61,581 nt of DNA, from the NCBI GenBank assembly GCA_029262005.1, contig JAJDAG010000176.1:1-61581 (forward strand), given 5' to 3'. The notes beneath the pieces were generated by a model, which had not been told where the DNA came from, made no database searches, and worked only from the letters and a program-made list of their open reading frames with translations. Shown in pieces: positions 1 to 61,581 of the stretch. Within the stretch, counting starts at the first letter, position 1, and each line of letters begins with the position of its first letter. Both the position numbers and the translations under genes were made by a program. This DNA comes from Candidatus Zhuqueibacterota bacterium. GTDB taxonomy: Bacteria; Zhuqueibacterota; Zhuqueibacteria; Oceanimicrobiales; Oceanimicrobiaceae.

Positions 1-16
1 GCAAGAAAGGAAAAGT

Positions 17-970
17 ATGTCTATCAAAAATCCAATATCTCGCCGGGAGTTTATGCGATGGGCGATGGTTACACCAGCGGCCATTACTTTTACAGATCAG
101 TTTCTGCCAAAGCTTGCTTACGCGCTGCAAGAAGCCACTAAAGAGTATCCCATTATTTGGCTGCAAACCTCCACTTGTAGCGGTTGTTCTATTTCTGTGA
201 TAAACACAATCCACCCAAGTATTAAAAATGTTCTTCTCGAGCAGGTGATCCCCGGGCATCAGCTTATCCTTACTTATCACGGCACACTGATGGCGGCGAC
301 TGGCTCGCTCGCTGTGGAAACAGCCCGTGAGTCAGCAATAAAATACCAGGGAAAGTACGTTCTTGTGGTTGAAGGGGCCATACCTACAAAAGACAACGGC
401 ATTTATGGTTCAATAGGTGAAAACGATCATCAGCCAATTACCATGCTTGAATGGATTGACTTCTTAGGCAAAAATGCCATGGCGACTCTATCAGTCGGGA
501 CCTGCGCCGCTTACGGCGGTCTGCCGTCGGCAGAGCCAAATCCGAGTGGCAGCAAAGGTATCGCTGAAGTGTATCAGGCCCGCAATATCACCACGCCGGT
601 CATTAACATTCCAGGTTGCCCGTGTCACCCCGACTGGTTTATCGGAACCGTTGCCAAGGTATTACTGTATGGACTGCCCGGGCCAAATGAAATAGATGAA
701 CAAGGACGGTTGAAACTTTTCTATGGCCGCTCGATCCACAGCCGCTGTATCAAGCGGGATTATTATGAAGATGGCGTTTTTGCTGAGAAGTTTGGTGATG
801 AAGGCTGCTTGCTGGAATTGGGATGCAAAGGTCCACTCACCAATGCAGATTGCCCGGTGCGGCTCTGGAATGGCAAAGCCAATTGTTGTATCAACGTTGG
901 TGCGCCTTGCATCGGCTGCACGGAAAAAGGTTTCCCTGACGCGCATTCACCGATCTTCGAGAGGAGGTAG
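17..970 (+). CDS. [NiFe] hydrogenase small subunit, Tat-exported
   Basis: Electron-transfer subunit of a group 1-type [NiFe] hydrogenase. It carries electrons between the Ni-Fe site of the large subunit and an outside partner through a chain of Fe-S clusters. The 317-residue product starts with a twin-arginine signal (SRREFMRW, Arg9-Arg10) and a hydrophobic stretch, so the folded enzyme should be exported across the inner membrane. Cluster ligands are visible in order: CSGCS (Cys54, Cys57), GTCAAYGG, GCPCHPDWF, then the HSRC...GC...GC distal and NADCPVRLW...CC...CIGC medial ligands. The protein stops soon after the last cluster (HSPIFERR) with no C-terminal membrane anchor, as in soluble periplasmic hydrogenases. 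A purine-rich site (AAGGAAAAG) precedes the ATG. The large subunit follows at once. Any upstream cytochrome or partner gene is outside the window. Confidence 0.95.
   Translation: MSIKNPISRREFMRWAMVTPAAITFTDQFLPKLAYALQEATKEYPIIWLQTSTCSGCSISVINTIHPSIKNVLLEQVIPGHQLILTYHGTLMAATGSLAVETARESAIKYQGKYVLVVEGAIPTKDNGIYGSIGENDHQPITMLEWIDFLGKNAMATLSVGTCAAYGGLPSAEPNPSGSKGIAEVYQARNITTPVINIPGCPCHPDWFIGTVAKVLLYGLPGPNEIDEQGRLKLFYGRSIHSRCIKRDYYEDGVFAEKFGDEGCLLELGCKGPLTNADCPVRLWNGKANCCINVGAPCIGCTEKGFPDAHSPIFERR
961..967 (+). promoter_or_regulatory. Shine-Dalgarno site deciding the large-subunit start
   Basis: GAGGAGG lies inside the last codons of the small-subunit gene. It is 9 nt before the ATG at 977 but only 3 nt before the in-frame TTG at 971, so translation of the large subunit should begin at 977. 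The placement suggests translational coupling of the two subunits. Confidence 0.8.
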
Positions 971-976
971 TTGATT

Positions 977-2467
977 ATGAAAACTGCCCAAAAAACAATC
1001 TCAATTGATCCGCTAACGCGAATCGAGGGGCACTTAAAAATAGAAACAACGCTTGAGAAGAAAAAAGTTGTCGATGCCAAATCAGCAGGGACTTTGTATC
1101 GCGGGTTCGAACAAATCCTGGTTGGACGAAATCCTCTGGATGCTGTGCAGATTACGCAACGTTTCTGCGGTGTCTGCCCGACGCCACATGCCATCGCATC
1201 ATCACAGAGTCTGGATAATGCCTTTGGTATTATGCCCCCGAATAATGGTCGGCTCATACGAAACATCATGCAAGGAGCAAATACCATACAATCCCATGTG
1301 TTGAACTTTTATCATCTTACCTCGCTGGACTATTTCCGGGGTCCGGATGTTCCACCGTTTATTCCGCGCTACGAGGCAGATTACCGGGTAGCCAAAAACG
1401 TTCAGAATGACTTGCTCAACCACTATATTCAGGCCTATGAGATCCGCTTGAAGGCACACGAACTGTGCGCAATATGGTCGGGAAAAATGCCGCATATGGC
1501 CTCCATCGTTCCGGGTGGGGTGACCATCAATCCCCGTCTTGATAATATTACTACCTCACTTTGGAGATTGAAGGAACTGAAAGATTTTATCAACAATGTT
1601 TACCTTCCCGATGTCATGACCATTGCCGAGGTTTATGGAGATTATTTTCAAATCGGTGTCGGCAGCAAGAACCTGCTCTCTTACGGCCAGTTCGATCTTG
1701 ACTCTGAACCGGATGTAATGAAACGGCAGCGCCTTTTGCCAATGGGACGAATAACCGGCGGAAAACTCCAAACGCTCAACCCCGACAAAATCACTGAAGA
1801 TGTCAGCTCATCTTGGTATGACTCGCCGAGTCATGTTAATCCTCGCAAGGGGGAAACAATACCGAATCCGGTCAAGTCCGAGGCTTACAGTTGGCTGAAG
1901 GCCCCACGCTACGATGGAAAAGTGTATGAAGTAGGTCCGCTGGCGAGGATGGTGGTTGCCTATGAAAACGGCTCGAACCCCAAAGTCGTGCAACTGATCG
2001 ATGATGCCCTTAACACATTGAAAGTCGGGCCCGAGGCCCTGTATTCGGTGATGGGAAGACATCTGGCCCGGACTCTGGAGTGCAAATTTGTTGCAGACGA
2101 ACTTGCAGACATGATTATGCAAATCAAGTTAGATGCCCCCGTTTGCGTAGATCACAAAATTCCGGATTCAGCGGTTGGCATGGGACTTTGGGAGGCGGCC
2201 CGAGGTGCATTGGGGCATTGGATTGAAATCAAGAATGGCAATATCGCCCGCTATCAGGCGGTGGTCCCGACAACCTGGAATGCCTCGCCAAAGGACGACA
2301 AAGGAAAACCTGGCGCCATAGAACAAGCGCTGATTGGAACAACTGTCGATGACACAGAAAATCCGTTCGCCATAGCTCGCATTGTGCGCTCTTTCGATCC
2401 ATGCATTGCCTGCGCCGTGCATCTGTTGGAACCAGGAATATCTGTGAAGAAATTCAGGATTACCTGA
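977..2467 (+). CDS. [NiFe] hydrogenase large (catalytic) subunit
   Basis: Carries the Ni-Fe active site that splits or makes H2. With the ATG at 977 (chosen for its Shine-Dalgarno site at 961-967 over the TTG at 971) it is 496 residues. The two metal-binding motifs are intact: RFCGVC near residues 62-67 (Cys64, Cys67) and DPCIACAVH near 474-482 (Cys476, Cys479). Fourteen residues follow His482. In this family that tail is cut off by a dedicated endopeptidase after nickel insertion, and a candidate endopeptidase is encoded 57 bases downstream. The size and the early IDPLTRIEGH motif fit group 1 enzymes of the Desulfovibrio type. The protein has no signal of its own and should be carried out with the Tat-bearing small subunit. 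No hyp maturation genes are in the window. Confidence 0.95.
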   Translation: MKTAQKTISIDPLTRIEGHLKIETTLEKKKVVDAKSAGTLYRGFEQILVGRNPLDAVQITQRFCGVCPTPHAIASSQSLDNAFGIMPPNNGRLIRNIMQGANTIQSHVLNFYHLTSLDYFRGPDVPPFIPRYEADYRVAKNVQNDLLNHYIQAYEIRLKAHELCAIWSGKMPHMASIVPGGVTINPRLDNITTSLWRLKELKDFINNVYLPDVMTIAEVYGDYFQIGVGSKNLLSYGQFDLDSEPDVMKRQRLLPMGRITGGKLQTLNPDKITEDVSSSWYDSPSHVNPRKGETIPNPVKSEAYSWLKAPRYDGKVYEVGPLARMVVAYENGSNPKVVQLIDDALNTLKVGPEALYSVMGRHLARTLECKFVADELADMIMQIKLDAPVCVDHKIPDSAVGMGLWEAARGALGHWIEIKNGNIARYQAVVPTTWNASPKDDKGKPGAIEQALIGTTVDDTENPFAIARIVRSFDPCIACAVHLLEPGISVKKFRIT

Positions 2468-2524
2468 GATCGCTCATTAAAGACAGAATAAAGTCGGCTA
2501 TATAGAGAGCATCTGCCTTTTCGG

Positions 2525-2989
2525 ATGAGTGCAAACCGTATTCTTGTGTTGGGTGTGGGAAACCTTCTGTTGGGGGATGAAGGCGTCGGGATTCATTTAA
2601 TTAACAAAATGCAGAAAACATCACTTCCCCCGGGTGTGGAAGTAATGGATGGGGGAACAACTTCATTTGAATTAATAAACTATTTCCGCGGCAGAAAGAA
2701 GGTCATAATTGTTGATGCCGTTAAAGGCGATGCTGAACCGGGGACCATTTTACGGTTTACACCGGAAGATGCAGACTTACAATGGCATCAAACGGAATCC
2801 GCACATCAGTTGAATTTGCAGGAGCTTTTCCGCTTTGCTCGGAAATTGACGCCAAGCCCGGAGATTATAGTTTATGGAATAGTACCGAAAGAAACCAAAC
2901 ACTTTAGCATGCAATTAAGTCGCCCGGTGAAACGTCAGCTCCCCCGGGTTATAACGGAAATTATTAGAGAAATAAAACGCGTACCTTAA
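2525..2989 (+). CDS. hydrogenase maturation endopeptidase (HyaD/HybD family)
   Basis: Nickel-dependent endopeptidase of the M52 family that removes the C-terminal tail of the hydrogenase large subunit as the last maturation step. The 154-residue protein has the family start ILVLGVGNLLLGDEGVG, where the acidic residue of GDEG is a metal ligand. VMDGGTTSFELINYF and IIVDAVKGDAEPGT follow, the latter with the second conserved Asp, and a late conserved His is in the HQLNLQEL stretch. It is third in the apparent hydrogenase operon, 57 bases after the large subunit, so that subunit is its likely substrate. The start at 2525 has only a weak ribosome site. Confidence 0.93.
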   Translation: MSANRILVLGVGNLLLGDEGVGIHLINKMQKTSLPPGVEVMDGGTTSFELINYFRGRKKVIIVDAVKGDAEPGTILRFTPEDADLQWHQTESAHQLNLQELFRFARKLTPSPEIIVYGIVPKETKHFSMQLSRPVKRQLPRVITEIIREIKRVP

Positions 2990-3043
2990 GACAAACAACT
3001 GATTAGAATTAATGACTTAGTGTTGCAGAAACAGCCCCGAGTA

Positions 3044-3090
3044 AAACAGAAATGATCTGAATTTCATAACAATCCAGATCATTTCTGTTT
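3044..3090. terminator. two-way hairpin terminator between convergent genes
   Basis: A perfect 16-bp inverted repeat (3044-3059 with 3075-3090) surrounds a 15-nt loop. The stem is AT-rich at its base, giving an A-run on one side and a T-run on the other in either direction. It lies between the hydrogenase operon and the convergent metalloprotease gene, so it probably ends transcription from both sides. Confidence 0.75.
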
Positions 3091-3155
3091 CAAAACCTAC
3101 AACGCATAAATCCCGAATGACCTTGGGATTTTCTGCTATCAACAAACTTCCGTTA

Positions 3156-5765
3156 CTACATGGCTTCGATCCGGCCTTTTATTAAGTCAACCAGATAGGT
3201 ACGGTGCGCAAGGGTACCATTGTCTGGTGAGGAGGCGTTATTCAACTTTTGACTAATTTGCTTCAAATGATAATAAGCAAGCGCCTGCGACATGTGATCG
3301 TAAGCAGATTTACCTTTTTCTCCCATAATTCCGATCAATCGCTGCACATATTCCACTTGCAGATTTTTTCTGAAATCATCAACCGCACCTGCCAGGTCAG
3401 CCTCGAAAATGCTCGCTGACAAATCTTCCATCATATTGGCTAAAGTGTAATCATTGCCGTAAAGATGCGTATCGGTGATGCGAGTCATCACATTCTTGTG
3501 CAGCAAATGGTTCAAAATGTCTTTCTGCATTCCCAACACCCGGCTATGAATCTTGGGATCTTCCGTGCCGCCGAAATGATTGAAACCGCGACGCTGGGCT
3601 TGCAAATAATTGTACAAATCTTTTGGCAGGTCAAATGCATCCGGTGCAAATGCATATTTCGCCAACGCAGCCATGGCCCGTTTCTGCTCACTTGCAGGTA
3701 CCGGCCGGAACGGCTTGGTAGCGCCCTTCTGACCCTGGTACGCACGATCAAGATAGACACCGCCTACATAACGCGAAATGACGCGCAGGCTGGACCAATG
3801 CTGGCCGGTTGCAATGAAATAGGCATTGCGTAATTCATGATAAGATTGATTATCTTTTTTGAATTTTGTGCGCAGGTTTTTGGCCACTGTGTTGGCCAGC
3901 TCAATGCGGCCGATTCCGTAAGTGATGGCATCGCTGCTCATATCACTAATATTGACACGCGGATCAATGGCTTTACCCGGGGAGCGCATATCATCGGCAT
4001 CATTGCCAAAAGCCAAATCCGGTTCGGTTGAGCGTGACAGTATTTTGCTCAGACGCTTGCTTTCATTTTTGGCATTTTTGTCGGCCGGTGAATAACCGTA
4101 TTCAATTGCCCACAGATCATACGGTCCGGGAACTGTTGTGTAATACTGACCCTGCTTGCCCTTATCTCCAACAATATTGATCGCCGGATAATCCATCACA
4201 GAACCTGTCAAGCCTTTCTTGCGGGTGAGCCCCTTATTGTTAACTTGTGTAGGAGAAAGCATCTGACTGGACTTCATATTGTGATTCAATCCAAGAGTAT
4301 GACCTACTTCGTGCAGCATCAAATAGTAGATAGACTCTTTGACCAGTTCGCTCTTTTCCACTTCTGTCTTACCCATGGCCGAAAGCGTTGCCAATCCAAA
4401 TAAATTTGCAGTCTGCAATTGATTTTGCAGCATACAATAGTGATCATCCCCGAACATTTCCGAGGTCTCATTCTGCAAAGCCGCTGTTGAAAACACCTTA
4501 TCAAAATTTAAGCGATTTGTCAAAAACCCATATTCCAGCATGACATCGGCACCCAAAATTTGACCCGTGCGCGGGTTAACAAAGCTCGGACCGTAGCCAC
4601 CAAATGGAGGTCGTGGCGAAGAGGTCCACCTTAATACATTGTAGCGAATATCTCCCGCATCCCAATCGGCATCATCAGGCTGCACTTTAACTTGAACGGC
4701 ATTTTTAAAGCCGGCCTTTTCAAATGCAATATTCCAGGCCAAAACGGCACTTTTAATGGTGCCCCTGATGTTCTTTGGTGTGGTGTTTTCAATCCACCAG
4801 ACAATAGGCTCTACCGGCTCTGAAACCCTGGCATTGGGATTTTTCTTTTTTAAGTGCCAGCGGTGAATCAGATCCCGGTAGGGGGTTGCTGAACGGGATG
4901 TCAGATCCGTGACCTGCCTTGTAAAATAGCCGACGCGCGGATCATCTCTGCGTGGCTCATAATCATTTTTAGGCATCGCAATAAAACTATGCTGCACGCG
5001 CGTGCTGACAAAACGGTCATCTGTGACACCGGCTCCAGGTGATTTCTCCGGCGCTTTGCTCTCATAAACATATTCTACAATCACATCCGTGTTGTTCGGG
5101 TAGCTCTTAATGTGCAGGTACTTGGACTTCTCCTTGCTCAGCGGGCCGAGTTTATATCCTTTGAATTTCTTGGAGTAAACAGGTTTGACAAGCTGCATAT
5201 TTTCCTGGAGAAACAACGGATCCGCTTCAATCAGGTAAGCCGTCTCAAGTGAGTCCTTTGCCTCAATTTTCTGACTCGTCAGAACAGCGTGACTGATGTT
5301 GGCATCTTTGGCCCGGCTAATTGCATCTTTTTCATCAAAGAAATAGGATGTATTCCCGGCAACCAACTCGATCTTGTTAAAATGCTTTTTGATCGTAAAG
5401 ACTTTGCTTCCCCGGTACTGCCCGCGAAAATGAAAGGCGCCAACAACACCATCTTGAATATGGCTAAAATAAATATACTCCTTGCCTAACTGATCTTTTC
5501 TAATTTTCAGAAAAGTCTTGCCATCTTCAGGGTCCTGGTAAAAAGTGAACAAACCTTCAAAGACACCGAAATCCTTTACCTTGTCTTTAATGAAAGTCTC
5601 TTTTTTTTCATCCTTTTTATCTTCCTTCTTTTTCTCTTTGTCGTCATTTGTTTTTTTCTCAGCCGCTGCAGTGTCCGGGGGTGCTTTTTCTTGTGACAAA
5701 CCCGGAGAGATTGCAACAATCCCAACCAGAACAAATGACAGCATGAATATTAGTACTCGTTTCAT
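3156..5765 (-). CDS. secreted zinc metalloprotease, DUF4953/DUF5117 zincin
   Basis: Large (869-residue) exported metzincin-like peptidase of unknown substrate. The N-terminus is a signal peptide (about residues 1-24, cut near LSQ), followed by a charged low-complexity linker rich in Lys, Glu and Asp (about 27-58). Domains resembling DUF5118 and DUF5117 follow. The catalytic part carries HEVGHTLGLNH near residues 484-494 (three His zinc ligands and the Glu base) and a downstream SVMDYP segment that fits a Met-turn. GGAGG lies a few bases before the ATG at 5765. It stands alone, facing the hydrogenase operon. Homologues I recall are mainly from Bacteroidota and related phyla. The fold call is firm, the role is unknown. 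Confidence 0.88.
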   Translation of the reverse strand: MKRVLIFMLSFVLVGIVAISPGLSQEKAPPDTAAAEKKTNDDKEKKKEDKKDEKKETFIKDKVKDFGVFEGLFTFYQDPEDGKTFLKIRKDQLGKEYIYFSHIQDGVVGAFHFRGQYRGSKVFTIKKHFNKIELVAGNTSYFFDEKDAISRAKDANISHAVLTSQKIEAKDSLETAYLIEADPLFLQENMQLVKPVYSKKFKGYKLGPLSKEKSKYLHIKSYPNNTDVIVEYVYESKAPEKSPGAGVTDDRFVSTRVQHSFIAMPKNDYEPRRDDPRVGYFTRQVTDLTSRSATPYRDLIHRWHLKKKNPNARVSEPVEPIVWWIENTTPKNIRGTIKSAVLAWNIAFEKAGFKNAVQVKVQPDDADWDAGDIRYNVLRWTSSPRPPFGGYGPSFVNPRTGQILGADVMLEYGFLTNRLNFDKVFSTAALQNETSEMFGDDHYCMLQNQLQTANLFGLATLSAMGKTEVEKSELVKESIYYLMLHEVGHTLGLNHNMKSSQMLSPTQVNNKGLTRKKGLTGSVMDYPAINIVGDKGKQGQYYTTVPGPYDLWAIEYGYSPADKNAKNESKRLSKILSRSTEPDLAFGNDADDMRSPGKAIDPRVNISDMSSDAITYGIGRIELANTVAKNLRTKFKKDNQSYHELRNAYFIATGQHWSSLRVISRYVGGVYLDRAYQGQKGATKPFRPVPASEQKRAMAALAKYAFAPDAFDLPKDLYNYLQAQRRGFNHFGGTEDPKIHSRVLGMQKDILNHLLHKNVMTRITDTHLYGNDYTLANMMEDLSASIFEADLAGAVDDFRKNLQVEYVQRLIGIMGEKGKSAYDHMSQALAYYHLKQISQKLNNASSPDNGTLAHRTYLVDLIKGRIEAM

Positions 5766-6135
5766 AACGCCTCCATTAAATTAGTAATTGGTAAAAACTC
5801 ATCGGAATTATTCAAGTATGTTTCTCAATGTGAGAATTGCAAAATTATAGGTTTTGAGAAACAACAAGTCACCCTTACTCAGGAACAAACAAGATAGGAA
5901 CAATCGGTACTTACAAAAAACGCAGGTGTAATTATTGAAGTGCCGTTATCAACGTCGGATACGTGAAACAGTAAAAAAGTTTCAGAAAAATATAACAAAA
6001 TCATATTATATGGTGGGACATAACCACTGGCTAACACTCAAATATTTTTTGCAGGAAGAACCAATCTATGGAATTCGCGCTCTGAGCAATTGATGAGTTG
6101 CCGAACGCAATTTTTTTGTTTTTTTAGCAGACGCG
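5766..6135. other. intergenic region, no gene seen
   Basis: About 370 AT-rich bases between the end of hflX and the start of the metalloprotease, both on the minus strand. It must contain the metalloprotease promoter. I see no convincing reading frame, RNA gene or long inverted repeat. Confidence 0.6.
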
Positions 6136-7443
6136 TCAGGCAGTGGAGACATCCGTATGGATTTCGTTATTGGTGATTGTGCCTTTATCAGCCACAAGGC
6201 TCTCAATCAGACCGACTTTGTCCGGTTCTGCGTTCAAACGCATTTCAACGTTTTCGTCACCATACTCTGCGGTAATTATTTGAGCCAAATCGTAAAGCCT
6301 GGCTATCGTGGCTGAGTGCTCAACACCGATTGTTACAACAAGCTCCCGAACAGATTCTCGAACCAACTTAACCACGGCTTTTTTTAAGTCACCAAGAAAA
6401 AGGCCTCTTGCTGCAGAGGTGAAAACAGCAGATTCATACTCGTTTCTAAGCCGGTCTATGAGCGCCTTCTGCTTAAGCGCGTCTATCTTGTTAAAAACAA
6501 AAATAGTCGGTTTTTCGAAGGTGTTTAGTTCCCGTAAAACATCGTTGACCACTGCAATATGATCAAACATCATGGGGTGTGTGATGTCGACGACATGCAA
6601 TAATACATCTGCTACAACAGCTTCTTCCAACGTACTCATAAATGAAGCCACCAAATTGTGAGGTAGCTTTCGAATGAAACCGACGGTATCAATGAGCAAA
6701 ACATCTTCTATGCCGGGAACGGCCAATCGCCGTACCGTTGGGTCGAGCGTTGCGAACAATCTGTCTTCGACGAACACACCCGAATCAGTTAGGGCATTCA
6801 TTAGGGTTGACTTACCGGCGTTCGTGTAACCAACCAGCGCTACTTTCAAATTACCTGTTCGCCCGCGGCGCCTGACTTCGCGCTGGCTCTTTATTTTTTC
6901 AAGCGCCATGGTCAAAACTCTGATGCGCTTGCGAATAAGACGACGGTCAACTTCCAACTGAGTTTCACCCGGGCCACGGACACCAATACCACCGACCTGG
7001 CGCGAAAGGTGTGTCCACTGTCGGGTCAATCGTGGCAGAAGATAATTGAGCTGCGCCAATTCAACCTGCGTACACGCTTCTTTGGTTTTGGCCCTGCTGG
7101 CGAAAATATCAAGGATAAGGCCGCTTCGGTCAAGCACTTTCATTTCAGAAATCTTCCCCAGATTCCGCGCCTGGGCCGGACTGAGATCATCATCAAAAAT
7201 CAACAGATTGGCTTTTTTTTCTTTTGCCAACTCTGCAAGTTCCTCCGCTTTACCACGCCCCATAAAATAAGCAGGATCAATACGTTTTCTCACCTGCACT
7301 ATTGTCTCGACGACTTCTGCCCCTGCAGTATCCGCCAGCAATGCCAGCTCTTCAAGATGATCTTCAGTTTGCCAGCGTTTGCCGGCGACCGTAACCCCGA
7401 CAAGAATGGCACGTTCTTTTTTCCGCTTATCTAAATTGTTCAC
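6136..7443 (-). CDS. hflX: ribosome-associated GTPase HflX
   Basis: HflX-family GTPase that binds the 50S subunit and splits or rescues stalled ribosomes under stress. The 435-residue protein has the HflX N-terminal domain (GAEVVETIVQVR..., PAYFMGRGKAEE), the glycine-rich linker GGIGVRGPGETQLE, then the G domain: GYTNAGKST (G1, about residue 205), DTVGF (G3) and NKID (G4). It starts with GTG at 7443, and its first base pairs overlap the stop of the upstream Bat-like gene (GTGA), so the two are translationally coupled. Being last in a three-gene operon with a vWA membrane protein and a PHP phosphatase is unusual for hflX, which often sits near hfq or miaA. Confidence 0.95.
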   Translation of the reverse strand: MNNLDKRKKERAILVGVTVAGKRWQTEDHLEELALLADTAGAEVVETIVQVRKRIDPAYFMGRGKAEELAELAKEKKANLLIFDDDLSPAQARNLGKISEMKVLDRSGLILDIFASRAKTKEACTQVELAQLNYLLPRLTRQWTHLSRQVGGIGVRGPGETQLEVDRRLIRKRIRVLTMALEKIKSQREVRRRGRTGNLKVALVGYTNAGKSTLMNALTDSGVFVEDRLFATLDPTVRRLAVPGIEDVLLIDTVGFIRKLPHNLVASFMSTLEEAVVADVLLHVVDITHPMMFDHIAVVNDVLRELNTFEKPTIFVFNKIDALKQKALIDRLRNEYESAVFTSAARGLFLGDLKKAVVKLVRESVRELVVTIGVEHSATIARLYDLAQIITAEYGDENVEMRLNAEPDKVGLIESLVADKGTITNNEIHTDVSTA

Positions 7444-9548
7444 GCTTTTACTTCATGCCTCTTTTGCTTTGGACTTCGAGACAGCACCGTCTCGGCGACA
7501 AGTAAAACAAATGCCATTGCCAGAAAACTCTTCCAGAACTCCCTTCCAAAGCGAGATTGCTGCAGGCTTTCAGCCACGCTGTTCTGTTCCTTTATTTCAA
7601 CAAGTTGGGTTTCGCTGATGATTTCACCCAAAGCTTCCACTGCAAATTCGGCGCCGTTTGACTCCGAAGCATCATAATTACAGGCCCATTGTGCAAGCAA
7701 TTTGTCATGATTATATAACCCATAAATGCCCGGCAAATCCGTTTCTGTGAATCGAATCAGAAAATGTCCTTTTGATATTTCAGGCTTGATTTTCACCCTT
7801 GCACCGTCTGGCTTTTTCATAAAAAGATCAGCGCCGGCCGCATGAGCATTTGAGCCGAATGTAAGTTCGCTGCCGATGCTGACCTGCTCATTTTCCCCGG
7901 ATGCAGCTTCGGCCAGATAAAACACACTGCGGTTCACCAGAGGCACAAAAAAGCCCTTGACCACCAGATCCGACCAAGCTCTGGCCAGGCTGGTTGTGAC
8001 GTAGAGTATGCGGCCACTTTGTAATTTGGTTTCAAATAAAAACGGCGAACCATTGCTGTATTCAATAATCTCATCTACCGACGGCTTTGAATCAACATCA
8101 ACGGCAAAACGCACATGCGGGGTTTCCACAAATTTATCATCTTCAAACACGCCACGAAATATAGGATGGCTGAAATCTATCTTACCCAGTGACAAAAATT
8201 GATTTTCGCTTTCCTTGCTAACAGTCTGAGTGATTGACGGCAGTCTCAGCTTTTTGTGCAAATGTTCATTGTAGTTGCGTAAGTCCACATTCTCGCCAAG
8301 AAAAAGCATTAATCCGCCACCAGCTTTTACAAAGGATTGTAACTTCAAAACTGTTGCTGCGGTGAATTTGGGAACATTGGAAAGAATGACCGCTTTGAAT
8401 TTGTTCAGATCAATTTCATCAAGCTCATGCTGCATAATTTCAGTTATGTCAAGATAAGATGCCACGTCATCTTTGGGCTGAAGAGCCAACCTGATATATT
8501 GGGTGTCACTCTTGCCGTGTCCTGCAATTAAAACTGGAATATGTTCGGAAATATGAAAGGCAAAATAGCGGCGATTGTCTTCAGAGAGAATATCATCTTC
8601 CAGCATCACGTAGCCGGATTGAAAGCCTGCTTTCTGAGGCACAATCCTGAAAAGTGCGTTCACCGCAGACTGTGCATTAATATCGAGCAAATTCTGAGCG
8701 ACGCGTTTGCCGTTAACAAACAAGTGTACCAATTTATTTCCGGCGGAATCCTCGCCTAGATTTCTTACTTGAACCTCAAGTTCAGCCACCTTGCCTTGCT
8801 CGAGCAACTGATTACCAATGGCAACTTTGCTAACCGCAAGGTTTTCTGAATCCAAAGCTTGCACGGGCAACACAAAGAGTTTAACATCCTCTGAAAATAG
8901 TTTTTCATTTTGGTCAAACCCGGTCAAATTAAGACCATTTGCCTGCAAATCCGAGATCAGATAAACTTCTTTGTTTATATTGCTGCTTTTCTGCATGATT
9001 TTGTTTGCAGCCAAAAACGCTGTTAGATAATCTGTGCCTGCATAAGAAATTTCTGTATTTTCAATTAAATCGCGAACAGAAGTCAAACTATAACGCGCAT
9101 CATCGTGAGCAAAGCGTGGTGGATTTTGTGGGTAAATCAAATAGACCTCATCACCCTGGCGCAACATGGACAGTACTTCAAGGGCCCGATCTTTAGCGCG
9201 ATCCAGGAGGCGACGACCGTCAGACATGCGGCCCATGCTCATTGTATTATCCAGTATAATCACTGCCGTCAACTGCGCACTTGATTCGAGCGAAGCTGCA
9301 TCACCACTTTTTAAAGTTGGGCGGGCAAATGCCAGAACAATGGCCAGAATCAACAGAGTGCGCAATATCAAAAGCAAAATTTGCCGAATTTTAATCTTGC
9401 GAATCTGTTGCTTTTGCAATTCCCGCAAGAATTTCAAACTGCTGAAATTGACAATTTTACTCTTTTGACGAGTGAAGAGGTGGATGAGAATCGGAATAGA
9501 AACAGCAGCAAGCCCAAGAAGAATAGCAGAGTTTAAAAATGTAAACAT
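7440..9548 (-). CDS. Bat-like membrane protein with vWA domain
   Basis: 702-residue inner-membrane protein. It begins with the double-transmembrane N-terminal domain seen in BatA/BatB proteins (hydrophobic segments near residues 5-25 and 58-76 around a basic loop with FSSLKFLREL). A von Willebrand A domain follows with a MIDAS-like LDNTMSM (the usual DxSxS has Thr as its second residue). A long periplasmic part follows, with a region resembling glutamine-amidotransferase-like folds (VILSNVPKF..., GGLMLFLGE), and a last transmembrane helix near 675-690 closes the protein. It overlaps the PHP gene by one base (TAATG) and hflX by four. Full Bat operons also hold a MoxR ATPase and a DUF58 protein. 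None is here, so it may act with partners encoded elsewhere. Confidence 0.85.
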   Translation of the reverse strand: MFTFLNSAILLGLAAVSIPILIHLFTRQKSKIVNFSSLKFLRELQKQQIRKIKIRQILLLILRTLLILAIVLAFARPTLKSGDAASLESSAQLTAVIILDNTMSMGRMSDGRRLLDRAKDRALEVLSMLRQGDEVYLIYPQNPPRFAHDDARYSLTSVRDLIENTEISYAGTDYLTAFLAANKIMQKSSNINKEVYLISDLQANGLNLTGFDQNEKLFSEDVKLFVLPVQALDSENLAVSKVAIGNQLLEQGKVAELEVQVRNLGEDSAGNKLVHLFVNGKRVAQNLLDINAQSAVNALFRIVPQKAGFQSGYVMLEDDILSEDNRRYFAFHISEHIPVLIAGHGKSDTQYIRLALQPKDDVASYLDITEIMQHELDEIDLNKFKAVILSNVPKFTAATVLKLQSFVKAGGGLMLFLGENVDLRNYNEHLHKKLRLPSITQTVSKESENQFLSLGKIDFSHPIFRGVFEDDKFVETPHVRFAVDVDSKPSVDEIIEYSNGSPFLFETKLQSGRILYVTTSLARAWSDLVVKGFFVPLVNRSVFYLAEAASGENEQVSIGSELTFGSNAHAAGADLFMKKPDGARVKIKPEISKGHFLIRFTETDLPGIYGLYNHDKLLAQWACNYDASESNGAEFAVEALGEIISETQLVEIKEQNSVAESLQQSRFGREFWKSFLAMAFVLLVAETVLSRSPKQKRHEVKA

Positions 9549-10333
9549 TAAGCGCTAAATGCCTTTTTCAGGGTACCCCAAAGACCTTTCTTCAAAGGTT
9601 GAACCAGCAGCGGTTCCGGCGGGCTGAAGGGTGTACCTTCAAGTATTTTCTTTGGGTTGTCAAAAAATAAAGCCCGAGCGCGCGCCTCACCCCACCCTTC
9701 AGCTACCGCATGCATCGCATCGCGTAATTTCATTGGACGGCGGCGCGTGTTATGTGCGTCACTGCCCACTAAATGGATGAGGTTGCTGTTTAGCAGCACA
9801 ATGGCCGTATCTCTTACCGGCTCCCCATGTCTGCCAACAATGCTGCCGGCATTCATTTGCAGCAACGCACCCCTTTGCACAAACTCGTAGGCATGTTCAG
9901 GGTTGCGAATGATACCCATGTTGCGCTCCGGATGTGCAATAACAGGCGTGATACCGATTGTTGAAACATCGAAAAAATAATCTGCGACAAATCGTGGAAC
10001 ACCCTGCATGGGAAACTCAACCAGAAAATATTTCTTGTTGTCATCGTAAGTAGAAATGCGATGATGCAACTCCATATCCGGTTGTGAATATATTTCAGAG
10101 CCAAGGTGGAGTTTAATATCAATATTCGCAAGCTCCAGGCGTTTCTTCAGTTCCTCAAATTTTGCAACAATTTCCGCTTCACGGCCATAATCAACATTAC
10201 TGAGTATGTGATGGGTAATCGAGACTTCTTTTATTCCGTCTTCATCCGCTTGGTGCATCATGGCCATTGTTTCTTCCCAATTTGCCGGGCCATCGTCTAT
10301 TTGCGGTAGTACATGTGCGTGGATATCAATCAA
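9548..10333 (-). CDS. PHP-domain phosphatase, CpsB/YwqE type
   Basis: 261-residue metal-dependent phosphatase of the PHP superfamily, closest in pattern to CpsB/YwqE, which dephosphorylate the tyrosine kinases controlling capsule and exopolysaccharide export. Metal-binding motifs are visible: DIHAHVLPQIDDG at the start, THH near residue 41, GSEIYSQ, AHPERN, and GSDAHN near the end. Translation starts with TTG at 10333. A clear AGGAG (10340-10344) sits 6 nt upstream, and the start gives the family's usual N-terminus. No kinase or polysaccharide gene is nearby, so the capsule link comes from the family only. It is the first gene of the operon with the Bat-like protein and HflX. Confidence 0.88.
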   Translation of the reverse strand: MIDIHAHVLPQIDDGPANWEETMAMMHQADEDGIKEVSITHHILSNVDYGREAEIVAKFEELKKRLELANIDIKLHLGSEIYSQPDMELHHRISTYDDNKKYFLVEFPMQGVPRFVADYFFDVSTIGITPVIAHPERNMGIIRNPEHAYEFVQRGALLQMNAGSIVGRHGEPVRDTAIVLLNSNLIHLVGSDAHNTRRRPMKLRDAMHAVAEGWGEARARALFFDNPKKILEGTPFSPPEPLLVQPLKKGLWGTLKKAFSA

Positions 10334-10539
10334 ACTTCACTCCTGCAGAATTTCACCCTAATGACTCATAACAAGAAATTATGCACACATAATTCCCAGA
10401 TAATCTGCTTATTCAAAACTCGTATTGTCCAATGATCTTACAAAAAAAAACGAATGGGAATAATTTCTCGCGTGCTAATATAATATACCATGATATGAGC
10501 AAAGTGCAAAAATGTTTCATTTCTCACGGAGCTTTAATA

Positions 10540-11292
10540 TTATTTTTGGAAATGAATCGCTTCGGCAAACTCCTTCATCAAGTTGAAACTGTTGCTGTAT
10601 TCAAGCACATTGCCGATAACAACGAACGATGCGCCTGCACTGACTTTAGCGGCTGCCTCTGCAGGTGTTCGAATGCCGCCGCCCACAATTAGCGGCAATG
10701 AAACATAATCCCGGACCTGGGTAATCATTTCACAAGGCACAGATTGCTTGGCGCCACTGCCTGCTTCGAGATAAAGCAATCGCATGCCTAGATACTCCGC
10801 TGCAAGTGCAGTTGCTTTGGCAATATCAGGCTTGTTGCCTGGAATGGGCCGAGTGTTGCTCATAAATTCAGCAGATGTTGTGCAACCGGACTCAATGAGC
10901 ATGTAGCCAATGGAGATGGGCTCAATATTCAAGGCCTTAATGACCGGTGCCGACCGCACCTGTTCGCCGATGAGGAAGGTGGGATTTCGCCCGCTTATGA
11001 GCGATAGAAAAAAAATAGCATCTGCATGACGTGAAATCTGCGTAGTGTTGCCCGGAAAAATTATCACTGGAATATCAACGTGCTCTTTGATACGCTTGAC
11101 AAGCTCATCGAAGGATGCTGAAAGAAGCAAACTACCGCCAATTAAAACAGCATCGGCACCCGCTTCGCCTGCCGCAATGGAAAACTCGGTGAGCTGTTCC
11201 TGGCGCCATTTATCCGGATCGATTAGGACGAAGTAACCAGCTCCCTTCCTACTTTTGACTTGAAGAAGTTTTTCTAAGGTCGCCACAATCAT
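10540..11292 (-). CDS. geranylgeranylglyceryl-phosphate synthase-like (PcrB/GGGPS)
   Basis: 250-residue TIM-barrel prenyltransferase of the GGGP synthase family. In archaea this enzyme makes the first ether bond of membrane lipids from glycerol-1-phosphate. Bacterial homologues (PcrB and the Bacteroidota-type group) make prenyl-glyceryl ethers of less certain use. Motifs seen are the glycerol-phosphate/barrel start FVLIDPDKW, GADAVLIGGS, IIFPGNT, YLEAGSGA, and the phosphate-binding VGGGIRTPAEA plus VVIGNVLE at the C-terminus. It lies just downstream of alaS with a terminator-like hairpin between them, so it probably has its own promoter. Chain-length specificity cannot be read here. Confidence 0.92.
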   Translation of the reverse strand: MIVATLEKLLQVKSRKGAGYFVLIDPDKWRQEQLTEFSIAAGEAGADAVLIGGSLLLSASFDELVKRIKEHVDIPVIIFPGNTTQISRHADAIFFLSLISGRNPTFLIGEQVRSAPVIKALNIEPISIGYMLIESGCTTSAEFMSNTRPIPGNKPDIAKATALAAEYLGMRLLYLEAGSGAKQSVPCEMITQVRDYVSLPLIVGGGIRTPAEAAAKVSAGASFVVIGNVLEYSNSFNLMKEFAEAIHFQK

Positions 11293-11330
11293 CCTGATTG
11301 TTATGAGAAGTAAAAGGTTAAATATCTATA

Positions 11331-11361
11331 AAAGAAAAGCCGGCCTTGCCCACGCAGCCGG
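11331..11361 (-). terminator. Rho-independent terminator after alaS
   Basis: On the minus strand, CCGGC...GCCGG forms a short GC-rich stem (extended by one G-U pair) around a loop of about 11 nt. CTTTTCTTTT follows directly, 10 bases after the alaS stop. Confidence 0.7.
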
Positions 11362-11370
11362 TTCTAACAA

Positions 11371-13998
11371 CTACAGCAAAGCAGTCACAATTTCAGGCAC
11401 GTTTTCCAGCGCAGTTTCCAGCTTGGCAATATTCTTGCCGCCAGCCAACGCCATGTGCGGCCGTCCACCACCACCACCTTCGGCAATGGCTGCAACTTTT
11501 TTAACTATGTCGCCTGCCTTCAATTTTTTCCCGGAAATCAGATCGTCTGTTACCACACACACAAACGAAGCATTCTCGTTTATGATCGCTGCCAAAACAC
11601 CAACTCCGGAGCCTATCCTGGAGCGAAGTGTGTCGCTGACTTGCTTCAGTTCGTCAACGCTGTCGCTGTCAATTTTTGCAGCGACCACCCGGAAACCGGC
11701 CAAACTTTGTGCCTGTTCTACCAGGTTGGAAACACCTTGCTGAGCAGACTTAACGCGTTGCTGCTTTAGCACTTTCTCCAGTTCATGGTTTTTTGAAACA
11801 AGCACTTTGACTTTCTCCAGGAGCTCATCACCTTTGCAGTTTAGTGTATCCTCAAGCTGGCGCGTTCTCCGTTTCTCTCCACGTAATAAAGCATCCGCTT
11901 TTACGCCGGTCACAGCTTCCAGCCTGCGAATACCCGCCGCTGCACTCGACTCAGACGTTATCCGGAAATACCCGCCTTCGCCTGTGTGAGAAAGATGGGT
12001 TCCGCCGCAAAGCTCCAAACTGAAATCAGCGATTTTTACCATGCGGACGTGCTCCCCGTACTTTTCTTCAAAGATGGCCATGGCGCCCATTTCACGTGCT
12101 TCGACGTAGGACGTTTCGATGGTCTCAACTTTCAAATCAGCACGGATTTTCTCATTGACCCTTGTTTCAATTCTATCCAACTCTTCATCGGTAATTTTCT
12201 GAAAATGGGTCACGTCAAATCGCAGGTGTTCCGGCCCAACCAGGGAGCCGGCCTGCGTAACATGCTCGCCCAAAACTTCTCGCAACGCCTTGTGCAGCAA
12301 ATGCGTAGATGTGTGGTTGCGAGCTGTGGACTTGCGGGTTTTTGTATCGACCTGCGCCTTCACAGATGCGTTGCTGATGGAACTCCCTTGTTTAAATTCA
12401 CCGATGTGCACAAATGTGGCACCGTCTTTTACAGTATCGAGCACATGCACACGAAAACCGTCACCAATAATTTCACCACAATCCCCAACCTGTCCACCGG
12501 ATTCTCCATAAAAAGGGGTCTGGCTTAGCGTTAGAAAAACCTGATCATTTTCTATATGTAATTTTCTAATTTCAGCTTCTGCTTCAAGCTGCCCGTAACC
12601 AAGAAAAACTGAATCCTTACCTTCACTCAAAGTCTGCCATTGCTTGAAATCGAAATCCATGGAATAAGTCCATTTACCGGCTTTTCTTGCACGCTCCTTC
12701 TGGCCGGCCATGGCAGATTCAAAGCCTTTTTCATCGACTGTAAAGCCTTTCTGACGCGCCATCACCTGAGTTAAATCCAAGGGGAAACCAAATGTATCGT
12801 AAAGCCGAAACGCATCCTCTCCGGGAATTTCCTTGGCACCCGTTTTTGTTACATCGGCAGCAATTTTTTCAAAAATTTCAATACCGCGATCCAAGGTCGC
12901 GTTAAAACCCTCTTCTTCCGACTTAATGACTGATGCGATAAATGCCTGCTTCTCCTTAATTTCAGGAAAAGCATCACCCATCGTCTCTACAAGAACCGGC
13001 ACGAGCTGATAAATAAATGGTTCGTGCAGCTTCAGATTGCGGCCGAAACGGGCAGCACGCCGCAGAATCCTTCGTAAAACATAACCGCGGCCCTCGTTTG
13101 ATGGCATGGCACCATCGGCAATGGAAAATGTGAGGGCACGAACATGATCGGCAATTACCCGATGAGCAAATCCTTTTTCATCTGAGGCATAAGGAGTTCC
13201 GGAAAGATCGGTAATTTTATCCAGCATTGGTGTAAAAAGATCTGTGTCATAGTTTGAATTGGTTCCGTTTAACACAGCCAGAACACGCTCAAACCCCATG
13301 CCGGTGTCTACATGTTTTGCTGGAAGAGCATGCAGCATACCGCTTTTGTCGCGATTGTATTGAATGAAAACCAAATTCCAAATTTCAATAACATTGGGGT
13401 CATCAGCATTAACCCGCTTGCCACCCGACTTGTCAGGCGTCAGGTCAATATGGATTTCAGAGCACGGCCCGCACGGCCCGGTATCTCCCATTTCCCAAAA
13501 ATTGTCCTTTTTGCCAAAACGAAGGATATTTTCCGGATTGATATCCGTCACTTCTTTCCAGAGTTGCTCAGCTTCGATATCGGCATCAAGGCCATCTTTT
13601 TTGTCGCCACCAAATACCGTTGCGTAAAGACGATCTTTTTCAATGCCCCAAACTTCTGTAAGCAATTCCCAGGCCCAGGCAATGGCTTCCTTCTTAAAAT
13701 AATCACCAAATGACCAATTCCCCAACATCTCAAAAAATGTGTGGTGATATGTGTCAAAACCAACATCTTCGAGATCATTGTGCTTGCCGCTGACACGAAT
13801 ACATTTCTGTGTGTCTGCTGCGCGATTGTAATTCCGGGTTTCATTACCAATAAAAACATCTTTGAATTGATTCATTCCCGCATTGGTGAAAAGCAAGGTT
13901 GGATCGTCGAACGGTACGACAGGGGCGCTCGCCACAATTTCATGCTGTTTTTTCTTAAAAAAATCGAGGAATTGGTTTCTAACGTCTTTGGAGTTCAT
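11371..13998 (-). CDS. alaS: alanyl-tRNA synthetase
   Basis: 875-residue class II synthetase that charges tRNA-Ala. It is full length: the catalytic domain starts at residue 1 with the usual PTLLFTNAGMNQFKD and FFEMLGNWSFGDYFK motifs, followed by the tRNA-binding middle part. The editing domain carries the zinc/catalytic pair HTSTHLLH and CGGTHLSHTG, which removes mischarged Ser and Gly. The C-Ala domain ends with the glycine-rich GGGGGRPHMALAGG. The ATG at 13998 gives the standard N-terminus. In many bacteria alaS directly follows recA-recX. Here a 2.3-kb stretch with a small membrane protein, a cold-shock gene and a gene-free region separates them. Confidence 0.98.
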   Translation of the reverse strand: MNSKDVRNQFLDFFKKKQHEIVASAPVVPFDDPTLLFTNAGMNQFKDVFIGNETRNYNRAADTQKCIRVSGKHNDLEDVGFDTYHHTFFEMLGNWSFGDYFKKEAIAWAWELLTEVWGIEKDRLYATVFGGDKKDGLDADIEAEQLWKEVTDINPENILRFGKKDNFWEMGDTGPCGPCSEIHIDLTPDKSGGKRVNADDPNVIEIWNLVFIQYNRDKSGMLHALPAKHVDTGMGFERVLAVLNGTNSNYDTDLFTPMLDKITDLSGTPYASDEKGFAHRVIADHVRALTFSIADGAMPSNEGRGYVLRRILRRAARFGRNLKLHEPFIYQLVPVLVETMGDAFPEIKEKQAFIASVIKSEEEGFNATLDRGIEIFEKIAADVTKTGAKEIPGEDAFRLYDTFGFPLDLTQVMARQKGFTVDEKGFESAMAGQKERARKAGKWTYSMDFDFKQWQTLSEGKDSVFLGYGQLEAEAEIRKLHIENDQVFLTLSQTPFYGESGGQVGDCGEIIGDGFRVHVLDTVKDGATFVHIGEFKQGSSISNASVKAQVDTKTRKSTARNHTSTHLLHKALREVLGEHVTQAGSLVGPEHLRFDVTHFQKITDEELDRIETRVNEKIRADLKVETIETSYVEAREMGAMAIFEEKYGEHVRMVKIADFSLELCGGTHLSHTGEGGYFRITSESSAAAGIRRLEAVTGVKADALLRGEKRRTRQLEDTLNCKGDELLEKVKVLVSKNHELEKVLKQQRVKSAQQGVSNLVEQAQSLAGFRVVAAKIDSDSVDELKQVSDTLRSRIGSGVGVLAAIINENASFVCVVTDDLISGKKLKAGDIVKKVAAIAEGGGGGRPHMALAGGKNIAKLETALENVPEIVTALL

Positions 13999-15159
13999 TT
14001 TGATTTAAAGCTACCCTGTTTGAAAAATAAACGAATTGGAAATATAATAATTTTAATTGCAAAGCACGATGCTTTTTTGCCTTTAGAAACAAGAAAAAAT
14101 AACCCAAAAATAATACCTGCTTAATTTGAAAGGGAAAAACACAGTCGGGCTTAAAACAAACATTACCCCAAAGCGACAAATGGAGAATCTGCAGGAAAGT
14201 TGTAACCACCGCTTCTGACTGGATATCAAAAACTTATCGACACCAAAGCCCACTTTTGAGTCGGAATTCCATGGGGAGGACAATCTCGTGAGTGTCGGTG
14301 TGACAATGGCCTCCGCGAACAGACGATACCCGGTTACTTCCACCGGAAAACAGCTCAGGTAGATCGCAGACGCCTTTTATACTTTTGCGGTGATATTGCT
14401 TACATTGCGGACTGCGGGAAATCCTGTGCAATCAAAACAAACAGGGAGCATCTCGTGTGGTAGCAGCGCGTGGCGAAGGCGTCGTGCATCGAGTTATATC
14501 TCGTCGATCACGATTTCAGATCGACCGAAATCGTGCTCCAATCGCCATTACTAAGCGCAGCAACAACTGACCGCTGCGGGTAAAAATAACCGGACCCATC
14601 ACGCCAATCCTGGCAAAAACGAGTTCGCCGAATGCTTCTTTCCACTGCTCGGCATTACCAAGCAAGCGGACATCAATATTGCGCAAATTACGTCCAGCCA
14701 TTTTTCCCGCAGTCACACCGGATAAAACACTCTATCCGTGCAGCCGGAACAACAATATCTCTCGAAAAAGCTGTACCTGCGCAAACCACACCTGCAGCAT
14801 ACCCGCTACTCAACAATAGCTTGCCAGCGCTTGTAGAAGCTTTTGTACGCACCCAAAATTGATCAAATCAATAAAGGTGCCTTTGTAAGCATCAGGAGCG
14901 ATGCTGCTTGCAGGAAGTACTTTAACGTCTCTTTCAGCCACCAACCCCAATCTAATCCCTCCCTTCCAGGAGCCACAAAAGATTGGGGTTTTGAAAACGT
15001 ACAAATGCGTGCCGAAAAAAAATGACCGTCTTCACAAATGGAGAAAACTCAGTTACCTCAACAACATCAGTAATATTGCAACGTCCCTTGCCTGTAATAC
15101 AGAGCTACCGGTTCACTACATTTCTCAAAGTAAACCGAACAAAGAACCGTATGAACTAA
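13999..15159. other. 1.16-kb gene-free stretch, probably decayed coding sequence
   Basis: No complete gene was found on either strand. Open stretches on the minus strand (15004-14810, then roughly 14830-14720 and 14716-14516 in changing frames) show protein-like composition but are cut by stops and frame changes. The first has an RLGLV...DVKVL...FIDLINFG...LLQAL pattern that faintly recalls the N-terminus of fumarylacetoacetate-hydrolase-like proteins. I cannot confirm that. A 9-bp perfect hairpin (14509-14517 with 14527-14535) lies inside. The region splits alaS from the csp and recX-recA genes and is best read as a relic of a lost gene or of an insertion. Confidence 0.4.
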
Positions 15160-15372
15160 CTAAGCAAGCTTTACATTTTCCGCCTGTGGGCCCTTCTCTC
15201 CCTGGGTTACCTGCATACTGACTTTCTGCCCTTCCTGCAGTGTCCTGAATCCGTCAATCTGAATCGCTGAATGATGCACGAACACATCGGGGCCATCTTC
15301 CCGCTCAATAAAACCAAACCCCTTGCTGTCGTTAAACCACTTAACTGTACCAATAACTGCTTCGTCTGACAT
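15160..15372 (-). CDS. cold-shock protein (CspA family)
   Basis: 70-residue single-domain OB-fold protein that binds single-stranded RNA and DNA, usually acting as an RNA chaperone at low temperature. Both nucleic-acid binding motifs are present: [16 protein letters not shown] (RNP1-like KGFGFI) and DVFVHHSAI (RNP2-like). The start at 15372 (MSDEAVIG) is preferred over the in-frame ATG at 15399 because AGAGG precedes it and the family begins there. It is monocistronic with a long upstream leader. Confidence 0.95.
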
Positions 15373-15745
15373 GTTAACCTCTTTGTTTAAATGTGCCAAT
15401 TAAGAATTGGCGTTAGTAAAAACCAGTTTCATTTAGATAACCGGCGTGTTGTTTATAAAACAAAAAATAGACAAAATACCCACATGCCGCCATTTAGCAA
15501 ACGGCATCAAAAAACAGTACCAATTTCATGGACAGTTCAGTGGATAGGAAAAACAACTGAGAAATGCAATCATATCGCAGCATACACAGTCAAACAATGA
15601 CAGCTCCAAGAACATATAATAAGCTGTCAGTTCATAATCTCAATTAACATATAACATAATAAGCAAAAAATGCAAAAAGTCAACAAATAGTTGCTATTTT
15701 TATTGAAATTTAATTACAGAAAAAACAGCATTGAGGTTCCGAGAA
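15373..15745 (-). promoter_or_regulatory. csp upstream region with two hairpins
   Basis: About 370 bases with no gene, upstream of the cold-shock gene. Two perfect inverted repeats are present: ATGCCG with CGGCAT (15484-15489 with 15502-15507) and TGACAGCT with AGCTGTCA (15598-15605 with 15622-15629). Cold-shock mRNAs often have long structured leaders that act as thermosensors, and one or both hairpins could belong to such a leader. The transcription start is unknown, so this is an inference. Confidence 0.35.
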
Positions 15746-16162
15746 TCACCCTATTATGCCGAAGTAAAGCGGCTGTGCAGGGAACAAACACAACTGCAAC
15801 GGTTCCTTGGTCGGCATTGGTTTGGACAAAAAAGCAGGATCATCCGGTCTATGCTGTCTTATAATAATGAGACGATAAACCAGAAAACCCATCGTAACCA
15901 GCGCCGCACAACCAACGCCAAGCAAAGTACGGAGGCGTTGCATGTTGGTCAGTTTTCGGCTGAGGAGAATCCCAGTTACCAGTGCTAGCAGCAAACCGAT
16001 AACGCCGTAACCTAACAGTATTGCCGGACCTGCAAGTCCACTGTGCGCAGGCACAAAAAATTTTCCGATGAGCGCCCCCAGGAAGAGGCCCAGAAATGCC
16101 ACCAGCAAAACAAAGAGTATGCAAGTCACTATTTTGGGTTTAGGCATTGAATATAATTCCAT
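15746..16162 (-). CDS. small multi-pass membrane protein, unknown function
   Basis: Up to 138 residues with three likely transmembrane helices (about 12-32, 43-66 and 78-97 counted from the first ATG), a short basic cytoplasmic or periplasmic tail, and no recognised motif. The second ATG (16147, MPKPK) could be the real start, and neither has a convincing ribosome site. It lies on the same strand as recX and csp but is separated from both. I do not recognise the family. Confidence 0.5.
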   Translation of the reverse strand: MELYSMPKPKIVTCILFVLLVAFLGLFLGALIGKFFVPAHSGLAGPAILLGYGVIGLLLALVTGILLSRKLTNMQRLRTLLGVGCAALVTMGFLVYRLIIIRQHRPDDPAFLSKPMPTKEPLQLCLFPAQPLYFGIIG

Positions 16163-16183
16163 TTACAATTAAGTTGAATTCCA

Positions 16184-16312
16184 ATGGTAAAATGGTTTTT
16201 GGTGGCACTACTCGTACTATGCATTGCAGCATCAAGTAACCCCATCTACCGAAACACACAACCGACATCTCTTCTCTTCGATAACTCCGGCGAAAAAGAC
16301 CACCGGTTTTAA
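16184..16312 (+). CDS. possible small secreted peptide (42 aa)
   Basis: A 42-codon frame that runs against its neighbours. Its product starts MVKWFLVALLVLCIAAS, a textbook signal-peptide or membrane-helix shape, followed by a short polar tail (NPIYRN...EKDHRF). There is no lipobox and the ribosome site is weak. It fills the gap between the small membrane protein and recX and overlaps the recX stop by a few bases. The hydrophobic start could also arise by chance from T-rich DNA, so confidence is low. Confidence 0.3.
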   Translation: MVKWFLVALLVLCIAASSNPIYRNTQPTSLLFDNSGEKDHRF

Positions 16313-16947
16313 TCCCTGGGAAAGTTGCTCATCACTTCGGTGATCACATCCCAAGTAAATCCTCGGCGCAAGAGAAGATCTTGCAACCGTTTTTTTTTGA
16401 CCAGCGTGTCGAGATTCCTAAAACTCTCCTGCTTTCTAGCTACCAGAGCCCTTGCAAACGCTTCTTCGCTCTTTTCAGAAAACGCCTCGCACACGACTTT
16501 ATCAATAATTTTCTCCTCAATGCCTTTTCGCCAGAGTGCGCTCCGAAGTCCCTTTGCTCCCATCGGTTTACTCAACAGACGACTCCGGGTAAAAGCGCGG
16601 GCAAAGTCAAGATCGTTAATGAACCCGGATTGCTTCAGTTCATTTATTACTTCAGAGACGCTGCTTTCATTGTAATCTTTTTGCTTGAGTTTAATCCGCA
16701 GTTCCTGTTCACTGTGGGCACGTCGGCCCAGATACCTAAAAGCATTTTCCTTGACTTTCCTGAAATCTTCGGAATGCAAAATATCAGAGATGCGTTCGTT
16801 CGCCAGAACATCCCCTGTCTTCAAGTTAAATCTGGCGACGATTGCCACATGCAACCCAAAAGCAAATTCGCCATCCAAAAAGATGGAAAGACGATTCCTG
16901 CGTTTCTTTTGAGCCTCGATGCTTGTAATGACACCGGCAGGCTTCAT
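16309..16947 (-). CDS. recX: RecX, regulator of RecA
   Basis: RecX binds RecA filaments and blocks or shortens them, limiting recombination and SOS induction. The 212-residue product has the RecX three-helix repeats: AFRYLGRRAHSEQELRIKL, VINELKQSGFINDLDFARAFTRSR, then LRSALWRKGIEEKIIDKVV and a fourth C-terminal unit LQDLLLRRGFTWDVI. An in-frame TTG at 16974 directly abuts the recA stop, but the ATG at 16947 (MKPAGVITSIEAQ) fits the family start better. It is encoded right behind recA, 27 bases after its stop, as in most bacteria. Confidence 0.95.
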   Translation of the reverse strand: MKPAGVITSIEAQKKRRNRLSIFLDGEFAFGLHVAIVARFNLKTGDVLANERISDILHSEDFRKVKENAFRYLGRRAHSEQELRIKLKQKDYNESSVSEVINELKQSGFINDLDFARAFTRSRLLSKPMGAKGLRSALWRKGIEEKIIDKVVCEAFSEKSEEAFARALVARKQESFRNLDTLVKKKRLQDLLLRRGFTWDVITEVMSNFPRD

Positions 16948-16974
16948 GGCATGACTCGTTGAATAAAATGACAA

Positions 16975-18042
16975 TTACACGGCAGGCTGACCATTCCCTG
17001 CTGGTTTCTTTGCTTTCTCCTGCTCGGGTTCCGCCTTTTTTATAAGGCCAAGGGCTTCACGCACCTGCTTGTTAATTTTCTTCAGAAGGTCCGGATTTGC
17101 AATCAAGTATTTTTTTACATTTTCACGCCCCTGCCCAAGTCGTTCCTCGCCATAAGAAAACCAGGTGCCGCTTTTTTGAATAATGTCATTTTTCACGGCA
17201 TTATCAATGAGATCACCTTCGCGGGAAATGCCAGTGCCGTACATTATGTCAAACTCAGCATCGCGGAACGGCGGCGCCACTTTATTTTTCACAATCTTGG
17301 TTTTGGTGCGATTACCAATGATGTGCTCGCTGTCTTTGATTGAGGCTATTCGGCGAATATCAATGCGGACCGAGGCGTAAAACTTCAGTGCACGCCCTCC
17401 TGTGGTTGTTTCCGGATTGCCAAACATCACACCGATTTTTTCACGAATCTGATTGATGAAAATCACGCAGGTTCTGGACTTACTGATAATGCCCGCAAGC
17501 TTGCGCATGGCTTGCGACATTAAACGTGCCTGCAAACCCATCTGCGCATCCCCCATGTCGCCCTCTATCTCCGCCTTGGGTACCAGAGCTGCTACAGAAT
17601 CAATTACAATAACATCAAGTGCCCCGCTGCGAACCAGAGTTTCCGTAATTTCCAATGCCTGTTCGCCAGTATCAGGTTGTGAAATGAGTAAATTGTCAAT
17701 ATCGAGCCCGAGATTCTTTGCGTATTTTGCATCAAGCGCATGCTCGGCATCGATAAAGGCAGCCAGGCCACCACGCTTCTGAGCCTCGGCAATCACATGC
17801 AAAGTCAATGTGGTTTTACCAGAGGATTCAGGCCCAAAAACCTCAACAACCCGACCTCGGGGGAACCCACCAACGCCGAGTGCAGCGTCCAAAGAAATAC
17901 AACCAGTTGGGATGGCCTCAATGCCGCCGACAGTATGCCCATCATCACCCAAACGCATAATCGAACCCTTGCCAAACTGGCGGTCGATTTGAGACATGGC
18001 AAGCTCAAGTGCTTTGAGTTTCTCTGCTTTTTCCTCGCCCAT
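16975..18042 (-). CDS. recA: recombinase RecA
   Basis: 355-residue strand-exchange ATPase central to homologous recombination and to SOS induction by self-cleavage of LexA-type repressors. The Walker A motif GPESSGKTT, Walker B region ([10 protein letters not shown]), the L1/L2 DNA-binding loops ([18 protein letters not shown]-like and [20 protein letters not shown]) and the acidic/basic C-terminal tail are all present. A strong GGAAGGTG site sits about 8 nt before the ATG. The C-terminus has an Ala/Pro/Lys-rich extension. It heads the recA-recX unit. I saw no clear LexA box in the 190 bases upstream, though the box sequence in this lineage is not known to me. Confidence 0.99.
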
Positions 18043-18235
18043 TTATTCACCTTCCTTATTTGTAGAAAACAACATTGATTCAAGATTGTACAAATCAGCC
18101 GGATGCCGGTGCAGTCTTTTAGATGGAGATAAACCACTGTTCGAAAAAAGCAACTCCGGCTGCGTCAAATTCGAAAATAAAACACTACAATTATACACAA
18201 ATCCTACACTGCAATCAACAAAAACCAACTACCTT

Positions 18236-18799
18236 TTATAGTTTCAACTGAAATTTTCGCAGAGGTGTGTACACAGCCCCATCGGGTTTTAACTCACTTC
18301 TCATCAATACTATTTCACTGGCTCGGGAAACACCGGCATCAAAATTGATACTGTGAAAATGGTCGATAAAATCAAGGGTAGGTTGTGATTTCACACGACC
18401 TAAAGACAAATGCGGCGTAAATTTACGACTTTCTTTTGAAAAACCAAATTGAATTAAAGCATCATCAACACTTTTTGCCAGAGCATTAAACGCATTATCA
18501 GGTGCGTTCACGCCAACCCAAAGCACTCGCGGCCGCTCTATATTCGGAAATGCTCCCAGCCCTTTGACCGTGAAGGTAAATACAGAGGAAGAAGCCAGGG
18601 ACTGAGCAAGCGCATCTTCGATGAGCGAAAGGCCGCTGGAATCAACATTCCCAAGAAACTTGACAGTAAGATGTATATTGGAGGGTCGAGGCCAACTAAT
18701 CCGTTCGCGCATCGGTTTCAATTGCTCTTGAAGCACAGCAATTTTTTCCTGAACAGAGCTTGGCATTGTTAAGGCGATAAAGGTACGAATTTCCGGCAT
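18236..18799 (-). CDS. thpR: RNA 2',3'-cyclic phosphodiesterase (LigT/ThpR)
   Basis: 187-residue 2H phosphoesterase that opens 2',3'-cyclic phosphates on RNA (first described as a 2'-5' RNA ligase). Both catalytic HxTx/HxSx motifs are present: NIHLTVKFLG near residue 43 and FTPHLSLGRVK near residue 127. The ATG at 18799 (MPEIRTFIAL) is chosen because the family starts this way; it lies 11 bases after the cinA stop. Gene order cinA-thpR-(recA) is conserved in many bacteria, but the physiological substrate is unsettled. Confidence 0.93.
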   Translation of the reverse strand: MPEIRTFIALTMPSSVQEKIAVLQEQLKPMRERISWPRPSNIHLTVKFLGNVDSSGLSLIEDALAQSLASSSVFTFTVKGLGAFPNIERPRVLWVGVNAPDNAFNALAKSVDDALIQFGFSKESRKFTPHLSLGRVKSQPTLDFIDHFHSINFDAGVSRASEIVLMRSELKPDGAVYTPLRKFQLKL

Positions 18800-18810
18800 G
18801 AGCCAAATCT

Positions 18811-20043
18811 CTATGGAACTTGAAGTTCCAGCCTGAACCAATTCAGTGCTGCTTGCACAAAACGTTCTTTATTCCCCAGTCGATCTTTGGTGAAAACTAA
18901 GCGCTTGTTTTTCACCCCGGCGTGCGAAGCAAAGCCAACATAGACGAGACCAACTGGCTTTTCATCGTTCCCGCCGCTGGGGCCTGCAATACCGGTGGTA
19001 GAAATACCAAAATCCGTTGCAGCCAGCTTACGGATTCCAACAGCCATTGCCTCAGCGGTTTCAGCGCTAACAGCGCCTTTTTCCTCAATAATGGTTGCAG
19101 GCACGCCGAGCAAATCAATCTTCGCTTTATTGCTGTAAGTGACAACCCCACGCTCAAAATAAGCAGAACTACCGGACATATTGGTCAGCTTGTTGGCCAA
19201 CAGCCCGCCAGTGCACGACTCAGCAACTGAAACAGTTTGTCCGGATTTTATTAACTGTTTGCCCACAACTTTTTCCAGGGGCGCATCGTCATGTGCATAA
19301 ATGTATTTACCAACTCGCTGCTCAAAAATGCGGATGCCTTGTTGCAAATTCAAAATGCAGGCTTCCTGGCTGCCTGCATTTGCCGTGAGTCGAATATCAA
19401 CGCCTGTGCCTTTCGGCAGAAAAGCAACCTTGACAAGGCGTTCAATCTCATTTATGTTGCCGACTTTTTCAAACAAAGTGGACTCTGCGACTCCCGTTGT
19501 TCGCAGCGTCTTGTGCAAAATACAGGAACCAGAACCCTCAAACATCGGGAAAAGCGTTTGTTCGCACATGGCTTTCATTTCTGCCGGCACACCCGGCAAC
19601 ACGACAATCCGCACATCTTCTTGCTCAAAAATCAACCCTGGCGCAGTACCAACCGGATTATCAATAATACCCGCACCTTCCGGCACAAGCGCCTGGCCTT
19701 CATTAACCCTGGCCATTTTAATGCCTCTCGCAGCGAAAGCATTTTGCAGTCGCGTGAGAATAGCATCATTCTGCACTAATTTTGCGCCAAAATACTCGCA
19801 AACAATATGTTTCGTAATGTCATCGTGCGTCGGCCCCAAGCCACCGGTTGCAATAACAAGATCACTGCGCGACATAGCCGTTTTTAAAGCTGCTTGCAGA
19901 TCTTCCGCACAATCACCAACGGTGGTTATCCAGCGAACATCCGCGCCGAGCCGCGTAAACCCACTGCCTATGAATGCAGCATTCGTGTTAATCGTTTGAC
20001 CGATTAGCAACTCATCGCCAATGGATATAATTTCTACTTTCAT
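18811..20043 (-). CDS. cinA: CinA, competence/damage-inducible protein with NMN deamidase domain
   Basis: 410-residue two-domain protein. The N-terminal MoCF-binding-like domain (about 1-170, ISIGDELLIGQTINTNAAFIG..., ATGGLGPTHDD, GVPAEMK) acts as an ADP-ribose pyrophosphatase in studied members. The C-terminal domain (about 250-405, SVAESCTGGLLANKLTNMSGSSAYFERGVVTYSN split here into its SCTGG and GVVTYSN signatures, then GIAGPSGG) is the PncC-type nicotinamide-mononucleotide amidohydrolase of NAD salvage. The start overlaps the pgpA stop by four bases (ATGA), showing coupling. It is full length. Confidence 0.96.
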   Translation of the reverse strand: MKVEIISIGDELLIGQTINTNAAFIGSGFTRLGADVRWITTVGDCAEDLQAALKTAMSRSDLVIATGGLGPTHDDITKHIVCEYFGAKLVQNDAILTRLQNAFAARGIKMARVNEGQALVPEGAGIIDNPVGTAPGLIFEQEDVRIVVLPGVPAEMKAMCEQTLFPMFEGSGSCILHKTLRTTGVAESTLFEKVGNINEIERLVKVAFLPKGTGVDIRLTANAGSQEACILNLQQGIRIFEQRVGKYIYAHDDAPLEKVVGKQLIKSGQTVSVAESCTGGLLANKLTNMSGSSAYFERGVVTYSNKAKIDLLGVPATIIEEKGAVSAETAEAMAVGIRKLAATDFGISTTGIAGPSGGNDEKPVGLVYVGFASHAGVKNKRLVFTKDRLGNKERFVQAALNWFRLELQVP

Positions 20044-20498
20044 GCCAATTGCGAGGTAAGCCAGTAAAGCATGCGCAAGGAAATCAAAGCGTATATTCCG
20101 GCAATTACATCATCCATCATAACACCCCAACCTTTGGGCAAATCCTCCATCTGCTTGACGGGTGGCAATTTTAGAATATCAAAAAACCGAAACAGAGCAC
20201 AGCCAATTACAAGCCAGAAGAAGGATTTTTCAAAAAGAGCAAACGTGATAAAGACGCCGACAATCTCGTCAATAACAATTATTTGATGGTCTTTGACACC
20301 GGATGAATTTTCCACTGCAGTTGCAGACCAGGCACCCAGCCAGAAAAGTGGAACCAGTAAGAAAACAAAAAGAAGCGAGTCAGTACCGGGAATCAGCCAA
20401 TATAAAAAAAGACCCACAATGCTGCCGGCAGTGCCAGGTGCGAGTGGAGTATATCCTGAAAAAAAACCAGTTGCGATGAGGCGAGAAAAAAAATTCAT
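20040..20498 (-). CDS. pgpA: phosphatidylglycerophosphatase A
   Basis: 152-residue membrane phosphatase that removes the phosphate from phosphatidylglycerophosphate to give phosphatidylglycerol. Family features are the N-terminal GFFSGYTPLAPGTAGS, the DEIVGVF acidic motif near residue 75, FFDILKLPP, and GWGVMMDDVIAG with its paired Asp residues, plus several hydrophobic segments. It starts directly after the pgsA stop and overlaps cinA by four bases, so consecutive steps of phosphatidylglycerol synthesis are encoded together. Confidence 0.95.
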   Translation of the reverse strand: MNFFSRLIATGFFSGYTPLAPGTAGSIVGLFLYWLIPGTDSLLFVFLLVPLFWLGAWSATAVENSSGVKDHQIIVIDEIVGVFITFALFEKSFFWLVIGCALFRFFDILKLPPVKQMEDLPKGWGVMMDDVIAGIYALISLRMLYWLTSQLA

Positions 20499-21122
20499 TT
20501 ATCGAACATTTGTCGGCACAAATACGCGGTAGCAGGCAATGACCAGGCTTTTAAGAAGATAACGGTTTTCAGTTAAGTAGACAATGCCGGTCGTCAATGT
20601 GTATAAAGTCACAAACATCATCACATTCCAAACAATGTTCCAATCGTACACCATCTGCATAAAGGCAGGCATCGTGGCTAATCCTGCATGTTCTTGCATG
20701 GCGATGATCCAGAGTAGCATCAGGTAAATAACGACCATTTGCAACGCTGTTTTCCATTTTGCCAGACTAATGGTCTCGAATGATCTTCTAGTTGAAATCG
20801 AATAGGCACGCAATCCTGTTATCAGGGCGTCTCGCGAGGCCATCGCTACAAACATCCAAACGGGGATAAGTTCGAGAAAGGCAAACATGCCAAACGCTGT
20901 AGAAACAAGTATTTTGTCAGCAAGTGGATCGAGATATTTTCCGGTAATTGTAATACTGCCGAACTTGCGGGCGATATAACCGTCGTACCAATCCGTAGCT
21001 GAAGCAAGTATGTAAACCAGCAGCGAAGCATACTTCATGCTGACTTCCTCGTAGGTAAGCAACATGGCAAAAACCGGCGTCAAGGCCATACGGAGCACTG
21101 TAAGTTGATTGGGCAACGTCAT
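20499..21122 (-). CDS. pgsA: CDP-diacylglycerol-glycerol-3-phosphate 3-phosphatidyltransferase
   Basis: 207-residue inner-membrane enzyme making phosphatidylglycerophosphate from CDP-diacylglycerol and glycerol-3-phosphate. The CDP-alcohol phosphotransferase signature is seen near residues 42-65: a D-x2-D-G pattern (DWYDGYIAR) followed by GxxLDPLADK. Multiple transmembrane helices follow. It is first in the pgsA-pgpA-cinA-thpR unit, and adjoining genes touch or overlap. Since this same organism also carries a GGGPS-like gene, both glycerol-3-phosphate and possibly glycerol-1-phosphate lipid chemistry may be present. Confidence 0.95.
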   Translation of the reverse strand: MTLPNQLTVLRMALTPVFAMLLTYEEVSMKYASLLVYILASATDWYDGYIARKFGSITITGKYLDPLADKILVSTAFGMFAFLELIPVWMFVAMASRDALITGLRAYSISTRRSFETISLAKWKTALQMVVIYLMLLWIIAMQEHAGLATMPAFMQMVYDWNIVWNVMMFVTLYTLTTGIVYLTENRYLLKSLVIACYRVFVPTNVR

Positions 21123-21241
21123 AGAAAATAAATCGCTAACTTGTTCCTGTCATGCTTCCTTTTCTTGATAAATTTCGATGCAGATGCGTCCCTTATTGCG
21201 ATTGGCGAAATTACTTGATGATTTTATTTTTCAGGCTGTTT

Positions 21242-21838
21242 TTATATAACGACACGGCCCTCAAGCGCTCTTGTGAGCGTCATTTCGTCAGCATATTCCA
21301 GGTTGCTGCCAACAGGCAGACCACGAGCAATTCGAGTCATCTTGATTTCCAAAGGCTTGATCAACTTCTCCAGATACAGCGCTGTAGCTTCTCCCTCAGT
21401 ATTGGGATTGGTAGCGATAATGACTTCACGCGTATCATTACTTAATCTACGCAAAAGTTCTTTGATGCGCAAGTCTTCCGGACCAATTCCTTCTAACGGT
21501 GACAAAGCGCCACCGAGGACGTGATAAAGCCCTTTATATTCGCCGGTTCGCTCAATAGCCAACATATCGTTCGCTTCTTCAACCACACAAATAAACTCTC
21601 TGTCTCGTTTCTCGCTGGTACAAACTTGGCACGGATCGGTTTCGGTTATGTTGAAGCAAACAGAGCAGAACAGAATATTTTCTTTTACTGCCACAATTGC
21701 TTCAGCCAAAGTTCTGACCTCATGTTCGGGCCGTTTCAACAAATAGAAGACGAGCCTTTGCGCTGATTTCCTGCCAATACCCGGCAGCTTTGACAGCTCG
21801 GAAATGGCCCGCTCCATTGAAACTGAGGAGTATTGCAT
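21242..21838 (-). CDS. recR: recombination mediator RecR
   Basis: 198-residue component of the RecFOR pathway that helps load RecA on gapped DNA. The helix-hairpin-helix LPGIGRKSAQRLVFYLL is at the start, the four-Cys zinc finger CSVCFN...CQVC at about residues 57-72, and the Toprim domain (ICVVEEANDMLAIE, YHVLGGALSPLEGIGP) after it. It sits downstream of dnaX and the YbaB gene in the classic dnaX-ybaB-recR order. Confidence 0.97.
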   Translation of the reverse strand: MQYSSVSMERAISELSKLPGIGRKSAQRLVFYLLKRPEHEVRTLAEAIVAVKENILFCSVCFNITETDPCQVCTSEKRDREFICVVEEANDMLAIERTGEYKGLYHVLGGALSPLEGIGPEDLRIKELLRRLSNDTREVIIATNPNTEGEATALYLEKLIKPLEIKMTRIARGLPVGSNLEYADEMTLTRALEGRVVI

Positions 21839-21869
21839 ATACGCTTACCCGGCCTGACCTGAAAATCGC

Positions 21870-22199
21870 CTAAAACCCAGGCATCTTGAAACCAGGAGGC
21901 ATCATGCCGCCGGTAACCTTGCCCATCTCCTCACCGGCCAATTCCTGTGCCTTTTCCATAGCCTGATTCACTGCGGCCACAACCAGATCTTCCAACATTT
22001 CTACATCTTCAGAATCCACAACCTGTGGATCTATTTTAACAGCAACAATCTCCAGTTTACCGTTTACGGTGGTCGTCACCATACCACCCCCCGCACTGCC
22101 CTCGACCTCCAACTCTGCAAGTCCATCCTGAACCTGTTGCATTTTCTCCTGCATCTTCTGGGCTTGCTTCAAAATATCGCCCATCCCAAATTTCGACAT
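21870..22199 (-). CDS. YbaB/EbfC family nucleoid-associated protein
   Basis: 109-residue DNA-binding protein of the YbaB/EbfC family. Members form tweezer-like dimers and act as nucleoid proteins. The coiled-coil start (GDILKQAQKMQEKMQQVQDGLAE), the central VEGSAGGGMV and the Met/Pro/Gly-rich tail (GGMMPPGFKMPGF) are typical. The start at 22199 is fixed by AGGAGAG four bases upstream; a longer in-frame start would overlap the dnaX end and has no ribosome site. It is the middle gene of dnaX-ybaB-recR. Confidence 0.95.
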   Translation of the reverse strand: MSKFGMGDILKQAQKMQEKMQQVQDGLAELEVEGSAGGGMVTTTVNGKLEIVAVKIDPQVVDSEDVEMLEDLVVAAVNQAMEKAQELAGEEMGKVTGGMMPPGFKMPGF

Positions 22200-22227
22200 T
22201 TGACTCTCCTGATAAACTGCAAACTTA

Positions 22228-24009
22228 TTACATCGTAGCGCCTTTACGATCTTCGACGACTTCACCATCAAATATTTCAATCACACGTTTGACGATTGGT
22301 ATTTCAAGGACATCGTCATCTGAACTCCGTTGCTCAGGCTCGATCCCGGGCGTGGCCTCAAGCACCTGCACCGGTGTATCTGAACGCTGTACGGATATTG
22401 CTTCACTAAATTCTTTACTCTCATTTTTATGGCACCGAATTCCAAGCTTAAAGCCGGTTATGTGAGCAACAACCTCTTGAACAATGCCACGATTTTGTTC
22501 GACAGTTTTCAGGTGAAATCCGCTTCCCTTGCCAAACGATATTTCAAGCTGGCTATCGGTGACAGCCGTCGGGTAGCCCTCACTTAAAAAAGAACCCAAA
22601 TGAATTTTTTTCGCCTTCACCTGGTCAAGAATTCTCGGCCACTCGGCTTTAACTTTTTCCAGAGACACGACCGCATTTTCAGACGACAATGGCTCAACAT
22701 CTGAAGCGCCGTTGCCTTTTCCATTAACAGGGGCCGTAGCCCTCTCTGCCGGTACAGGTTCGCTAATCGTCGGCTTGAGCTGCCTGATACTCACGACACC
22801 GGCCGTAGCCTTTGTTTTTGCAGAAACAGGGGCATCGCCTGATTGCGGCGCAGCACTATTTGACACCCCGGGTAGCTGCCCCGGATTGTTAATACTTGAA
22901 ATAAGTGTGCCCAAATCTACACTCGTATCCATCTTAGTCATCTTGATAAGGGCAATCTCCAGCATCAGTTTTGGGTTGGTGCTGCGTTTGGTCTGAAAAG
23001 CTGCATCAGAAGCAATTTGAATGAGCCTGAGAAAATCCGTATCGGAATATGTCCCGAGAGAATTTTCATAACGTTTTTTGTAAGTTTCCAGGCCCTCGAG
23101 TAAATCTGTTTTGCCGGTCGCCTTCACCACCAGCATATTTCTGAAATGCTCAGCAAGTCCTCCCAAAAATTCACCCATATCGTAACCCTGACTGAACACT
23201 TTTTCGACCAGATTCAACCCAGCATCAACATCCCGGCGTGCGATGGTGTCTGAGCACTCAAAAAAGAACTCCTGATCAATAACGCCGAGCAAATCTGTCA
23301 AGTCGCTTAGCTTTATCTCATTGCCACAGAAAGAAATAACCTGATCGAGCAAACTCTGGCTGTCGCGTAAACTGCCATCTGCCTTACGTGCAATAAGGTA
23401 AAGTGACTCAACATCAATTGTCACTTTCTCTGCATCGCAAATGCTTCGAAGTTTCTCAGCAATTTCATTTGGTGGAATACGTCGAAAATCGTAGCGCTGG
23501 CAACGAGACAAAATCGTTGCTGGAACTTTGTGAAATTCCGTCGTCGCAAAAATAAAAAACACATTGGGAGGAGGCTCTTCCAACGTCTTTAACAATGCAT
23601 TAAATGCCTCCGTAGTCAACATGTGTACTTCATCAATAATATAGATCTTGTGCTTGCCCTTGGAGGCGGCATATTTGAGATTCTCGCGTAAATTGCGCAC
23701 CTCGTCTATACCACGATTAGAAGCGCCATCAATTTCAAAAACATCAAGGCTACGACTTTCGGTGATTTCCTTACAGCTTGCACAGGTGTTGCAAGGATCC
23801 GGCGTGGGCCCCTTATCACAATTAACTGCTTTGGCGAAAATACGGGCGGTTGTGGTTTTTCCCACACCGCGTGGACCGGAAAAAAGATAAGCGGAGGCCA
23901 AACGATCATTCAGGATGGCATTTTTCAGAGTTGTGGAGACATGGTCTTGAGAAACCACATCTTCAAACTTCATTGGGCGCCATTTTCTGGCTAAAACCAC
24001 GTAAGACAT
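22228..24009 (-). CDS. dnaX: DNA polymerase III subunit gamma/tau
   Basis: 593-residue clamp-loader ATPase. The start at 24009 (MSYVVLARKWRP) fits the family and has AGGAG upstream; an in-frame ATG at 24093 would run into the SRP RNA. AAA+ motifs are the Walker A GPRGVGKTT, the four-Cys zinc module (CDKGPTPDPCNTCASC), Walker B with DEVHMLT, and sensor 1 (FATTEFHKVPATILSRCQR). The clamp-loader collar follows. The C-terminal third is rich in Ala, Pro and Ser before a small tau-like domain. I saw no clear slippery site that would make a short gamma form, but did not search exhaustively. Confidence 0.97.
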   Translation of the reverse strand: MSYVVLARKWRPMKFEDVVSQDHVSTTLKNAILNDRLASAYLFSGPRGVGKTTTARIFAKAVNCDKGPTPDPCNTCASCKEITESRSLDVFEIDGASNRGIDEVRNLRENLKYAASKGKHKIYIIDEVHMLTTEAFNALLKTLEEPPPNVFFIFATTEFHKVPATILSRCQRYDFRRIPPNEIAEKLRSICDAEKVTIDVESLYLIARKADGSLRDSQSLLDQVISFCGNEIKLSDLTDLLGVIDQEFFFECSDTIARRDVDAGLNLVEKVFSQGYDMGEFLGGLAEHFRNMLVVKATGKTDLLEGLETYKKRYENSLGTYSDTDFLRLIQIASDAAFQTKRSTNPKLMLEIALIKMTKMDTSVDLGTLISSINNPGQLPGVSNSAAPQSGDAPVSAKTKATAGVVSIRQLKPTISEPVPAERATAPVNGKGNGASDVEPLSSENAVVSLEKVKAEWPRILDQVKAKKIHLGSFLSEGYPTAVTDSQLEISFGKGSGFHLKTVEQNRGIVQEVVAHITGFKLGIRCHKNESKEFSEAISVQRSDTPVQVLEATPGIEPEQRSSDDDVLEIPIVKRVIEIFDGEVVEDRKGATM

Positions 24010-24087
24010 ACGAAGGAATCTCCTGCCATCAATTGAGGATTTCAAAACAAAACTGCGGGGACATACCAGAACAGTCTCACCTGCAGC

Positions 24088-24248
24088 AGCCACCTATGTA
24101 GCAGAAATAAACAACTCCAGCCAGGGTTCCATCGGCACATGACATAAACGCTTACCGCTGCTACCTTCCGGTCCTGACGGGGTTGGGCATCATTCCATTG
24201 CGAAGGAGCTGACCTTCAACGCTGTTTATTTCTGCTACATGGGTGGCT
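24088..24248 (-). ncRNA. ffs: signal recognition particle RNA, small bacterial type
   Basis: On the minus strand the core reads GTCAGGACCGGAAGGTAGC, the SRP RNA tip with its GGAA tetraloop and the asymmetric loop that binds Ffh. The ends are closed by a long stem: 24096-24112 pairs perfectly with 24224-24240 (17 bp), and a further 8 bp outside pair with one mismatch (24088-24095 with 24241-24248). About 160 nt in all is longer than the usual 100-115 nt small form but shorter than the 260-nt form with an Alu domain. The outer stem may belong to the precursor. The location just upstream of dnaX matches the order in Bacillus. Confidence 0.9.
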
Positions 24249-24265
24249 CAAGCAAATTCACTGAG

Positions 24266-24352
24266 CGGAGAGGGAGGGATTCGAACCCCCGGTGACCAAA
24301 GGCCACAACGGTTTTCGAGACCGCCCCATTAAGCCAGCTCTGGCACCTCTCC
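24266..24352 (-). tRNA. tRNA-Ser (anticodon CGA)
   Basis: 87-nt tRNA with a long variable arm. The acceptor stem GGAGAGG pairs with CCTCTCC, the anticodon loop is CTCGAAA (anticodon CGA, codon UCG), and the T loop is GGTTCGAATCC. No encoded CCA. Confidence 0.95.
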
Positions 24353-24390
24353 AAAATGATCTAAAAATATCGATTGCCCCATGCGAAAAA

Positions 24391-24484
<94 letters not shown>

Positions 24485-24487
24485 AAA

Positions 24488-24964
24488 CTACTGCTTTTTT
24501 CTTAATTTCTGAAAGAACGATTGCAAAATCCCCAGAGACTTACTTTCGAGTATGCCCTGCGTAACAGTGATGCTTGAGTGAAGGTTGGAGTTATGCAGTA
24601 TATCCAATGCCGAACCACAGGCGCCCATGCGGGAATCGCTAACTCCGAACACAACGTGAGGAATTCGAGAGAGATAAATTGCACCGGCGCACATTGGACA
24701 CGGTTCCTTTGTTACATACAAGACCGCATCCTCAAGCCGCCAACTGTTCAATGTATTTGCTGCCGCTGTCAAGGCAATCATTTCGGCATGGGCTGTCGGG
24801 TCTTGCAACGACTCAACCATATTGTACCCTCTCCCTACAACCCTACCGCCCGTTACAACCACCGCCCCAATTGGAACTTCGTTCTTTTCAAACGCTCTCT
24901 CCGCTTCACAATAGGCCAATTCCATCCAAGTTTCATGAGTTGGTAATTGCAACGAGAACGCCAC
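24488..24964 (-). CDS. tadA: tRNA-specific adenosine deaminase TadA
   Basis: 158-residue zinc deaminase that converts A34 to inosine in tRNA-Arg(ACG), letting one tRNA read CGU, CGC and CGA. The catalytic HAE motif (TAHAEMIAL) and zinc ligands PCPMC are intact, and the flanking VPIGAVVV and RMGACGSALDIL are typical. The start is GTG at 24964; it is preferred over the later ATG because the helix HETWMELAYCEAERAF aligns with the family N-terminus. The substrate tRNA-Arg(ACG) is encoded 22 bases upstream on the same strand, and two tRNA-Ser genes follow, so all may be in one transcript. Confidence 0.96.
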   Translation of the reverse strand: MAFSLQLPTHETWMELAYCEAERAFEKNEVPIGAVVVTGGRVVGRGYNMVESLQDPTAHAEMIALTAAANTLNSWRLEDAVLYVTKEPCPMCAGAIYLSRIPHVVFGVSDSRMGACGSALDILHNSNLHSSITVTQGILESKSLGILQSFFQKLRKKQ

Positions 24965-24985
24965 GCCTCTTAAATAAAAAAACAG

Positions 24986-25059
24986 TACGCCCGAAGGGAG
25001 TCGAACCCCTAACCTCTTGGTCCGTAGCCAAGCACTCTATCCAATTGAGCTACGGGCGC
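24986..25059 (-). tRNA. tRNA-Arg (anticodon ACG)
   Basis: 74-nt tRNA. The anticodon stem is CTTGG/CCAAG with loop CTACGGA (anticodon ACG), the D arm is GCTCAATTGGATAGAGT, and the T arm is AGGGGTTCGACTCCCT. A34 needs conversion to inosine by TadA, whose gene is next downstream. Confidence 0.95.
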
Positions 25060-25082
25060 AGCCAAAACAAGTTAAACAAATG

Positions 25083-25155
25083 TAGCGCATACGGGAGTCG
25101 AACCCGTGTTACCGGCGTGAGAGGCCAGCGTCCTAGGCCACTAGACGAATGCGCC
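25083..25155 (-). tRNA. tRNA-Glu (anticodon CTC)
   Basis: 73-nt tRNA. The anticodon stem is CTGGC/GCCGG with loop CTCTCAC (anticodon CTC, codon GAG), the D arm starts TCGTCTAGTGG as in other tRNA-Glu genes, and the T arm is ACGGGTTCGACTCCCGT. It is the first of the tRNA-Glu - tRNA-Arg - tadA - tRNA-Ser - tRNA-Ser series. Confidence 0.94.
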
Positions 25156-25449
25156 GCAATAAGCATAAAGACCCATAAATCAGGTCAAAAATATATCCAA
25201 TTATCCATATAAAAGCAAGTGCTATTTTTTTACACTGGTAGATAAATCCCTATCCATTCTGAGTTAGATGAAAACTGGGAGAGTATACAGCCTAATCTAA
25301 TGTGGCAAAGCTCCGTTATCCAGATAGTGAGCTCTCCATGTTCAGATCTATCAAAAAAAACAATGGTTTGGATTGATACAGAAAAAAGTGGGCTGAATAA
25401 ACATTTTGAATATTGGGGCCGATGCTAAGTTAAAGACAAATCAAAAACT

Positions 25450-25809
25450 ATGAATCCGAAAAAAACAATTATCGTTGAAGACGACCAGGCATTTATCGCC
25501 CTTATCAAACTGGCGTTGCGTGACATGACTTTTGACCTGCATGTCGCGATCGATGGGCAGACGGCTTTGGCGCAGATTGAAAAAATGAAATTTGATCTCA
25601 TTATATGCGATTATCGATTGCCGGATGCTACTGGAATTGAAATCATAAAGTCGGCGAAAGAACATAACCGTGACTGCGAAGCCATACTCATCAGCGCGGC
25701 AGCCGCAGACATGATGAACACATCACCCGACGATTTAGATCTGCTTGGGTTCTTGCAAAAGCCATTCTCCCACAATGCGTTGCGCCAGATCGTTGCACAA
25801 GCTTTCTGA
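25450..25809 (+). CDS. single-domain response regulator (receiver only)
   Basis: 119-residue CheY-like receiver with no output domain. The phosphorylation site is Asp54 (IICDYRLPD), the acidic pocket Glu10-Asp11-Asp12, the switch Ser82 (LISAAA) and the invariant Lys104 (LQKPF). It could be a phosphorelay shuttle or work by protein-protein contact. No kinase adjoins it; the only kinase in the window is 31 kb away. The ribosome site is weak. A 294-base gap with no gene separates it from the tRNA-Glu gene. Confidence 0.92.
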   Translation: MNPKKTIIVEDDQAFIALIKLALRDMTFDLHVAIDGQTALAQIEKMKFDLIICDYRLPDATGIEIIKSAKEHNRDCEAILISAAAADMMNTSPDDLDLLGFLQKPFSHNALRQIVAQAF

Positions 25810-25834
25810 CATATTCTTGTACTTCATCCAAACA

Positions 25835-28462
25835 CTATCGCAACAGTGTCATTCTGCCTCTAAAAACATCCGTATCAATTGAAAGACGATACAGATAAAC
25901 GCCTGATGCAACTGCTTTGCCCTGTGCATTATAACCATCCCAGACAGCCTGACGCCGCCCCTCCTGTTGTCTCTCGGACACCAGGTTGCGCACCAACTGC
26001 CCGCGCAGATTGTAAACTGACAGTTCAACGTGGGCCCCTGCTTGCAGATAGTAACGAATGCGGGTTTCCGGGTTGAACGGATTCGGATAATTCTGCTCAA
26101 GCACAATTGTTCCAGGAACCACAACATCGCTTGCGGCAACTGAAGTCGGCTCGGGTGTTGGCAACTTGCTTTCGTAGAATCCGTTGCCATGTGTCGCCAT
26201 CCGCAAAGTGCGGTTAGACCATGAGACGGTCAGATCCATGGCCATGACGGCATCGGAGAGACCCACCATGTGTGGCTGCCAGGTTTCGCCGTTATCGCTG
26301 GAAAAATAAATGCCAAGATCGTTACCGGCAAAGAGTTGCTGCGGGTAGTCCGGATCAACAACAACCGACCATGCAGGCACATCAGGCAGGTCAGAACCAA
26401 TATCCTGCCAGGTTTCTCCGCCATCATCACTATTATAAAGGTGGGGTACGCCAAACCCGCCTAAAGCAACAAAAATGCGGCGGTCATCCTCTGGGTCCAC
26501 AGCGAGGTCAGTTATAAAGCGGTCCGGTAAATTTTGTGTAATCATCTGCCAGGAAACGCCCCCATCTTCTGTCTTGTAAATGTTGCCACGGGAATTCTCG
26601 CCCGGACTGGTGGCAATGTAAAGAACGTCCGCCGTTTGATAAGACCCGACCATGGCAATCGCCGGATTCTCACCGATTACAAGCCCATTATTCATAACCT
26701 CCCAGGTCGCACCGGTGCCACTTGTCCGTTTAAAAACAAAAATACTGGCGGCATAAAGCGTTGAATTATCAGCAGGACTGAGAATGAATGGGGCAATAAA
26801 ATTGGTGGTTTGTTCATCGTTTGGCGGCCAAATGGGGAATGAATTAAAATTAGCTTTGTCAAGACTTCTTACAATATGAAGCCATTGCCATGAATAGAAA
26901 ATGCGATTATTATTTTCCTGGTTCATGGCGGTCCAGCCACCATCACCGCCAAAAATAAAACGCCAAAAAAGATCGCCTTCATAAGCATAACTGCCGTTGT
27001 CCTGGGTACCGGCAAGGGCAAACAGTGAATCTGTTTCAGAACTGGATGAGCCATTATAAAATTGGGTGGTTTGATAACCCCGGTTGCAATTTTGCAGCGT
27101 CTTGCCGCCATCCTCCGACAGAAAAATGCCACCATCACTGGCAAAATAAATGACTTCAGGATCAGTAGGGCTAAAAACAATATGGTGATAATCGGCATGC
27201 TTCGTTGACAATCCGAGCTGTTGGCTTTCAGCATGCGGCAGAGCCAACCCAAAGTTTACGGCGATGTCCAAATTGCTGCCACCATTATCTGAAAAGTATA
27301 GCGTCGATGGCTGGCCAGCCGTCCAGACTTTTCCAGAATCAGCCGGATGAATCGCAACATCGTGCGAATACCAGCCTTGCAAGCTTGAATAATCCTGTGT
27401 ACTGACCACTTCCCAGGAATCACCACTGTCAAGTGATTTCACCAACCAGGTGCCGTCAGTCCTGAAAAAAACGCTGCCATTATTGCGGCCGATGCTGGCA
27501 GCGATTATTTGTGGAGAGCTCAGTGACAAGGACAGTCTTATTTTTCCGTTGAATGTTGAAACACCCGGGATCTGTGCTTGCTCCCACGACTGCCCGGCAT
27601 CTGTCGAGCGATAAAGTCCATGCCCAGGACTGCCCATGCCGCCGCAACCAACAATGACAATATTGGTGTCCAAAGGACTGATGACCAAATCCGTGGCCAT
27701 AACCACATCGTGTACTTTTTGCCAACTGGCGCCAGCATCGTAAGAACGAAATGTGCCTTCCGTGGTGGCCGCCCAGACCGTGGCTGCACGCTTTGGATTT
27801 AACTGAACCATCTGCACGGCCCGCCGCTGATTGTAAAGCCAGTCAAGACTCGACGCCCAGGAAAAACCACCATCTGTGGATTTAAGAACGCCAATGCCGT
27901 AGCTGCCACGATTCAGACGCTCGCCCAAAACACCGGGATGGCTGACCGGGTTGCCATACATTTCACCGGTGCCAATGTAAATGACATTGGAATCTTCCGG
28001 GGCAATGGCAATTGAGCTGACTGCAAGAACGGGAAACCCGGTACGCACCTGTTTCCAGGCGCTCGCCCCTTTACCGCCGGAATAGCTGCGCCACAAACCA
28101 CCACTGGCGGAGCCCGCATAGAGCGTGTTTGTATTCATTGGATTTAACGCCAGCGCCAAAGTGCGACCACCGATATTGTGTGGCCCGATTGCACGCCAGT
28201 CGCCGGGCGCGGCCGCATTCGTGTTTTTGGTCAGACGCAGTTCGTGCTGTTGCTGCTGCAACTGAGCAAAAGCCGGGGCCATGCCGGTTTCCGGAATATC
28301 TGCCTCTGGATAAGACCGCACATCGGAGAAAAATTCAAGTGATTTGCGTGCGCCGGAAACAGGAGATTTCCGTGACTCCACCTCTGGTTGCAGGAAGGCA
28401 GAAAAATGTGCTGCTGTTGCGAAAGCAGCTAGACAAATAGCGGCAATAATTACTTTTTTCAT
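25835..28462 (-). CDS. secreted BNR/sortilin-like repeat protein with T9SS sorting domain
   Basis: About 875 residues with a signal peptide (MKKVIIAAICLAAFATAA; the start at 28462 is chosen for that reason, and 28489 is also open). The body holds at least six Asp-box (BNR) repeats such as STDGGFSW, STDAGQSW, SEDGGKT, TEDGGVSW, SDDGGETW and SSDNGETW, so it folds as a beta-propeller like those of sortilin and sialidases; sialidase catalytic residues are not evident. The last 85 residues are the NYPNPFNPETRIRY... domain ending ASGVYLYRLSID...MTLLR, which marks type IX secretion cargo or, by another name, a FlgD-Ig-like domain. Likely exported to the surface or medium; ligand unknown. Confidence 0.88.
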   Translation of the reverse strand: MKKVIIAAICLAAFATAAHFSAFLQPEVESRKSPVSGARKSLEFFSDVRSYPEADIPETGMAPAFAQLQQQQHELRLTKNTNAAAPGDWRAIGPHNIGGRTLALALNPMNTNTLYAGSASGGLWRSYSGGKGASAWKQVRTGFPVLAVSSIAIAPEDSNVIYIGTGEMYGNPVSHPGVLGERLNRGSYGIGVLKSTDGGFSWASSLDWLYNQRRAVQMVQLNPKRAATVWAATTEGTFRSYDAGASWQKVHDVVMATDLVISPLDTNIVIVGCGGMGSPGHGLYRSTDAGQSWEQAQIPGVSTFNGKIRLSLSLSSPQIIAASIGRNNGSVFFRTDGTWLVKSLDSGDSWEVVSTQDYSSLQGWYSHDVAIHPADSGKVWTAGQPSTLYFSDNGGSNLDIAVNFGLALPHAESQQLGLSTKHADYHHIVFSPTDPEVIYFASDGGIFLSEDGGKTLQNCNRGYQTTQFYNGSSSSETDSLFALAGTQDNGSYAYEGDLFWRFIFGGDGGWTAMNQENNNRIFYSWQWLHIVRSLDKANFNSFPIWPPNDEQTTNFIAPFILSPADNSTLYAASIFVFKRTSGTGATWEVMNNGLVIGENPAIAMVGSYQTADVLYIATSPGENSRGNIYKTEDGGVSWQMITQNLPDRFITDLAVDPEDDRRIFVALGGFGVPHLYNSDDGGETWQDIGSDLPDVPAWSVVVDPDYPQQLFAGNDLGIYFSSDNGETWQPHMVGLSDAVMAMDLTVSWSNRTLRMATHGNGFYESKLPTPEPTSVAASDVVVPGTIVLEQNYPNPFNPETRIRYYLQAGAHVELSVYNLRGQLVRNLVSERQQEGRRQAVWDGYNAQGKAVASGVYLYRLSIDTDVFRGRMTLLR

Positions 28463-29085
28463 CTCAAAATAAAACATTGGGCACACCAATAGTTAGTTCA
28501 CGGCTATAAAACACCGCTCGAAACATTAAAAGTATTAGACTTAACAACGTAATGATATTATTGCCGTAGTAACATCTCACTATTTACAAAAATAGCAAAT
28601 ATGCAGACTTTTTTTCAAAATCGCAATTTTTGCTTGTGTTTCATTTTTCAATTTCTTAATCTTCGTGTGCCACACAAACAACATTAAGCTCTGAAATGTG
28701 CGGCAACTCGCTCCCACACAACCCCCTATCCACACCACTTGAGACAACACCGAAGACGGGCCGGGGTAAGAGGAAAATGGATTTCCACAAAGGAAAGTGA
28801 TGAGAAGCAAGGCTTCTACCCTGCTTTTGCAACGGGAAACCCGCAAAGAATCGAATCCGAATTCGTTTGTACAACTGCAATCGAGTCAAGCTAAGCGATT
28901 AGGTCAAAATCTTTGAATCTGTTAGTGAATTTGCATTGAACTTCAATAATTCACACAACGATGTCATTCAGGAGGAATCCTGTTAATTAACAGCAGTTGA
29001 CTTGACTAACAAGACTCTTCCAGAGTGACAACAGGATGCATGATTTCTGACCTCAAACTTTAGGTTTTTGAATTAATCATGTAAA
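28463..29085. other. intergenic region with a small inverted-repeat element
   Basis: About 620 bases between the divergent T9SS-type protein and the lipoprotein cassette, so promoters for both should be here. No convincing gene. The only structure is the 69-bp element at 28962-29030. Confidence 0.5.
28962..29030. repeat. 69-bp hairpin repeat with imperfect terminal inverted repeats
   Basis: 18-base ends (28962-28979 and 29013-29030) are inverted repeats matching at 14 of 18 positions, starting and ending TGTCA/TGACA. A perfect 14-base palindrome, CTGTTAATTAACAG, lies inside at 28980-28993. Non-coding, of the MITE/REP-like type scattered in many genomes. Only this one copy was seen in the window. 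Confidence 0.5.
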
Positions 29086-29391
29086 ATGAAATCTTCTAAA
29101 TCCGTCAAATCCGTGTTCCATTTTACGATTGACGGTTATCAAATAAATTCACGAAAGGTTTTCGGTAAGAAAAAAAGCGAAGCCGCCGGCTCCCTGGCAA
29201 GAGAATTCCGGCTGCCCCGCCCGCATACCAACGGATTGCTCCGTTGCGTGGCTAAATTACTGAAAATCCTTTCAATTGTCAACATGTTATTGGCATTGAG
29301 AGGGTCAGTATGGACCGTTGTTTTTGGTGGGATCATCCTCCGTAGGGTGTTAGTAGAAGTTCAACAAATCGAACAAAAACTAAACCTCTAA
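29086..29391 (+). CDS. doubtful small reading frame (101 aa)
   Basis: An open frame directly before the lipoprotein cassette. The product is basic at the start and has a hydrophobic stretch near residues 55-85, but there is no ribosome site, no recognised motif, and its first codons fall in a sequence (AATCCGTCAAATCCGTGTTC) that resembles a dispersed intergenic repeat. More likely chance than gene. Confidence 0.2.
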   Translation: MKSSKSVKSVFHFTIDGYQINSRKVFGKKKSEAAGSLAREFRLPRPHTNGLLRCVAKLLKILSIVNMLLALRGSVWTVVFGGIILRRVLVEVQQIEQKLNL

Positions 29392-29415
29392 CACTATACT
29401 TCAAGGAATGATACT

Positions 29416-29949
29416 ATGTTATTCAACATAACTCGCTGGTTGCCAATTTACTTTGTTTTCTTTATATTGTTTTCAAGCTGTCAAAAAGGAGAACCGGTTA
29501 CGGCGCCGGAAGGAACGGGTTCGCAAAGTCTATCAAAAAAAAGCCTCACACTTTTGCAATCAACGGTGTGGGTTAATCCAAAAAACAACGTCGAATTCAC
29601 CCTTTCTTACGAAGAACTAAGCCCGGGCAGCAGAGCGCTTGTGCTGCGAGAAGGTGGTGAAGTATCTGTGACAATAAAACGAGGAGAAAACCCATTTGCA
29701 CAGCCATTGCGTGATGAACTTACGCCCTTGGGAAAGAAATCATCCGGATTTAAGTGGCACCCAAAGACTCCCAAGTTGAAGGTTAAAGTCAGTTCATCAA
29801 CTGTGGTTGCTCCGGGCATGCCAACCAAAGATGAAATGCAGGGAGCACTGGACAAAACCTTCGAGACGCTCGACAAGGCTGTTGCCGAAGGCAGGGAAAC
29901 CGACCTCATGAAAGTGCTCGACGCCACTAACACGGAAGGAGGGCAATAG
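29416..29949 (+). CDS. predicted lipoprotein, unknown function
   Basis: 177-residue protein with a lipoprotein signal: a hydrophobic stretch ending FSSC (Cys22). After a Ser-rich linker comes a globular part of mostly beta-prone residues (STVWVNPKNNVEFTLSYEEL, GGEVSVTIKRGENPF) and an acidic helical C-terminus. AAGGA precedes the ATG. I do not recognise the family. It is the first clear gene of the + strand cassette, two bases ahead of the hydrolase gene, so it is surely cotranscribed with it. Confidence 0.7.
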   Translation: MLFNITRWLPIYFVFFILFSSCQKGEPVTAPEGTGSQSLSKKSLTLLQSTVWVNPKNNVEFTLSYEELSPGSRALVLREGGEVSVTIKRGENPFAQPLRDELTPLGKKSSGFKWHPKTPKLKVKVSSSTVVAPGMPTKDEMQGALDKTFETLDKAVAEGRETDLMKVLDATNTEGGQ

Positions 29950-29951
29950 CA

Positions 29952-31288
29952 ATGAAACTTCTAAAATCCATTTCACTTCTGTTTATTCTCAGTCTTTTCT
30001 GTTGCGGTTCCTTGTTCGCTCAAGCCAATCAGGAGTTCATTTTCATTCATGGTGTGTGGAGCGACGCTAATAAGGCATGGGGTAATAATTCCTACCGGCA
30101 GCGCGTAATTCATGACTATCAACCGAGCAAGTCAGATGCAATTGACTATGACTCGAATGACATTGTCAAAAATGGCGCTGACGAACTCAAAAAATATTTG
30201 AAGCGTCAGAAATACAACAACGGTGTTGGCATTGCCCATTCCAAAGGCGGTCTGGTTACTCGTAAGTACTTTAAGGACAACAGCTCCGGCAGGCAGATTG
30301 ACCGGCTCATCACCATTGGCACGCCGCACAGAGGCACATACTTAATAAACAACGGTAAAGTTCCGCATACAGAGGCATCACGACATTTGTTGCACCTTAT
30401 TTCGGCAACCAGAATTGGCAACCCATTGCTCAAAGTGGCGGCACGGTTTATGTCAGAACGTCGGCAGAAGCTGTTCTTGCCGATTTTTTATATGGTCTCG
30501 CCTATAATGTGCTCATCAGTAAAATCCCGGCGCTTAAAGATATGCAAGTCGGCTCACCGATAGTCAACAGCCTAAACAAGAATTCGGGCTTTGAGTCAAA
30601 CATTGAACGCGCAGCGCTTTATTGTGACGAAGATTCTCCTGAACTCTGGCGGTTGGCGGCAAGCTTTACCAACACGACTGAAAACTCAGTCGTTAGAGCT
30701 ATTATTGGGGTTATCCATTATCGCAGGCTTCTTGCCGCCGGTGCGTTTGCGCTTAAAAAATACACGCTCGCTATCATGTTTCTTAACGTAGCGCAGGATA
30801 TGGATGAGCTAAGCAACGACTATGTAGATATTATCACCAACGGCAAGGGCGGAGACAATGATGCGGTCATCCGTGCAGATTTACAGAAGTACCCCAACAA
30901 CTCAAACAGTAAAAACTTCAAGGTAAAAAAAACCAACCATCTGGAGGAGACAAGCGCCGGCAGGGCTTATGATAAACTGCAAGATGCGCTGGAAGAAGTA
31001 GGGATCAGCCAACCGCCGCCACCGCTGCAAGCAAGAATTTCACCCTCAGCATCAGCGTCCCAACTGGGTAATTCGACCAAATTCAAGGCCAAAGCCAGTG
31101 GCGGCATCGGCAGTTATTCATATACCTGGTATTGGCGCTGGACCGGTACATTGGTGCCAATAAAAACCGGCTGGACCAAGTTTGGCTCATCAAGCAAGGT
31201 TACCTTTTCACCCTGGCAAAGCAAGGAACTGAAATTAGAGGTAACCGATTCTCAGGGAACCAAAGTGGAGGACATTGAAACATGGTAA
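29952..31288 (+). pseudogene. secreted alpha/beta hydrolase (lipase-like), one frameshift
   Basis: Two overlapping frames (29952-30563 and one open through about 30407-31288) make one protein if a single-base shift near 30400-30440 is corrected. The first part has a signal peptide (to SLFAQ), an oxyanion-type FIHGVWSD, the nucleophile elbow GIAHSKGG (Ser of AHS) and ITIGTPHRGT, as in lipases and PGAP1-like esterases. Past the shift the other frame reads GGTVYVRTSAEAVLADF... and DMQVGSPIVNSLN, a lipase-like continuation, then a helical region and an Ig-like C-terminal domain with conserved Trp residues. Either the gene is broken or the base call is wrong. It overlaps the next gene by seven bases. 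Confidence 0.75.
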
Positions 31289-32412
31289 GGACATTTTTTA
31301 TCGTCCTTTTGACAGCCGGCCAATTCTGGGCCGGCTGTCAAACTAAAACGCCGTTTACAGTAGGCGAAGATGGTTATGTGCGCCTGGATATCGCCTGGGA
31401 AATTGATATGGACGAAGTTTTTCATACGCCACTGCTGGATGACGGGGTTGTTTATTTTATTACGCATACGCAGAAAGCCTATGCTCTCAACGCCGACAAT
31501 GGCAGCGTTGTTTGGAATAAAACTATCTACGGCAGACCCGTGTTTAACCCGGGAATGATCGATGATGAAAAATATTTATACTCTCCGATTGTCTGGGGCG
31601 GTGCTTCCTGTCTGAACAAAAGCACCGGCGAACAGGTCTGGTGGGTACTCAGCGATAATACTGGCCACCTGCGGATTACAGAACACCAGGACCGGCTTTA
31701 TCTGGCCGGAAGCGGCGAGGAAAACATTCTGGTTGTTGATAAAGTAACCGGTACAAAGATATGGCATTTTAAGCCCAGAGGCCGCGCTCGCACGACGCCG
31801 ATCATTATCGATGACTTTGTTTATTTCACCACAAGTGACAATATAACCTTGCCGCCCTCCGAGTCTATCGGCCGTTTTTACTGCCTGAAAAAGGAAAGCG
31901 GCGCCAAAGTCTTTGAAGTGACCTATGGCACACCAGGGTGGGGAGGCATGTCCCACGATTTCGTCGTGCATGAAAATCTGGCAATCGTCTCACAGGACAG
32001 CATGGTTTTCGCGCTGGATCGTTTTGACGGCAGCGTGGTTTGGCAGGCAACAATGCCAAGCGACCCGGTTGTGGGCGGTAACGCCATTACCGGCCCAATG
32101 CAGTTAGATGGCGAAAGAATTTATGCAGGTACTGTCTGGGGCGGCATGATTTGTATCGATATCCCCGGTAGAAAAATCGCCTGGTATTCGCCTTTCAACG
32201 AAAGCCGGGCAGATGGAGATCCCCTCCTGATAACCGCAGACAAAGTGTTCGGCCTTTATGCCGGCGGCGAAATTATTGCCGTGGACAAGCAGACAGGTAA
32301 AGAAGTATGGACAGCCGTTACCGAGCTGGTGAGCGCCAGAATTACACCGGAGGGCAAAATCTACGGCTTCCGCGATGGCGGCACATTTGTCTGCTATAAA
32401 TTTCCGTTGTAA
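31282..32412 (+). CDS. lipoprotein with PQQ-type beta-propeller repeats
   Basis: 376-residue lipoprotein (signal ending FWAGC, Cys19). The body consists of about seven propeller blades of the PQQ/BamB type, each with an ALNADNGSVVW- or ALDRFDGSVVW-like unit (others: CLNKSTGEQVWW, VVDKVTGTKIWHF, AVDKQTGKEVW). Such propellers either bind PQQ in dehydrogenases or act as scaffolds, as in BamB. PQQ-enzyme catalytic residues are not evident, so a scaffold or binding role is more likely. The start codon lies inside the end of the hydrolase gene. A perfect 14-bp hairpin spans the signal-peptide codons. Confidence 0.82.
   Translation: MVRTFFIVLLTAGQFWAGCQTKTPFTVGEDGYVRLDIAWEIDMDEVFHTPLLDDGVVYFITHTQKAYALNADNGSVVWNKTIYGRPVFNPGMIDDEKYLYSPIVWGGASCLNKSTGEQVWWVLSDNTGHLRITEHQDRLYLAGSGEENILVVDKVTGTKIWHFKPRGRARTTPIIIDDFVYFTTSDNITLPPSESIGRFYCLKKESGAKVFEVTYGTPGWGGMSHDFVVHENLAIVSQDSMVFALDRFDGSVVWQATMPSDPVVGGNAITGPMQLDGERIYAGTVWGGMICIDIPGRKIAWYSPFNESRADGDPLLITADKVFGLYAGGEIIAVDKQTGKEVWTAVTELVSARITPEGKIYGFRDGGTFVCYKFPL
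31308..31342 (+). promoter_or_regulatory. 14-bp perfect hairpin inside a signal-peptide coding region
   Basis: 31308-31321 and 31329-31342 are exact inverted repeats of 14 bases with GC-rich GGCC at the loop side and a 7-nt loop. It begins 26 bases after the ATG and spans the lipobox codons. No T-run follows, so it is not a standard terminator. It could slow ribosomes or couple translation. Confidence 0.5.
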
Positions 32413-32419
32413 ACAACCA

Positions 32420-32594
32420 ACCCCGGGTGTTTAACAGCACCAACCCGGCCTGTGAAAACAAATCTTTATGCCCGAACGTCGGTTGGCATTATTGTACTTT
32501 TTAGCTGAAACAAAGCGCGGCTATACTCGGAAATTTGTGCAGCAACAGGGTTCAGGCGCAGTCACCCACCCTGGGTTGAAAAACACCCGGGGTG
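32420..32594 (+). promoter_or_regulatory. set of mutually exclusive hairpins in an intercistronic gap
   Basis: Three pairings can form between the propeller lipoprotein and the next gene: a local one (32423-32428 with 32443-32448, 6 bp), a 10-bp hairpin with one G-U pair (32567-32576 with 32585-32594), and a perfect 13-bp long-range pairing (32420-32432 with 32581-32593) that would replace both. No U-run follows. The layout resembles an attenuator but could be coincidence or a mobile repeat remnant. Confidence 0.4.
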
Positions 32595-32647
32595 TCAGTG
32601 TGATTCAAGCCGTATTTCTGTAAACCAGCACCAACTTACAGGTCTCG

Positions 32648-33157
32648 ATGAAAAAATCACTATTCTCCTGCATTATTACATTACTTTTGACATCGAACTC
32701 AAGTTTTGCGCAAGAGGACTATTTTGAACCCAGGCATTTAAGCGGCTCGTTCTTGCGCGACGGTGGCTTTGCCGTTACCGCCAATTTATTAGACATCGGC
32801 CTTATTGGCGGCATCAATTTTGAGCGAAGTTTGCTTGAAAAATACTCAATCGGAGTTGGACTGGGTTCTTTTTTCAATGAATCGGCAGACTCACGGATTA
32901 ACTTACTTTCGCCGACTGTCTGGTTGTTTGTGTCCCGGTATGATGAGTCCGGCCGCTTTCAGTCTTTGTGGGGCAATCACAAACTGGCTATTGTCCGTTA
33001 CCAAACAATGCATGGTTCTACGTGGTACCCTGTTTACACTGGCAGCCTATATTACGGCGCTCCTGAAACTGGATTTTACGCGCATGCAGGTCTGAATATC
33101 AGTCCCTATTTTCTTTTCATACCGCTCCCGACACTTGGTGCGGGATTTCGGTTTTGA
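32648..33157 (+). CDS. small outer-membrane beta-barrel-like protein
   Basis: 169-residue exported protein with a signal peptide (to SSFAQ). The mature part alternates polar and hydrophobic residues, is rich in Gly, Tyr and Phe, and ends in aromatic GAGFRF, all usual for a small outer-membrane barrel of about eight strands. No named family recognised. It lies 235 bases after the propeller lipoprotein on the same strand, behind the structured gap, and seems to be the last gene of the cassette. Confidence 0.65.
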   Translation: MKKSLFSCIITLLLTSNSSFAQEDYFEPRHLSGSFLRDGGFAVTANLLDIGLIGGINFERSLLEKYSIGVGLGSFFNESADSRINLLSPTVWLFVSRYDESGRFQSLWGNHKLAIVRYQTMHGSTWYPVYTGSLYYGAPETGFYAHAGLNISPYFLFIPLPTLGAGFRF

Positions 33158-33284
33158 AAGGACAGGGCGTTTCAGAATACAAACCTTCAAACTTTGATAC
33201 AGACTCCCGAACTAAGAGGTGCCGGCTATTCAGAGCCCTCACCCTGAACAACGTCTTCGGAATAACAACTCTGAAAGCAACAGA

Positions 33285-34901
33285 CTACAACGGCACAACA
33301 CCACCATATTTGATGCCAGTTAAGTAAGCCATGTCCCGCTCAAAAGTAGTGAGATCATCCCGGCAAAACTGATTGAAGTGCGAATGCCCACAGGCTCGCG
33401 CCATCACTTGCATCAATTCCACAGAAGCATTGAAAAACCGCTCCAGGCGCAGGGCGGAAAGCTCAATATCCAACCGCGCGCGAAGGTTCTCTTTCTGGGT
33501 AGCGATGCCAACCGGACAATTATTGGTGTGACAGGCCCGCATGGCCTGACAACCGATGGCCTGAAGTGCGGAATTCGAAACAGCAATAGCATCCGCGCCA
33601 AGGGCCAGAGCCTTAATAAAGTCTGAGGGTGTGCGCAGTCCGCCGGTTATGATGAGTGAAATTTGACCGCAACCGCGTTTGTCCAAATGCTTGCGCGCCC
33701 GTGCCAGCGCCGGAATTGTCGGCACGGAAATATTGTCGCGAAAAATAATTGGCGCAGCGCCGGTGCCGCCACCACGACCATCAAGAATAATATAATCCAC
33801 GCCAATTTCGATGGCTGCATCCAAGTCTTCCTCGATGTGATTGGCCGACAATTTAAAACCGATTGGAATTCCACCGCTCGTTGCCCTGACCTCATCCGCC
33901 AGCTTCCTGAAGTCATTCAAGCCAGTCAAATCCTTGAAGCGTGGCGGGGAAATTGCCGGCTCGCCTTCCGGGATGTCGCGAACCTGACTTATTTTGCCTC
34001 TATTTTTATCACCGGGCAGATGGCCACCGGTGCCGGTTTTAGCGCCCTGGCCGCCTTTAAAGTGAAAGGCCTGCACGTTCTTCATCATGCTTAATTTGAA
34101 ACCAAATTTTGCCGAGGCCAACTCATAAAAATAACGACTGTTTTCAGCTTTTTCCTCCGGCAACATGCCACCTTCGCCGGAGCAGATGCCGGTACCGGCT
34201 TTTTCCGCGCCTCTGGCCAAAGCAATTTTGGATTCTTCCGAAAGCGCGCCAAAACTCATATCCGAAACAAAAATCGGAATGTTAAGCATTAGTGGTTTCT
34301 CTGCGGCCGGGCCTATGCTCACATTCGTTCCGACATCGACTTCCTCAAGATGGGGCAAACGTGCCAGTTGCGCCGGCAAAATCTGAATGTCATCCCACTT
34401 TGGTAAAAGTTGGGTTCCAACTCCCATTGAAGAGACCGGACCGTGATGCCCAACCTTTTCAAGTCCATGTTTAGCCAAATTGTGAATTTCGGCTGTTTTC
34501 GGCTCTTCTTCGGCTGGGTGAGTTGCCTCGAAACAACCCAGGTATTCCTGACGCTGAACAATCTCAGGGTGGTCTAGTTCATATGCCTCGATTTCCGCTT
34601 GGTCAATCCAGACTTTGTTGTCCTCGACTTTCGCAGTGAACTTGTGCAGTGCTTCCTGGTTGCTGTATTCGCTGATGCCGGAATCCAGGCGGTAATCCCA
34701 TTGGTGAACACCGCAAACAAGATTGTGCCCGTCTACAAAACCATCAGCCATCAAAGCACCCCGATGCAGGCAACGGCCGTAAAAAACCGACACATTTTCA
34801 TCTACACGAACAACCACCAAATCGGTGTTGTTGACCAGAGCATGCGCCGGCTTGCGGTCTTCCAGAGCTGTCCAGTCATAAATTGCGATTGCTGCTTCCA
34901 T
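33285..34901 (-). CDS. Rieske domain fused to glutamate synthase FMN domain
   Basis: 538-residue fusion. Residues 1-105 are a Rieske [2Fe-2S] domain with ligands CLHRG and CGVHQW (Cys43, His45, Cys63, His66 approximately). Residues about 150-538 match the FMN-binding barrel of the glutamate synthase large subunit: FVSDMSFGALSEESKIALARGAEKAG, the loop KGGQGAKTGTGGHLP, LDGRGGGTGAAP and the three [3Fe-4S] Cys in CQAMRACHTNNCPVGIA (spacing C-x5-C-x4-C). The amidotransferase domain that releases ammonia from glutamine and the C-terminal beta-helix are absent. It could reduce 2-oxoglutarate with free ammonia or do something else; the substrate is unproven. The neighbour upstream is a glutamate dehydrogenase. 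Confidence 0.9.
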   Translation of the reverse strand: MEAAIAIYDWTALEDRKPAHALVNNTDLVVVRVDENVSVFYGRCLHRGALMADGFVDGHNLVCGVHQWDYRLDSGISEYSNQEALHKFTAKVEDNKVWIDQAEIEAYELDHPEIVQRQEYLGCFEATHPAEEEPKTAEIHNLAKHGLEKVGHHGPVSSMGVGTQLLPKWDDIQILPAQLARLPHLEEVDVGTNVSIGPAAEKPLMLNIPIFVSDMSFGALSEESKIALARGAEKAGTGICSGEGGMLPEEKAENSRYFYELASAKFGFKLSMMKNVQAFHFKGGQGAKTGTGGHLPGDKNRGKISQVRDIPEGEPAISPPRFKDLTGLNDFRKLADEVRATSGGIPIGFKLSANHIEEDLDAAIEIGVDYIILDGRGGGTGAAPIIFRDNISVPTIPALARARKHLDKRGCGQISLIITGGLRTPSDFIKALALGADAIAVSNSALQAIGCQAMRACHTNNCPVGIATQKENLRARLDIELSALRLERFFNASVELMQVMARACGHSHFNQFCRDDLTTFERDMAYLTGIKYGGVVPL

Positions 34902-35148
34902 TTGCGCTCCGTTCTTTAAAAAGAGTTTTCTAAAAGGTGAATTATTACAAAATATCGACTTGTTCTATTACTCAAATTTTCTTGGTTTCATTCCCGGAAT
35001 TGAAGAATGGTTAATTAAGCTGTGCGCAAAACTTGCGAGCAGTGTACTAGGGCTTGAATAAATGACAAATGCCAAACCAAGCCGGGGCCTGCTGTAATGC
35101 TGAATTTATTAAGCGACAATGACTGTAAAAACAAGGTAAGTTAAACCA

Positions 35149-38100
35149 CTATGCCAACACTTGTTCATTGAGATGTTGCAGCATCTCAAACAGCGTCGCG
35201 ACACTCAGTTCGGAGCGGGCGTGCAACACATTTATGTCGCCAATCAATCTTTTTACTCGCTGTTTCTTCTCAGCAGCCCCCTCAGCCGGCCCTGAAATCC
35301 TTAAATTAATCAAGCCGGTAATCAGTTTTTCAATAGAGGTATCGATTTTTGAGAAAAAGCGAATTTCCCAGTTGGAAGTCGCGTGCATATCTTTGGTGAT
35401 TTGCCGCAACTCTTTGATGCGGTATTTTTGCAACACTGAAAAATAATCGCTGATTTGCCACTGAATTCCCCTGGCCTGATTGTTTACAAAAATATTAAAC
35501 GCATCCTCAAGAGCGTCCATTTGACGAAAGGCGACCAGAATGCCCTCTACTTCTTCTTTGCTGAACATTTTGAGTAAAATTCTGTGTTTGCGCGGTAACC
35601 TGAAGCTTGAATACCTGGACGCTGCAGTAAGTATTTCCGAGAAAGCCCCTGTGCCACCCGCTTGAACAATTTTCAACAGCGCATCATCCTTGAGCAGTTT
35701 TTTTGTGATTTCGTAAACCTTTTCCCCCAGCAACAGAAGGTACTCATAGTGAATATTTGAATTCAGCCACTCTCCCGTTGTTTCAATGCGTGTTCTCAGC
35801 TCATTAAGGTTGAGGAATTCGGACAGCTGCATGTATGCATGGGCAATGGCTTTGGGCGGCTTACCCGTGGTCATGTGTAAGCGTTGAAAAAAGGCTATGC
35901 CTGCGTGATTTACGATCTCATTGAGCATTTCCGTAATGACGATTTCTCGTTTCAAAGGATGGGCAAGAATCTGTTTCTCATATTTTTCCGCCACGCCGGC
36001 AGGAAAATATCGCAAAATCAGGCGGTCATACCACGGTTCGTAAAAACTATCAGAATCGAGAAGAATTTGATAGCCGTACAGCTTTGTGAAACCCGCAAGC
36101 GCACACAACACCGGACGCTGCAATGTTCGTGAACCCTGACTGATAATATCCATGTCCGCTTCGTAAGGGATGTTGTCAAGCTCTCTATTGAGAATGCCCT
36201 TGCGATTCAGGAATTTCATGAGGGTGCGGAAGTAGATAAACTGGAATGGAACACGCAGCATATCCAGTGACAGGCCCAGATTGTTATGATAATTCTGGCG
36301 CAAGACAAGTTCGATTTCATCCTGCTCGTGTTTTCGTATTATTTTATTGCGCTGCACCTGAGTGATGATTTTCTTCCGGCAAAGACCGTCGAGCAAAATT
36401 TTTAAATTCACTTCATGATCCGACATGTTGACGCCGGCGGAATTGTCGATGGCATCCGTGTTGAGTCGGACACCGAGATTGGCCGCCTCAATTCTTGCTG
36501 CCTGGGTAAGACCGAGATTGCCGCCCTCGCCAACAACTTTTGCCCGTAATTGTGAAGCATTGATGCGGACGCTGTCGTTGGCAGGATCGCCGACCTGGTA
36601 ATGTGTTTCCTGGCTGTCCTTTACATAAGTACCAATGCCGCCATTCCAAAACAAATCAACCGGTGCACACAAAATCGCTTTGATCAGTTCTTCTCCGGAA
36701 AGAGCCTTCACCTTGATGCCCAACGCTTCCCGGGCCAATGCAGGAAGCTCAATTTTACGAAGGCTTCTTTTGAAAACACCACCACCTTCTGAAATAAGCG
36801 AGGCATCGTATTCATCCCAATTTCCAAGTTTCTCAAATAGCCGCTGCCGTTCTTCAAAAGAAGCAACCGGGTCCGGATTGGGATCAATAAAAATATAAAG
36901 ATGGTTGAACGCGGCCTTCAACCTGAGACTGCGCGAAAGCAACATACCGTTGCCAAACACATCGCCGCCCATATCACCAATCGCAATTACTGTGAGCGGG
37001 TCTGTTTCAGGATTGACGCCAACTTCGTGGAAATGCCGTTTGACCGCCTCCCAGGCACCCTTGGCTGTGATGCCTTGTTTTTTATGATCATAGCCCTCTG
37101 AGCCACCAGAGGCAAACGCATCGGTCAACCAGAATTTGCGTTTCAGAGAAATTTCATTTGCAAAATCGCTGAATGAAGCCGTGCCCTTATCCGCAGCAAC
37201 AACGAGATATGGATCATCGCCATCCAAACGCGTGATGCCTCTGGCAGGAATGACTTTTCCGCCCGCCGACAGGTTGTCAGTCAAATCAAGGAGACAGGTT
37301 ACAAAACGCTTGTAAGTCGCCTGGCCGGCCTCAAGAAATGCCTGACGACTGTCAAACGCCTGGTGCTTTAAAACAAAACCACCTTTGCTGCCTACCGGCA
37401 CAATAACTGTGTTTTTGACCATTTGGGCCTTCATCAGCCCCAAAACCTCGGTACGAAAATCATCCTGGCGATCTGACCAACGGATGCCCCCGCGCGCCAC
37501 AGCGCCGCCGCGCAAATGAATGCCTTCCATATCACTGGCATAAATGTAAATTTCGTAAAGAGGCGTTGGTTGTGGAATATTCTCAACCAGGCCGCTTTTT
37601 ATTTTAAAACTAATCTCCGGCTTATGCAAAAAATAATTGGTGCGCATAACGGCCTCGATCACATTCAACAATGCTTTGCAGATATTCTCTTCAAGCACTG
37701 AATCAAGTTGGGCGAAACTGTCGTTCACAGCGCGCCGCGCTTTTTTTACGGCTGCAGGTGTACTGTCCAGGTCGAATTTGGTTTCAAAGAGCGTCACAAG
37801 CGCTCTTGTCAATTGAGGCCATTTCACCAAAGTGGCCTGAGTAGAAGAAAAAGCAAATGATGTATTGATCTTAAAATAGTAGCTGCAAAACGCCTTCACC
37901 AGATCTAACTGACGCGCCGTAAGACCGGCGACTCGCACCAATTCATTAATCGGCTTTGAGGTCATCTTTCTATTCAGCACGTTTGCAATGGCAACAGAAA
38001 TACGCTGCCGCTCTGATTTGTCGAGCGTCTTCACGCCAGGCACGCTGAAAACATAGGTGTACATAGTCGTGTCTTCCGGTGTAAACGGAAAAGCATATTC

Positions 38101-39723
38101 TCGATTAATTGTAAAACCAAAATTGGTCAAAATTGGCACCAGTTCGCTGAGATTGGTTTGTTTGGCCGTGTAAACCTTGACAAAATCTATTTTCAAATTT
38201 GGCTGATAATAATAATCAACTTCATAGCCCTTTTCCGGTGTAAGCGCGTCAAGGGTGATTAAATCCTTCAACACTTCGTCCGGCCCTTGATGGACCTCAT
38301 AGTCCGGAGACATCCCATGCAAAAACCGGTCGAGCAATTGATTGATTTGCTTTTCACCGGCAAATTCAGAATAAACCAATTCACGAAAACGCGACGACCA
38401 GGTTGAAAACAATTCATGCCCGTTTTCTTTCAACAGTTCCAGCAAAGCCTCTGGAGTGTACTGCTCCGAACGAAACGCTAAAAAAACGAGTTCGATTTGA
38501 TTCAGCTGATATTTGATTTTTTTTGCAGTTTCAATGCCATGTGTTTTCAGGAATCGTCGCATCCGGCGACCCGGAAAGTGTCCCGATTCGCCCAACGGTA
38601 AAATGACTTCGGCCCAGACCAGCTTATACCCCGAATCATAGGACAAATCGTGACAAACTTCCGTAGTGTACATGTTAGACAATACATTGACAAACCAGGG
38701 GAAGAATAACTCCCTGGAGCGGGTCAACAGCAAACCAACGGGTAACGCCTGCGCGGTTTTGTCAAGCTCTTTGCGCATGTATGAAGTTGCCGGCGCCTTT
38801 AATTCGGCAGCCATGTCTGCCAGCATCCGGTGAATGGAAGGAACACTGCTGCGCAAATCAAGTTCCGCACGGTTTCTGAAGTGACCAACTAACACCAGTG
38901 TTTTTTCAGAATTGCGCAGGATTGCAATGTACATCTGGCGACTCTTGTTGACGTTGCTTCTGGTTTCGGTTTCGCGATAGCCCAAATGTTCTCCCGCGCC
39001 GCACAATTCTGCTCCGTTAAGTTCTTTCTCGATTTCACGGCGCACAGCTGCTTTTTTCAGAACTCCCAACTGCTTGCCGGCAAATTTCTGATTCTGCAAA
39101 ACGCTGGCCCCAAGCAAGACAAAGTTATCTGCAAGCCAAACGACCTGCTCCTTAACGAACTCATCCGCAAAGTGCATTTTTCTTACCAGTGGCATCATCG
39201 CTTCATAATCGGTGACGACGCTCCGAAGCTCTTTAAGGTTGTTTTCAATATTTTTTTTCAGCCTGGCAAGTTCTTTCATCTCAAGCCGGTTTATTTCAAG
39301 ATAGACGTACGACTCGGCTTTGCCGGCCCCATCCGGAAAATCCATATTCAGGAGTCGCCGATCTTTCTCCGAGCGCTGAACACTAAAAATTGGATGAATC
39401 GTAAGTTGAACATGATAATTTTGGGAGTTACAATAATCAACAACCGTATCGACGATAAAGGGCGAATCCGGCATCAGAATTTCAATAACAGATGTGCCTG
39501 CCAACCACAAACACGGCGCCTCGGGATTATATACTCTTATTTTTATTTCTTCGTGGCAATCGAGGTAAAACTCATAGCGCGCGCGCAAAAATACATCCAT
39601 ATCCTCCCTGGAAAAAAAGTTTTTATGGGATTCAGGAATATAAAAAGCATATTTTTCACGGAACCGGGCAAATGGAAAATTTTTGTCTCCGGCGTTAGAC
39701 TTCACCTTCTTCATCGATTTCAC
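35149..39723 (-). CDS. NAD-dependent glutamate dehydrogenase, large (GDH-180) type
   Basis: 1524-residue enzyme, near the usual 1600 for the family, converting glutamate to 2-oxoglutarate and ammonia with NAD. The long N-terminal part carries ACT-like regulatory regions (PDSPFIVDTVVDYC). The catalytic core holds ARGGIRWSDRQDDFRTE, VIVPVGSKGGFV and the NAD-binding part with AIGDMGGDVFGNGML, FWNGGIGTYVK and VVGEGGNLGLTQAARIEAA. The C-terminal helical domain is complete. The N-terminus has a second ATG at codon 4; either may be used. It lies between an APC permease gene (upstream, with a repeat element in between) and the Rieske-glutamate synthase fusion. Such enzymes usually serve glutamate catabolism. 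Confidence 0.96.
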   Translation of the reverse strand: MKSMKKVKSNAGDKNFPFARFREKYAFYIPESHKNFFSREDMDVFLRARYEFYLDCHEEIKIRVYNPEAPCLWLAGTSVIEILMPDSPFIVDTVVDYCNSQNYHVQLTIHPIFSVQRSEKDRRLLNMDFPDGAGKAESYVYLEINRLEMKELARLKKNIENNLKELRSVVTDYEAMMPLVRKMHFADEFVKEQVVWLADNFVLLGASVLQNQKFAGKQLGVLKKAAVRREIEKELNGAELCGAGEHLGYRETETRSNVNKSRQMYIAILRNSEKTLVLVGHFRNRAELDLRSSVPSIHRMLADMAAELKAPATSYMRKELDKTAQALPVGLLLTRSRELFFPWFVNVLSNMYTTEVCHDLSYDSGYKLVWAEVILPLGESGHFPGRRMRRFLKTHGIETAKKIKYQLNQIELVFLAFRSEQYTPEALLELLKENGHELFSTWSSRFRELVYSEFAGEKQINQLLDRFLHGMSPDYEVHQGPDEVLKDLITLDALTPEKGYEVDYYYQPNLKIDFVKVYTAKQTNLSELVPILTNFGFTINREYAFPFTPEDTTMYTYVFSVPGVKTLDKSERQRISVAIANVLNRKMTSKPINELVRVAGLTARQLDLVKAFCSYYFKINTSFAFSSTQATLVKWPQLTRALVTLFETKFDLDSTPAAVKKARRAVNDSFAQLDSVLEENICKALLNVIEAVMRTNYFLHKPEISFKIKSGLVENIPQPTPLYEIYIYASDMEGIHLRGGAVARGGIRWSDRQDDFRTEVLGLMKAQMVKNTVIVPVGSKGGFVLKHQAFDSRQAFLEAGQATYKRFVTCLLDLTDNLSAGGKVIPARGITRLDGDDPYLVVAADKGTASFSDFANEISLKRKFWLTDAFASGGSEGYDHKKQGITAKGAWEAVKRHFHEVGVNPETDPLTVIAIGDMGGDVFGNGMLLSRSLRLKAAFNHLYIFIDPNPDPVASFEERQRLFEKLGNWDEYDASLISEGGGVFKRSLRKIELPALAREALGIKVKALSGEELIKAILCAPVDLFWNGGIGTYVKDSQETHYQVGDPANDSVRINASQLRAKVVGEGGNLGLTQAARIEAANLGVRLNTDAIDNSAGVNMSDHEVNLKILLDGLCRKKIITQVQRNKIIRKHEQDEIELVLRQNYHNNLGLSLDMLRVPFQFIYFRTLMKFLNRKGILNRELDNIPYEADMDIISQGSRTLQRPVLCALAGFTKLYGYQILLDSDSFYEPWYDRLILRYFPAGVAEKYEKQILAHPLKREIVITEMLNEIVNHAGIAFFQRLHMTTGKPPKAIAHAYMQLSEFLNLNELRTRIETTGEWLNSNIHYEYLLLLGEKVYEITKKLLKDDALLKIVQAGGTGAFSEILTAASRYSSFRLPRKHRILLKMFSKEEVEGILVAFRQMDALEDAFNIFVNNQARGIQWQISDYFSVLQKYRIKELRQITKDMHATSNWEIRFFSKIDTSIEKLITGLINLRISGPAEGAAEKKQRVKRLIGDINVLHARSELSVATLFEMLQHLNEQVLA

Positions 39724-40050
39724 TCCTGAAATAAAGCTGTAAAGTATTGATTATATTAAATATTTCCCTACACCCCAAAAAAGTGACACTAAATATAACA
39801 AAAAAGTGATGATAGCAAAGAAAAAAAGTGGCAAAATTTGATTTATCGGGTACTCCCAATTACGCTAAAGACAACGAGAAAAATCTCCATCGGAAGGATA
39901 TTTACAACACCAGCGCGCCGTGTCAAAAACATCTGAATATCTCAAACCAATAAACATTAAAAATACTTCGCACGAAAACTGAAAAAAAAGGAGCAGACAA
40001 ACAAACGTGATTCCCTTGCCGCTGATTTCACTATGACCGATTCATTCTAA

Positions 40051-40297
40051 CCTGGATTATTCATGAAATCCAAAATTCGCAGTCAATCTGTTACCTCGGG
40101 ACTAACATTCCTCTGCTTTTCGCTCTGGACGAGCGAAAACCTGTCTCCCTGCAAAGGGAGAGCCTTAGTCCCCCTTCGAAGGGGGACGATTTGTGAAGCG
40201 TCCAGCGAACAAATCAGGGGGATGTCTAGCACACATATCTTTGAAAACTCGCTCAAGGCACTTGCTCCCTGAAATGACTATTTGTGAATTATTCAGG
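40051..40297 (+). repeat. MITE-like element, copy A
   Basis: 247-bp non-coding repeat whose inverted copy lies at 54624-54833. The ends are imperfect inverted repeats (CCTGGATTATTCA at the left, TGAATTATTCAGG at the right; 11 of 13 match). The body contains nested hairpins: TTTTCGCTC...GAGCGAAAA, CTCCCTGCAAAGGGAG, and the perfect 20-base palindrome at 40168-40187. Compared with copy B it has about 40 extra bases around this palindrome. No transposase. Confidence 0.85.
40168..40187. repeat. 20-base perfect palindrome inside MITE copy A
   Basis: GTCCCCCTTC is followed directly by its exact reverse complement. The block is missing from copy B, so it was gained in A or lost from B. Confidence 0.8.
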
Positions 40298-40326
40298 CTA
40301 AATCACAGTCCAAAGTTCAGAAAAAA

Positions 40327-41730
40327 TTATTTCTTCCGCACAAACCGCACTATCTCATCTTTATAGTAGTAAAGCAATCCGGTACTGGTCAACAAGACGC
40401 CCAACAGCGACGGGACAAATGCAGTTAGCAAAGTTGTAATCAAAAACCAGACCTGAATAAGCAACACGATGATGAGTGTAAATGGATACCCCCATGCGCT
40501 ATAAGAGCGGGGCGCGTCCGGATACTTGCGCCGCAAAATCCAGACAGAGGCAAAGGTCATAATATTAAAAATCGTTGACGTGAAGGAAAAAAAATCGATA
40601 ATGGCTTCATAAGCGCTCTCAGCAAAACCAGCCCCTATGAGCAGTACGGTAGCCCAAAAACCCTGAGCCAATAAAGCATTATTCGGGGTTTTATATTTTG
40701 GATGAATTTTGGCAAGTGCACCGAAAAACAGACCATCTTTTGCCATCGCATACCAGGTCCGCGCCTTGACCAGCACCTGTGTGCTTACGTTGCCAAACGT
40801 GTTCAACATCACGGCAATGGCAATCATCAGGCCACCGGTTGCACCGATAGCTGCCTGCATAGCCTCGGTTGCCACCCACTTGGATTGCTGAATTTCCGGC
40901 ACCGATAGTTGGTACAGATAGGCCGTATTTGCAGCCAGATATAGCAGCATAACGCCGGCGATTCCAGCCAGCATGGCCAAAGGTAAATTCCGCTTTGGGT
41001 TGCGAATTTCTTCGGCAATGTAAGTCGGACCTTCCCAGCCACTGTAGGCAAAAAAACCATAACGCATTGCGGCGCCTATGGCAAGCAATGTCGACCAGTT
41101 GAACTCCTCCGGCCAGAAAGGCGTCGTGAAGTTTGCTGCATTTCCTGCCTTTGAAAAACCAACGGAAATTACCGCGCCAATGGCAACCAGTTTTAAAAAT
41201 CCAAAAATATTTTGAACCACGCCGCTCAGAAACATACCAAAACAGTTGATAGCTGTCATGAACCAAATCACGCCCAAAGCGATGGCGACTTCCCAAAGGT
41301 GTGAGTAATGCTGACCATTGTGAAACAAAGCGTATAGCGAATTGCCATACTCGGCAAAAACCAGCGCAACCGCAGCAATGGACGCAGTCTCCGAAACAAA
41401 AAACATGGCCCAGCCGCGCAGAAACGTCCAGACTGGTGGGTAAGCCGCTTTCAGGTAAGCATACGGCCCGCCGGATTTTGGCATCATCGCCACCAGCTCG
41501 GCATAAAGGAATGCTCCGAGTAGTGTGGCAATACCACCGATTATCCAGACACCGTAATACAAGCTCACGGCGCCGACCAACAGCATGATTGGCGCCGGCG
41601 TTCTGAAAATACCTGAACCGATAATTCTGCTGATAACGATTGAAAAAGCCTCTGTTAACCCAAGCCTGCGATTCAACTCAGTCGTTTCTGTGAAAAGATT
41701 ATCCTGCGGGAAAAGATGTTTTTTTACCAT
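40327..41730 (-). CDS. amino acid permease, APC family
   Basis: 467-residue inner-membrane transporter with about 12 predicted helices. The family start is present: EAFSIVISRIIGSGIFRTPAPI (unwound helix 1 GSGIF motif) and the substrate-side GGIATLLGAFLYAELVAMMPKSGGPYAYL. Near the middle, GWEGPTYIAEEIRNPKRNLPLAM matches the helix 6-8 region. This pattern is typical of the LAT/exchanger-like or general APC transporters; the substrate cannot be read. It stands upstream of the glutamate dehydrogenase on the same strand, so an amino-acid supply role is a fair guess. Confidence 0.92.
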   Translation of the reverse strand: MVKKHLFPQDNLFTETTELNRRLGLTEAFSIVISRIIGSGIFRTPAPIMLLVGAVSLYYGVWIIGGIATLLGAFLYAELVAMMPKSGGPYAYLKAAYPPVWTFLRGWAMFFVSETASIAAVALVFAEYGNSLYALFHNGQHYSHLWEVAIALGVIWFMTAINCFGMFLSGVVQNIFGFLKLVAIGAVISVGFSKAGNAANFTTPFWPEEFNWSTLLAIGAAMRYGFFAYSGWEGPTYIAEEIRNPKRNLPLAMLAGIAGVMLLYLAANTAYLYQLSVPEIQQSKWVATEAMQAAIGATGGLMIAIAVMLNTFGNVSTQVLVKARTWYAMAKDGLFFGALAKIHPKYKTPNNALLAQGFWATVLLIGAGFAESAYEAIIDFFSFTSTIFNIMTFASVWILRRKYPDAPRSYSAWGYPFTLIIVLLIQVWFLITTLLTAFVPSLLGVLLTSTGLLYYYKDEIVRFVRKK

Positions 41731-42044
41731 TCTCTGATTTCGAAAGTTATTTACATAGGTTGTTGAGGGGGTTGATAAAAGTTAAGAGATGCAAACACAA
41801 AAGTCAATGATTGATAAGGCCAAACTGGAATCCACTTTACCATGCATGGCCCACATATAAAATCGAACCAAAAAGTACAAAAGTAAACACAGTGGTACAC
41901 TTAGATGTTATTCGTCCTATTCGAGCCAACCAATTAACTACAATATTAAAAAGAACTTACGTCAACATCAAAAAGAACGGCATTAAAATTGTAAGTCCGG
42001 TGACCATAGCACCAGCAATTTCAATACTAACCTTGAGGAAAACG
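41731..42044. other. intergenic region, no gene seen
   Basis: 314 bases between the divergent permease and His-rich lipoprotein genes. The lipoprotein frame is open back to 41811, but that extension has no signal peptide or ribosome site and is not likely to be translated. Confidence 0.5.
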
Positions 42045-42311
42045 ATGAAAAACAAATCAATGCTTAAGAGAATCCTGGTCAGCGCACTTCTTGTTTCGCT
42101 CTCACTTGCAAGTTTCATCGGATGCGCCCGGCGGTCACGGGTTGTCATTCACTCACCCGGCGCCAAAGTTGTTGTGGTAAAAAAAGGACACCGGCACACA
42201 GCGCGTTGCGGCCATTATCAGCATGGTAGTAAGTGGTATTTTTCTAAAGGGCATGTACACCGTAAACACTGTGGTCATCATTTCAGTGGCGGCGTTTGGA
42301 TCATTCGATAG
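42045..42311 (+). CDS. His/Cys-rich small lipoprotein with tandem metal-site repeat
   Basis: 88 residues from the ATG at 42045, chosen because GAGG lies 8 nt upstream and a signal peptide follows (LVSLSLASFIGC, lipidated Cys27). The mature 61 residues hold a short beta-prone part (SRVVIHSPGAKVVVVKKG), then two related units, GHRHTARCGHYQHGSKW and GHVHRKHCGHHFSGGVW, sharing GHxHxxxCGH....G..W. Each unit offers several His and one Cys, so binding of zinc, copper or nickel is likely. Only two genes follow within 2 kb and neither names a metal. I do not recognise the family. Confidence 0.72.
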   Translation: MKNKSMLKRILVSALLVSLSLASFIGCARRSRVVIHSPGAKVVVVKKGHRHTARCGHYQHGSKWYFSKGHVHRKHCGHHFSGGVWIIR

Positions 42312-42536
42312 ATGCTCTACCGAATAAATATCGCGGGAATGGCTGCTCGGGAGTGTTTTCGGTCCGACATTAAATAGATGAGCAACGCAAATGGATTTTC
42401 CTTGTGATGATGGAGATGGCGCTGCGGCCTTCTCCATCGCCGGTCTTACTCCTTGCAAAAAAAAGTGGCGCCATCTTGCAAACGCGCCACATGCACGACG
42501 CTCTGAATTTATTTTATCGCGCGTAGCGAATTCATC

Positions 42537-44555
42537 CTACCTCAGCAAAAGCATTTTGCGGGAAAGAGTCGCCTCACCGGTGGCCAAGCGATAGAAGTAC
42601 AGACCGCTGGGCATCGGTTGACCGGAATGACTTCTGCCATCCCAGCGCACAATTTTTGAACCATTTGGCTGGTACGCCGCCACCAATACCCGTACTTCCT
42701 GGCCCAGTGAATTATAAATTTTCAGCGAGACTTCTGAAGCACGTGGTAAGTAATACTGGAGTTTGGTTCCCGGGTTGAAAGGATTTGGATAATTCCGGCC
42801 AAGCGAAAATCCTTTGACGCCGTTAGGAACGTCTTCCACCGGAACCAGGGGACTCACTTCTTTTAGAATCCAATTATTCGGATCAAACTCGAGTTGGCTC
42901 GGCTCGCCTCCTATCACAAACTCAAACGATTGTGGCTGCTGATCATTAAAAGCCGTAAGAAGCGTGTCCCCCCGGCTGGTCTTCACTCTGAGCTGGATTG
43001 GCATTACAAAAAAGGCCGGACTGGTATTTCCTTCCTGCGAAATATCAATTTTTACTTTAAAACTATCCGAACCCAGGGCGCTTACAGACCAGTCATAAAC
43101 ATATCGCGGAAAATTCTCCCCATAAATCCACTCATGAAAAAAGTAGCTTAGCTCTTTGCCTGAAACGGTTTCTGCAATGCGCTGGAAATCTTCAGTCGTA
43201 GCAACACCATAGGCCATTTCAGCATCCGCCGCGTAGGTTTTAAGAATCTGAAAAAACAGCGCATCGCCAACAATGCCACGCAACATGTGCAGAACCACCG
43301 AACCTTTGGAATATGATCGCGCCGAGTCAAAAATTTCCCACACCACACCGGGTAAATCAGGATCTATGTTCTCAACATAAATTGAACCCTGGGCATATTT
43401 CGCATGATCCATATTAGAAGCCATTTCAGCATGGTAGGACGCTATTCCATAGGCAGCTTCTTTGTAAAGTGCCTCTGCGTAAGTTGCAAACCCTTCATTG
43501 AGCCAAATATGGTGCCAATCTTTACAAGTTATTTTATCACCAAACCACTGGTGCGCCAGCTCATGCGCCACAATGCTTTCTCCGTATGCACCCATGGAAG
43601 AAATTGTCTGGTGTTCCATGCCGCCGCCCCAACCAAATTCCGCATGCCCATATTTTTGCTCCAGGAAAGGATATGGGCCAAAGTCCTCACTGAATACACG
43701 CAGCATGGCAACGGTTTTATCCAATTGATTCTTTCGAACGGCAGTGAAATTCTCCGGATAGTTATAATGCATCATTTCCATTGATTTCCCAGCCTCATAC
43801 TCGAATTCGTTTGTGTAAATCTCATAATTAGCGAGTGCAACAGAAATGAGGTACTGGGCAATGGGCTGATCGTTTTTCCATTTGAAAGTATGCGTGCCAT
43901 CGCCATTATCGATGATGCCTTCGAGCACCCCATTTGATGCAACTTTCAAAGAAGCATCGCAGGTAATCCAGACATCCGATGAATCGGCTTTGTCAGATGG
44001 GACGTCTTTGCAGGGAAACCAGTCGCTAGCGCCATACGGCTCACTCAAGCTCCAAATGGCGGGTTCACCTGCATGTTCAGAAAATACAAAACTCGAAAAG
44101 CCGCTTGAGCCAGGCGCACCATGATAGTAAATGTCTACAGAAAACAACTCGCCCTGATTAAATGGCGCAGGCAGTGTTGTCACCAAACGGTTTTGCGACT
44201 GCGCATCCCCCCGTTTGAAAGCCAGCTTTTGACCGCTGGACTTCACAGAATCCACTGTGAGACTGCTTGTCAGTTCCAGAAAGAAAGACCGCAACGCACT
44301 AGCCTGACTTTTTGCAGCGACTGTGGCAACGCCACTTAAGTTTTTGGCACTGTGGTCAATGGTAATCTGCAGTTTGTAGTAAGTCACATCAATGGTGCTG
44401 TCGCCACGAACTTCGCTGCTGCTCTTTCGCAAGGCATACTTTTGTTGTTGCTTTATTTTGCCTTGTGCGCAAACATGTTCTTTTTCCTGCGCCGACAATA
44501 AGGTGGGTAGAGTCAGGAGCAGCAGTGCGGTTATAAACGTTTTGCTTACTTTCAT
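42537..44555 (-). CDS. secreted M1-family aminopeptidase with T9SS sorting domain
   Basis: 672-residue exported gluzincin. The start at 44555 (MKVSKTFITALLLL) gives a clean signal peptide ending LLSAQ, with GGAG about 10 nt upstream. An N-terminal beta domain leads to the GGGMEH substrate motif, and the zinc site HELAHQWFGD with the third ligand in LNEGFATYAEA 18 residues on. A tyrosine of the YSKGSVVLHML region is in the usual catalytic place. The C-terminus (from about residue 587) is the NYPNPFNPGTKLQYYLP...MPSGLYFYRLAT...MLLLR sorting domain, matching that of the BNR protein at 25.8 kb. It likely trims peptides outside the cell. Confidence 0.93.
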   Translation of the reverse strand: MKVSKTFITALLLLTLPTLLSAQEKEHVCAQGKIKQQQKYALRKSSSEVRGDSTIDVTYYKLQITIDHSAKNLSGVATVAAKSQASALRSFFLELTSSLTVDSVKSSGQKLAFKRGDAQSQNRLVTTLPAPFNQGELFSVDIYYHGAPGSSGFSSFVFSEHAGEPAIWSLSEPYGASDWFPCKDVPSDKADSSDVWITCDASLKVASNGVLEGIIDNGDGTHTFKWKNDQPIAQYLISVALANYEIYTNEFEYEAGKSMEMMHYNYPENFTAVRKNQLDKTVAMLRVFSEDFGPYPFLEQKYGHAEFGWGGGMEHQTISSMGAYGESIVAHELAHQWFGDKITCKDWHHIWLNEGFATYAEALYKEAAYGIASYHAEMASNMDHAKYAQGSIYVENIDPDLPGVVWEIFDSARSYSKGSVVLHMLRGIVGDALFFQILKTYAADAEMAYGVATTEDFQRIAETVSGKELSYFFHEWIYGENFPRYVYDWSVSALGSDSFKVKIDISQEGNTSPAFFVMPIQLRVKTSRGDTLLTAFNDQQPQSFEFVIGGEPSQLEFDPNNWILKEVSPLVPVEDVPNGVKGFSLGRNYPNPFNPGTKLQYYLPRASEVSLKIYNSLGQEVRVLVAAYQPNGSKIVRWDGRSHSGQPMPSGLYFYRLATGEATLSRKMLLLR

Positions 44556-44686
44556 TGGAAGACTCCAATTGTTCGTCAAAAGAACAGCGTAACTTCAAAG
44601 AACCTTGTATTTCCTAAAGTTTTTGTTCTTTTATCGGGAACCCCTGATTTCCTGCAAAAAATACTTTTCAAATTCTAAATTACTCC

Positions 44687-47233
44687 TTACCCTTCCGCCC
44701 GCAAAATCTCCAGCGGCGGTCTGCTCAAAATACCCCGGCTGCTGGCCATGCCAATAAGAATGGTGAGCCCAACAACCGTTGCTGTAACGAGTAAAAATGG
44801 TAGAAATGTTGGTAAAAAGGCAGACTCAAAAATAAAAACAGCCAGGGCCCAACTTGTACCATAAGCAAGCACCAGTCCTGTAATGGAGGCAAAACTGCCG
44901 AGAAAAAGATACTCAATAACCATAATGCGTGTGACCTGATTCCTGCTGGCGCCGAGGGTTCGCAACAGAACAGTCTCCTGCACCCGTTGCAAACGACTGG
45001 TTACCACAGCAGCAGACAACACCAACAATCCTGCCAAAATGCTAAAAAAAGCCATGAAGCGGATGGCAAAGGCAACCTTGTTCAGCAAAGCGTCTAATGT
45101 GTGCAGCACAAGTTTCAAATCGATAATGGAAACGTTTGGGAATGCTTGCACAAGCGCTTTCTGAATTCCGGCCGATGCCTTGGAAGAAGACGTTTTTGCA
45201 GCGAGAATGTGAATTTGCGGCGCATCTTCCAGCGCGCCTGTCGGAAATACCACCATAAAATTGGCCTGAATGCGCTGCCAGTCCACCTTGCGAAAACTGC
45301 TGATCCGGGTAATGAGCGGCACCCCTTGCACATCCCAGATAATGGTATCGCCAAGCGCAAGTTGCAATCGCTCAGCCGCGCCCTCCTCAAACGAAATGGG
45401 GAAAATACCGGCATCTTGCCGAGCATGACCAACCCACTCACCCGCGATAATTTCCTCTGAATTAATGAGGCTGTCCCGGTAGGTGGTGCGGTATTCCCAG
45501 CGCAGCAAGCCACGGCTGGCCCGGCGAGTGGAGTCACTTAAGATATTTCCGGTACGCTCTGCATTTATTGCCGCAATACGCATGGTAACCATAGGTGCGG
45601 ACTGAATAATGGGTACATCATTGCCCCGAAACAATGCGGAAACAGCCTCGATTTGGTCCGATTGAATGTCATAGATAAGCATGTTGGGGCGATTGCCACC
45701 CGCCACATAACTGACTTTGCTGAGCAGAGTGTCATGCGTCAAATAAAGGGTGGTGATCAGAAAGGTGCCAAGTCCCACCGCAACCATCAAAACCAGTGTT
45801 TGATTGTTAGGCCGATAGAGATTCGCAAGCCCCTGGCGCCATACATAACTCCACGATTTCGGAAAAAATTTTCGCACCGAAACGGTGATCAACCTTGCAA
45901 CACCGGCAAGGATGGCAAACGCCAACATCACAACTGCGGCGAAAAGTAAACCGAAAATCCAATTGGCGGACTGATAAACAAAAAAACCAGCCACAGTCGC
46001 AACGATGGCCAAGCCGGTCAGCCAACGACTTTTGTCCTTGGGTGGTGCAGTGATTTCAAAGGCAGCCCTCAGGGCAAAAAACGGAGACACATTTCGTACG
46101 GACAGCAATGGCAGCAACGCAAAAAGCATGGCCAAACCCAGCCCAACGAGCATGCCATCCACGATGGGGCCCCACAAAAATTGAGCTGCTATTTGTACAG
46201 GCAAAAAATCAAGCAAGATGCCGGGTAAAGCTGCCTGAACCACAATACCCAAAGCTGCGCCGAAACAACTGCCCACCAACGCCATTGCTGCAACTTGAAT
46301 CAAATAGATCTGGAATGTCTGTTTTGAACTTGCCCCCACACAGCGTAAAACAGCAACATCCCCTAATTTTTGATTAATGTAAACATGCACGGCGCTGGCC
46401 ACGCCAATGCTGCCGAGAATGAGTGCGACAAAGCCGACCAGGTTGAGAAAGCGGTAGAGATTTTCCATGATTTTGCCAACGCGCTGTTTGCGGCTGGCGA
46501 TTGTCTCGACGCGAATGTGGTGTTCGTCGAGTAGTGGACCCAGCGTAACCGCCAGCGTGTCGGCGTTGTGCGCGTCATTGAGTCTAAAATAAACACGATA
46601 GTTGATCAAACTGCCCGGTTGCAAAAGAGCCGTTTCTGCGAGCAGACGGGCTGGAATAAAGATAGTCGGATTGAAAGTGCTTGCCACAGGCGGTTCGGCC
46701 GGCGTTCTGGTGATGCTGCCAATAACCTGCAAAGAGAGTTTACCAATCCGGATGGAATCCTCTGTAGTAACGCCCAGTTGCAGCGCCAGACTTTCATCTA
46801 CCAGTGCAAAACGGCCGGCCTGATAGCGCCCGGCCGCCTCCGGGGGCTCGGTACCAATCGCACCGTAAAAAGGAAAAGCAGCATCCACTGCACGCACTTG
46901 AACCAATCTTGAATTTCCGGTTTTCGGGAAAAGGGCCATGGAACCAAAAGCAAACTCGCGAACCTGCTCGCCGCCAATTGCCGCAATCACCGAGTCCACT
47001 TCTGCGATAAATGGCCGCAAGCTTGAAAACATCAAATCAGCGCCCAAAAGCGTCTTGGCCTGCTCATTGATGGCGCGTTCAATATTGGCGCCAAAAGAGC
47101 CGATGGAGACAATGGCAGCAACACCAAACACAATGGAAGTCACAAATAACAGAAGGCGTCTGCGGTGGGACCGGCTGTCTCGCCAGGCCATGCGAAAAAC
47201 CCAGGTATCAGGAAACGGTGTGTTCTTTTTCAT
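44687..47233 (-). CDS. YbbP-like ABC transporter permease (two FtsX domains)
   Basis: 848-residue permease of the MacB/FtsX superfamily, with the YbbP layout. One helix at the N-terminus (LLLFVTSIVFGVAAIVSIG), a large periplasmic domain, three helices near residues 250-390 with one FtsX unit, a repeat of the same plan (helix near 415-440, second periplasmic domain), and a last set of three helices ending ILRAEG. Such permeases work with a YbbA ATPase and often a TesA-type lipase; substrates are unclear (lipids or hydrophobic compounds are proposed). No ATPase adjoins it, but a YbbA-like gene lies 13 kb away at 60263. Confidence 0.9.
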   Translation of the reverse strand: MKKNTPFPDTWVFRMAWRDSRSHRRRLLLFVTSIVFGVAAIVSIGSFGANIERAINEQAKTLLGADLMFSSLRPFIAEVDSVIAAIGGEQVREFAFGSMALFPKTGNSRLVQVRAVDAAFPFYGAIGTEPPEAAGRYQAGRFALVDESLALQLGVTTEDSIRIGKLSLQVIGSITRTPAEPPVASTFNPTIFIPARLLAETALLQPGSLINYRVYFRLNDAHNADTLAVTLGPLLDEHHIRVETIASRKQRVGKIMENLYRFLNLVGFVALILGSIGVASAVHVYINQKLGDVAVLRCVGASSKQTFQIYLIQVAAMALVGSCFGAALGIVVQAALPGILLDFLPVQIAAQFLWGPIVDGMLVGLGLAMLFALLPLLSVRNVSPFFALRAAFEITAPPKDKSRWLTGLAIVATVAGFFVYQSANWIFGLLFAAVVMLAFAILAGVARLITVSVRKFFPKSWSYVWRQGLANLYRPNNQTLVLMVAVGLGTFLITTLYLTHDTLLSKVSYVAGGNRPNMLIYDIQSDQIEAVSALFRGNDVPIIQSAPMVTMRIAAINAERTGNILSDSTRRASRGLLRWEYRTTYRDSLINSEEIIAGEWVGHARQDAGIFPISFEEGAAERLQLALGDTIIWDVQGVPLITRISSFRKVDWQRIQANFMVVFPTGALEDAPQIHILAAKTSSSKASAGIQKALVQAFPNVSIIDLKLVLHTLDALLNKVAFAIRFMAFFSILAGLLVLSAAVVTSRLQRVQETVLLRTLGASRNQVTRIMVIEYLFLGSFASITGLVLAYGTSWALAVFIFESAFLPTFLPFLLVTATVVGLTILIGMASSRGILSRPPLEILRAEG

Positions 47234-47538
47234 AGTGAGGCTTAAACGGGAAGTGGCGAGTGATGTTTCACGATGTTTACTGGCGAATACTATTTCTGTT
47301 TGGTTTTAAGAACTGATAACGAATTTTTTGCAAGAAATTTATCACAACATTACAGGCTTTCTGACAAAAAGTAACTCAAGGCGAAGCCTTATCTGGGATA
47401 CAAATAAATCTTTTTGACGAGTCATCACAATCTCACATTCAGAATAAGAATATTCGCTTAATAGTTGAAGATGACAAGAAGGCCATTTCTCGACAGGACA
47501 TGCAAAAAGGCCGCCCGCTACCTATCCTGGGTCAACTA
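47234..47538. other. intergenic region, no gene seen
   Basis: 305 AT-rich bases between rsgA and the permease, both on the minus strand. No inverted repeat or RNA was recognised. Confidence 0.5.
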
Positions 47539-48624
47539 TCACTTTCCCTTATTGCGTCTTTTGAACGCTTGCATTTGCTTGTACATTTTACTCTGACTGC
47601 GCTCTTTTTTTCGCAGAACCCACGGCGGTTGCTTTTTGCGCTGTTCTCCAAGCAGAGCCAATTCTTCCTGCATTTTCATGTAATTTTCATAGCGCTTTTG
47701 TGCCAACTGTTCACTCTCCACAGCAGCAAGAACAGCGCATTTTTGTTCCTTAATGTGCTTGCAATCAGAAAAATGGCATTGCCCGGCGAGTTCTTCAATG
47801 TCGGCAAAAGTGTCTGTGATCCCTTCATCGGCCTGCCACAACTGTAGTTCACGCATACCCGGCGTATCGATCAAACACGCCCCTTTTTTTAAAAGAATCA
47901 GTTCGCGCCGGGTGGTCGTGTGTCTGCCTTTGGAATCACCGCTGCGCACTTCCCGGGTTTTTTGCACTGCATCACCAACAATACAATTGATCAACGTAGA
48001 TTTACCCACACCGGATGAGCCAATAAACGCAAAAGTCTGTCCTTTTTTTATTGCCCGTTTCAACTTATCCAGACCAGCCCTGGTTTTGGCACTGACGAGC
48101 AGCACCTTCACATCAGGCGCTACTTCCCTCACTTGCCCAACCGGCTCGCTGACGCTATCGCACAAATCCGCCTTGTTAAGTATAACCACGGGCATTGCCC
48201 CGCTTTCATTGACCATAACCAGAGTGCGTTCCAATCGGCGGACGTTAAAATTGCCATCCAGACTTTGCACCACAAACACCACGTCAATGTTCGTTGCGAT
48301 AACCTGTTCGTCGGTTTTCTTTCCCGCAGCTTTACGGGAAAATTTTGTCTTTCTCGGCAGGACGGTGTGGATGATGGCGCGCTCCTCGCCGGCAAAGGTT
48401 TGCAGGGCCACCCAATCCCCGACTTTGGGCAAATCAGCCGCTGACCGACGTGTAAAAAGCAAGCGCCCCGCTACCTCGGCAGTTATTTCTCCGGCCTCGG
48501 TGAAGACGGAAAAGCAATCGCGATTTTCAATGGTCACACGACCATTTTCAAAACCCTGGTCGCGGTATTCGACAAATGCTTTCTCAAAAAAATCAGACCA
48601 GCCAAAAGCCGTAAGTTTACTCAT
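47539..48624 (-). CDS. rsgA: ribosome small-subunit GTPase RsgA
   Basis: 361-residue late-stage 30S maturation factor. An OB-fold start (about 35-110) precedes a circularly permuted G domain, in order NKAD (G4), GSSGVGKST (G1, about residue 203), G2 region with the GRHTTTRRE switch, and DTPGM (G3). The zinc finger CHFSDCKHIKEQKC follows, and a Lys/Arg-rich tail ends the protein. This is full length. It is monocistronic; a dispersed hairpin repeat lies 50 bases upstream of its start. Confidence 0.96.
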   Translation of the reverse strand: MSKLTAFGWSDFFEKAFVEYRDQGFENGRVTIENRDCFSVFTEAGEITAEVAGRLLFTRRSAADLPKVGDWVALQTFAGEERAIIHTVLPRKTKFSRKAAGKKTDEQVIATNIDVVFVVQSLDGNFNVRRLERTLVMVNESGAMPVVILNKADLCDSVSEPVGQVREVAPDVKVLLVSAKTRAGLDKLKRAIKKGQTFAFIGSSGVGKSTLINCIVGDAVQKTREVRSGDSKGRHTTTRRELILLKKGACLIDTPGMRELQLWQADEGITDTFADIEELAGQCHFSDCKHIKEQKCAVLAAVESEQLAQKRYENYMKMQEELALLGEQRKKQPPWVLRKKERSQSKMYKQMQAFKRRNKGK

Positions 48625-48674
48625 TTATATCTTCTTAAGACTAACCCGGTGAAGCCGGAACCAATGAGTTCTTA

Positions 48675-48756
48675 GACGGGATTAACAGGATTTTCAGAAT
48701 TCGTCTTTTAAGCGGACTAATTGACAAAATCCTGTTAATCTTGCAAATCCTGTCCC
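48675..48756. repeat. hairpin repeat of the ATCCTGTTAATC type
   Basis: A perfect 15-base inverted repeat (48680-48694 with 48726-48740) is extended by partly matching flanks (GACGGG ... CCTGTCCC). It is non-coding, with a 31-base centre. Sequences like 'aaatcctgttaatc...caaatcctgtc' are scattered in intergenic DNA of many bacteria; from memory, not searched. Confidence 0.6.
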
Positions 48757-49006
48757 AAAAAATAATCTACCAAAAAGTGGCAGGAAAATACTTGTCAGTT
48801 ATTAAAGAAAAAAGACCCGCAACTTTCAACAAAAAACAAGATGCTTTGATGCAAACACAGACACAAGCCGCGCCTGTTTCAACTGTAATAACAGAAATAT
48901 TTATCGAAGTAACAACAACTAATGTAATTGCGTCACTTTGCCCTGAAAGATAAATTCGCGCATTGAGAACAAATTTGCTTAGGCTTTTCGAAGAAATTCA
49001 GCAAAT
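48757..49006. other. intergenic remainder, no gene seen
   Basis: With the repeat before it, 382 bases separate rsgA from the SLC13-type gene. I saw no convincing gene. The rsgA promoter should lie close to its start, near 48625-48680. Confidence 0.4.
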
Positions 49007-50782
49007 TTAAAGCGGCCAAAACACGGGGATAAGAATGCTCGCAACTATCCACAAAAGAATGTTTAGTGGCAAGCCAATTTTCAGGAAATCCCGAAAAAAA
49101 TACCCGCCCGGACCCATGACCAGTGTGTTGGTTTGGTAACCGATTGGCGTTGAAAAGCTCGCACTTGCACCAAATGTAATCGCGATGAGAAGCGCCTTGG
49201 GATCAACCCCTAACCCGCTTGCAACAGCAAGTGCAACCGGCGTCATCAACACTGCGGTGGCATTGTTGGACATAAATTCCGTCAACACGTTCGTCACGAG
49301 ATAGAAACAACTGATCAGCACAACCGGTCCGTGGGAACCTGCAACATCAACAACCCAATTGGCAATTAAAGATGCCAGGCCGGTTTTTTCCATTGCCTGG
49401 CCCATTGGAATCATGGCTGCCAGAAGAAACAAGACCGAGCTATCAAGGGCACGATTGGCCTGCGCCAGCTTCAGGCAGCCGCTAAGCAACATGATGCCAA
49501 CACCAGCAAAGGCAAGAAAAACAATGGGCGCTACGCCTAAAGCCGCCAGCACGACCACAGAAGTCAGAATAGCCACTGCCACTGGCGCTTTGCCGGGTAG
49601 GGTCAACGTTTTTTCCACCCCCTCAATAAGCAGAATATCCCCGCTTTCCTGCAAAGCATGCAGTGAAGCAAGGTCGCCTTGAATAAGCAAAACATCACCG
49701 GAGCGCAAAACAAAGTCACGGAGGTTATAAATATGATGCCCGCTGCCGAGCCGTCTGGCCGCCAGAACGTACACGCCATACTGCCTGCTCAGTCCAACAT
49801 CCCGAATTTTTTGTCCAAGAAACCTCGAGTTTGGCGTGACAACTGCTTCCATTGTCATCAAATCAAATCTGCTGATTTTAACCCTTTGATGATCAGAAAC
49901 AGCCGTTGCATAATCAACGCCTTTTGTGGTAAGCAAATTATTAATGGCCCGGGCGCTGGCCTCCACAAGAAACGTGTCCCCGGCCGCAACAGCAACCTTT
50001 AAGTCCGGATTGAGAATTGCTTCTTCCGTACGGATAAGTTCCATTACTCGAATTTCATCTGCCCTGATAAAAAGCTCTTCAATGCTCTTGCCAATATGAT
50101 TACTATTCGATGGAACTGTAACTTCAGTCACAAACTTACTCAACTGAGCATGTGAAAGCATTTGGCTCAAAGAGGTTCGTTCCGGCAGCAGCTTGTCGGA
50201 AAAAAGAAACAGGTAAATCGAGCCAAGAACAAGAAATATGATACCCAGGCTGGCAAACTCAAACATACCAAAGCCGGGGCCACCCGAGGTTCGATAAAGT
50301 GAATCAACAAGGATGTTTGTGCTGGTTCCAATGAGGGTACACGTGCCCCCGACAATGGCAAAATAGCTCACCGGGATTAACAATTTTGAGGGTACAATTT
50401 TACATCTGCGGCTGAGGGCCAGAACCACCGGAATCAAAATGGCCACAACAGCCGTGTTGTTAATAAACGCACTAAAAAGTCCGCTGGTACTTCCAAGACC
50501 AATCAGAAGCTGCGACCGGCTGCCGCCGGCCCACTTTTCAAGCGTTGCGCTGATATAATCAACAACCCCGGAACGCACCAAGCCAGCGCTGAGAACGAGC
50601 ATGGCTGCAACTGTGAGGGTGGCGGTACTCGAAAAGCCCGACAAAGCCTCCTTGGGCGCCAAAATTCCTGATAGCGCCAGTGTCGCCACAATTAAAATCG
50701 ATACAACTTCAATGCTGACTGCCCGGCTTACAAATAGAGCAAAAGCTGCCAGCAGAATTGTAATGAGTATGGTTATTTCCAT
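49007..50782 (-). CDS. SLC13/DASS-type anion permease with two RCK_C domains
   Basis: 591-residue inner-membrane transporter. The start at 50782 (MEITILI) is supported by AGGTGGT three bases upstream. N-terminal helices (about 1-190) and C-terminal helices (about 395-590) hold the two inverted transport repeats, including AFINNTAVVAILIPVVLALSR-like and FMSNNATAVLMTPVALAVA hairpin motifs with the SNT/NNTA signature. Between them are two TrkA-C-type regulatory domains (VTEVTVPSNSNHIGKSIEEL, MTMEAVVTPNSRFLGQKIRD). Relatives move sulfate, dicarboxylates or similar anions with sodium. The substrate cannot be told here. Confidence 0.92.
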   Translation of the reverse strand: MEITILITILLAAFALFVSRAVSIEVVSILIVATLALSGILAPKEALSGFSSTATLTVAAMLVLSAGLVRSGVVDYISATLEKWAGGSRSQLLIGLGSTSGLFSAFINNTAVVAILIPVVLALSRRCKIVPSKLLIPVSYFAIVGGTCTLIGTSTNILVDSLYRTSGGPGFGMFEFASLGIIFLVLGSIYLFLFSDKLLPERTSLSQMLSHAQLSKFVTEVTVPSNSNHIGKSIEELFIRADEIRVMELIRTEEAILNPDLKVAVAAGDTFLVEASARAINNLLTTKGVDYATAVSDHQRVKISRFDLMTMEAVVTPNSRFLGQKIRDVGLSRQYGVYVLAARRLGSGHHIYNLRDFVLRSGDVLLIQGDLASLHALQESGDILLIEGVEKTLTLPGKAPVAVAILTSVVVLAALGVAPIVFLAFAGVGIMLLSGCLKLAQANRALDSSVLFLLAAMIPMGQAMEKTGLASLIANWVVDVAGSHGPVVLISCFYLVTNVLTEFMSNNATAVLMTPVALAVASGLGVDPKALLIAITFGASASFSTPIGYQTNTLVMGPGGYFFRDFLKIGLPLNILLWIVASILIPVFWPL

Positions 50783-51226
50783 TACCACCTGACTTGATGC
50801 AAAATGGCTGACCCATGTCCGTCGATTGGAAGACACTTACATTTTTCAATCAAACTCAAAATAAGACAGAATGACACCCAAAGTCAACGGAAAGTTCACA
50901 CCGCGCAGGATCAGATTGTTATTAATGCTGCGGATAATAATTATATTATTTAAGGATGAAAATGCTATCTTTTAAGCATGACGAAACAGATTTAAGAGAA
51001 CAGCCGGATGACGCACGCAACTACCTCAGAAAACAGGGGATTCGGTTGTTAAAAGAAGATAAGATTCAAATAGTTGTTGCCCAAATAATGACATCAAACA
51101 GGAAGTTCATTCTAAAACTCTTTTCAGAAATCAGAACAGTTTGATGAACCGTGGCATATCATCATGTAAGGCCCAAATCAGTGCAAATTCATAGTTTGAA
51201 GTTTAATTTAACAGGGATTTAGCTTC
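50783..51226. other. divergent intergenic region with one possible small gene
   Basis: 444 bases between the SLC13-type gene and the PLP enzyme. Apart from the small frame at 50962-51144 I see no feature. The stretch 50930-50950 is very AT-rich. Confidence 0.4.
50962..51144 (+). CDS. possible small cytoplasmic protein (60 aa)
   Basis: A 60-codon frame starting at 50962 with AAGGA 5 nt upstream (an earlier in-frame ATG at 50956 is too close to that site). The product is charged, with a Lys/Ile-rich helical second half and no membrane segment. No family recognised. The ribosome site speaks for it; size and isolation against. Confidence 0.35.
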   Translation: MLSFKHDETDLREQPDDARNYLRKQGIRLLKEDKIQIVVAQIMTSNRKFILKLFSEIRTV

Positions 51227-52690
51227 ATGATCGATCTGACACAAAACACAGAACAACTCACCAGCGCCGTGGATTTGGCCCGTAAGCAAAACATCATCAT
51301 CCCTACTTTTGCGGAAATGATTCATCCCGAAAAACATTCCGCCGAAATCAAAACAAAATTGAAAGAAGTTGGATTGTGGGAAGTGGATCCGCTCAACCTG
51401 TTTCGCATTACCTGGAAAAATGAGCCAATAGAAAAAGGTGGAAAATTCGGCGATGTCAACTACCTCGAAATTCCCTCTGAACTGACTGGTGTCAAAGCGC
51501 GTATTTTCGGTTTGGTTGGCAAATGGTTTCCCACTGGTGCGCACAAGGTTGGGGCCAGTTTTTCTTGTTTAGCGCCGCGACTTGTCACCGGGCAATTTAA
51601 TCCTGCCACTCACAAAGCTGTCTGGCCTTCGACCGGAAACTACTGCCGTGGTGGCGCCTACAACTCCGCGCTGCTCGGCTGCGAATCCATTGCGATTTTG
51701 CCGGAAGAAATGAGTCAGGAACGCTTTGAATGGTTGAAAACCGTAGCCGGAGAAATCATTGCTACACCGGGCTGCGAATCTAACGTCAAAGAAATTTACG
51801 ACAAATGCCGGGAACTGCGTGATACCCGCGACGACATTATGATTTTCAATCAGTTTGAGGAGTTTGGAAATTACCTCTGGCATTTTCATGTCACCGGCCG
51901 TGCCATGCAGGCAGTGCTTGAAAAAGAGCTTGGTGAGCATGGCCGTTTTGCCGGCATCACCAGCTCAACGGGTTCAGCCGGTACCATCGCCTGTGGTGAT
52001 TTTTTGAAGCAGCAATTTCCAAACAGTAAGATCGCGGCGGTCGAGGCACTGCAATGTCCGACGCTGTTGCAGAACGGCTATGGCGGCCATCGCATCGAAG
52101 GCATCGGCGACAAGCATGTGCCCTGGATTCACAACGTGCGCAACACCGATTTGGTGATTGCAGTTGATGACGATTTCTGCATGAACCTCATTCGCTTATT
52201 CAACGAAATAACGGGTCAGGAATATCTCGCAGGCGCAGGTGTTGCGGAAGAGACCATTCAAAGCCTCCCTTTGCTGGGAATTTCCGGAGTCAGTAACCTC
52301 ATTTCAGCAATCAAATTTGCAAAGTATTTTGAGTTGACTGAAAACGATGCTGTTTTTACGATTTTCACTGATTCTATGGAATTGTACCAGAGTCGGCTGG
52401 CTGAGCTAAATAAGGAGTATGGGAAATACACGCGGGAAAACGCAGTTCGTGATTTTCATCGCTTTCTGCAAGGCATTTCCACCGATAACATGCTCGAATT
52501 AACTTACCCTGAACGCAAACGTGTGCACAATCTGAAATATTTCACCTGGATTGAACAACAGGGAAAAACCACCGAAGAGCTCAATGCGCAGTGGTACGAC
52601 TGGCCGGAATATTGGACCGCAATTCAGGCTCAAGCTGCAGAAATTGATGCGTTAATCAACGCATTTAATGAGCGGGTCGGCCTTTCCTGA
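51227..52690 (+). CDS. PLP-dependent fold-type II enzyme, reaction unknown
   Basis: 487-residue enzyme of the tryptophan synthase beta/cysteine synthase superfamily. The PLP lysine is in FPTGAHKVGASFS, the phosphate-binding loop is probably TSSTGSAGT (about residue 246), and STGNYCRGGAYNSALLG matches the substrate Asn loop. A C-terminal extension (about 420-487) goes beyond core family length. It resembles the 'PLP-dependent protein, subunit beta' group found in many bacteria, whose reaction is not established to my knowledge. GGGA lies about 9 bases before the ATG. It stands alone. Confidence 0.88.
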   Translation: MIDLTQNTEQLTSAVDLARKQNIIIPTFAEMIHPEKHSAEIKTKLKEVGLWEVDPLNLFRITWKNEPIEKGGKFGDVNYLEIPSELTGVKARIFGLVGKWFPTGAHKVGASFSCLAPRLVTGQFNPATHKAVWPSTGNYCRGGAYNSALLGCESIAILPEEMSQERFEWLKTVAGEIIATPGCESNVKEIYDKCRELRDTRDDIMIFNQFEEFGNYLWHFHVTGRAMQAVLEKELGEHGRFAGITSSTGSAGTIACGDFLKQQFPNSKIAAVEALQCPTLLQNGYGGHRIEGIGDKHVPWIHNVRNTDLVIAVDDDFCMNLIRLFNEITGQEYLAGAGVAEETIQSLPLLGISGVSNLISAIKFAKYFELTENDAVFTIFTDSMELYQSRLAELNKEYGKYTRENAVRDFHRFLQGISTDNMLELTYPERKRVHNLKYFTWIEQQGKTTEELNAQWYDWPEYWTAIQAQAAEIDALINAFNERVGLS

Positions 52691-53043
52691 AGCATGCGAG
52701 TCGGTAGTAGAGTAAAACCGGCTGTTCGCGAAGAGCTTGTCGCGTCCGGCTGCCTGACGAAAGTTTGCCTTTCAATGCCTGCATCTTTTGGCCTGAATCA
52801 ATACTAATCCCAAAAATCAATTTTGCGTGGTTCTGTTGTAAAAACACCACAATCGCAGCTTTTCTTCACTCTGCCGATTCTTTTTTACATCTGTATTTGA
52901 CTAGCTTAACCCTTCCTATAAATTGCTATTTATGGTGAAGTGAAGATTTTTGGCCCGATAGTTGAAGACTGCACTGCCGTGTTCATGAAAACAACATGCA
53001 CGACCGGTCATTTACTTAATTTTAAACTGAAAGGAATCTAATC
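52691..53043. other. intergenic region, no gene seen
   Basis: 353 bases between the PLP enzyme and the lipoprotein gene. No gene, RNA or clear repeat was recognised. Confidence 0.5.
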
Positions 53044-54474
53044 ATGAAACGACTCAACTCTGCAATTCGACACACAGTGCTACCGATATGCTTGTCAATG
53101 TTATACCTTTTCGGATGTGCCCAAAATCCCGCTGATTCAGATGGTACGATTGACCCTGCTGCGAAGCAAGCGGAAGCTCTCGGCAAAACGGGTGTCAGCA
53201 TTTACCAAAACATCAACTCTTTTAAGCAAATGGATAATTTCAAATCAGGTAAAATCGAAATCGAAGATTTTGATATAAATGATTTTGGTAACGGCACGGA
53301 AGCCATGAAGTTTGGTAAAATAGTGAAGAAACGCGCACTTGCTTCCATCCAAAAAAGAGCAGAAATGCAGCGAATGCTCCTGAGCGCTGCCAATGATTCG
53401 GTGATTTTTGATTTTACTGAACGCGACACTTCCGAGGGCGTTACGCGTCGCATTGCCTTGTTCTACGATACAGCTTCCGGCAATGCCCGCCTGGTTCTCG
53501 TTGGCTCCGATTACAGCGATGCGCATATTGTCGAGTATGACTCCACCGAGCTAATCGTTAATTTAAACCATACAATTTTTGATGACTCAGACGATGTTTT
53601 ACTTTCCATTGAATCGCAAAAGCGCTATAAAGCCGGCCAACTGGTACAAGAGGAAAAAGGTAAATTCACACCTGATGCACACGCACCAGGCACAGAACCG
53701 GAAGGTGGCGTTCTGACGGGTGAAGTGACTTATTCAAGTTCCAGTTTCATCAGCAAAACCACAAACCATTTTGAGTTTCATCCTGAGACGGGTGGCAGTT
53801 TCGAGAAAACATCCGTGTTCTCTGATGGAAAATCGAGCAGAGAGGCTGCCACATTTAATGCCGATGGTACAGGCACGTTTGAAGAAGACAGACGAGATGG
53901 CACGCAAATCAGAGGCACTTTTGAAGGCGCTGAGGATGATGGCTCCGGCAGTTACAGCATTACCACAACCTATCCTGCCGGGCATGATCCTGTTTCCGTG
54001 GCTGAGTCTGCAGATTTTGATTATGACGCAGCAACTGAAACCGTTTCCGGCTCTTTCGAGAGAACAATCAACCGGCTTGACGGCACCGTTGAAACAGAAT
54101 CTGCTGCAATCACTCAGAGTCGTGATGGTGAAATTCTGGTCACAACCATCAGCTCACAAAATATTGACGGCAGCCACGGAACCATTACCATAACCGAGAC
54201 GCCTGATTTGGAGCAAGTAACCGGTGAATGGACCGATGCCGACGGCACATTTGTTGTTTTCAAAGCTCAGACTTTCGGCGATGAAAGCGTGCATTTTGAG
54301 GCTGACCAATATGCTTCCAAGGAAGATTACGACAACAAAGAAGCGCCTGCAGCAACAGCCGTGTTTGACTTCTACCCGGATGGTTCCGGCAGTGGCGTTG
54401 TGACGGAAGGTGAAGATGTGTACGATGTTGTAATTAGCCCGGATGGTTCTGTTACAATAACGAAGCGCAACTAA
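53044..54474 (+). CDS. large repeat-rich lipoprotein, unknown function
   Basis: 476-residue lipoprotein (signal ending LFGC, Cys25; AAGGA before the ATG). After a helical, Lys-rich part (about 40-120) the rest is a long chain of short beta-strand units joined by DG turns (FNADGTGTFEED, RRDGTQIRGTFEG, LDGTVETESAAI, SRDGEILVTT, IDGSHGTITIT, FYPDGSGSGVV). The pattern resembles an extended beta-sheet or repeat solenoid. It is strongly acidic. I do not recognise the family. A strong terminator follows, so it is monocistronic. Confidence 0.75.
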   Translation: MKRLNSAIRHTVLPICLSMLYLFGCAQNPADSDGTIDPAAKQAEALGKTGVSIYQNINSFKQMDNFKSGKIEIEDFDINDFGNGTEAMKFGKIVKKRALASIQKRAEMQRMLLSAANDSVIFDFTERDTSEGVTRRIALFYDTASGNARLVLVGSDYSDAHIVEYDSTELIVNLNHTIFDDSDDVLLSIESQKRYKAGQLVQEEKGKFTPDAHAPGTEPEGGVLTGEVTYSSSSFISKTTNHFEFHPETGGSFEKTSVFSDGKSSREAATFNADGTGTFEEDRRDGTQIRGTFEGAEDDGSGSYSITTTYPAGHDPVSVAESADFDYDAATETVSGSFERTINRLDGTVETESAAITQSRDGEILVTTISSQNIDGSHGTITITETPDLEQVTGEWTDADGTFVVFKAQTFGDESVHFEADQYASKEDYDNKEAPAATAVFDFYPDGSGSGVVTEGEDVYDVVISPDGSVTITKRN

Positions 54475-54507
54475 GACCATGATTCAGGTTTAAGTTTTAT
54501 TCTTGAG

Positions 54508-54540
54508 TGGGGCATGCAGAAATGTGTGCCCCATTTTTTA
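54508..54540 (+). terminator. Rho-independent terminator of the lipoprotein gene
   Basis: TGGGGCA pairs perfectly with TGCCCCA around a 12-nt loop and is followed at once by TTTTTTA, 33 bases past the stop codon. Confidence 0.9.
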
Positions 54541-54623
54541 TTTGTTCATCGGTGAATTTCTGCCGGAAAAATATGACTGTGTTCAATAAAATATAGGTTT
54601 AATTTGTGTGCATCAGTTACTAA

Positions 54624-54833
54624 CCTGAATAATTCAAAAATAGTCAGTTCGGGCAACAAGTGCCTTGAACGAGTTTTCAAAGACATGTGTGATAGACATC
54701 ACCCTGATTTGTTCGCTGGACGGTCTCCCTGTGAAGGGAGACCGGTTTTCGCTCGTTCAGAGCGAAAAGCAGAGGGATTTTCGTCCCGAGGTAACAGATT
54801 GACTACGAATTTTCGATTTCATGAATAATCCAA
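54624..54833 (-). repeat. MITE-like element, copy B (inverted)
   Basis: 210-bp copy of the element at 40051-40297, in reverse orientation. Read on the minus strand it runs TTGGATTATTCATGAAATCG..., shares the stretches GTCAATCTGTTACCTCGGGA and GTCCAGCGAACAAATCAGGG with copy A, and ends TTGAATTATTCAGG. It lacks the 20-base palindrome of copy A. It lies between the lipoprotein terminator and the BamA-like gene. The open frame that spans it is not taken as a gene. Confidence 0.85.
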
Positions 54834-54937
54834 GCTGAAATAACAAAAAGGAATTGCAGTTTGTTTGATCTGAAACCATGGATTTATCCGACTTAATGGC
54901 TTGCACTTATTTTACAATTGTTTTAAATTAGATCTCC

Positions 54938-56305
54938 ATGAAAAAAATTAGCCCCCAAATTGCTTTGTTCAGAAAACGAATCTTGCGAATTGCTCTGCTT
55001 GCGGTAATTGCGCTTCTTCCTGCCTTTGCATTGCATGCTCAATCCGGCAAACAGCCTAAGCGCATCACGCTTGAAAGTTTTGAATTTGTCGGCAACAGCA
55101 AGACCCGGACCAGGGTCATCCTTCGCCGACTTGGGTTGCAGCTCGGCGATGAGATCTCACCTCAAATTATTGAGCTTGGGCGCCAGCGACTGGCGCATAC
55201 CAATTTTTTCAAGGAGGTCAGCCTTTACGCCAGGCCCGGGTCTGAGAAGGGCAAGATAGTCCTGATCATTGAAGTGAAGGAGCGTAAATGGCCTTACTTT
55301 CAATTTGAAGGGGGGCACAGTGAACTTGAAGGTTGGTATTTTGTGCCTGCCAGTCTGCGTTTTGATAACCTGTTCGGGCGTGGTCATCGTTTCGGCCTGA
55401 AATGGCGAATTGGTGATCATCACAACAGACTTTCTTTGGGCTATGGTACGGAGTTTTTCGACCGCCTGCGTTTTGAGGCTGAATTGTTTGGCGGGGGCAC
55501 TGACTACATCCATTACCTGGATGGCCAAAGAGCGACTCACAAAGTCAATTCCGGTGGACTCGCTTTGCGGCTAGCCGGAAGCAGGGGACTGCTCAAACAT
55601 GTTTTTCTGGGCTTGCACTCAGAGAATTATGAACCGGACGATTTTGCTCTTCGTCAAGATGACGTCAAAGTGCAAGGCGCTGACCTCCCCGGCAGCATCA
55701 TGGCGGATCTTGGCAGAAAAGAGCTTCGTTCGATTACTCTGGGTTTGCGTTTGGATACCCGTGACAACTCGGTTTATCCGCTTAGCGGCTTGTGGGGCGC
55801 TGCTACCGCTGAAATAACCGAAGATCTGGATAATAAAAATGCTGAATTTGCCAAGCTTACAGCAGATGCCCGAGCCTACTTCCCACTGGATGACACAAAA
55901 GTCCTGGCTATTCATGGAAAGGCAGCCTTTGTAAGTGAAGCGTCTCCATTTTACCAAAGGTTCTATCTGGGTGGCGCCAATTCCCTGCGTGGTTATGCTG
56001 ATAGACGATTGACACCGGAAGGTTGGGGAACAAAGTTGCTCCTGACAAATGTTGAATTCAGGTTTCCCATTACCCGCGAGCGCTTTCCATATCACAAATC
56101 CAGCGGCGTTGTATTTTTTGATGCCGGCGGAATTTGGCAGACCGGGCAAGTGCCACGCTCGGAGGATTTCTACTCAGCAGTTGGCGTTGGCGTTAGAGTC
56201 AAGTTTCCGGTTATCGGTATCGTCCGGTTTGACTTTGCCTTTCCCATCAATAAGATTGACGAAAACAATTACAAGTTTCACCTATCGCTGGGACACACTT
56301 TTTGA
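54938..56305 (+). CDS. BamA/TamA-like outer-membrane barrel with one POTRA domain
   Basis: 455-residue Omp85-superfamily protein. A signal peptide (to LHAQ, about residue 35) is followed by one POTRA domain (about 40-112: SFEFVGNSKTRTRVILRRLG, LAHTNFFKEVSLY, IVLIIEVKE). A 16-strand-type barrel makes up the rest, with the GLRLDTRDNSVYPLSG and FYLGGANSLRGYADR motifs (the second is the family's strand-16/loop 6 RGY region) and a C-terminal aromatic (LGHTF). A single POTRA is fewer than BamA's five, so this is likely a specialised Omp85 protein such as a TamA or patatin-type translocator, not the main BamA. It overlaps the DUF4390 gene. Confidence 0.9.
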   Translation: MKKISPQIALFRKRILRIALLAVIALLPAFALHAQSGKQPKRITLESFEFVGNSKTRTRVILRRLGLQLGDEISPQIIELGRQRLAHTNFFKEVSLYARPGSEKGKIVLIIEVKERKWPYFQFEGGHSELEGWYFVPASLRFDNLFGRGHRFGLKWRIGDHHNRLSLGYGTEFFDRLRFEAELFGGGTDYIHYLDGQRATHKVNSGGLALRLAGSRGLLKHVFLGLHSENYEPDDFALRQDDVKVQGADLPGSIMADLGRKELRSITLGLRLDTRDNSVYPLSGLWGAATAEITEDLDNKNAEFAKLTADARAYFPLDDTKVLAIHGKAAFVSEASPFYQRFYLGGANSLRGYADRRLTPEGWGTKLLLTNVEFRFPITRERFPYHKSSGVVFFDAGGIWQTGQVPRSEDFYSAVGVGVRVKFPVIGIVRFDFAFPINKIDENNYKFHLSLGHTF

Positions 56306-56970
56306 GGAAGGCGGCAAAAAACGGATTTTGCGCGCTGCTCCTGGTGGCATCTCAGTTGGGTTCTTTGTATGCCCAGACTGAGCAGGAGATTCGCGTCGAA
56401 AACATTGTGCCTGAGTTGTTAAATGGGCAGTTGGTGATCTCGGCAGAGTTTAAAAATTTATTTTCCAGACGAATTGTCGGCACCATCCAAAGCGGTTTAC
56501 CATCCATTATTCAAATCGAAATCAAGGTCGTCGATAGCACAAACCACAGCCTGGTTCGCAAGCGTCTTTCGCGAACGCTTTCATACGATTTATGGGAAGA
56601 ACGGTACACATTAAAATTTCAGGATACAACGCTGACATTTATTGAGTTTGCTGCATTGAAGGCCGGCAGCAACAATCTGAAACAGTTGCGTCTTTTAATC
56701 CCGCAAGCGCTTGAACCAGGGCAACGCTATCAAATAACGCTGCGCGTGGGCATCGTGCCCATAACTTCCCGTCAGGCCGAAAAGGTCACAGACTGGCTCC
56801 TCAATCCGAACCAAACGGATGAATATATTGCCTCGGACGAACGCGCCAGCGGCTTTCAGCTCAATCTAAACAAGCTGGTGTCTTTTTTCGCCACCAACCG
56901 CAAACGTTCTATTTTTACCTCCAGGTGGTTTTCTTCAGAAAATTTCACTTTAAGTGATTTGCAGGAATGA
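56302..56970 (+). CDS. DUF4390 exported protein
   Basis: 222-residue periplasmic protein with a signal peptide (GFCALLLVASQLGSLYAQ). The rest matches the DUF4390 pattern (NGQLVISAEFKNLFSRRIVGTIQSGLPS, then a beta-rich domain). The start is TTG at 56302, sharing bases with the stop of the barrel gene (TTGA), and the end overlaps the kinase start (ATGA). In some Proteobacteria a DUF4390 gene also sits just before an NtrY-type kinase gene, from what I recall, so it may be a sensor accessory. Function unknown. Confidence 0.8.
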   Translation: MRKAAKNGFCALLLVASQLGSLYAQTEQEIRVENIVPELLNGQLVISAEFKNLFSRRIVGTIQSGLPSIIQIEIKVVDSTNHSLVRKRLSRTLSYDLWEERYTLKFQDTTLTFIEFAALKAGSNNLKQLRLLIPQALEPGQRYQITLRVGIVPITSRQAEKVTDWLLNPNQTDEYIASDERASGFQLNLNKLVSFFATNRKRSIFTSRWFSSENFTLSDLQE

Positions 56971-58487
56971 GTCGTATTCGAACAAAACTCGTTCTGGCTT
57001 TACTCACCATTGCGCTTTTACCTGTTTACCCGGTCTACTACCTTGTGCAAAATCTCGTTCAACAAAGTATTGAAGTTGGGTACAATCAGAATGTCGAAAA
57101 AGCGCTCGGGGCGGCTTTGGATATTTCCCGCGAGTTTTACGGTAACTACCGGCAAGAGACTTTGCAACTAGCGCGAAAATATGCCGGGTCGAAGCAGGTG
57201 CATCGGTTGCTGTTAGAAAAGCAGTTTCGTACAAAAGACGCCATCAATCTCACCGCAGTTGGCGTCGGTAAAATGGAAATTTACACTGCTGAGCGCAAAC
57301 TGGTGTATTCAAAAACGTCCGAAATTGTGGTTGAGATGCCGCGCATTTACGAGGCGAATTTGGCACAACTGTCTGTGCAAGCCTCACCTCAGTTATTGGA
57401 AGGTTTGTCAGGAAAAGATCGTCTGATCGCATTTGCACCCATTGAAAATCAGGGATTCCTTATTTTATTTCGGGCGGTAGAGCCGGAATTTTTGGGTGGT
57501 ATGCAGACGATCGTGCGGGTTAATCAAATGTTTAAAACACTCGATTTCTTTGAAAACGATCTGACCCGCAGTTTCCTGCTGGCATTTTTTGTAATCTATT
57601 TGCCCATTGCAATTTTGTCCGTGGCACTCGGTATTTATTTTTCCAGAAAGGTGACTTCGCCGCTGCTGCAGCTCGTTCAGGGCACAAAGGAAGTAGCGGA
57701 AGGCGACTGGGATTATCGCATTCGCGTTACTTCCAAAGATGAAGTGGGGCAGCTTGGCAGTGCCTTCAATGAGATGGTTTCTACTTTGCGAGAAAAACAG
57801 GATCAAGTTGTTTCACTGGAAAAAATGGCCGCATGGCGCGAGATCGCCCGTGTGCTTGCCCATGAAATTAAAAATCCGTTGACCCCGATCCAGCTCATGG
57901 TGCAGCAAATGCAGGACAAGTACCAGGGGAACGATGCTGAGTATAAAAAGCTGTTGGCCGAGTGCACTGAAATTGTCAGCGATGAGATCGAAAGCTTGCG
58001 AACACTGGTGCGTGAGTTTTCGGAATTTGCCCGCATGCCACAGTTGCAATTTGCTCCCGGTGACCTGAATGCATTGATCGAAGAAGTCCGGCGCATCTAC
58101 GCCAATGATAACATCGAATTGATGCTTGACGACAACATTCCGGAGCTCAGTTTTGACCATGAAAAACTGCGGCGGGTGTTGATTAATCTCCTTGAAAACA
58201 GCATGGACAGTATCCGCGAGAAAGGTTCAGGTGAAGTGTGCATCTCGACTCAGCTTGATAGCGAAAATGTAATTCTGACTTGCCGGGACTCGGGTAATGG
58301 CATTCCTGAAGAAATTAAGAGTAAAATTTTTGAGCCGTATTTTTCCACAAAGAAAAGCGGTATGGGTTTGGGAATGGCCATTGTGCAACGCATTATTTGG
58401 GAGCACGGTGGTCGGATTGAGGTGGAAAGTGAGGTCGGGAAGGGGACCCGGTTTGTTATTTATGTGCCCCTTGAACGTGTTGGCTAA
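56967..58487 (+). CDS. sensor histidine kinase, NtrY-like
   Basis: 506-residue membrane kinase. Two membrane helices (about 8-28 and 198-220) bracket a periplasmic sensor of about 170 residues. HAMP (about 221-273) leads to HisKA with the phospho-acceptor His299 in VLAHEIKNPLTPIQL, then the catalytic domain with N box (LINLLENSMDSI), DSGNGIPEEIKSKIFEPYFSTKK (G1) and GMGLGMAIVQRI (G2). The HEIKNPLTPI form is typical of NtrY/AtoS kinases that control sigma-54 regulators. No response regulator gene follows; the next gene is convergent. Transcription is probably from upstream of the barrel gene, with all three overlapping. Confidence 0.94.
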   Translation: MSRIRTKLVLALLTIALLPVYPVYYLVQNLVQQSIEVGYNQNVEKALGAALDISREFYGNYRQETLQLARKYAGSKQVHRLLLEKQFRTKDAINLTAVGVGKMEIYTAERKLVYSKTSEIVVEMPRIYEANLAQLSVQASPQLLEGLSGKDRLIAFAPIENQGFLILFRAVEPEFLGGMQTIVRVNQMFKTLDFFENDLTRSFLLAFFVIYLPIAILSVALGIYFSRKVTSPLLQLVQGTKEVAEGDWDYRIRVTSKDEVGQLGSAFNEMVSTLREKQDQVVSLEKMAAWREIARVLAHEIKNPLTPIQLMVQQMQDKYQGNDAEYKKLLAECTEIVSDEIESLRTLVREFSEFARMPQLQFAPGDLNALIEEVRRIYANDNIELMLDDNIPELSFDHEKLRRVLINLLENSMDSIREKGSGEVCISTQLDSENVILTCRDSGNGIPEEIKSKIFEPYFSTKKSGMGLGMAIVQRIIWEHGGRIEVESEVGKGTRFVIYVPLERVG

Positions 58488-58595
58488 CAGCTTTAGTCAG
58501 GCGAGAGCAGGCGAAATTTCAAAGTTGAAAGTTTATAGATCTTTCAGCTACGCAATTCTTGCCGGGCACACCTTTTAAGTTTTACCTTTTTTATT

Positions 58596-60098
58596 TTAAA
58601 TTTTCACTCCAGAGTTTTTTTGCAGATGTCGTGGCACCAGCACTTTTTCCAACCCGGTAAAAAGAAACTCTGTCACAATTGCCAGCAAAGCTGCTGGAAT
58701 TGCACCCCAAAGAATAATCTCAGGATCATTGAGCGCCAAACCGGTTTGAATGTACTCACCCAATCCGCCGGCACCGATGAATGCGGCCAGCGTGGCCGTG
58801 CCAATTGTGATAACCGCCGCCGTGCGAATGCCGGCCAGAATTGTCGGCGCGGCCAGCGGCAACTCGATGTGCTTCAGGCGCTGCCAGGCATTGAGCCCCA
58901 TGCCGGCGGAGACTCGTTTTAGCAATGGATCCACGGTTGTTAAGGCCGTGCAGGTGTTGCGAAGAATAGGTAGCAGCGCGTAAAGTGTCAGTGCGATAAG
59001 TGCCGGTTTGCTGCCGGTACCAAATGGGGCGATCATAAAAGCAAGCAGCGCCAGTGATGGAATGGTTTGCAGCAGCCCGGTTGAATAAATGATTGGATTC
59101 GAAACTCGGGGCACCCGGTAGCTGATAATGCCCAGAGGCAGCGCCAGACAAGTTGCCAGAAATAGCGCCAGTCCGCTTAGTTGCAAATGTGTGAGAGTGC
59201 GTTGTCCAAGTGTTTGCCAACGACTGATTCTAGGACGTGTCGCAGCAGCGGATTTCAACCCCTTACGCCGCAAAAAGGCATCTGCTGCCTCGCCAAAGGT
59301 TTTGCCATGAATAGCGACCTCAGAATTTAGCTGCTGCATTTCAATTTCATTGATGGTGTTGGCCAGTCTGCGCAGTGTGCTTTTAGCCCGGTCACTTAAG
59401 CCCGGGCGCACCAATGGCGCCGCCAAATAGATTGGAAAAAATTGTTTATCATCTTGCAGTAAGACGAGATTGTATTTATTGATTTCAGCATCTGTGGAAT
59501 AAACGTCCATGACATCTATGTTTCCGGCGTCGAGGGCCGGGTAGGCGAGTGCATGCTCCATGCCCACGGGTGTTGAAACGAGGCCATAAAACTGTGAAAG
59601 CGCTCCCCAGCCATCGCCGCGTTCAAGGTATTCGTAACTCAGACCGTAACGCAGCTTCGGGTAATGTTGCAAATCCGAAATGCTGCGCAGTTTTTTCTCG
59701 CGGGCCAGTTCGGCGCGGACAGTGAAGGCGTAAGTATTATTGAAACCAAAAGGAGGCAGAAGTTCGAGGTTGTGCTTCTCCCGCAACAGCGCTTGCAAGC
59801 TTTCGAAATCAAGATTCTGGTTTAGCTTTAAGATGGCTTGCTCAATGGTGCCGGAATATTCCGGGTATAAATCTATTTCAGCGTTAACCAGCGCCTGATA
59901 GCAAATGAGCGTACCGCCCAAACCGAACTTACGTTCAACCTCAAAACCGTTGCTTTCAAGTAGCTGTGCTGTGATTTCAGCCAGAATGTAGCCCTCGTTA
60001 AAGGGCTTTGAGCCGATTCGAATGGGTTGGGTTTGTACCGGTGTCACAAGAAAAAATGTTGCTGTCAGGATCAGAATCGTCGAGAATTTGGCCTTCAT
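58596..60098 (-). CDS. osmoprotectant/glycine betaine ABC transporter: binding protein fused to permease
   Basis: 500-residue fusion. A signal peptide (to VQTQ) is followed by an OpuBC/ProX-type binding domain (about 25-275: IGSKPFNEGYILAEI, LYPEYSGTIEQ, VMDVYSTDAEI), then by a six-helix permease (about 295-490) with the EAA-type loop GLNAWQRLKHIELPLAAPTILAGIRTA. This is the reverse order of Gram-positive BusAB (permease first). Substrates in the family are glycine betaine, choline, carnitine or ectoine. The cognate ATPase would be OpuA/ProV-like with CBS domains; the adjacent divergent ATPase is a different (YbbA) type, so the partner must be elsewhere. Confidence 0.9.
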   Translation of the reverse strand: MKAKFSTILILTATFFLVTPVQTQPIRIGSKPFNEGYILAEITAQLLESNGFEVERKFGLGGTLICYQALVNAEIDLYPEYSGTIEQAILKLNQNLDFESLQALLREKHNLELLPPFGFNNTYAFTVRAELAREKKLRSISDLQHYPKLRYGLSYEYLERGDGWGALSQFYGLVSTPVGMEHALAYPALDAGNIDVMDVYSTDAEINKYNLVLLQDDKQFFPIYLAAPLVRPGLSDRAKSTLRRLANTINEIEMQQLNSEVAIHGKTFGEAADAFLRRKGLKSAAATRPRISRWQTLGQRTLTHLQLSGLALFLATCLALPLGIISYRVPRVSNPIIYSTGLLQTIPSLALLAFMIAPFGTGSKPALIALTLYALLPILRNTCTALTTVDPLLKRVSAGMGLNAWQRLKHIELPLAAPTILAGIRTAAVITIGTATLAAFIGAGGLGEYIQTGLALNDPEIILWGAIPAALLAIVTEFLFTGLEKVLVPRHLQKNSGVKI

Positions 60099-60262
60099 TT
60101 ACGTCACCCGTTTGTGGAGATAGTGAACTGCGCGATAATTAGTCCCCCGGATACTTATGCACTAAAAAATGATGTTTGAAACATTCTTGCAGGCAAATGC
60201 GTTTTCATCTTAACCTAAGATAAGAACAATAACTTCATATTCAAACAATAGCAGCTAAATTC

Positions 60263-60976
60263 ATGAATTCGATTCTCTCAGTGCACAATCTCAGCAAGAC
60301 ATTTGACAGCGGCAATCGTCAGTTGACTGTACTGTCCCAAATAAATCTCGATTTTGAACAGGGTACGACCTGTGCTGTTGTTGGGCCGTCCGGCAGCGGC
60401 AAAACAACTTTTCTCGGATTGTGTGCTGGTCTGGACAACCCTTCTTCCGGGCATGTCGTTCTGAACAGCCACCGTCTGGATATTCTGGACGAAGACGCGC
60501 GTGCAACTATGCGCAACCAAACCATCGGTTTTGTTTTTCAGAATTTTCAGCTCATGGCCACACTGACGGCGCTTGAAAATGTTATGGTTCCGCTCGAACT
60601 CCGGGGAGAAAAACAGGTGCGGCAGCGTGCTGCAAAGTTGCTTGAGGAAGTTGGTTTGGGTGACAGAGAACATCACTACCCGATTCAACTTTCAGGTGGT
60701 GAGCAGCAGCGGGTTGCGCTGGCGCGTGCGTTTATCAATCATCCTCGGCTTCTATTTGCCGATGAACCCACCGGCAATCTGGACGCCGAAACCAGCGCAC
60801 GCATCGAAAATCTTCTTTTCGATATGAACCGGACTTACGGCACAGCGCTTATCATGGCAACGCACAATCTTGAGTTGGCGGGGCGCACCGATCGCATCAT
60901 TCGACTGCGAGGCGGCAAACTGGTTTCCGATGATTTAACTCAGCAGCCCGAGGCACAGGCGATTTTGAAGTCTTGA
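60263..60976 (+). CDS. ABC transporter ATPase, YbbA/LolD-like
   Basis: 237-residue ATPase with all motifs: Walker A GPSGSGKTT (residues 41-49), Q-loop FVFQNFQLM, signature LSGGEQQRVALARAF, Walker B LLFADEPTGNLD and switch His in MATHNLE. The MxxLTALENVMVPLELRG region and the NLDAETSARIENLLFDMN helix mark the MacB/LolD/YbbA class that drives FtsX-type permeases. The natural partner in this window is the YbbP-like permease at 44687-47233, 13 kb away and on the other strand. It diverges from the osmoprotectant fusion gene. Confidence 0.93.
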   Translation: MNSILSVHNLSKTFDSGNRQLTVLSQINLDFEQGTTCAVVGPSGSGKTTFLGLCAGLDNPSSGHVVLNSHRLDILDEDARATMRNQTIGFVFQNFQLMATLTALENVMVPLELRGEKQVRQRAAKLLEEVGLGDREHHYPIQLSGGEQQRVALARAFINHPRLLFADEPTGNLDAETSARIENLLFDMNRTYGTALIMATHNLELAGRTDRIIRLRGGKLVSDDLTQQPEAQAILKS

Positions 60977-61019
60977 TATTTCTCATTTGCAAACTTCGAT
61001 ATTTTAATCTAAACCAACG

Positions 61020-61554
61020 GGGCGAAATAAAATGCCCATGCTCCCATCAATCCCAAACATATCGTTCATCATATTCAATGCAGTACTTCTTCATGAACTC
61101 AACATACTCCTGCTGAAACGTTTTTTCCCGGTGATGTTTTTTTTGATTTGCAATATACATTTTTAATGATTCTATATTCGATTGTCCTATGCCCAACGCC
61201 GCGTAGCCACTCTGCCAATAGAACTTCCGATAGTCCGTATCTTTGGTTTTGATCCATTTCGAAGAACCTTTTTTCACTTCTTCGATGAGCTTGGCAATTG
61301 TAATATTTCGCGAGAGCATGGAGAGAATATGTACATGATTCGCAGTGCCATTGATTGTCAGCGCCGGAGATGCGTTGGCACGAAAGATGGAAGCCATGTA
61401 GCTGAACAATTCCTTTTCTATTTCAGGCTTAATGAATGGCTGGCGTTCTTTGGTACTCCAGATAAAATGTATCGGAATACAGGACAGACTTTGCGGCATA
61501 ACGGACTCCTTTTTTCAAATCTGATATGGGGAATTTATATCGCCCTTTAAGGGC
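61020..61554 (-). mobile_element. IS200-like element with flanking hairpins (ends tentative)
   Basis: The transposase gene lies between a small hairpin GGGC...GCCC (61020-61037, 10-nt loop) and a palindrome GCCCTTTAAGGGC (61542-61554). IS200/IS605 elements carry subterminal hairpins at both ends that the transposase binds. The exact cleavage sites cannot be set from one copy, and the right side of the window ends 27 bases later. Confidence 0.45.
61047..61499 (-). CDS. IS200/IS605-family Y1 transposase (TnpA)
   Basis: 150-residue HUH single-strand transposase. The HUH metal motif is NHVHILSML (about residues 49-57), and the catalytic tyrosine is in SNIESLKMYIANQKKHH (Tyr near 113). The FIWSTKERQP start and KGSSKWIKT part match the family. 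It needs no TnpB; none is seen in the remaining 80 bases. Short hairpins flank it (61020-61037 and 61542-61554) and could be its recognition ends. Confidence 0.93.
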   Translation of the reverse strand: MPQSLSCIPIHFIWSTKERQPFIKPEIEKELFSYMASIFRANASPALTINGTANHVHILSMLSRNITIAKLIEEVKKGSSKWIKTKDTDYRKFYWQSGYAALGIGQSNIESLKMYIANQKKHHREKTFQQEYVEFMKKYCIEYDERYVWD

Positions 61555-61581
61555 TTTGTGGGATTTTTTTCATCATTCACA

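Follow-up and report, generated by a model that had tools for sequence, protein, structure and literature searches.

Type-II MITEs of bacteria are non-coding elements of 50–500 bp that have little beyond their ends in common with an insertion sequence (IS) and are presumed to be moved in trans (PMC10969869). The two elements described here, copies A and B in a 61,581-nucleotide stretch of DNA (the whole stretch analysed, hereafter the window), resemble them in size, in the lack of coding capacity and in sharing only their ends with an IS; they differ in that their interior is a shared hairpin cassette, and IS1380 has 0 occurrences in that review. Three further systems were compared: TIMEs (Tn3-derived mosaic miniature elements; PMC4133298) are likewise miniature and mosaic, but have Tn3-type ends and 5–6 bp scars, and mobility has been tested in them. 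REP/BIME sequences (PMC3733652) resemble the cassette, which consists of two roughly inverted hairpin units with the left unit also occurring singly, whereas the cassette units are about 57 bases long and lie inside MITEs, the likeness observed being one of architecture rather than of a REP tag or a RAYT link. piggyBac elements (PMC10813416, where IS1380 is taken as the outgroup) share the 4-bp TTAA-like scars, but are eukaryotic and have a different transposase.

IS1380-family insertion sequences have the end sequence (CCTGAATAATTCAYAAA) and the 4-bp scars of A and B, and the parent transposases described below match NF033539; they are 1.6–1.8 kb long and carry a gene, as against 211–247 bp without a gene, and the ends alone are common to both. 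Titles and abstract openings of the literature on IS1380, IS701, nested MITEs and KSB1 contained no description of the element family. The preferred reading, assigned a probability of about 0.9, is that A and B are non-autonomous type-II MITEs with IS1380 ends that were moved in trans, and that the hairpin cassette entered their pair of arms.

Structure and surroundings of copies A and B

The features of the window are collated in Table 1. Copy A was aligned with the reverse complement of copy B: 190 of 210 aligned bases were identical (90.5%), with one 37-base gap. The pair had been proposed as a possible driver of inversions of the 14 kb between them; the longest exact run common to both is 22 bases. 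Both copies end in inverted repeats of about 13 bp (CCTGRATWATTCA), and their folding as DNA was stronger than that of shuffled sequences (z=−3.9 and −4.4). No ORF of at least 90 aa overlapping either copy was found in the ORF scan, and a transposase gene is absent from both interiors, as is expected of MITEs. The preliminary description, which had reported two inverted, non-coding copies with long near-identical stretches, imperfect terminal inverted repeats, hairpins and a perfect 20-base palindrome in A, was thereby borne out; its limits for copy A were retained, and the end of copy B, placed at 54833, was moved by one base (Table 1).

Table 1. Positions of the elements and their parts in the window.
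Feature	Position	Strand	Basis
Copy A, 247-bp IS1380-ended MITE	40051..40297	+	repeat search, alignment, end census
Copy A, left terminal inverted repeat CCTGGATTATTCA	40051..40063	+	end pattern, census
Copy A, right terminal inverted repeat CCTGAATAATTCA	40285..40297	-	end pattern, census
Copy A, left target-site duplication CTAA	40047..40050	+	sequence, census
Copy A, right target-site duplication CTAA	40298..40301	+	sequence, census
Copy A, nested hairpin cassette (ACATYCC...GGGATGT)	40105..40225	+	comparison among copies
Perfect 20-base palindrome within copy A cassette	40168..40187	+	sequence
Copy B, 211-bp IS1380-ended MITE, deletion inside cassette	54624..54834	-	alignment, end census
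Copy B flank CTAA	54620..54623	+	census
Copy B flank CTGA, 3/4 match to CTAA	54835..54838	+	census
Cassette of copy B, shortened	54696..54780	-	sequence
Third element, diverged, 142-bp family, same kind of ends, flanks TGAA/TAAA	28941..29081	+	census, similarity

About 40 extra bases had been ascribed to copy A. They are not peculiar to A, since they recur, whole or in part, in C190 and C136 of the own genome and in genomes G003 and G002, and were therefore probably lost by copy B rather than gained by copy A, as judged from this sequence comparison.

Both copies are intergenic. Copy A lies between genes for an NAD-glutamate dehydrogenase (35149–39723, minus strand) and an amino-acid permease (40327–41730, minus strand), and copy B is flanked by an ORF that matches no family (53044–54474) and an Omp85-type gene (54938–56305). 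Elsewhere in the window, four clustered tRNA genes are found together with a small SRP RNA (24116–25155).

Copy number, insertion scars and IS1380 parents

The draft genome to which the window belongs, as contig C86, comprises 5.77 Mb in 205 contigs. A search with copy A gave 48 places in this genome at E≤10, of which 19, A and B among them, reached E≤1e-11; the matches are mostly partial, and at least one copy in the draft (C55) runs off a contig end. The end pattern TARCCTGRATWATTCA gave 97 matches with at most one mismatch, as against 2 for the reversed pattern, and 90 of the 97 fall within stretches entering an end-pair census. This census covered selected stretches of the own genome and the whole window, and collected non-overlapping inverted pairs 60–320 bp apart with at most two mismatches per end and three in total. 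It yielded 57 two-ended elements with several interior families; a few of these are probably chance pairs (for example C86:35053–35314, which reaches into coding sequence), and all 57 were kept. The expectation of many copies per genome was thus confirmed, and multiple copies and short length, as in MITEs (about 50–500 bp), were both found.

When the 57 elements were linked by similarity, 42 fell into one group, most of them 142 bp long; A and B grouped with C190:82053, C100:9057 and C40:47163, five elements of about 180 bp formed a third group, and five were singletons. C100 is copy A minus its middle. The two copies originally counted in 61 kb are real, and the same kind of ends is found on a third element of the window (Table 1), which belongs to the 142-bp group, its best match there being 78.7% identical to it over 136 bases. 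In a set of 60 genomes, the pattern YTARCCTGRATWATTCA was found with zero mismatches in 38 (the own genome included), its reversed control giving one match overall. Copy A itself matched 15 of the 60 at E≤1e-3, in some cases just via short stretches around the palindrome.

Target-site duplications, which the preliminary description had proposed to look for, were scored on the flanks of all 57 elements, with the right flanks permuted 5000 times as the null. Identical 4-bp direct flanks, mostly YTAR, were found in 24 (permuted mean 6.4, sd 2.2; 0 of 5000 permutations as high). The flanks matched at three or more of the four bases in 41 elements and at two or fewer in 16, and both fitted YTAR in 26. 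Flanks identical in inverted orientation, the outcome expected if the inverted ends were longer, were seen in six, five of them self-complementary TTAA. The excess was present both in elements of 140–143 bp (16 of 32 perfect, 3.6 expected, 0 of 5000 permutations) and in the others (8 of 25 perfect, 3.5 expected, reached by 13 of 5000). The scars of copy A (CTAA/CTAA) and C190 (TTAA/TTAA) are perfect; that of copy B has one mismatch.

Full-length parents with the same ends, likewise proposed at the outset, were found in other genomes as elements of 1.6–1.8 kb that have the same ends and scars and encode an IS1380-family transposase. L101:54–1700 in G007, which belongs to the same GTDB family, is 1647 bp long and contains a 447-aa ORF between these ends. 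A profile search with PF13701 in 17 genomes gave matches in eight at E≤0.001, above the cut-off in six. A scan of named genomes gave seven transposase loci, with both ends found at L171, L172 (KSB1 record QNDG01000062.1) and L173 and the pair of ends not found at L174–L177. Among the six two-ended transposase loci (L101, L152, L153, L171, L172 and L173), the 4-bp scar is perfect in three (L101 TTAG/TTAG, L172 CTAA/CTAA, L153 ATAA/ATAA), matches at three of four bases in L152 (TTAA/TTAG) and L173 (CAAA/CTAA), and at two in L171 (TAAA/TTTA). The two proteins tested with NF033539 (IS1380), those of L101 and L172, score 401 bits against a cut-off of 180; the match to PF13701 exceeds 520 bits. Over 17 bases, the inward-read right end of A is identical to the left end of L173. 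The sequence in common with the parents is confined to about 13–17 bases at the ends, and the arms of A and B are not IS sequence.

By sequence, the ends and 4-bp flanks of A and B are those of IS1380 insertion sequences from the same GTDB family and class. Because the same ends and scars bound elements that encode IS1380 transposases, A and B are assigned to the type-II MITEs, and such transposases are most likely their mover in trans. The IS1380 DDE transposase would bind the ends in trans, and the element would be excised and then inserted at YTAR targets by cut-and-paste. The search with the L101 protein at E≤1e-3 gave matches in 16 of the 60 genomes; the own genome is among the 60 but not among the 16, and PF13701 gave just one broken match there (9.5e-4); the absence is not certain, since the 205-contig assembly is a draft. 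As no IS1380 transposase was found in the own genome, the family there probably consists of stranded relics; a matching transposase alongside does not define a MITE, but would be expected where the family is active.

IS701 elements also leave YTAR scars, so that MITEs of this or another transposase family with YTAR-like scars were considered, the own genome containing one broken PF13546 gene. The ends of this gene, the sole PF13546 gene found there, differ from CCTGRATWATTCA, whereas IS1380 elements carry exactly the ends and scars of A and B; such an origin is extremely improbable, and the gene was rejected as parent. C42, where left and right ends lie 1.9 kb apart, was also rejected: the gene between them is not a transposase by length or sequence, and the right end is part of a separate 142-bp element. 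In G031, many contigs (loci L081–L090) stop about 80 bases into an element that has CCTGAATTATTCA ends and in which an ORF apparently begins, a picture that suggests an IS of high copy number missing from the assembly; the interior of the same-ended element inside which G031 and G040 contigs end after about 80 bases was not recovered.

The hairpin cassette

The cassette is a separate hairpin unit that is also present without A's arms: it recurs in the own genome at C163, C90 and C56:69333, where the flanks are unlike A's arms (scores within the range of shuffled flanks). A pattern for its left half was found in 8 of the 60 genomes (control 0), and 17 of 20 inspected stretches contained the cassette or its left half, the other three lacking both. 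Several stretches in G003, G005 and G006 stop after the left half (half-units). The cassette of G024 (L224) is bounded by ends that are IS1380-like by eye.

In G012, from another family of the class, six cassette copies are situated inside a different MITE, an element of 214–215 bp with CATRSGCGTCAAGTTAAG ends, which presumably recall the IS231 group of IS4. Five of the six are flanked by direct repeats of 8–12 bases with at most one mismatch, and the sixth by 7 bases with one mismatch; the repeat scores were 7–11 for the five and 4 for the sixth, the best of 30 mismatched pairings reaching 6. A further short repeat of the CTTCGGCAAGCTCAGGG type lies inside some cassette hairpin loops (L036, L040, L132, L236 and L237) and constitutes a third nesting level.

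The preliminary description had offered a structured RNA as an alternative, hairpins being its sole positive support. According to this reading, A and B would be dispersed structured RNA or regulatory DNA kept for a host function, with the hairpins under selection. Besides the strong hairpins of both copies, their intergenic position agrees with it, as does the pairing of the two cassette hairpins in 17 sequences, in which 94.9% of cells are paired and both sides are changed in 12. These double changes are confined to two pairs and to the six rows from G012, and thus may be one event; two such pairs were matched or exceeded in 399 of 500 shuffles. Neither A nor B has an Rfam match at the gathering threshold, deletions and truncations accumulate freely in the copies, and the scars and transposon ends would be left unexplained. 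A retained structured RNA or DNA is therefore very unlikely.

The arm-less cassettes, the half-units and the cassette within a different MITE in G012 also fit a reading in which the cassette itself is what primarily moves, with the IS1380 arms as just one of its vehicles. Against this, the cassette's own ends showed no common scar or consistent target duplication in the copies compared, and no enzyme was tied to it among the 60 genomes: Y1 transposases occur in 51 and are too common to discriminate, the cassette occurs in 8, and G024 has a cassette and no Y1 match. A primary role of the cassette is accordingly judged doubtful. In the window, an ORF (61047–61499, minus strand) matches a Y1 (IS200/REP-type) transposase (6.6e-23), and at L099 (G012:C20:85500–87200) a Y1 transposase gene (86265–86576) is enclosed by two CCTGGATAATTCAC ends in direct repeat, 644 bases apart and with the same outer flank.

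According to the preferred reading of A and B as IS1380-ended MITEs, the cassette would have entered an ancestral arm pair and then been carried onward by the transposase, with later decay of copies by deletion, as suggested for B and C100.

Significance

A and B are old, non-coding mini-transposons of an ordinary kind, and the interest lies in the shared cassette. It may be, though this is put forward only tentatively, that mobility is two-tiered: a REP-like cassette, mobile or recruitable alone, would repeatedly enter mini-transposons of unrelated kinds (one with IS1380 ends and 4-bp scars, the other with CATRSGCGTCAAGTTAAG ends and scars of about 10 bp), whose transposases would carry it from family to family within one class. 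The results tie class-wide non-coding repeats to one transposase family, with exact ends and scars that can be used for annotation, and, if the two-tier reading is true, palindromic repeats lacking their own enzyme would have a route by which to pass from one genome to another.
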